From a virus, in the IMG/VR virus record IMGVR_UViG_3300025133_004720, positions 1 to 30,409 of that record: a stretch of 30,409 nucleotides of DNA; one strand, given 5' to 3'. The notes beneath the pieces are model-generated. The model was not told the origin of the DNA. It saw nothing but the letters and a program-made list of their open reading frames with translations, and did not search any database. Shown one piece after another: positions 1-30,409 of this stretch (its first letter is position 1; every line of letters starts with the position of its first letter). A program made the position numbers and the translations under genes.

Positions 1-924
1 ACAGAAGAATACTACATTTATCGTGAAAAACCAGAATCAAATACTGGTATTAGAATTGCAAATGAAGCCGTATGTTATGTAACATCAGGACTATATGATG
101 CATCAAGTAAGAAGATTATTAGTTATCTTCACAAAGCAATCAAACCACTTAATCAGTTGCGTATGATTGAAGATGCAGTTGTTATTTACCGTATATCACG
201 GGCGCCCGAAAGACGAATCTTTTATATTGATGTTGGTTCGCTTCCAAAGACAAAAGCAGAACAGTATGTGAATACTATTATGAATAAATATCGAAACAAA
301 TTGGTATATAATGCTGATGATGGTTCGATTCGTGATGACAAGAAACATATGTCAATGCTTGAAGATTATTGGTTGCCTCGCCGTGAAGGTGGTAAGGGTA
401 CAGAAATCTCTACACTCGATGGTGGACAAAACTTAGGAGAAATGGAAGATGTGGAATATTTCCAAAAACGATTATTTCAATCACTAAGTATTCCCCGAAC
501 TCGATTTGAAATGGATAGTGGATTTTCTGTTGGTCGTTCATCAGAAATCAATCGTGATGAAGTTAAATTTATGAAATTCATTAGTAGATTGCGAAATAAG
601 TTCAACGAGTTATTCCGAATAGTTTTACGAACACAATGTATACTTAAAGGTATTATGACCGAGGACGAATGGAATCAAATTGAACAACACATCAAATTTG
701 ATTATGCAAAAGACAATCACTTTACAGAATTGAAAGATTATGAAATCATTGGTGAGAGAATGACAATTCTTAGGGATGTAGACGAATATATTGGTAAATA
801 TTTCTCAACCGAATGGGTAAGGAAAAATATCTTACGACAGGATGATGAAGACATAAAAGAGATAGATAAACAGGTATCACAGGAACGAGAAGCCGGTATT
901 ATTACCGATAACGGAAACTATTAA
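1..924 (+). CDS. 20: Portal vertex protein gp20, 5'-truncated by the window edge
   Basis: The frame is open from base 1 to a TAA at 922-924, giving the last 307 residues of a protein that is about 524 residues in T4. The stretch EDAVVIYRISRAPERRIFYI followed by DVGSLPKTKAEQY is the hallmark of T4-family portal proteins. By family knowledge, gp20 forms the dodecameric ring at one capsid vertex, nucleates prohead assembly with the scaffold, and is the DNA channel during packaging by gp17. The real start lies outside the window; a TTG at 157 is only an internal codon, since clearly coding sequence continues upstream of it. The C-terminus is charged and unstructured-looking (DDEDIKEIDKQ onwards). 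The next gene begins 2 bases after the stop, so they are probably co-transcribed. Identity is very secure. Confidence 0.95.
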   Translation, partial: TEEYYIYREKPESNTGIRIANEAVCYVTSGLYDASSKKIISYLHKAIKPLNQLRMIEDAVVIYRISRAPERRIFYIDVGSLPKTKAEQYVNTIMNKYRNKLVYNADDGSIRDDKKHMSMLEDYWLPRREGGKGTEISTLDGGQNLGEMEDVEYFQKRLFQSLSIPRTRFEMDSGFSVGRSSEINRDEVKFMKFISRLRNKFNELFRIVLRTQCILKGIMTEDEWNQIEQHIKFDYAKDNHFTELKDYEIIGERMTILRDVDEYIGKYFSTEWVRKNILRQDDEDIKEIDKQVSQEREAGIITDNGNY

Positions 925-926
925 AA

Positions 927-1670
927 ATGAATAACTATTCAAAAGACATTATAGAAAGCATTTTTGGTAAGGAAGAAACCGAAAGTATTAAGAGCAAAAT
1001 TGAAACTGTTCTTAATGATAAGGTTGGTGTTCGCATTGCACAAGAAGGTGTAAATGTTGCACGAGATGTTATGGTTGTTTCTGAAGCAGAGGAAGAAGAT
1101 GCAGATAAAGCCGATTTACAAGGAACAATAGATGATATTGGTCTTGACCCTGTTATGGATAGGGAATACTTTTTAAAATCTGTCGAGATTGGTGATGTGC
1201 TTATTACAATTAAAACAATTGGTGTAGGTAAAAATAAACCAGTTTCTGTTTATATTGATAATGTTCGTTGGGAATTCTTTGCTGGTCCTGTTATTGCAGA
1301 AAAAGAAGTAAAGAAGTTTATTGAGTCAGAACATTATGATACGTGGCTAAAATCGATGGGTGCTGATACATCTACTGAAGAAAAAGAACCACCGCCACCA
1401 GAAGAAGAAAAGGTTGATGAAAATATTATCAATACCCTTCGTAATATCAAAGAATCTAAAGAATTTACATTCAATAACGACATTGTTTCAATTATTATTG
1501 ACTCAAAGCAAGCAAATACCATAGTGGCGGTATACGAAACACTAAATAAGAATAATAAGGATAGTTTTAGAGAAATGCTCAAAGAGAGCAGAAGCAGTTT
1601 TATTAAGGTTCTAAACTTTTCTTTTGAACAACTTTCAATAACAGGAGATTCCCAAGATGAATCACGATAA
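927..1670 (+). CDS. Putative prohead core protein (gp67 position)
   Basis: I do not recognise this 247-residue protein by a diagnostic motif. It sits between portal and protease, where T4 carries the small prohead core genes 67 and 68. It is acidic at residues 50-70, has a compact beta-rich-looking middle (about 78-140, containing KPVSVYIDNVRWEFFAGP), then a Glu/Pro linker with four consecutive prolines near 153-156, and a helical C-terminal third. It is much longer than T4 gp67 (80 residues) or gp68 (141 residues), so direct equivalence is not claimed. It ends 14 bases inside the next gene, consistent with translational coupling. A head assembly role is inferred from position only. Confidence 0.7.
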   Translation: MNNYSKDIIESIFGKEETESIKSKIETVLNDKVGVRIAQEGVNVARDVMVVSEAEEEDADKADLQGTIDDIGLDPVMDREYFLKSVEIGDVLITIKTIGVGKNKPVSVYIDNVRWEFFAGPVIAEKEVKKFIESEHYDTWLKSMGADTSTEEKEPPPPEEEKVDENIINTLRNIKESKEFTFNNDIVSIIIDSKQANTIVAVYETLNKNNKDSFREMLKESRSSFIKVLNFSFEQLSITGDSQDESR

Positions 1671-2001
1671 CGCTAGAGAAATTATTAACGACATCCTCGA
1701 TACAAATTTATATGATGCAAAAGATAAACTTGTATCTTCATTATATGCTAAAACAAGTGAACAACTTGAAACATACCGAGAAGATAATAGTGCAGATATT
1801 ATTCAGAATGTATCTGATATTGCAGAGGAATTGAGCAAAGAACAGAAAGCATATAAATCTTTCTTTACTGGTATGCTAAAGAAGTGGGATGTAGAATCGC
1901 CAGCCGATATCCCAGACGATAAGAAAGATGAATTCTTTAATGAAGTTAAAAAAGGATGGAAGAAAGATAAAGATAACGATTCTGAGGGAGAGGGAGAATA
2001 A
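1657..2001 (+). CDS. Small acidic prohead-core-like protein (gp68 position)
   Basis: A 114-residue charged protein. The start ATG at 1657 overlaps the previous gene but has a good ribosome site, AGGAG at 1643-1647. The C-terminal half contains a pattern, EEL-KEQKAYKSFFTGMLKKW followed by DVESPADIPDDKKDEFFNEV and KKGWK, that I associate with short C-terminal modules in other T4-like phage head and core proteins; this is recollection, not a search. The very end is acidic (DNDSEGEGE). It stops one base into gp21 (TAATG), a typical coupled junction. The position between portal and protease suggests an internal core component cleaved or expelled during maturation, as for T4 gp67/gp68. Confidence 0.72.
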   Translation: MNHDNAREIINDILDTNLYDAKDKLVSSLYAKTSEQLETYREDNSADIIQNVSDIAEELSKEQKAYKSFFTGMLKKWDVESPADIPDDKKDEFFNEVKKGWKKDKDNDSEGEGE

Positions 2002-2654
2002 TGAAACTAATCACAGAAACAAATCTTGATGGTATCGATATGATTACAGAAGCCAAAGAAGATGGTGGTAAGAATTACTACATCGAAGGTGTTTTTATGC
2101 AATCAGACACCAAAAATAAGAATGGTCGAGTATATCCTAAAGATATCCTGATGAATGAAGTTACACGATATGCAAAAGAGTATGTTGGTAACAAACGAGC
2201 ATTGGGTGAACTTGGACATCCAGAAGGACCAACAGTAAATTTAGAACGAGTATCCCATATTATTACAGAACTTCGTCAAGAAGAAAACAATATTCTAGGT
2301 AAAGCAAAAATTATGGACACCCCATACGGCAAGATTGTAAAAAATCTAATCGATGAAGGTGCTAAAATCGGTGTTTCATCTCGTGGTATGGGTTCACTTA
2401 AAAAAAATAAACAAGGTATAAATGAAGTACAGAACGATTTTATGCTTTCAGCCGTTGATATTGTTGCAGACCCTTCTGCACCCAGTGCATTTGTAAATGG
2501 TATTATGGAAGGTAAAGAGTGGGTTTGGGATAATGGTATTATCAAAGCCCAAGATGTAGAGAGTTATGAAACCCTAATCAACTCTGCTTCGTCAAAAGCA
2601 GACCTAGAGGAAAAGACCCTCTTTGCATTCGTTGATTTTTTGTCAAAATTATAG
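2001..2654 (+). CDS. 21: Prohead core serine protease gp21
   Basis: At 217 residues it is close to T4 gp21 (212). The motifs are those of the T4-type prohead protease: ELGHPEGPTVNLERVSHII with the candidate catalytic His at residue 73, and GVSSRGMGSL with the candidate nucleophile Ser at about 127, followed by an acidic residue in AVDIVADPSAPSAF (about 151-163). By family knowledge gp21 becomes active inside the prohead, cleaves the scaffold, core proteins and the N-terminal piece of gp23, mostly after (Leu/Ile)-X-Glu, then destroys itself. The start overlaps the upstream stop by one base. It lies directly before its substrates gp22 and gp23, as in T4. Confidence 0.95.
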   Translation: MKLITETNLDGIDMITEAKEDGGKNYYIEGVFMQSDTKNKNGRVYPKDILMNEVTRYAKEYVGNKRALGELGHPEGPTVNLERVSHIITELRQEENNILGKAKIMDTPYGKIVKNLIDEGAKIGVSSRGMGSLKKNKQGINEVQNDFMLSAVDIVADPSAPSAFVNGIMEGKEWVWDNGIIKAQDVESYETLINSASSKADLEEKTLFAFVDFLSKL

Positions 2655-2668
2655 ATATTATATATAAT
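2640..2668 (+). promoter_or_regulatory. Candidate sigma70-like promoter for gp22
   Basis: TTGTCA at 2640-2645 and TATAAT at 2663-2668 are separated by 17 bases, ahead of the gp22 gene. The -10 is embedded in a run TATATAATA (2661-2669) that could alternatively be a degenerate T4-type late box. The region is AT-rich, so chance similarity is possible. Confidence 0.45.
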
Positions 2669-2731
2669 AGAAATACAAGTTGTGCCGATTTCATTAGGCA
2701 TCAGAAATAAGAATACACAGGAGTATTAAAA

Positions 2732-3814
2732 ATGTCCGAAAAACTAGACCCAGTTCAAACTGCCCAAGCAATTTTTGAAGGCAAAGTGAACGACACAGAA
2801 CAAGAAGTTTCAGAAGACCTTCGTAAAGCACTAAAGGGTGCAGTTAAAGAGGGTCTTGATGAATTTGAATTTGAAGGTAAAACCTACAAAGTATCAGAAT
2901 TCAACGAAGAAGAATTAAAACTTGCAACAGGTGGTGACGATGTTCCCGCCGCAGATGCAGGAGAGAAAAAGAAACCAAAGAAAGCAAAAGACCCAAAACC
3001 AGAAGCATCTAGTGCATCTGCAAAAGAAGAATCGGTTAAACTTGATGTAGACGATATCGAAATCGTTGCTGAAGATTCAAGCGATGACTCAGATATGTCT
3101 GCTCTTTTCTCTGGTGAAGACCTATCAGAAGAATTCAAAACTAAAGCAACTACTATCTTTGAAGCGGCTGTTTCAGCACGAGTCAAAGATATTGCTTCTG
3201 AACTTGAAACAAGTGCAAACGAACAAGTTTCTGAAATTACTGAAGCACACAAAGCAGAACTCAGTGAATCTCTTGATGACTACCTCAACTATGTTGTATC
3301 GGAATGGGTTTCTGAAAACGAACTTGCAGTAGACCGTGGACTTAAAACTGAAATAACTGAAAGTTTTATGGGTGGACTCAAAACACTCTTTGAATCGCAC
3401 TTCATTGATATGCCAGAAGACAAGTACGACCTAGTTGCTGAACTAGAAGCAAAAGTTGAAGCACTTGAAGGTTCAATCAACGAAGAAATGCAAAAGAATG
3501 TTGAACTATCAAGCAATCTTTCAGAAGCAAAAGCAGAAGATATTCTTGCTGATATGTCTGAAGGTCTTGTAGCAACACAGGTTGAAAAGTTTGGAAAACT
3601 TGCAGAAGGTCTTGAGTATGATACACTAGACCAATATCGTGAGAAACTTGCAGTAATCAAAGAATCATACTTCGGTAAATCAAAATCATCTATGAATGTA
3701 ATTTCAGAAGATGAAATTGAAATTGAAGACACCACAGAAGATACAATTGCTGACCCACATATGAATCGATATTCTCAATATCTTTCAAAGCAAGGTAAGC
3801 ACAATAATTATTGA
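2732..3814 (+). CDS. 22: Prohead scaffold protein gp22
   Basis: A 360-residue, strongly acidic, helix-rich protein between the protease and the major capsid gene, the invariant position of T4 gene 22 (269 residues in T4). It has a basic Lys/Pro patch around residues 75-92 and long coiled-coil-like stretches (about 135-180 and 235-310) rich in Glu, Ala and Leu, including DLVAELEAKVEALEGSINEE. By family knowledge gp22 is the main component of the internal core on which the capsid shell assembles and it is digested by gp21; many Leu-X-Glu triplets are present as potential cut sites. The start is supported by AGGAG (about 2719-2723). Assignment rests on position and composition more than on conserved residues. 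Confidence 0.88.
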   Translation: MSEKLDPVQTAQAIFEGKVNDTEQEVSEDLRKALKGAVKEGLDEFEFEGKTYKVSEFNEEELKLATGGDDVPAADAGEKKKPKKAKDPKPEASSASAKEESVKLDVDDIEIVAEDSSDDSDMSALFSGEDLSEEFKTKATTIFEAAVSARVKDIASELETSANEQVSEITEAHKAELSESLDDYLNYVVSEWVSENELAVDRGLKTEITESFMGGLKTLFESHFIDMPEDKYDLVAELEAKVEALEGSINEEMQKNVELSSNLSEAKAEDILADMSEGLVATQVEKFGKLAEGLEYDTLDQYREKLAVIKESYFGKSKSSMNVISEDEIEIEDTTEDTIADPHMNRYSQYLSKQGKHNNY

Positions 3815-3826
3815 AATTTATAATAT

Positions 3827-3834
3827 TATAAATA
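3827..3834 (+). promoter_or_regulatory. T4-type late promoter for gp23 (TATAAATA)
   Basis: An exact TATAAATA octamer, the consensus recognised by gp55-RNA polymerase in T4, 63 bases before the gp23 start. The expected transcript start is near 3840, which would place the 3851-3867 hairpin near the 5' end of the capsid mRNA. Confidence 0.8.
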
Positions 3835-3850
3835 ATCTCGTTACAACAAC

Positions 3851-3867
3851 GCTAACACTGTGTTAGC
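3851..3867 (+). other. Stem-loop in the gp23 5' leader
   Basis: GCTAACA-CTG-TGTTAGC is a perfect 7-bp inverted repeat with a 3-base loop (8 bp if the loop shrinks to one base). It lies between the late box and the AAGGAG ribosome site (3885-3890). It has no downstream T-run, so it is not a terminator. A role in mRNA stability or translation control of the most abundant virion protein is inference. Confidence 0.65.
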
Positions 3868-3897
3868 ATAATTATAAATCCATTAAGGAGTAAGAAA

Positions 3898-5259
3898 ATG
3901 GAACAAAATGATATTACACAAGTTGCAGAGCAACTTAAAGAAAAATGGAATCCTGTATTAGAACATACAGACCTTCCAACAATTGGTGACAACTACAAAA
4001 AGAATGTCACTGCAATTCTGTTAGAAAATCAAGAACAAGCAATGCTTGTTGAAGCACCAACAAATGCAACTGGTTCAAATATTGATAATTGGGACCCAGT
4101 TTTAATTAGTCTTGTACGCCGTGCGATGCCTAACCTAATGGCATACGACATTGCGGGTGTTCAACCAATGACTGGCCCTACTGGTCTTATCTTTGCACTT
4201 AAAGCGAAGTACACTAGTCAAGGTGGAACAGAAGCGTGGCCGATGAACATCGATACTGACTTTGCGGGTGGTGCATCAGCAGATTATGCCGCTGATGACA
4301 ATGACCCACTAGCAGCCGGTGCAAATAACCAAGCAGCCGGTGCGACAATTGATACAATGCACGTTGGACACGCTATGTCCACTGCTACAGCAGAAGGTCT
4401 TGAAGGTACTGGTGCAAATGCATTCAACCAAATGGCATTCAGCATTGACAAGACATCCGTTGTTGCTAAATCTCGTGCGTTGAAAGCAGAATACACAACT
4501 GAACTCGCTCAAGACTTGAAAGCAGTTCACGGTTTAGATGCAGAAACAGAACTTGCTAACATTCTCTCGACTGAAATCCTTTCGGAAATCAACCGAGAAG
4601 TTGTCAAGACTATCTACAAAGGTGCTAAACTTGGTGCCCAACAACTTGACCTTGCATACAAAGGTGCGGGTGGTGCAACATTCGGTTTATCTGGTGGTTC
4701 AATCGGTGGTATCTACGACCTTGATGCTGATGCAGACGGTCGTTGGAGTGCTGAGAAGTTCCGTGGACTTTTGTTCCAACTCGAACGAGAAGCAAACCAA
4801 ATCGCTAAAGACACACGCCGTGGTAAAGGTAACCTAGTTATCTGCTCCTCAGATGTTGCTTCAGCACTCGCAATGGGTGGATTCCTACAACTCTCAGGTG
4901 GAGATGCAGGTAACCTAACCGTAGACGATACTGGTAACACATTCGTTGGTACACTCGGTGGTGGTAGAATGAAAGTATATGTTGACCCATATGCGACTAC
5001 TGACTACTGTTGCGTAGGTTACAAAGGTACTTCACAGTACGATGCAGGTTTATTCTACTGTCCATACGTTCCACTACAAATGGTTCGTGCGGTTGGTGAA
5101 AATTCCTTCCAACCTAAAATCGGTTTCAAGACTCGCTATGGTCTAGTGAACAACCCATTCGTTGGTACTGCATACGCTGACCCATCAAGCACTGCTTCTA
5201 ACCGCAGAAACCCATACTACAGAATCTTCCGTGTTGATAATCTTCACGGTGAAGGTTAA
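3898..5259 (+). CDS. 23: Major capsid protein gp23
   Basis: 453 residues (T4 gp23 has 521). The block LVRRAMPNLMAYDIAGVQPM then TGPTGLIFALKAKYTS is diagnostic for T4-family gp23, an HK97-fold protein forming the hexamers of the head. T4 gp23 loses an N-terminal propeptide after Ile-Ala-Glu; here Leu-Val-Glu at residues 50-52, in QAMLVEAPTNATG, fits the gp21 (Leu/Ile)-X-Glu rule and predicts a mature chain starting at Ala53. Start choice is supported by AAGGAG 7 bases upstream. It has its own late promoter and hairpin before it and a strong terminator after it, so it can be transcribed as a single-gene unit. Codons look more optimised (more C-ending) than in neighbouring genes, as expected of the most highly expressed protein. 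No separate vertex gene (gp24) is in the window. Confidence 0.97.
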   Translation: MEQNDITQVAEQLKEKWNPVLEHTDLPTIGDNYKKNVTAILLENQEQAMLVEAPTNATGSNIDNWDPVLISLVRRAMPNLMAYDIAGVQPMTGPTGLIFALKAKYTSQGGTEAWPMNIDTDFAGGASADYAADDNDPLAAGANNQAAGATIDTMHVGHAMSTATAEGLEGTGANAFNQMAFSIDKTSVVAKSRALKAEYTTELAQDLKAVHGLDAETELANILSTEILSEINREVVKTIYKGAKLGAQQLDLAYKGAGGATFGLSGGSIGGIYDLDADADGRWSAEKFRGLLFQLEREANQIAKDTRRGKGNLVICSSDVASALAMGGFLQLSGGDAGNLTVDDTGNTFVGTLGGGRMKVYVDPYATTDYCCVGYKGTSQYDAGLFYCPYVPLQMVRAVGENSFQPKIGFKTRYGLVNNPFVGTAYADPSSTASNRRNPYYRIFRVDNLHGEG

Positions 5260-5291
5260 TTGTTAGTATAGTTTAAGTTATATTTTTGATT

Positions 5292-5318
5292 AAGGGTGTC
5301 CTTCGGGACACCCTTTTT
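5292..5318 (+). terminator. Rho-independent terminator after gp23
   Basis: AAGGGTGTCC (5292-5301), loop TTCG (5302-5305), GGACACCCTT (5306-5315), with the T-run extending to 5318. A 10-bp stem with a UUCG tetraloop and U-tract is an ideal intrinsic terminator. It separates gp23 from the next late promoter at 5325. Confidence 0.93.
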
Positions 5319-5324
5319 CATTTG

Positions 5325-5332
5325 TATAAATA
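5325..5332 (+). promoter_or_regulatory. T4-type late promoter for the tail-tube gene (TATAAATA)
   Basis: Exact TATAAATA, just 3' of the terminator and 21 bases before the next ATG. The predicted start near 5338 is immediately upstream of the ribosome site GGAG (5341-5344), so the leader would be minimal. Confidence 0.8.
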
Positions 5333-5353
5333 TATTAACAGGAGATTTGTATT

Positions 5354-5908
5354 ATGTCTACAGGTATTACAGGTTCTGACTTGCCCGGCGTTCCAACATC
5401 ACTAGGTGTAAGTCCAGACAAAAGACAACCCACTAACACAAACCAAGTTGGTTCTACTAACTATCGGTTTTTCTTGCACCGTGCCCCAGCAGTGACTTAT
5501 TTTTGTCAATCAGTTACTTTGCCCGGCGTAGATATTGATGCACTTGAACAGGAAACTTTCTTTGCATCTGCAAAACAGCCTGGATATAAACCAAACTTCA
5601 GTGACTTTACAATCAAATTCTTAATTGATGAAGACCTACAGAACTGGCGAGAAATTTATGATTGGATGAAAAGTTACAGTGGATTCGAGGATTTTGATGG
5701 ATTCACTTCCCCAGAAGCCGACCATTTCTCTGATGCAACCCTAATGATTCTGACAAGTGGTATGAATGCGAATCTAGAAGTAACATTCAAAAACTGTTTT
5801 CCTACTTCATTAGGTAGTATTGAGTTTGATTCTAGTATTGATGATATTGAAGCCCTTACCACCGATATTACTTTCGCCTTTGACAGTTACTCAATAAATA
5901 AACTATAA
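5354..5908 (+). CDS. Tail-tube-fold protein (gp19-like family)
   Basis: 184 residues (T4 gp19 tube protein has 163). The pattern FCQSVTLPGVDIDALEQETF near 50-70, an LQNWREIYDWMKS helix near 95-107, and the C-terminal block NCFPTSLGSIEFDSSIDD then a TTDITFAFDSYSI strand match the tube-protein fold shared by T4 gp19, gp48 and gp54. The likely role is a ring-forming component of the inner tail tube or a tube-end protein. The equivalent slot in related marine phages is sometimes labelled gp3 (tail completion), so tube proper versus tube terminator is unresolved. Transcribed from its own late promoter, consistent with a structural role. The first 35 residues look disordered (Pro, Thr, Asn, Gly rich). 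Confidence 0.8.
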   Translation: MSTGITGSDLPGVPTSLGVSPDKRQPTNTNQVGSTNYRFFLHRAPAVTYFCQSVTLPGVDIDALEQETFFASAKQPGYKPNFSDFTIKFLIDEDLQNWREIYDWMKSYSGFEDFDGFTSPEADHFSDATLMILTSGMNANLEVTFKNCFPTSLGSIEFDSSIDDIEALTTDITFAFDSYSINKL

Positions 5909-5913
5909 AGTTT

Positions 5914-5941
5914 TTGACTTCTGCTGATATGGCAGTATAAT
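5914..5941 (+). promoter_or_regulatory. Sigma70-like promoter for uvsY, predicted leaderless
   Basis: TTGACT (5914-5919), 16-base spacer, TATAAT (5936-5941). The uvsY ATG begins at 5949, only 7 bases after the -10 box, where transcription would start. No Shine-Dalgarno sequence precedes the ATG. Confidence 0.8.
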
Positions 5942-5948
5942 ATACACT

Positions 5949-6386
5949 ATGAAACTAACTGATATACGAAAAATGGCAGAACAAGATGCGGTGATTGATG
6001 AAACAGAACTCGGAAGCGAGTCAATCAAAATTCCACAACTCCACAACAAATACCTAGTGCTAATGCAGGATGAGAAATTCGCATTACAACAAATGAATAT
6101 CCAATTCTATCAGATGAAAAGATTGAAGTGGGAATACTATACAGGTAAAATGGACAAAGAAACTCTTGATGAGTTGGGGTGGCAGCCGTTCCAACTCAAT
6201 GTTCTCAAGAAAGATTTGGATTTGTATTTTGATGCAGATGAAGATTTAGTAGAACTTAAAGGTAAAATCATTTATCAAGATTCTAAAATAGATTTTCTTG
6301 AGAATACACTCAAAACTCTAAACAACAGAAATTGGGTAATCAGAAACGCAATTGAGTGGAATAAATTTACTCAGGGTGGTTTGTAA
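5949..6386 (+). CDS. uvsY: Recombination mediator protein UvsY
   Basis: 145 residues (T4 UvsY has 137). Recognisable blocks are RLKWEYYTGKMDKETLDELG (about 58-77) and the C-terminal helix around ADEDLVELKGKIIYQDSKID followed by NWVIRNAIEWNKF, which align with the T4 protein end to end. By family knowledge UvsY is a hexameric mediator that loads the UvsX recombinase onto gp32-coated single-stranded DNA and stabilises the filament. It is immediately followed by uvsW, the same order as in T4. The promoter directly abuts the start codon, which suggests a leaderless message. Confidence 0.88.
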   Translation: MKLTDIRKMAEQDAVIDETELGSESIKIPQLHNKYLVLMQDEKFALQQMNIQFYQMKRLKWEYYTGKMDKETLDELGWQPFQLNVLKKDLDLYFDADEDLVELKGKIIYQDSKIDFLENTLKTLNNRNWVIRNAIEWNKFTQGGL

Positions 6387-6390
6387 AATA

Positions 6391-7887
6391 GTGATATTGG
6401 TTGAGAAAAAGAATTCAGTGCATATGAAAGTATATGCAGAGGACAGAGGAATAGAGAAAGAACTGAATTCCTTTTTCACCTTCAAAGTTCCCGGCCACGA
6501 GTATATGCCCTCATATAGAAACAGAATGTGGGATGGGAATATAAAATTATACAGTGTACATTCTAAAGAACTCTATACAGGGCTATATGACCACCTAGAG
6601 AGGTTTTGTGCTGATAGAGGGTATCCCCTATCTGGGTGGTCACCAAAACCCTCACGAGCCGTGGATGATGCTCTAATAAGCAAGTTTATAGACAACCATC
6701 TTAAACCATCGGTAAATGGACAGAGAATCCACGCACGAGAGCATCAGGTAGATGCGGTTCATCACTCAATAAACAGCGATAGAACGCTCCTGCTCTCTCC
6801 TACTGGGTCAGGGAAGTCGCTAATGATTTACTCTCTAATGAGATACTATAATGACATATTAGACCCCAATAAGAAGATTCTAATCATTGTTCCGACTACC
6901 TCACTGGTATCACAGATGTATAGTGACTTTGCAGATTATTCTAGTAACGATGGTGTGTGGAATGTTTCTCAGGAATGTCACAAAGTAACGGCAGGGAAAG
7001 ACAAACTAAATCCAAATAAACGAATCGTGATTTCTACTTGGCAATCTATTCATAAACTGGGAAAGAAATATTTTGATAATTTTGGTGCGGTGTTTGGGGA
7101 TGAATGTCATCTATTCAAGGCGAAATCCCTTACAACAATTATGACCAAACTAGAAAATTGCAAATATAGAATCGGAACAACAGGAACTCTTGATGGAACA
7201 CAATGTCATAAATTAGTCATTGAGGGATTGTTTGGTTCTGTATATAAAGTAACTACTACAAAGAAACTTATTGAGAAAGAAGTATTATCCGATTTTGAAA
7301 TTGATTGTATTGTTCTGAAACATTCAGAAGATTTCAAAAAGAAATATAAAAGAGTTACATATCAGGAAGAAATTGATGCAATAGTAGGATACGACAAGAG
7401 AAATGAGTTTATTGCAGATTTGACAAAATCACTGAAAGGTAATTCTTTGGTGTTATTTCAATATGTAGAAAAACACGGTAAGCCGTTATATGATTTAATA
7501 AAAGAGAAATGTCCAGAAAAAGATATATACTTTATACACGGTGGTACAGAATCAGAACTTCGTGAAAAGATTAGGAAACTAATGGAGAGGAAAGATAATG
7601 CAGTTATCGTTGCATCATATGGAACTTTTTCAACAGGCATCTCTATTAGGAAGTTGCACAACATCGTGTTTGCTTCCCCTTCAAAATCAAGAATCCGTGT
7701 ATTACAATCAATCGGTAGACAACTTCGGAAATCCGAACACAAAGAAAAAGCACGACTCTACGACATCTCAGATGATATCTGTTGGAAAAAATATAAAAAC
7801 CACACTTACCGACACTATGAAGAAAGATTGAAATTATATAGAACAGAAAAGTTTTCTCACCGAACAATTCATATAAATATAGAGTAA
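6391..7887 (+). CDS. uvsW: ATP-dependent helicase UvsW
   Basis: I choose GTG at 6391, giving 498 residues (T4 UvsW has 503); from there the N-terminus aligns residue for residue with T4 (length to the NSFFTF motif is identical), whereas earlier in-frame codons overlap uvsY. An N-terminal DNA-binding domain (about 1-85, with FKVPGHEYMPSYRNRMWDGN) precedes a superfamily 2 core: Walker A SPTGSGKS at 136-143, IIVPTTSLVSQM, the DECH box at 237-240, GTTGTLDG, then ASYGTFSTGISIRKLHNIVF and QSIGRQLRKS motif VI. By family knowledge UvsW unwinds R-loops and branched DNA, helping the switch from origin to recombination-dependent replication and fork restart. The end carries the late box for the next gene. 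Confidence 0.95.
   Translation: MILVEKKNSVHMKVYAEDRGIEKELNSFFTFKVPGHEYMPSYRNRMWDGNIKLYSVHSKELYTGLYDHLERFCADRGYPLSGWSPKPSRAVDDALISKFIDNHLKPSVNGQRIHAREHQVDAVHHSINSDRTLLLSPTGSGKSLMIYSLMRYYNDILDPNKKILIIVPTTSLVSQMYSDFADYSSNDGVWNVSQECHKVTAGKDKLNPNKRIVISTWQSIHKLGKKYFDNFGAVFGDECHLFKAKSLTTIMTKLENCKYRIGTTGTLDGTQCHKLVIEGLFGSVYKVTTTKKLIEKEVLSDFEIDCIVLKHSEDFKKKYKRVTYQEEIDAIVGYDKRNEFIADLTKSLKGNSLVLFQYVEKHGKPLYDLIKEKCPEKDIYFIHGGTESELREKIRKLMERKDNAVIVASYGTFSTGISIRKLHNIVFASPSKSRIRVLQSIGRQLRKSEHKEKARLYDISDDICWKKYKNHTYRHYEERLKLYRTEKFSHRTIHINIE
7872..7879 (+). promoter_or_regulatory. T4-type late promoter inside the 3' end of uvsW (TATAAATA)
   Basis: Exact TATAAATA 19 bases before the next start codon; the predicted transcript would begin at about 7885, right at the AAGGAG ribosome site (7886-7891). 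The same compact box-plus-ribosome-site design is seen before the tail-tube gene. Confidence 0.75.
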
Positions 7888-7898
7888 GGAGTTTTTAT

Positions 7899-8552
7899 AT
7901 GTCTAAAAACAATATTTACCGATTGTTCAGATTAACAAATGGTGACAATCTAGTTGCAAAGATACATCGTTCCACAGACGATAAATATTATCTTGAGCGA
8001 CCAATGAGAATAACATCTATTATAGCCAATGACCCAATTGACCCCACAGGGATGTTCAAAAGGGAATTAGTTTACCTAGTCCCTTGGATAGAACACACAA
8101 ACGATAATGTTGTTCCAATTAAAAAATCAGTTGTAGTGTCTATGTGTATGGCTGATACAGAAATCAGCACAGCATATGATATTCAGAAAGAACGAGAAGA
8201 TGTAGGCGGAATGGGTGAAGAATCTTCTGATGCTCCTTTTCCAGAACAACCAACACATCCAAATAATAAGGATATTGATGAACTTCTTGGAAATATTATG
8301 TTTGAAGATGGAGAATTTATTCCAGAAAATAAAAATATAACTGATATGTCAATTAAAGATATTGTTAATAACATCCTCAATGACATCGTTGCAAATGCAC
8401 ATCAACCACCAGAAGAAGAATGGGACGAAAATACAATTGACAAAACTCGTGATGACTATGGTTGTCACTTAGAAGATTGGTCACCTTATATCGAAGATTA
8501 CACGAAAGAACCGCCTCCACACACGGAAGATGATACAAAAAAAGATTCCTAA
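7899..8552 (+). CDS. Sm-like-domain late protein of unknown function
   Basis: 217 residues. The first ~85 residues, with LTNGDNLVAKIHRSTDDKYY and LERPMRI, have the look of a small Sm/Hfq-like beta barrel found in many phage hypotheticals (inference from pattern only). After about residue 100 the protein is acidic, low in hydrophobics and probably disordered, with Pro-rich acidic segments (PPEEEWDEN, EPPPHTEDDTKKDS) and one helical stretch near 120-165. It has a dedicated TATAAATA late promoter and a strong ribosome site, so it should be expressed at high level late, suggesting a virion or assembly role. It is flanked by recombination genes that are not late-promoter driven. No function is assigned. 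Confidence 0.75.
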   Translation: MSKNNIYRLFRLTNGDNLVAKIHRSTDDKYYLERPMRITSIIANDPIDPTGMFKRELVYLVPWIEHTNDNVVPIKKSVVVSMCMADTEISTAYDIQKEREDVGGMGEESSDAPFPEQPTHPNNKDIDELLGNIMFEDGEFIPENKNITDMSIKDIVNNILNDIVANAHQPPEEEWDENTIDKTRDDYGCHLEDWSPYIEDYTKEPPPHTEDDTKKDS

Positions 8553-8559
8553 GAATCTT
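8542..8559 (+). other. Small inverted repeat spanning a stop codon
   Basis: AAGATTC (8542-8548), loop CTAA (8549-8552) and GAATCTT (8553-8559); the stop codon TAA of the Sm-like gene is in the loop. It is AT-rich and not followed by a T-run, so at best a weak transcript-end structure. The remaining 175 bases to the gp55 gene hold only the gp55 promoter region. Confidence 0.4.
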
Positions 8560-8677
8560 GAAACTGTCATCCTTTCTTATATATTATTAAATACCCCCTG
8601 TTGAATCCAGACATTATATGTATAAAACAGCCATTAATTTGTCAAGTCATTTTAGAAAATAATTTTAAATATTTTTG

Positions 8678-8715
8678 TTGATTTATTAATTTCTTCTGTT
8701 ATACTTTCGTATAAC
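8678..8715 (+). promoter_or_regulatory. gp55 promoter with overlapping inverted repeat
   Basis: TTGATT (8678-8683), 16-base spacer, TATACT (8700-8705) with an extended -10 TG at 8697-8698. The -10 lies inside a perfect inverted repeat, GTTATAC (8698-8704), TTTC, GTATAAC (8709-8715). The palindrome could be an operator for a repressor or form a hairpin at the mRNA 5' end. Confidence 0.65.
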
Positions 8716-8734
8716 ACAAAAGGAAATAAATATT

Positions 8735-9316
8735 GTGAGTAAAAAGAAAAAGAAAAGAACAAAACAAGCACCAGAGCATTATGTAAATAACAAAGAATTT
8801 TATATTGCTTTATGTGAATGGAAAGACCAACTAGCAGAAGCAGAAGAATGTGGCGACCCAAAACCACCAATATCAGATTATATTGGTGAATGTTTTTTAA
8901 AGATGGCTACAGGAATTGCACGAAGACCCAATTTTAATAACTACGAATTTAAAGAAGATATGATTGGGGATGCTATTGAGAACTGTATTCTTTATGCTCA
9001 TAATTTTAAAAAAGAAGGAAAGAATCCTTTTGCATATTTTACACAAATGATGTACTATGCTTTTATACGAAGAATACAAAAAGAAAAAAAGCAATTATAT
9101 GTGAAGTATAAATTAGCCGAAACAATGGAAGATTTTCAAAACTATATTTCTTGGGATGATACCGACCCTCACGAGAAATTATCTCTTAATAGGAAGTTTG
9201 GAGTTTCGGAAAATGATATAGAAAATTTTAAGAGTGGAAGCAAGAAGAAGACCGCAAAGAAGAAGACCACAAAGAAGAAGAAAGACACAGGTGGTACATT
9301 GGATGATATATTATGA
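8735..9316 (+). CDS. 55: Late-transcription sigma factor gp55
   Basis: 193 residues, GTG start with AGGA 8-12 bases upstream (T4 gp55 has 185). The core FKEDMIGDAIENCILYAHNF and PFAYFTQMMYYAFIRRIQKE is the conserved sigma2-like region of T4-family gp55. By family knowledge gp55 replaces sigma70 on host RNA polymerase, recognises TATAAATA, and is activated by the gp45 sliding clamp with co-activator gp33 (not in this window). Odd here is a Lys-rich linker at about 167-185 (KKKTAKKKTTKKKK) leading to a short tail GGTLDDIL; T4 gp55 carries its clamp-binding motif at the C-terminus, so LDDIL may be the equivalent. The last codons overlap gp47 (ATGA). Confidence 0.93.
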   Translation: MSKKKKKRTKQAPEHYVNNKEFYIALCEWKDQLAEAEECGDPKPPISDYIGECFLKMATGIARRPNFNNYEFKEDMIGDAIENCILYAHNFKKEGKNPFAYFTQMMYYAFIRRIQKEKKQLYVKYKLAETMEDFQNYISWDDTDPHEKLSLNRKFGVSENDIENFKSGSKKKTAKKKTTKKKKDTGGTLDDIL

Positions 9317-10377
9317 GTAAGGTGGCTTTAGTAACGGATACTCATTTTGGTGCAAGGAACGATTCTCAATTATTTCTAGATTACTTTTCGGAATTCTTTG
9401 AAGAACAATTTTTCCCTACATTAAGAAAACACGACATCGACACTGTGATACACGCAGGCGATTTAGTAGACAGACGAAAGTATATTAATTTTAATACATT
9501 ATCTACTATTCGTAACAAGTTTATGCAACCATTGAAGGATATGGGAGTTACTGTTCATTGTATATTAGGAAATCACGACACATATTATAAGAACACTAAC
9601 GATTTAAATTCATTGAAGGAATTATTTGTAGACAAGTACGATAATTTTATTTTATATGAGAAACCTACGGTCATTGACCTTGATGGGTTTGAGATATCGT
9701 TGCTTCCGTGGGTGAACAGAGAAAATAAAGAAAAATCATTAGAGTTTATCAAGAACACTAAAACAGATTGGTTGATTGGTCATCTTGAACTTACAGGATA
9801 TGAAGTGATGCGAGGCATCAAATATGAAGATGGAATGAACCCAGATATTTTCAAGAAGTTTGAACAGGTAATCTCTGGACATTTTCATTGCAAGCAGGAC
9901 AAAGGTAATATTCTTTATCTTGGAACACCATATCAAATGACATTTTCTTGTGTAGGTGAACCAAAAGGATTTTGGATTCTTGATACCGAAACACGAGAGA
10001 TGGAATATATTCAGAACAAGAAAAAGAAGTTCTTTAGTATTGTTTACAACGATGAAGAAAATACATACGACAAGTTTATATCACGAACCCACAAAGAATA
10101 TAAAGATGCATATGTAAAAATTTATGTGACACACAAAGAGAAGCCATACATCCTTGATAAAGTAATCGACACTTTATATCAAAGTGGTGTATTTAGTTTG
10201 AATGTTGTGGACAATATGGACGATACATTTAACTTTGATGATGATAAGAAAGCCGATATGACCAAATCAACCCTAGAATTGTTGTTTGAGGAGATAGACA
10301 ACAACGAAACATTGAAGAATAAAAAAGAAGTAAAAGGTTTGATAAAAGAGTTGTATATGGAGAGTTTGAGTGTATAA
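9313..10377 (+). CDS. 47: Recombination endonuclease subunit gp47 (Mre11-like)
   Basis: 354 residues (T4 gp47 has 339). The metallophosphoesterase motifs are all present: DTH at residues 9-11, GDLVDRR at 49-55, GNHD at 86-89, GH at 156-157 and GHFH at 189-192, which together bind two metal ions. By family knowledge gp47 is the nuclease partner of gp46, resecting double-strand ends to give 3' single strands for UvsX and helping degrade host DNA. It overlaps gp55 by ATGA and precedes gp46 by 12 bases, so they form one operon, although gp46 also has its own promoter within the end of this gene. Confidence 0.96.
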   Translation: MSKVALVTDTHFGARNDSQLFLDYFSEFFEEQFFPTLRKHDIDTVIHAGDLVDRRKYINFNTLSTIRNKFMQPLKDMGVTVHCILGNHDTYYKNTNDLNSLKELFVDKYDNFILYEKPTVIDLDGFEISLLPWVNRENKEKSLEFIKNTKTDWLIGHLELTGYEVMRGIKYEDGMNPDIFKKFEQVISGHFHCKQDKGNILYLGTPYQMTFSCVGEPKGFWILDTETREMEYIQNKKKKFFSIVYNDEENTYDKFISRTHKEYKDAYVKIYVTHKEKPYILDKVIDTLYQSGVFSLNVVDNMDDTFNFDDDKKADMTKSTLELLFEEIDNNETLKNKKEVKGLIKELYMESLSV

Positions 10378-10378
10378 T
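10351..10378 (+). promoter_or_regulatory. Candidate sigma70-like promoter for gp46
   Basis: TTGTAT (10351-10356), 16-base spacer, TATAAT (10373-10378), overlapping the end of gp47. The ATG of gp46 is at 10390, so the leader would be about 5 bases, and no Shine-Dalgarno sequence is visible. Confidence 0.55.
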
Positions 10379-10389
10379 AGTAAGTAATT

Positions 10390-12111
10390 ATGTTAGTATT
10401 TAAAACGGTGAAGTATAAGAACTTCTTGAGTACAGGTAACACCCCAACAGAGGTGTATCTAAACAAATATAATACGGTACTTGTATCTGGTGAGAACGGT
10501 GCAGGGAAATCAACAATGCTCGATGCATTGACTTTTGTGTTGTTTGGTAAATCATTTCGTGGTATCAACATCAAGGGACTGACTAACAGCATCAACGAAA
10601 AGGACTGCGTTGTTGAGGTAGAGTTTTCATACAACAAAGATGTATATAAAGTTATTCGTGGACAGAAACCAAAGATATTTGAAATCTATAAGAACGGAAA
10701 TCTCGTTCCACAGAATGCAACTGTAAGAGATTATCAACAGATTCTTGAAGAACAAATTTTAAAGATGTCTTATAAGGCATTTTGTCAAGTAGTCATCTTG
10801 GGTTCATCTAACTATATTCCTTTTATGAAACTATCGAATGCAGATAGACGGAAGATTGTTGAGGATTTACTTGACATTAATATCTTTTCTACTATGGGGA
10901 ATATGTTGAAGTCGAGAATGTCAGAGAACAAAGACAAGTTACAACTCATTTCGACAAGATTGACAGTCCTCATTACACAAATTGACAGTCACAAAAATCT
11001 CATTGAACGAATGGAAAATAAGGCAAAAGAATCTGTTTCTAGCCACAAAGAGGATTTACAATCTACTAACAAACAGATTCAAGAACTCACTGGTGAAGTG
11101 AATAATTGGCAGAGAGAAGTTGATATTCTATTAGAGAAGGTGAAGGATGAAAGTTCGTTATCGTCTAAACTGATTAAAGCAGAAGGTCTTGAGAAACAAC
11201 TGAAAACAAACATCAAGAAGGTCATCAAAGATATCTCATTTTATACCGATAATGATTCCTGTCCTATTTGCGACCAAAGCATCACAGATGAACACAAAGA
11301 ATCTGAAGTATCAAAGAAGAATGAAAAGATGGAAGAACTTAACGATGCGGTGAATAAGATTGGTGAAACCATATCAGAAACAGAGGACACACTAACAGAA
11401 ATTAATTCTGTTCTGTCTGATATTAGTACACTAGAAAAAAAGATTTCAAACAACAATTCATCCATTTCCGCCAGCAATCGGTATATCACAAAATTAAATA
11501 GTGATATTCAGGAGATTGCGGAAGACCGTGAAGAACTAGACAATGAACGAGAACGATTAGAAGAAATAGAGGCAGAATATCAGAAGATAGATAAGAAGAA
11601 AGAAGGATTAGTAGAAACCAGAACGGTTATGGAAGATACATCTTCTCTAATCAAAGAAGGCGGAATCAAAACAAAAATCATCAGGTACTATTTACCAGTG
11701 ATGAACAAATTAATAAACAACTATCTTGCATCTATGGATTTCTTTTGTCAATTTACACTGGATGAAGATTTCTCTGAAACAATCAAGAGTCGATATCGAG
11801 ATGATTTTACCTATTACAATTTCAGCGAAGGCGAACGATTGCGTATTGACCTTTCTTTGCTTTTGGTGTGGCGTGAAATTGCAAGACAAAAGAACAGCGT
11901 TAATTGTAATCTACTAATATTGGATGAAGTATTTGATTCTAGTTTAGATATAGGCGGAACAGAGGAGTTTCTAAAGATTCTAAACACATTCGGTGAGAGA
12001 GCAAATGTATTTGTTATTACACATAAAGCAGACCAGTTAATGGATAGATTTAAGAATCATATTCACTTTGAAAAGAAAAACAATTTCTCAAGGATTATAA
12101 GTGCAACATAA
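10390..12111 (+). CDS. 46: Recombination endonuclease subunit gp46 (Rad50/SMC-like ATPase)
   Basis: 573 residues (T4 gp46 has 560). Walker A GENGAGKST lies at residues 34-42. Long coiled-coil arms (about 175-290 and 300-420) flank a zinc hook CPIC at about 291-294, through which two molecules dimerise. Near the C-terminus come the ABC signature NFSEGERLRIDL and Walker B LLILDEVFDSSLD, then the His-switch region VFVITHKAD. By family knowledge gp46 with gp47 forms the phage Mre11-Rad50 complex for end resection and recombination-dependent replication. The start lacks a ribosome site, suggesting initiation on a near-leaderless transcript or coupling to gp47. The 3' end overlaps the methyltransferase gene by 11 bases. 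Confidence 0.96.
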   Translation: MLVFKTVKYKNFLSTGNTPTEVYLNKYNTVLVSGENGAGKSTMLDALTFVLFGKSFRGINIKGLTNSINEKDCVVEVEFSYNKDVYKVIRGQKPKIFEIYKNGNLVPQNATVRDYQQILEEQILKMSYKAFCQVVILGSSNYIPFMKLSNADRRKIVEDLLDINIFSTMGNMLKSRMSENKDKLQLISTRLTVLITQIDSHKNLIERMENKAKESVSSHKEDLQSTNKQIQELTGEVNNWQREVDILLEKVKDESSLSSKLIKAEGLEKQLKTNIKKVIKDISFYTDNDSCPICDQSITDEHKESEVSKKNEKMEELNDAVNKIGETISETEDTLTEINSVLSDISTLEKKISNNNSSISASNRYITKLNSDIQEIAEDREELDNERERLEEIEAEYQKIDKKKEGLVETRTVMEDTSSLIKEGGIKTKIIRYYLPVMNKLINNYLASMDFFCQFTLDEDFSETIKSRYRDDFTYYNFSEGERLRIDLSLLLVWREIARQKNSVNCNLLILDEVFDSSLDIGGTEEFLKILNTFGERANVFVITHKADQLMDRFKNHIHFEKKNNFSRIISAT

Positions 12112-13717
12112 TATTATGAAAACTGAAACACAACAATTTTATGAACGAAACAATTATGTAATCAATTCAGAAATGAATTGCTATTACCAAGACCTTGCTA
12201 ATATGACCCCAGACGAATTTCGTGAATGGGTAATCAAGATGCGAAAGACAGTAAAAGAATCTTGGGACTTGTTCGGAAACCCACCCCGCATCGGTAAAGA
12301 CGAACAAGCACTCGTTGAGCAATTCAATAAGATGGCAGAGTTTCCTATTCACGAGTTTACATTCACCGATGAACTTTCTGATGTAGACAATGATGTTATT
12401 ATAAACAAATCACGACTTGGTGGTGAAGCAGACCAATGGTTTAGTAATATGATGAAGACACGAATTAACTATACAGAGAAAGACACAGGATATTCCATTT
12501 ACGATTTGTTTGCCGATGACCGACATCTTGAGAAAATGGTAAAGGGAAGTATGCGACATTTCCGCCGAGATAGTTTATATGAACACGCAAAATCTGCAAT
12601 TCGTAATAACGACAAGTACGCAGTGGTAAGTGTAGATAATGGCAAAGAATGGATGGAAGCATTTCATAATAACCCAAAGATTTTTAAAGGTTATGATTTT
12701 ATGCTTGAAGAAACTAAGATGCGGGAAGGTGTAAACAGTGGATATTATCAGGTAGAACAATCTGATATTCTTCAGTTATCTAGACAACAAGTATTGGATT
12801 ATAAAGAAAAAGGATGGTTGGAGTATCGCAATCATTCTACATTCGATATAGATAATATGGGTGACAACAAAGCATACAACATTCGTGTGTATAAAAAAGA
12901 CAAAAAGATGTTTCCAAGAGGATTTTCGTCTTTTCGCATAGGATATATCCAAGTAGCCGTTAATTTCCCATCGATGACTGCTAAATACTTATATGAAAGA
13001 TTCACCGAAGATTTCAAAGACCAAGAAGTTATTAACATCTATGACCCATCGGCTGGTTGGGGTGGTCGTATACTTGGCGCTATGGCTGTTAGGGATGACC
13101 GCAGGATTCATTATATTGGTACTGACCCCAATACTGACAATTTTAGTGATGATGGTGGTGACAACAAGTATGCTTATCTCGCAGATTTTTACAATACCAA
13201 AACTTATCGTGGAAATCCAATCTTTTCCGAAACGAATACTTATCATATTTTCAAAGAAGGGTCAGAGGAAATCGGAAAACACCCAGAATTTCAACAGTAC
13301 AGAGGAAAAATCGACCTTATCTTTACTTCACCACCTTATTTCAACAGAGAGGCGTATAGCGAAGACAAAACTCAGTCGTACAAAAAATATGGGTCATCCT
13401 ACGAATCTTGGAGAGATGGATTCCTCAGAGGAACACTAGAAACTTGTGTTGAATATTTAAAACCAGACAGGTATTTGCTATGGAACATAGCCGATTTAAA
13501 GATAGGTAAAAACTTCTTACCACTTGAACAAGATTCAAGAGATATTCTCGAATCTTTAGGAATGGAATATTGCTATACACTTAAAATGGCGATGGAGTCA
13601 ATGCCCGGCCAAAATAGATTGGACGAGAATGGCGTTCCAATGTGCAAAAACTTCTGCAAAGTAAATGGCAAGTATATGAAGTATGAACCTGTATTTGTTT
13701 TCAGAAAATTGTCTTGA
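12101..13717 (+). CDS. DNA methyltransferase (TSPPY class) with a large N-terminal region
   Basis: 538 residues from GTG 12101, which has an AAGGA ribosome site 6 bases upstream; an ATG at 12116 is possible but has no ribosome site. The C-terminal part is an S-adenosylmethionine-dependent methyltransferase: motif I IYDPSAGWGGR (313-323) binds the cofactor, and motif IV FTSPPYF (408-414) is the catalytic signature, of the type most common in N4-cytosine enzymes. Motif I precedes motif IV, and YIGTDPN follows as motif II. The first ~290 residues contain no motif I recognise and might provide DNA recognition. No cognate restriction nuclease is adjacent, so it is an orphan enzyme, perhaps protecting phage DNA or marking it. 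It sits between gp46 and rnh, where T4 has only small genes. Confidence 0.88.
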   Translation: MQHNIMKTETQQFYERNNYVINSEMNCYYQDLANMTPDEFREWVIKMRKTVKESWDLFGNPPRIGKDEQALVEQFNKMAEFPIHEFTFTDELSDVDNDVIINKSRLGGEADQWFSNMMKTRINYTEKDTGYSIYDLFADDRHLEKMVKGSMRHFRRDSLYEHAKSAIRNNDKYAVVSVDNGKEWMEAFHNNPKIFKGYDFMLEETKMREGVNSGYYQVEQSDILQLSRQQVLDYKEKGWLEYRNHSTFDIDNMGDNKAYNIRVYKKDKKMFPRGFSSFRIGYIQVAVNFPSMTAKYLYERFTEDFKDQEVINIYDPSAGWGGRILGAMAVRDDRRIHYIGTDPNTDNFSDDGGDNKYAYLADFYNTKTYRGNPIFSETNTYHIFKEGSEEIGKHPEFQQYRGKIDLIFTSPPYFNREAYSEDKTQSYKKYGSSYESWRDGFLRGTLETCVEYLKPDRYLLWNIADLKIGKNFLPLEQDSRDILESLGMEYCYTLKMAMESMPGQNRLDENGVPMCKNFCKVNGKYMKYEPVFVFRKLS

Positions 13718-13743
13718 CAAATTGATTTTTTATGTCATACTAT
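13714..13743 (+). promoter_or_regulatory. Sigma70-like promoter for rnh, overlapping a stop codon
   Basis: TTGACA (13714-13719), 18-base spacer, TACTAT (13738-13743; a TATAAA at 13741-13746 is an alternative). The -35 contains the TGA stop of the methyltransferase. The rnh ATG at 13749 coincides with the expected transcript start, predicting a leaderless mRNA. Confidence 0.7.
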
Positions 13744-13748
13744 AAATT

Positions 13749-14609
13749 ATGATTTTACTAGATACAAACCAAACAATGATTGCAACCCTCTTTTCTATGT
13801 ACAAGAAAAATGAGTTGGTCAATGTAACCGAAGATGATATCCGCAAAGCAACTTTGCTTGGTATTAGCCGATTTAATAATCAATTCAAAGACAAGTATGG
13901 TGAAATAGTTTTGTGCTATGACACTGGTAACTACTGGCGGAAAGATATATTCCCAGAATATAAAGCAAGCAGAAAGAAAGCACAGAAAAGTGATGGTGTA
14001 GATTGGGGAAGAATCTATGGTTACTTTGGAACTGTTCGGGAAGAAATTAAGGAAGTATTTCCGTTTAAATCGATGTACTTAAATCATCTTGAAGCAGATG
14101 ATATTATTTCTGTGTTGGTGGAGAATTTATATGATAAGGAAAATATACTCATCGTATCGTCCGACAAAGATTTCCAACAACTGCAACGATTCCCTAATGT
14201 TCAACAATACAGTCCCAATAAAAAGAGTATGATTGTGTGCGAAGACCCAGAAGCATTTCTTGTAGAACATATGGTCAAGGGTGATGTATCTGATGGTATT
14301 CCCAATGTATTGTCCGATGACGATACCTTCATAGACCCAGACAAAAAGCAAACCACAATGACCAAGAAACGACTGAACGAAGCAATAGGACACTATACAT
14401 CGGGTGCATTAAATTTTAATGAAACACAAGTTAAATATATCAGGAATTGGATTAGAAATAAAACAATGATTGATATGAAAGAAATCCCACAAGAACATAA
14501 AGACAGAATACTTGATGAGTGGGTAAAACCAATGGTTGGTGATAACTCACAAGTATTTGATTATATGGTCGGTAATCGACTAGGAGATATGGTAGACATT
14601 GTAATATGA
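13749..14609 (+). CDS. rnh: Ribonuclease H / 5'-3' exonuclease (T4 Rnh family)
   Basis: 286 residues (T4 RNase H has 305). It is a FEN-1-like PIN-domain nuclease: acidic metal ligands at Asp5 (MILLDTNQ), Asp58 (CYDTGNYWRKDIFPEYK), the LEADDII cluster at 114-120, SSDKDFQQL at 137-145 and GDVSDGIPN at 178-186. By family knowledge it removes RNA primers and adjacent DNA from lagging-strand fragments at the T4 fork. It lies directly upstream of clamp and clamp-loader genes, fitting a replication operon. No ribosome site precedes the ATG. It ends ATGA with the next small gene. Confidence 0.93.
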   Translation: MILLDTNQTMIATLFSMYKKNELVNVTEDDIRKATLLGISRFNNQFKDKYGEIVLCYDTGNYWRKDIFPEYKASRKKAQKSDGVDWGRIYGYFGTVREEIKEVFPFKSMYLNHLEADDIISVLVENLYDKENILIVSSDKDFQQLQRFPNVQQYSPNKKSMIVCEDPEAFLVEHMVKGDVSDGIPNVLSDDDTFIDPDKKQTTMTKKRLNEAIGHYTSGALNFNETQVKYIRNWIRNKTMIDMKEIPQEHKDRILDEWVKPMVGDNSQVFDYMVGNRLGDMVDIVI

Positions 14610-14797
14610 AGCGGTCAAATAACAACAATAAAGGTGGAGATAATAAAAAACGATATTGTGGTAGTGGAAAAGCAAAAAAAACCAAAAAAAGAAAATTACG
14701 ACACAAAGATAAACGAGCAATTAAAGATATGATTGATAATGTCAAACCAGATGAATATGACAAATATTCTGATTATATAGGATGGGATAATGATTGA
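14606..14797 (+). CDS. Small highly basic protein of unknown function
   Basis: 63 residues, start overlapping the rnh stop (ATGA). The first 38 residues are dominated by Lys, Arg and Asn (KRSNNNNKGGDNKKRYCGSG, then KAKKTKKRKLRHKDKR), followed by an acidic, aromatic C-terminus (KPDEYDKYSDYIGWDND). Such composition suggests nucleic-acid binding with a separate protein-contact tail, but no family is recognised. Translational coupling and tight fit between rnh and gp45 support it being real. Confidence 0.65.
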   Translation: MKRSNNNNKGGDNKKRYCGSGKAKKTKKRKLRHKDKRAIKDMIDNVKPDEYDKYSDYIGWDND

Positions 14798-14821
14798 CAA
14801 GAGAAGCCCCTATGATACAAT
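14794..14821 (+). promoter_or_regulatory. Sigma70-like promoter for gp45, overlapping a stop codon
   Basis: TTGACA (14794-14799), 16-base spacer, TACAAT (14816-14821). The TGA stop of the small basic gene is inside the -35. Here a conventional leader of about 27 bases with GGAG precedes the gp45 ATG. Confidence 0.7.
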
Positions 14822-14854
14822 TACAATACATAAACCCAAACAACGGAGAATATT

Positions 14855-15550
14855 ATGACAACAGCAACAACAAATAAAATGAACATTTCAACCGAAACAC
14901 TTGATTTACTTAAAAACTTTTCAAGTATTAATTCAAATATACTTGTAAAAGAAGGAAACCGAATTCGTACTATTTCAAACTATAAGAATGTTTTAGCAGA
15001 AGCAACTGTTTCGGAAACCTTCGATACAGAGTTTGGTATTTGGGATTTGACGAAATTTCTCGGCACGGTATCTCTTTTTGATTCGCCAACATTTGAATTT
15101 GGTGAACGAGCAGTTACTGTTTCTGGAAATAATGGTGCAGAAGTTGTTTATTATTATTGTGAACCAAAACTTCTTACAACGGTTACCAAAGAAATCAAAA
15201 TGCCTGATGCAGTGGTGAACTGTGAACTTCTTGAATATGATTTCAAGGAAATTCAAAAATCCTCATCTGTCCTGCAACTACCAGACCTAAAGATTTCATC
15301 AGAAGGTAACAAAGTAGTCCTCACAGTACAAGACCGAAAAGACCCTTCATCCAATACATATTCAATGGAAATTGGTGACCACAATGAAGATAGCACATTT
15401 GAATTTTTCTTCAAGATGGAGAATTTGAAAATGCTTATAGGTGATTATGACGTTGAGATTTGTAAAAACAGTGTTGCTCGTTTCACAAACAAGAACATTG
15501 ATTTGAAGTATTGGATTGCAATGGAGCCGGACTCAAATTATAACGGATGA
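14855..15550 (+). CDS. 45: Sliding clamp gp45
   Basis: 231 residues (T4 gp45 has 228). Recognised by length, by its N-terminal pattern LSTETLDLLKNFSSIN-like (here ISTETLDLLKNFSSINSN, followed by ILVKEGN), by a central FDSPTFEFGERAVTVSG segment, and by its place immediately before gp44. By family knowledge it is a trimeric ring that tethers the gp43 polymerase and also activates late transcription by contacting gp55 and gp33. Start supported by GGAG 8-10 bases upstream. It overlaps gp44 by 4 bases. Confidence 0.92.
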   Translation: MTTATTNKMNISTETLDLLKNFSSINSNILVKEGNRIRTISNYKNVLAEATVSETFDTEFGIWDLTKFLGTVSLFDSPTFEFGERAVTVSGNNGAEVVYYYCEPKLLTTVTKEIKMPDAVVNCELLEYDFKEIQKSSSVLQLPDLKISSEGNKVVLTVQDRKDPSSNTYSMEIGDHNEDSTFEFFFKMENLKMLIGDYDVEICKNSVARFTNKNIDLKYWIAMEPDSNYNG

Positions 15551-16503
15551 TGATGACTTTAACAGAAAATAAATCTTATCTCTGGACGGAAAAATACCGA
15601 CCAAAATCAATCGAAGAATGTATCTTACCCGAACGGATTAAGAAAACATTCCAAGATATGATTGATTCTGGAGAATCCCAAAACTTACTCCTATCAGGAA
15701 GTGCGGGTTGCGGTAAAACTACAGTGGCGAAAGCACTTTGTAATGAACTCGATACAGATTGGATGATGATTAACTGTTCGGAAGACGGTAACATCGACAC
15801 TCTAAGAACGAGAATTCGTAGTTTTGCAAGCACTGTGTCGTTGACAGGTTCTAAGAAAGTTGTAATCTTAGACGAATTTGATTATGCAAATGCACAGTCG
15901 ATGCAACCTGCACTTCGGGGTTTTATTGAAGAATTCGCAGACAATTGCCGATTCATCTTAACTTGTAATTTCAAGAATAGAATCATCGAACCAATTCATT
16001 CACGGTGTACCTGTATTCATTTCCAATTTAATAAGAAGGATATGAGTGCAATGTCTGCACAGTTTATGAAACGAGTAACTGATATTCTTGAAGGCGAAGG
16101 TGTTCCCTTTGAACCGAAGGTGATAGCGAAACTCATCGTGCGATATGCACCCGACTTCCGCCGTGTCATCAATGAACTTCAACGATATTCTATTGCAGGA
16201 ACAATAGATGTGGGCATTCTTGCAGATATCGAGAACAGTAAAATTAATGACTTGGTTACATCAATGAAGGAAAAGGATTTTCAGTCAATGAGAAAGTGGG
16301 TTGTCGATAATCTTGACAACGACCAAGTACAGTTGTTCAAGAAATTATATGACAATTTATCGGATAGTGTTGAACCACAAAGTATCCCCTCTGCAATTTT
16401 GATTATTGCAGAATACCAATATAAGGCCGCATTTGTAGCAGACCAAGAAATTAATATGACTGCTTGTTGCACAGAATTAATGATGGAGTGTACATTTAAA
16501 TGA
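15547..16503 (+). CDS. 44: Clamp loader large subunit gp44
   Basis: 318 residues (T4 gp44 has 319). An AAA+ ATPase: the N-terminal WTEKYRPKSIEECILP is the classical loader opening; Walker A GSAGCGKTT at 51-59; Walker B VVILDEFD at 105-112; sensor 1 FILTCN; arginine finger SRC at 152-154; PDFRRVINELQRYS near 185-200 and the collar domain with PQSIPSAILIIAEYQ. By family knowledge four gp44 and one gp62 open and load the gp45 ring at primer ends. Three consecutive ATG codons mark the start, the first within the gp45 stop. It overlaps the GroES-like gene by ATGA. Confidence 0.95.
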   Translation: MMMTLTENKSYLWTEKYRPKSIEECILPERIKKTFQDMIDSGESQNLLLSGSAGCGKTTVAKALCNELDTDWMMINCSEDGNIDTLRTRIRSFASTVSLTGSKKVVILDEFDYANAQSMQPALRGFIEEFADNCRFILTCNFKNRIIEPIHSRCTCIHFQFNKKDMSAMSAQFMKRVTDILEGEGVPFEPKVIAKLIVRYAPDFRRVINELQRYSIAGTIDVGILADIENSKINDLVTSMKEKDFQSMRKWVVDNLDNDQVQLFKKLYDNLSDSVEPQSIPSAILIIAEYQYKAAFVADQEINMTACCTELMMECTFK

Positions 16504-16772
16504 TTAAACCACTAAATGATAATGTAGTAATTATTTACGAAGAAGTAAAAGAAAAGACAACCGACTCTGGTATTATCGTAACAGGTAGTGCCGTAGAGGA
16601 CAGAAGTAAGCCCGCCATAGCAATTGTTGCAGGAGTAGGTGATGCTGTCACCGTTGGATTAAATGTAGGTGATGTTGTTTTGTGGGACAGAGTTGCTAAA
16701 GGCGTATGCGAAGGTTGCATTATTGTACACGAATCCACAATTCTTGCGGTTATTGAAAATGAAACTGAGTGA
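16500..16772 (+). CDS. GroES-like co-chaperonin
   Basis: 90 residues with the cpn10 pattern: MIKPLNDNVVI at the N-terminus, a mobile-loop-like EKTTDSGIIVTGSAVEDRSK (about 18-37), then GVGDAVTVGLNVGDVVLWDR and a C-terminal ESTILAVIE strand. The IIV hydrophobic tripeptide in the loop is the GroEL-binding signature. T4 uses gp31, a distant cpn10, to help GroEL fold gp23; this protein is much closer in sequence pattern to bacterial GroES. Its location is odd: between the two clamp-loader subunit genes, overlapping gp44 (ATGA) and gp62 (14 bases). A capsid-folding role is inferred from T4. Confidence 0.85.
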   Translation: MIKPLNDNVVIIYEEVKEKTTDSGIIVTGSAVEDRSKPAIAIVAGVGDAVTVGLNVGDVVLWDRVAKGVCEGCIIVHESTILAVIENETE

Positions 16773-17163
16773 TTATTTAAACGCAATCAACCACACCAAA
16801 GTGGCGATGCACAAACTAGATGATGACTATGAATTTGTTCTCAAGAAGTATGTCCCCTTTATAATCAATAAGGGGGTTTCATACTTCCCAGATTCAATCA
16901 TACAGGCGAACAATATGAACTTCTTTTGTGGGATTGATAAGAGAATGCATTTCGACTATTTGCAACATTCTATTCGGAAACGAAAGAGATTCAGTAAGTG
17001 GATGAAGAAAACTGCTCCATCAGATTTACAAACAGTCAAAGATTATTTTGGATATTCCAATTCAAAAGCATACGAAGCATTAAACATATTGAACAAATAT
17101 GACATAAAACAGATGAAAGAGGAATTAAATGTGGGCGGAAGTGATAATAGAGGGGGGGTGTGA
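16759..17163 (+). CDS. 62: Clamp loader small subunit gp62
   Basis: 134 residues from ATG 16759; the longer reading frame upstream lies entirely over the GroES-like gene and is rejected. T4 gp62 has 187 residues; the shared block is FFCGIDKRMHFDYLQHSIRK then RFSKWMKK, matching the T4 segment with HFNYLMAAVP and KRYGKWAK. The N-terminus LNAINHTKVA and KYVPFIINKGVSYFP fit as well. By family knowledge it is the single small subunit of the 4:1 gp44:gp62 loader. It ends after a run of seven G bases (17152-17158). The 44-62-regA order is conserved with T4 apart from the inserted GroES-like gene. Confidence 0.88.
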   Translation: MKLSDYLNAINHTKVAMHKLDDDYEFVLKKYVPFIINKGVSYFPDSIIQANNMNFFCGIDKRMHFDYLQHSIRKRKRFSKWMKKTAPSDLQTVKDYFGYSNSKAYEALNILNKYDIKQMKEELNVGGSDNRGGV

Positions 17164-17221
17164 ATGTTTCTATTATATACATAATTATGAAAGTGAACCA
17201 TAAAGAAAGATGGAGTATATA

Positions 17222-17629
17222 ATGGAAAGAGAACGATTAACAGCCGATGACTTAGTGGAAGTTAAACTTGCAGAGGATGAGGACTTCCTAAAAGTAAAAG
17301 AAACCCTAACACGAATTGGGGTTTCTTCTCGCAAAGATAATAAATTATATCAATCTTGTCATATTCTTCATAAACGAGGAAAGTATTATATTGTACATTT
17401 CAAAGAATTATTCGGACTTGATGGTCTTCCATCCAATATGACCGATAATGATATTGCACGAAGAAATACAATCATCAGTTTATTAGAAGAATGGGAATTG
17501 ATAGAACTTGCAGATGAAAATTGGGTGTGCGAACCCGCCGCATCTGTGGGTCAAATAAAAATTATTCCTCACAAGGAAAAGAGTAATTGGGAACTTGTAC
17601 CCAAATACCACATAGGAAAGCGTAACTAA
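17222..17629 (+). CDS. regA: Translational repressor RegA
   Basis: 135 residues from ATG 17222, chosen over ATG 17210 because GGAG (17212-17215) sits 6 bases upstream and would be lost otherwise. T4 RegA has 122 residues. The blocks EDFLKVKETLTRIGVSSRKD, LYQSCHILHKRGKYYIVHFK, RRNTIISLLEEWELIE and WELVPKYHIGKRN match T4 RegA through its length. By family knowledge RegA binds ribosome-binding sites of early mRNAs (including gp44, gp45 and its own) and shuts off translation. The T4 gene order gp62-regA is kept. The 58 bases upstream hold no convincing promoter. Confidence 0.95.
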   Translation: MERERLTADDLVEVKLAEDEDFLKVKETLTRIGVSSRKDNKLYQSCHILHKRGKYYIVHFKELFGLDGLPSNMTDNDIARRNTIISLLEEWELIELADENWVCEPAASVGQIKIIPHKEKSNWELVPKYHIGKRN

Positions 17630-17650
17630 ATATAGTATGGAGATTACATT

Positions 17651-18367
17651 ATGAGCAAATTATTGATTAAGTTCCCAACCCGAAACCGTCCAGAAAAATT
17701 CAAACAAGTATTACAGAAGCATATTGATTATCTATCAGGAAATCACGATGTACGATTTGTAATTACGATGGATGAAGATGATGACACAATGAACACCGAT
17801 GAGATGCGAGAGTGGTTAGATGCTCTTGATGTTGATTTGAAGTATAACTATGGTCAATCTAAAAACAAAATTGAAGCGTGTAATGCAGATATGGAAGGCG
17901 AAGAATTTGATGTCGCATTATTAACATCTGATGATATGATTCCTTGTTTAGAAGGATATGATGATATCATCTTTCAGGGATTCCAACAATGTTTCCCAGA
18001 TTTTGATGGTGGTATTAAATTCAACGATGGTCTACGACCAGTAGATGACCCACTAATGACCTTACCTGTTCTTGGTGGTAAGTTATATAAAGCAATGGGA
18101 TATTTCTATCACCCAGAATATGTTTCGTTGTATGCAGATAATGATACAACAAACATTTGTGCAGGGCTTGGAAAGTTTGTTATTGCGAAAATTTGCATTA
18201 TCCGACACGAATGGATTCCCGGCAATCACCCAGATGCAGATGAAATGCATCAGGAACAAGAAAGTCCAGAACTCTATGCAAAAGATAAAGCAGAATTTGA
18301 AAAACGAGGAACTGAAGGGTTTGATTTAGAACGAATCCGTGAAGCACTTGAAGGACAAAAAGTATGA
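17651..18367 (+). CDS. GT-A-like glycosyltransferase
   Basis: 238 residues. The opening LLIKFPTRNRPEKF (4-17) followed by VRFVITMDEDDDTM (34-47), YGQSKNKIEACN (67-78) and LLTSDDMIP (90-98) follow the layout of family-2-like GT-A enzymes, with TSDD as the candidate nucleotide-sugar/metal site. Sugar and acceptor are unknown. A GGAG site precedes the ATG by 7-10 bases. It is the first gene of the glycan island and overlaps the epimerase gene by ATGA. The C-terminal 40 residues are charged and helical. Confidence 0.72.
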   Translation: MSKLLIKFPTRNRPEKFKQVLQKHIDYLSGNHDVRFVITMDEDDDTMNTDEMREWLDALDVDLKYNYGQSKNKIEACNADMEGEEFDVALLTSDDMIPCLEGYDDIIFQGFQQCFPDFDGGIKFNDGLRPVDDPLMTLPVLGGKLYKAMGYFYHPEYVSLYADNDTTNICAGLGKFVIAKICIIRHEWIPGNHPDADEMHQEQESPELYAKDKAEFEKRGTEGFDLERIREALEGQKV

Positions 18368-19461
18368 AGCGAAAAGCAATTTTAGTATGTGGTGGTGGCG
18401 GTTTCATCGGAAGTCATCTAGTAAAGAAACTTAAAGAACAAGGACATTGGGTACGAGTATGTGATTTAAAATATCCAGAATATTCTGATTCCCCTGCTGA
18501 CGATTTTGTTATAGGTGATTTGCGTAGTCAAAAGGTTTGTGATGATTTGTTTGAAACTTATGTTGATGGAGTCAAAAGACGAAAAACAAAATTTGGGGAG
18601 TTTGACCAGACAAACACTGGTGCGTTAATTTATGATGAAATTTACCAATTAGCAGCCGATATGGGTGGTGCAGGTTTTGTGTTTACTGGAGAGAATGATG
18701 CAGACATTATGCATAATTCTGCATTGATTAATCTTAATATGGTAGAACGAGCAACAGAACACCAAACACGAAAACTATTTTATAGTTCTAGTGCGTGTAT
18801 GTATCCAGAACACAATCAACTAGACCCAGACAATCCCAAATGCACAGAAGATTCAGCATATCCAGCCGCACCAGATAGTGAATATGGTTGGGAAAAATTA
18901 TTCAGCGAAAGAATGTTCCTCGCCTTTGCACGGAACAAAGGATTGAATGTTCGTGTTGCACGATTTCATAATATATTTGGAATAGAAGGAACTTGGGATG
19001 GTGGACGAGAGAAAGCCCCCGCCGCAATGTGTCGTAAGGTGTGTCTTGCAGAAGACGGCGGAGAAATTGAAGTATGGGGTGACGGTCTACAAACTCGTTC
19101 ATTCCTTTACATCGATGAATGTGTTGAAGCAGTATTGCGTTTGATGGATTCTGATTTCTGTGAACCAGTGAACATCGGTTCAGAGGAAATGATTGCTATT
19201 AACAATTTTGCACAAATGGCAATTGACATCTCTGGTAAAGATGTTACAATTAAAAACATTAAAGGACCTGAAGGTGTTCGTGGTCGCAACTCTGACAACT
19301 CTTTGATTAGAGAGAAACTTGGTTGGGATTACAAAATGCCGTTGAGAGAAGGAATGGAAAAGACCTACAAATGGATTCAAGGACAAATTGAATCACAAAG
19401 TGATGTGGGTTATGTTTATGATGATGGTGTGGTTTCACACATAAAAATAAGTAAAATATAG
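18364..19461 (+). CDS. GDP-mannose 3,5-epimerase (plant-type GME)
   Basis: 365 residues, an extended short-chain dehydrogenase. The NAD site is GGGGFIGSH (10-18). It carries the signature blocks of GDP-mannose 3,5-epimerase known from plants: QLAADMGGAGFV, SSSACMYPE (Cys145), EYGWEKL (Tyr174, Lys178), RFHNIFGIEGTWDGGREKAP (Lys217), AMCRKV, WGDGLQTRSFLYIDECVEAV, EPVNIGSEEM and GPEGVRGRNSDN. By family knowledge the enzyme converts GDP-D-mannose to GDP-L-galactose and GDP-L-gulose, with Cys and Lys as acid/base pair; all four catalytic residues are present. Residues about 65-90 look like an insertion, and a ~22-residue C-terminal tail is extra. It is the most specific enzyme of the glycan island. 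Confidence 0.92.
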   Translation: MKRKAILVCGGGGFIGSHLVKKLKEQGHWVRVCDLKYPEYSDSPADDFVIGDLRSQKVCDDLFETYVDGVKRRKTKFGEFDQTNTGALIYDEIYQLAADMGGAGFVFTGENDADIMHNSALINLNMVERATEHQTRKLFYSSSACMYPEHNQLDPDNPKCTEDSAYPAAPDSEYGWEKLFSERMFLAFARNKGLNVRVARFHNIFGIEGTWDGGREKAPAAMCRKVCLAEDGGEIEVWGDGLQTRSFLYIDECVEAVLRLMDSDFCEPVNIGSEEMIAINNFAQMAIDISGKDVTIKNIKGPEGVRGRNSDNSLIREKLGWDYKMPLREGMEKTYKWIQGQIESQSDVGYVYDDGVVSHIKISKI

Positions 19462-19462
19462 A

Positions 19463-20107
19463 ATGAATAAAATTATAGCGTATAGTTTATGGGGAGAAGA
19501 CCCAAAATATACAATAGGTGCAATAAAGAATGCACAGGGAATTTGTGAATTATATCCAGAGTGGATTGGAAGATTTTACTGTGGTCAAAGTGTTCCTTCC
19601 GAAATTATTAAAGAATTGGAACAAACCCCAAACACAGAAGCCATAGTGATGGATGAAGATGGAGATTGGACAGGAATGTTCTGGCGATTCCTGTCGGCAG
19701 ATAGTGATGATGTTGTACTGTCAAGAGATACAGATTCACGAATTACTCAACGAGAAGTAGATGCCGTAAATGAATGGTTAGAATCAGATAAAGATTTTCA
19801 TATTATGCGTGACCACCCATATCACGGAACACAAATTCTTGGTGGGATGTGGGGATGCAGAAACGGAATATTAAAAGGTATAAGTGAATGGATGGAAAAT
19901 TACACCAAAGGAGATTTTTGGCAAGTAGACCAGAACTTCTTGAGGGAGATGATATATCCAAAAATACAAAACAACACTTTTGTACACGATGAATTTTTTG
20001 AAAAGAAATCATTTCCAACAAAAAGAAAATCAAGAGAGTTCGTAGGTCAAGCATTTAATGAAGATGATAGTGAGTGCGAAACAACCCACGGAGATATGGT
20101 AATATGA
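19463..20107 (+). CDS. Glycosyltransferase-like protein with DTD motif
   Basis: 214 residues, starting one base after the epimerase stop. The start IIAYSLWGEDPKYTIGAIKN, then YPEWIGRFYCG and VLSRDTDSRITQRE (86-98, DTD at 89-91), followed by FHIMRDHPYHGTQILGGMWG, resemble a small GT-A-like family common in viruses and sugar gene clusters. DTD likely coordinates the metal and nucleotide sugar. The specific substrate is unknown. It overlaps the FkbM gene by ATGA. Confidence 0.7.
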   Translation: MNKIIAYSLWGEDPKYTIGAIKNAQGICELYPEWIGRFYCGQSVPSEIIKELEQTPNTEAIVMDEDGDWTGMFWRFLSADSDDVVLSRDTDSRITQREVDAVNEWLESDKDFHIMRDHPYHGTQILGGMWGCRNGILKGISEWMENYTKGDFWQVDQNFLREMIYPKIQNNTFVHDEFFEKKSFPTKRKSREFVGQAFNEDDSECETTHGDMVI

Positions 20108-20727
20108 CACAGTATTCACAATATGGAGAAGAAGTAGTTATTGATTCATTTTTTAATAAAAAGAAAAATGGATTTTGCGTAGATGTTGGTGCGGCAAATG
20201 GTATACGATATTCTAATTCTAGGTATTTGATTGAAGAATTAAACTGGTCTGCGGTTTTAATAGAACCACATCCAACATTTTTTGATGAATTGAAAGAGTT
20301 ATATAAAAACACAGATACTGTTAGTTTGTTGAATATAGCCGCACACTCAAAAACAGGTAAATTGCCATTTTATGTTTATGGTAGAGATGAACACGCACAA
20401 GTATCAACTCTTTCTGAATCCTTTAAAGAACGAGTTATAAACATTCACGGAAATAAATATGAAGATGAACCCACAATAGTAAATGTGGAATCATTAAAGA
20501 ACATATTAAAAGACCTACCATTTGTAGATTTTCTTTCTATCGATTGCGAGGGTGTAGATATGGAAGTAATAAAATCAAATGATTGGGAGATGTATAGACC
20601 CGACTTAGTGTGTGTAGAGCAAAGTATGCCAGAAGAAGAAATTGTAGAATTTATGTCTTCTGTTAATTATAAATTATATAAAAAAACAGCAGGTAATATG
20701 TTTTTCACAACTATAAGAAAAAACTAA
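20104..20727 (+). CDS. FkbM-family methyltransferase
   Basis: 207 residues from ATG 20104 (the upstream in-frame ATG at 20074 lies well inside the previous gene). The opening SQYGEEVVIDSFF, the S-adenosylmethionine loop CVDVGAANGIRYSNS (25-39), LNWSAVLIEPHP (46-57) and VDFLSIDCEGVDMEVI are the FkbM pattern. These enzymes usually O-methylate sugars or polyketides; inside a glycan island it probably caps or tailors a sugar. It overlaps the next gene by one base (TAATG). Confidence 0.87.
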   Translation: MTQYSQYGEEVVIDSFFNKKKNGFCVDVGAANGIRYSNSRYLIEELNWSAVLIEPHPTFFDELKELYKNTDTVSLLNIAAHSKTGKLPFYVYGRDEHAQVSTLSESFKERVINIHGNKYEDEPTIVNVESLKNILKDLPFVDFLSIDCEGVDMEVIKSNDWEMYRPDLVCVEQSMPEEEIVEFMSSVNYKLYKKTAGNMFFTTIRKN

Positions 20728-21581
20728 TGAAAATATTATTAATACAAGAAAATGGAAGACACGATGCAAATAGACATTTTAGGGAATGTTTTTGTTTACA
20801 ACGGTCGTTTGAAAAGCACGGACACGAGTGTGAAGTGTGGGGATTGGGTCACGACAACTATACAGAAACTCCAGAGTGGGATTCATATGATTGGATAATT
20901 AACCTAGAGAATTATGATACCAATGGTTGGCAACCATCTTTATCACAAACAACAAATCCCTATAAGTTTCTTTGGAGCATCGATGCACATTGTAGAGGAG
21001 AGGAAGTGTTTGAGGATACTTTCAAAGAAGGAAACTATAATGTTTTGTTACACTCAACCAAGGATTTTGTAAAGAAAGAATATCATTATTGGTTTCCGAA
21101 TGCATTTGATGATGGTTTGATTAAACCTCTCGACATCGAAAAGAAATTTGATTTGGGATTTTGTGGCAACTATGTAAATCGAAAACAAATATTAGAATAT
21201 TTGGAGAAAACTAAAGGTCTTCACTTGGACATTTTTGTTATAGGTGATGCGATGGTAGAAGCAATTAATTCATATAAATGTCAATTTAATTTGAACATAG
21301 GGAATGATATTAATTACAGGTCATTTGAAACTATAGGGTGTGGAACTTTACTTCTAACAAACTACAATCCACAATACGAGGAATTGGGATTTATCGATGG
21401 TCAGAATTGTTTTTTCTATTCTACACAAGACGAACTGAAAGAAAAAATCAATTACATTAAAGAAAATGATATTTCTGATATCGCAATGAATGGATATGAG
21501 TTGTCAAAAAAGAATACTTATGATGTCAGGGTTAAACAATTACTAGAGAGTTTTAAGTTGACGGAAAATTCCAAATTATGA
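20727..21581 (+). CDS. GT-B-type glycosyltransferase (group 1-like C-terminal domain)
   Basis: 284 residues. The N-terminal half holds MKILLIQENGRHDANRHFRE and DYDWIINLENYDTNGW-like (here SYDWIINLEN) sequence; the C-terminal half has KFDLGFCGNYVNRKQILEYL (about 140-160) and NLNIGNDINYRSFETIGCGT then EELGFIDGQNCFFYSTQDEL, the nucleotide-sugar binding pattern of GT4-like enzymes, where a conserved Glu precedes a Gly-Cys-Gly segment. Donor and acceptor are unknown. Overlaps both neighbours by a few bases, so it is part of a single coupled operon. Confidence 0.8.
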   Translation: MKILLIQENGRHDANRHFRECFCLQRSFEKHGHECEVWGLGHDNYTETPEWDSYDWIINLENYDTNGWQPSLSQTTNPYKFLWSIDAHCRGEEVFEDTFKEGNYNVLLHSTKDFVKKEYHYWFPNAFDDGLIKPLDIEKKFDLGFCGNYVNRKQILEYLEKTKGLHLDIFVIGDAMVEAINSYKCQFNLNIGNDINYRSFETIGCGTLLLTNYNPQYEELGFIDGQNCFFYSTQDELKEKINYIKENDISDIAMNGYELSKKNTYDVRVKQLLESFKLTENSKL

Positions 21582-22483
21582 AAATATTAGTAACAGGCGG
21601 AGCAGGGTTTATTGGGTCTAATTTAGTAAACCGATTGTTAGGTGATGGTCACGATGTTAGAGTCATTGATAATGAGTCAACAGATGCTCACGAATCACCT
21701 TACTGGAATACAAAGGCAACAAACTATAAGAGAGATATATGTGATTATGATTATTTAAAGTATATCACAGAAGGGGTAGATGTTATTTTTCATTTGGCTG
21801 CCGAAGCAAGAATCCAGCCCGCAACAGAGAACCCAACACTTGCAGTAAAAACAAATACTCTAGGAACTTGTAATGTATTACAGGCAGCCAGAGAGAATGG
21901 TGTAAAGAGAGTTGTATATTCTTCTACATCATCTGCATATGGTTTAGCGAATCCTGTTCCAAGCACAGAAAATATGAATACAGATTGTCTGAACCCATAT
22001 TCAGTTTCTAAAACTGCGGGGGAAGAACTCTGCAAGATGTATACGGATTTGTTTGGACTAGAAACAATAACATTCCGATACTTCAATGTGTATGGAGAGA
22101 ATCAACCCACCAAGGGACAATATGCACCAGTAATTGGTTTGTTTCAACGACAACATAAAGCAGGAGAGCCAATGACTATTGTTGGTGATGGATTGCAACG
22201 AAGGGATTTTACTTATGTTGGTGATGTTGTCGAAGCAAACATCCTCGCCGCAACAACAAAAAACAAAGATGCATTGGGTCAGTTGTTCAATATAGGTACA
22301 GGGATAAATTATAATATATTAGATTTGGTAAAACTTATTGGGGGAGAAAATGCAGAATATGAACATATACCAGAAAGAATTGGAGAAGTAAGGGACTCTC
22401 TATCGGACTGTTCTAAAGCATATAAATACTTAAAGTGGAAGACCGAAACAAAACTAGAAAATTGGATTTTAAATAATGAGTAA
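21578..22483 (+). CDS. NAD-dependent nucleotide-sugar epimerase (GalE/UDP-glucuronate epimerase-like)
   Basis: 301 residues, an extended SDR enzyme with NAD loop TGGAGFIGS (6-14), the HLAAEARIQPA segment (72-82), catalytic Ser/Thr in YSSTSSAYG (114-122), the YSVSK pair Tyr141/Lys145, then FRYFNVYGENQPTKGQYAPV and RRDFTYVGDVVEA. The pattern suits 4-epimerases acting on UDP-hexoses, but the exact sugar cannot be told from sequence. It is the second epimerase of the island and provides a different donor from the GDP-mannose enzyme. An exact TATAAATA sits near its 3' end. Confidence 0.88.
   Translation: MKILVTGGAGFIGSNLVNRLLGDGHDVRVIDNESTDAHESPYWNTKATNYKRDICDYDYLKYITEGVDVIFHLAAEARIQPATENPTLAVKTNTLGTCNVLQAARENGVKRVVYSSTSSAYGLANPVPSTENMNTDCLNPYSVSKTAGEELCKMYTDLFGLETITFRYFNVYGENQPTKGQYAPVIGLFQRQHKAGEPMTIVGDGLQRRDFTYVGDVVEANILAATTKNKDALGQLFNIGTGINYNILDLVKLIGGENAEYEHIPERIGEVRDSLSDCSKAYKYLKWKTETKLENWILNNE
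22421..22428 (+). promoter_or_regulatory. Possible late promoter within the epimerase gene (TATAAATA)
   Basis: Exact TATAAATA 47 bases before the ATG of the GT2/TPR gene at 22476. It lies in coding sequence, so chance is possible; if used, it would give late expression of the last glycosyltransferase together with the fibre operon. Confidence 0.4.
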
Positions 22484-23753
22484 AAAAACTATAACGCTTA
22501 GTATGATTGTAAAGAATGAAACCCATATCATTATGGAGTGTCTTGAATCTGTTGCACCATATATTGACTATTGGATAATTGCAGATAACGGTTCAACAGA
22601 CGGAACACAGGAACTTGTCAAAGAATTCTTTGAAAAGAAAGGAATTCCTGGCGAACTTCACGAAGTTGAATGGGTGGATTTCGGACACAACAGGACAGAA
22701 GCACTTGCACTTTGTGATGGTAAAGCGGATTATATTTTGATGATTGATGCGGATGACCACCTTGTTGGTAAACCAAAACTTGATTTGAAAGATGAGAAAG
22801 ATGGATACGCTCTACGAATCAGTAGAGGTAATTTTACTTGGTGGAGAAATCAAATATTTAAAACAGGTGTTGGGTGGGGATATAAAGGTGTGCTTCACGA
22901 ATATGCAGAATGTACAGGTAAGGGTAAAGATAAAGATGGTAAAGATGAAGTGGTAACTTTGGGAAGAATCCAAGGAGATTATCATATTGATGCTCGTACT
23001 CTTGGTGCAAGAAATATAGATGAAGATGGTTCGCTTATTGATGGTATAAAGAAATATAGTAAAGATGCAGAAACTCTTGAAGAAGCATTAAAGAAAGAAC
23101 CAGACAATGCACGATATCAATTTTATCTTGCACAATCATATTTCGATTCACAGCAATATGATAAAGCGGAAATTGCATATTCTAAAAGAGCATCGATGGG
23201 TGGTTGGTTAGAAGAAGTGTTCTATTCAGTTTTCAGGGTTGGTATGTGTAAGATGCAACAAAAGAAACCTTGGCAAGACTGTCAAGATGTATTCTTACAG
23301 GCGTGGAATATTAAACCAGACCGTGCAGAACCATTATATCATCTTGCAAACATTCATAGAAATAATGGAAATCCTCATTTGGGATATTTATTCGCAAAAA
23401 TTGCATTGGACATTAAATATCCTGTAAATGATATTTTATTCATTAATGACGATATTTACAGTTGGTTAGTTCTTGATGAATTTAGTGCTACTGCGTTTTA
23501 TGTCGGAGATATGGAAACAGGATATTCAGCCACCCTAAGACTTATTGATATGCTAAAAAAAGGTAAAATTCCTGAACAACACAAAAAAAGAATCGAGAAT
23601 AATCTCGAACATTATGAAAAGTCGTTGAGAGAAAAAATAGAATATCAGCAACAAACTGAAAAAGACAAGAAAAAACAAAGAGAATTGTCTATCAAGAACC
23701 AAGAGAACCAAAAACGAAAGAAATTAAAAAAGAAGAAGAAAGCAAAGGTATAA
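22476..23753 (+). CDS. GT2 glycosyltransferase with TPR-like repeats and Lys-rich tail
   Basis: 425 residues. The N-terminal ~180 residues are a family-2 transferase: LSMIVKNETHIIMECLESV (8-26), IIADNGSTDGTQE (34-46) and the metal-binding DADD at 91-94 in YILMIDADDHL. Residues about 195-330 read as helical pairs of TPR type (EEALKKEPDNARYQFYLAQS, then WNIKPDRAEPLYHLANIHRN). The last ~50 residues are a charged helix ending in a Lys-rich tail (KKLKKKKKAKV). GT2-TPR proteins occur in bacterial cell-surface and protein glycosylation loci; the TPR part may bind a protein acceptor (inference). It overlaps the epimerase by 8 bases and its stop codon lies in the next late promoter. Confidence 0.85.
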   Translation: MSKKTITLSMIVKNETHIIMECLESVAPYIDYWIIADNGSTDGTQELVKEFFEKKGIPGELHEVEWVDFGHNRTEALALCDGKADYILMIDADDHLVGKPKLDLKDEKDGYALRISRGNFTWWRNQIFKTGVGWGYKGVLHEYAECTGKGKDKDGKDEVVTLGRIQGDYHIDARTLGARNIDEDGSLIDGIKKYSKDAETLEEALKKEPDNARYQFYLAQSYFDSQQYDKAEIAYSKRASMGGWLEEVFYSVFRVGMCKMQQKKPWQDCQDVFLQAWNIKPDRAEPLYHLANIHRNNGNPHLGYLFAKIALDIKYPVNDILFINDDIYSWLVLDEFSATAFYVGDMETGYSATLRLIDMLKKGKIPEQHKKRIENNLEHYEKSLREKIEYQQQTEKDKKKQRELSIKNQENQKRKKLKKKKKAKV

Positions 23754-23756
23754 ATA
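23749..23756 (+). promoter_or_regulatory. Late promoter of the fibre operon (TATAAATA)
   Basis: Exact TATAAATA containing the stop codon of the upstream glycosyltransferase. Predicted transcript start near 23762, 41 bases before the first fibre-operon ATG; a second weaker box TATAAAAT is at 23781-23788. Confidence 0.8.
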
Positions 23757-23802
23757 AGTAGTAATTACACTTTATACTAATATAAAATAAGAGGTACTAT
23801 TT

Positions 23803-28339
<4,537 letters not shown>

Positions 28340-28340
<1 letters not shown>

Positions 28341-29485
28341 TGGCAGAATATAATGGTACAAATGTTCAGGTTTACTATGTAGATGGGGAAAACGGAGATG
28401 ATGCTGCATATAATGGTGAAGCCGCCGTATGGGAAGGGGGAACATCTGATGTTGGACCTTGGCAAACAATTCAAAAAGCATTTGATGAGATAGATAATAC
28501 AGTTGGGGCTGCTGATGGTGATGATGTTCGTATTATGAAAACATCTGATGATGCAACATACTATGGACTCACCGCAGAACTTTCCGCAGATTGGTCTGGT
28601 AAAGAAATCATTATTAACGGTGCAAACACATCGGGTGTTGTTGATGGTACTGTTGTGGAAATAGATGGTAGTGCGTTAGGCGCAACGGCTTCGATGATGA
28701 AGTGTACACACGCAAATCTCGACTACTCTACATTTACTCATTTGAAATTTAACGCCGCTGATACAGCAGAGTATTGTGTTGAATTTACTTCCTCCAATAG
28801 TCACCACGTTAATTGGGTTAATTGTCAATTCACAAGTGCAACAAGTCACGGATATTACACAACCAGTTTAGCAATGTATCATAGTTTTATTAATTGTCGA
28901 TTTGATAATAATGGTGGTTCGGGATTAGAACATTCATCATCGACATACAGTATGTTTCATAAATGTCTGTTTGACAACAATGCGGGTGATGGTGCAAATA
29001 TCGGTTCGGCTTCCAGAATATCAAATTGTGTATTTTACAACAATGGTGATGATGGATTATATATTTCCAATTCGGGTGCCCTTGTTTGTGATTGTGTTTT
29101 TGATAATAACGGTGATGATGGAATGTCTACGCGGGGGACTAATCAAGGTATTTTTGTAAACAATCTTTATACTAACAATACAGCAAAAGGACTGAATGCA
29201 CCCACTGCCAACGGCGAACATCGTCAATTTTACCCTGCGTTTTATAATAACGATGATGCATATGCAAATCCTGCTTCAAATAATCACTTATCAATATACA
29301 ACTATCTTACATCCGCAACCGTGACATACGATGATGCCCCCAATTTTGATTTTACACCAGACAGTGCATCACCTATATTGGGTGCGGGTGTGCCGTCACC
29401 ATTTCAATGGTTCGGTTCAACTGCATCAGATATTGGATTGGGCAAATTCCGTGCAGAGGGTGGTGAAAGTATTTCAATTTTCTGA
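28340..29485 (+). CDS. Right-handed beta-helix fibre/tailspike protein
   Basis: 381 residues. YYVDGENGDDAAY and WQTIQKAFDEID at the start are the usual entrance to pectate-lyase-like right-handed beta-helices. From about 115 to 290 come short repeated coils (VNCQFTSATSHGYYT, INCRFDNNGGSGLEH, HKCLFDNNAGDGANI, SNCVFYNNGDDGLYI, CDCVFDNNGDDGMST), each roughly 22 residues with C-x-F-x-N-N-G-x-x-G. No catalytic residues can be assigned. It follows the collagen fibre with TAATG overlap, so it is probably another adsorption component, possibly at the fibre tip or a separate spike with polysaccharide binding or depolymerase activity. Confidence 0.82.
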
Positions 29486-29513
29486 TTGACTTTTGAATTC
29501 TTTGATGTATAAT
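29486..29513 (+). promoter_or_regulatory. Sigma70-like promoter for dut
   Basis: TTGACT (29486-29491), 16-base spacer, TATAAT (29508-29513), starting directly after the TGA of the beta-helix gene. A normal leader with AAGGAG (29523-29528) leads to ATG 29538. This marks the switch from late structural genes back to early-type metabolism genes. Confidence 0.8.
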
Positions 29514-29537
29514 AAATACTCAAAGGAGATTTATATT

Positions 29538-30059
29538 ATGAAACTAAAGTATTTTAAATTACACGATGATGTTGCAGACCCACTTTTTGCAACGGATGGT
29601 TCGGCTTGTTTTGATATTCACGCATATTTACACAAACCAGTAACCGTCCACAGAATGGAAAATTACAAAGAGAAAATTTATCCAGAACGAATTCAATGGG
29701 AAGATATTGAAGAACTTCAAATTTCTATTGCACCCGCAGATAGAATTTTAATTCCTACTGGATTAATTTTTGATATTCCAGAAGGACACTCGGTTCGCAT
29801 CCATCCTCGTTCAAGCATCTCGTTGAAGAAGGGACTAGCCCTCACAAATGGCGAAGGGATTGTTGATTGCGACTATTACCACGAAACATATATTATGTTC
29901 ACGAACACATCCGCAGATACGGTTCGCATCACACACGGCGAACGAATTGCACAAGGCGAATTGGTCAAAAAAGAAAACTATACATTAGAACAAACGATAA
30001 CTCAACCAACGCAGACCACTCAACGAGTCGGTGGTTTTGGTTCAACAGGTGTACATTAA
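29538..30059 (+). CDS. dut: dUTP diphosphatase (trimeric dUTPase)
   Basis: 173 residues from ATG 29538, chosen for its AAGGAG site; the earlier in-frame ATG codons lie in or before the promoter-leader. The five dUTPase motifs are visible: I ATDGSACFDI (18-27), II HPRSSIS (89-95), III NGEGIVDCDY (104-113), IV GERIAQGEL (134-142) and V RVGGFGSTG (163-171). By family knowledge it hydrolyses dUTP to dUMP, keeping uracil out of DNA and feeding thymidylate synthesis. Residues about 38-60 form an insertion between motifs I and II, making it longer than the usual ~150. This differs from T4, whose gp56 is an unrelated dCTPase-dUTPase. It ends TAATG with the next gene. Confidence 0.93.
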   Translation: MKLKYFKLHDDVADPLFATDGSACFDIHAYLHKPVTVHRMENYKEKIYPERIQWEDIEELQISIAPADRILIPTGLIFDIPEGHSVRIHPRSSISLKKGLALTNGEGIVDCDYYHETYIMFTNTSADTVRITHGERIAQGELVKKENYTLEQTITQPTQTTQRVGGFGSTGVH

Positions 30060-30241
30060 TGTCAAAGAAAAAGAAACCATACGGAATATGGGTTCATACA
30101 TTAAAAGAATGGATGTCTATTGATTCGTCAAGTAATCGTAGAGCAAGATACGAATTCAAGAGAGAAGCACAGAAAGAAGCCGATGAGTTCAATCGTGTAT
30201 TGAAGAAAAACAAAAAAGTATATGAAGCAAGGAAGATATAA
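30059..30241 (+). CDS. Small basic protein of unknown function
   Basis: 60 residues from ATG 30059, overlapping the dut stop by one base. It begins MSKKKKPYGIWVHTLKEWMS and ends in a charged helix (RARYEFKREAQKEADEFNRV, then LKKNKKVYEARKI). No family is recognised. Position between two nucleotide-metabolism genes with coupled junctions supports it being expressed; the longer frame upstream overlaps dut and is rejected. Confidence 0.65.
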   Translation: MSKKKKPYGIWVHTLKEWMSIDSSSNRRARYEFKREAQKEADEFNRVLKKNKKVYEARKI

Positions 30242-30242
30242 T

Positions 30243-30409
30243 ATGGACAGAACTGAACTACTCAAGTTGCACGAAGAATTGTGTGAAACGGCACTTGAGA
30301 TTATGAAAAAGAAAAATCACGATTATGCAGGACAGGGCGGTGAAACACCATTTGCAAATTTTACTCGGTCAGAAGCAATGGGAATATGTTCAACTGAACA
30401 GGGATTTTT
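30243..30409 (+). CDS. DUF1599-like protein, 3'-truncated by the window edge
   Basis: ATG 30243 opens a frame that runs to the end of the window (55 complete codons). The text ALEIMKKKNHDYAGQGGETP followed by FANFTRSEAMG resembles the DUF1599 / nucleotide-modification-associated domain found in many phages, where a K-N-x-D-Y-x-G pattern precedes a P-F-x-N-F motif. Together with dut this suggests a nucleotide-metabolism segment continuing to the right. Function of the family is not established to my knowledge. Confidence 0.65.
   Translation, partial: MDRTELLKLHEELCETALEIMKKKNHDYAGQGGETPFANFTRSEAMGICSTEQGF

Follow-up and report, generated by a model that had tools for sequence, protein, structure and literature searches.

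A predicted leaderless uvsY mRNA in a T4-like phage, and repeated switching between Shine-Dalgarno-led and leaderless-type starts among its relatives

Introduction

The cI repressor mRNA of phage lambda is leaderless, and leaderless mRNAs are often poorly translated in E. coli-type hosts. The cI and cro mRNAs of phage PY54, mapped by RACE, are described as leaderless (PMC4488713), and phage transcripts in general have been remarked to be often so (PMC5312081). In Deinococcus-Thermus and in TA-led bacterial genes a -10 element is reported approximately 6-7 bp before the open reading frame with no Shine-Dalgarno (SD) sequence (PMC12340547, PMC3160421); in bacterial leaderless genes a -10-like signal, counted from its second base, is placed approximately 12 bp upstream of the start (PMC3160421). 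The ribosome is described as starting on such mRNAs in its 70S form, at the 5'-terminal AUG (PMC9031893).

The uvsY gene of T4 is transcribed from a MotA-dependent middle promoter. For the T4-like phage Melnitz, early promoters of the sigma70 type are described, and middle promoters are given as not identified (PMC9004378). Among the papers covered by a literature search, none combines uvsY with leaderless mRNA. Leaderless mRNAs themselves are already known; the new point made here is the apparent repeated switching of core genes of T4-like phages between SD-led and leaderless-type starts.

Results

The uvsY locus

The DNA analysed is a virus record of a T4-like phage with a length of 30,409 bases; the whole of it is referred to here as the window. 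In order, the genes around uvsY are head genes, the major capsid gene (3898), the tail tube gene, uvsY, uvsW, a small gene, gp55 (8735), gp47, gp46 (10390), a methyltransferase-like gene, rnh (13749), gp45, gp44, a Cpn10-like gene, gp62 and regA. The Cpn10/GroES-like gene (PF00166) between gp44 and gp62 occupies 16500-16772, a tail protein of 1358 aa with long collagen-like GAT repeats is encoded at 24264-28340, and a strong terminator-like hairpin is located between the capsid and tail tube genes at 5292-5315. A tRNA scan and an Rfam scan of the window returned no matches. The features of the uvsY region, with two further genes, are as follows.

5354..5908, + strand: tail tube gene upstream of uvsY (PHROG 45, 5e-38)
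5914..5919, + strand: -35 element TTGACT of the uvsY promoter; relatives keep TTGACA, TTGACT or TTGATT
5936..5941, + strand: -10 element TATAAT of the uvsY promoter, after a 16-nt spacer (sequence and promoter scan)
5942..5948, + strand: 7-nt stretch atacact from the -10 element to the ATG (spacing read from the sequence)
5949..6386, + strand: uvsY, recombination mediator, 145 aa, ATG start without an SD sequence (PHROG 231, 1e-41; PF11056, 2.6e-31)
13749..14609, + strand: rnh-like exonuclease gene, leaderless-type start with moderate support (PHROG 107, 2.4e-47)
17210..17629, + strand: regA, translational repressor gene (PF01818, 1.3e-42)

A preliminary description of this DNA had placed TTGACT-N16-TATAAT 7 bases before the uvsY ATG and had found no SD sequence. 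Both observations were confirmed, with the hexamers at 5914-5919 and 5936-5941 and the ATG at 5949, and with no GGAG, GAGG, AGGA or AAGG between 4 and 20 nt upstream of the ATG. The promoter matches the sigma70 consensus at 11 of 12 positions with a spacing of 16 nt (range allowed, 16-18 nt), and the 7 nt between the -10 box and the start codon fall within the 6-9 nt taken as leaderless-type. The second base of the -10 element is at -12, as in bacterial leaderless genes. The start codon is secure, since the family alignment begins at the first residues of UvsY (residues 1-143 align to positions 2-141 of the PHROG 231 profile), and SD-led relatives begin the protein at the same residue as the window. 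Given where transcription usually starts in sigma70 promoters, an ATG 6 nt after the -10 element has its A at the start site. As the spacing in the window is 7 nt, and not the modal 6, a leader of 1-3 nt is possible; the transcription start is predicted within 5946-5950, with the A of the ATG at 5949 as the best guess.

Promoters were called by consensus matching alone. Promoter-like sites showed no excess over shuffled sequence, either in bases 1-16000 (52 against 60.1 expected) or in 15000-30409 (51 against 53.2), and matches with three or fewer mismatches in the window numbered 71 against 68.4. Exact copies of TTGACT-N16-TATAAT occur in the window at 5914 and 29486 only. By window statistics alone the uvsY promoter proves little; what stands above chance is its position relative to the ATG, repeated in relatives.

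The uvsY upstream region in relatives

Three queries of IMG/VR (best 80 per query), together with a gp46 search, supplied the UvsY loci. Loci were dropped where the match started after residue 3, where no start codon was nearby or where fewer than 45 nt lay upstream, and the 266 loci left gave 158 uvsY upstreams distinct by their last 45 nt, the window counting with L081 and L001 as one. Among the matches listed, a promoter with at least 10 of 12 consensus bases was present in the last 80 nt of 101 of the 158, against 8.86 in shuffles. The distance from the -10 element to the ATG is bimodal, being either 6-7 nt without an SD sequence or approximately 16-33 nt, mostly with one. Among the upstreams listed, a distance of 6-7 nt was found in 22 of the 158, against 0.36 in shuffles, and a distance of exactly 6 nt in 18, against 0.16. 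SD-like words, which have a chance level of 7.6% in these upstreams, were found in 0 of 25 listed at 5-9 nt and in 58 of 69 at 15-40 nt (Fisher 1.5e-14, a value that overstates independence because the rows are related; the UvsY tree described below is the guard against this). The start codon is ATG in 22 of 22 leaderless-type uvsY genes and the preceding base a pyrimidine in all 22 (T in 18, C in 4); since T also precedes the ATG in 56 of the 69 far-class upstreams, the pyrimidine is consistent with a leaderless start rather than diagnostic of one.

Between lineages, spacer and flanks are unrelated, with the -35, the -10 and the spacing to the ATG kept. The closest relative among the matches listed (L002, 96% aa identity) keeps both promoter and spacing, and relatives at 74% have TTGACA-N18-TATAAT, 6 nt and ATG, with a spacer unrelated to that of the window. 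The same layout in unrelated sequence recurs at 51% (L140), 48% (L101) and 42% (L007). Conversely, in three relatives at 57-59% (L090, L089 and L098) the same type of promoter is located 31-33 nt upstream, with an SD sequence in the leader. The sister loci L187 and L234 show the difference: both have TTGACC-N16-TATGAT, followed in L187 by 6 nt and the ATG without a leader, and in L234 by 17 nt that include GGAGA, 11 nt more than in its sister. Lineages L009-L050, and the cyanophage-like L051 and following, have uvsY with neither an SD sequence nor a convincing nearby promoter, so that a missing SD sequence alone is not diagnostic of a leaderless start.

Switching on the UvsY tree

A tree was built from the UvsY proteins of 157 of the 158 upstreams, one protein shorter than 125 aa having been dropped, and removal of near-copies (>95% identical and in the same state) left 118 non-redundant rows. 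Among the matches listed, these comprise 22 leaderless-type rows, 56 with promoter, leader and SD sequence, 21 with an SD sequence only and 19 with neither, so that most (96 of 118) do not have the leaderless layout. The preliminary description had called leaderless initiation unusual for a T4-like phage. This agrees with seven isolates (Mosig, HTVC008M, Melnitz, Cr30, phiM12, DLP6 and Syn9), where 0 of 7 uvsY upstreams had a leaderless-type start, and among the isolates examined there is therefore no cultured model for uvsY; among the IMG/VR sequences, however, 22 of the 118 rows have one.

On the tree, 11 changes in the leaderless-type label are required, against 20.4 with shuffled labels. 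At least 6 of these changes are forced by starred (strongly supported) branches, one of which carries the L187/L234 pair, and 6 is the more cautious count, because the tree comes from an alignment of only 144 columns and leaves 38 of its 114 inner branches open. Gain and loss of the leaderless-type uvsY start are indistinguishable on this tree.

Other genes in the window and in relatives

Further promoter-like features of the window are as follows.

8678..8705, + strand: gp55 promoter TTGATT-N16-TATACT, upstream of the GTG at 8735; leader with AAAGGAAA (promoter scan)
10373..10378, + strand: TATAAT 11 nt before gp46, no good -35; weak (sequence)
13714..13741, + strand: rnh promoter TTGACA-N16-CATACT, 7 nt before the ATG (promoter scan)
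14794..14821, + strand: gp45 promoter TTGACA-N16-TACAAT, upstream of the ATG at 14855; leader with CGGAGA
29486..29513, + strand: dut promoter with hexamers identical to those of uvsY, TTGACT-N16-TATAAT, upstream of the ATG at 29538; the leader holds AAAGGAGA

The sigma70-type promoters of gp55, gp45 and dut have SD-led leaders, and form an internal contrast to uvsY. A stretch resembling AGCC(CC)..TGG recurs between the -35 and -10 elements in L003/L170, L157, L098, the gp46 promoter of L087, the gp55 promoters of L138 and L125, and the gp45 promoter of the window.

Although gp55 is SD-led in the window, many relatives are leaderless-type instead. The 214 matched gp55 loci supplied 137 distinct starts that had at least 50 nt of upstream sequence, the start being taken, independently of the promoter, as the ATG nearest the aligned start (or another start codon where there was none). 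A promoter with at least 9 of 12 consensus bases lies at 5-9 nt in 32 of the 137, and 27 of these 32 are without an SD sequence, whereas with the promoter at 18-33 nt an SD sequence is present in 37 of 44. The near class holds five SD-like words, four of which are a GAGG located before the predicted start site. Sequence comparison thus suggests that two core genes, uvsY and gp55, switch between SD-led and leaderless-type forms with a sigma70-type promoter retained. In L127, L129, L131, L132 and L139 the gp55 promoter lies 6 nt before a GTG and not an ATG, an unusual leaderless-type layout. The nearest cultured case is gp55 of Pelagibacter phage Mosig (L316:7041), where TTGACA-N17-TATAGT ends 9 nt before the ATG; as a GAGG precedes the predicted start site, this mRNA may be nearly leaderless, with a predicted leader of approximately 3 nt.

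The preliminary description had assigned the uvsY design to rnh and, nearly so, to gp46. For rnh this was partly borne out, by a perfect -35, the 7-nt spacing and a TG before the -10 element, but the -10 itself matches at only 4 of 6 positions. TTGACA-N16-CATACT with 7 nt is kept in L083 (81% aa identity), and L096 and L368-L370 have TTGACT-N17-TATAAT or TACAAT, 6 nt and ATG, with TTGATT-N16-TATACT and 6 nt in L102. No such rnh layout was found in L087, L088, L089, L090, L095, L098, L084 and L085, and a search with the L096 protein gave only 3 rnh loci. At gp46 a TATAAT is present 11 nt before the ATG, but the element 16 nt upstream of that TATAAT (TTGTAT) matches the -35 at 3 of 6 positions, and the promoter is missed by the 9-of-12 scan; the sole convincing gp46 case is the contig L087/L003, a 77% relative, with TTGACC-N17-TATAAT, 8 nt and ATG. 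The broader proposal, that several recombination and replication genes have leaderless starts, thus finds support in relatives for uvsY, gp55 and rnh, and for gp46, gp43 and others in single contigs or small groups only. Within the window uvsY alone passes the strict test (1 of 31 called genes), with rnh a good second.

Among 974 distinct promoter-like sites, in a sample centred on the uvsY/gp55 genome region, an ATG opening an ORF of at least 60 aa follows at 6 nt in 37 cases and at 7 nt in 14, against approximately 5 at neighbouring distances; the 5-9 nt set is mostly uvsY (25) and gp55 (20). Six larger contigs and the window were scanned piecewise, their genes being called by a simple method. 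Of 839 genes 19 pass, with 1-5 per record; a few of the 19, at 10 of 12 bases, are probably due to chance and two have SD-like words, including gp45 in G006. Among those passing are the uvsY genes of the window, G001 and G002. G005 adds its DNA polymerase and a CobS-like ATPase, and G005 and G006 each have CobT-like peptidases and PHROG 11903 proteins; the CobS-like and CobT-like names are taken in part from PHROG descriptions. Leaderless-type T4-type DNA polymerase genes were also seen at L366:11193 (identified by PHROG) and in L437 and L481 (identified by eye), and TATAAT lies 5 nt before the ATG of genes named by eye as MazG-like and QueE-like, in L010, L036 and L044 and in L021 and L028.

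An exact scan of IMG/VR for TTGACT-N16-TATAAT-N6-ATGAA found at least 120 stretches, and a control with 11 nt in place of 6 found 44 in all. Among the 6-nt matches listed, 88 of 110 distinct ones open an ORF of at least 60 aa (7 of the 88 with SD-like words), against 10 of 29 distinct matches in the control, which indicates that leaderless-type starts are a wider habit of environmental phages and not specific to T4-like ones. Comparison of the 88 listed ORFs with 15 window proteins identified one UvsY and one dut only.

Discussion

An ATG at a fixed, short distance from a promoter, with no SD sequence, recurs at uvsY across relatives and has been switched repeatedly. It is likely that uvsY in the window has its own sigma70-type promoter and a leaderless mRNA with SD-independent initiation at the 5' AUG, the leader having been gained or lost repeatedly in both uvsY and gp55. 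The leaderless character predicted by the preliminary description is well supported by the comparison of relatives, by the cluster at 6-7 nt and by the tree. RNA polymerase of the host, carrying its main sigma factor, would start at the AUG or within approximately three bases of it. That start at or next to the AUG follows from the -10 spacing; for the later steps we infer that the ribosome, probably in its 70S form, would initiate on the 5'-terminal AUG without an SD sequence. In both uvsY and gp55 an SD leader of 10-30 nt would have come or gone repeatedly while the same type of promoter was kept.

The tail tube gene ends 40 nt upstream of uvsY and the scan lists no terminator-like site between them, so that late RNA should run through uvsY. 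It is conceivable, but improbable, that the promoter is real and that UvsY is nevertheless made mostly from such longer transcripts, on which ribosomes would initiate without an SD sequence because the region is AU-rich and unstructured. The lineages with neither an SD sequence nor a convincing nearby promoter would fit this account, which however leaves unexplained the clustering of the -10-to-ATG distance at exactly 6 nt, the absence of SD sequences in just the near class, and the same split in gp55. Very unlikely is a gp55-dependent late promoter giving a leader of approximately 30-45 nt without an SD sequence. Sequences close to TATAAAT, the late motif described in PMC9004378 and PMC3037559, can be seen upstream of uvsY (TATAAAG at 5904-5910 and AATAAATA at 5893-5900), but neither supplies an SD sequence; AATAAATA reads AATAAACA in the closest relative among the matches listed, and the TATAAA stretch, which covers the final codon and the stop of the tail tube gene, is missing from other lineages of the leaderless type, for example L184-L186.

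The preliminary description had suggested that leaderless initiation evolved as an escape from translational repression by RegA. A regA gene is indeed present in the window, and RegA sites are described as lying over the AUG or just 5' of it (PMC3014915); but all 7 contigs searched carry regA irrespective of the state of uvsY, which is leaderless-type in G000-G002 (the window being G000) and SD-led in G003-G006. Known sites overlap the AUG itself (PMC3014915), and uvsY is not among the RegA targets named in the literature consulted. Nor do the two uvsY classes differ in how closely the 5 bases before the ATG resemble the 5' half of the gene 44 operator, and the operator word of T4 gene 44, AAATTATGATT, has its sole exact copy in the window at the start of rnh (13744-13754), itself leaderless-type. 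The operator word at rnh neither requires nor excludes RegA control, and there is no positive evidence for an escape, which we consider highly improbable. The chance is slighter still that leader loss, by removing GGAG, shields the mRNA from a RegB-like nuclease: T4 RegB is described as cutting early mRNAs at intergenic GGAG sites (PMC3014915), but no RegB match was found in the 7 contigs, a result tempered by a control that was also without a match.

If uvsY is read from a leaderless mRNA of its own, as favoured above, UvsY would probably be made mainly from own-promoter transcripts, since read-through mRNA lacks a uvsY ribosome site; the leaderless start would then lock UvsY synthesis to its own promoter, insulated from read-through. 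More tentatively, and with some doubt, initiation mode may be an evolvable switch in T4-like phages, whereby deletion or restoration of an SD leader of 10-30 nt, with the sigma70 promoter left unchanged, makes uvsY, gp55 and a few further genes of control or replication promoter-locked, isolated from read-through and tied to the 70S ribosomes and initiation factors available in the infected cell. With uvsY and the late sigma gene in both forms in close relatives, and with no fewer than 6 switches, perhaps 11, on the UvsY tree, these phages provide a natural experiment, and paired SD-led and leaderless orthologues allow the role of the leader to be compared. For annotation, core phage genes without an SD sequence are not necessarily mis-called.

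Among known systems, uvsY of T4 resembles the locus described here in being an orthologue with its own promoter, but has a MotA box where the window has a sigma70 -35. By reading the sequence, no MotA box (TGCTTtA, at approximately -30) was found at the proper place upstream of uvsY, and MotA (PF09114) was matched in 0 of 7 contigs, the control being without a match too. Marine T4-like phages (Melnitz and cyanophages) are described as having consensus hexamers in early promoters, as here; the account of Melnitz (PMC9004378), in the portion available, does not discuss promoters abutting start codons. In Deinococcus-Thermus, -10-adjacent open reading frames are a genome-wide habit, whereas here they amount to 1-5 genes per phage contig, with many others SD-led. 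The likeness to PY54 cI and cro and to lambda cI lies in a promoter directly upstream of the start codon and a predicted mRNA that begins with AUG. Those are switch genes of temperate phages, whereas the genes concerned here are a core recombination mediator and a late sigma factor; and unlike the PY54 and lambda repressors, the T4-like orthologues, whose start is predicted here from sequence, alternate with an SD-led form.
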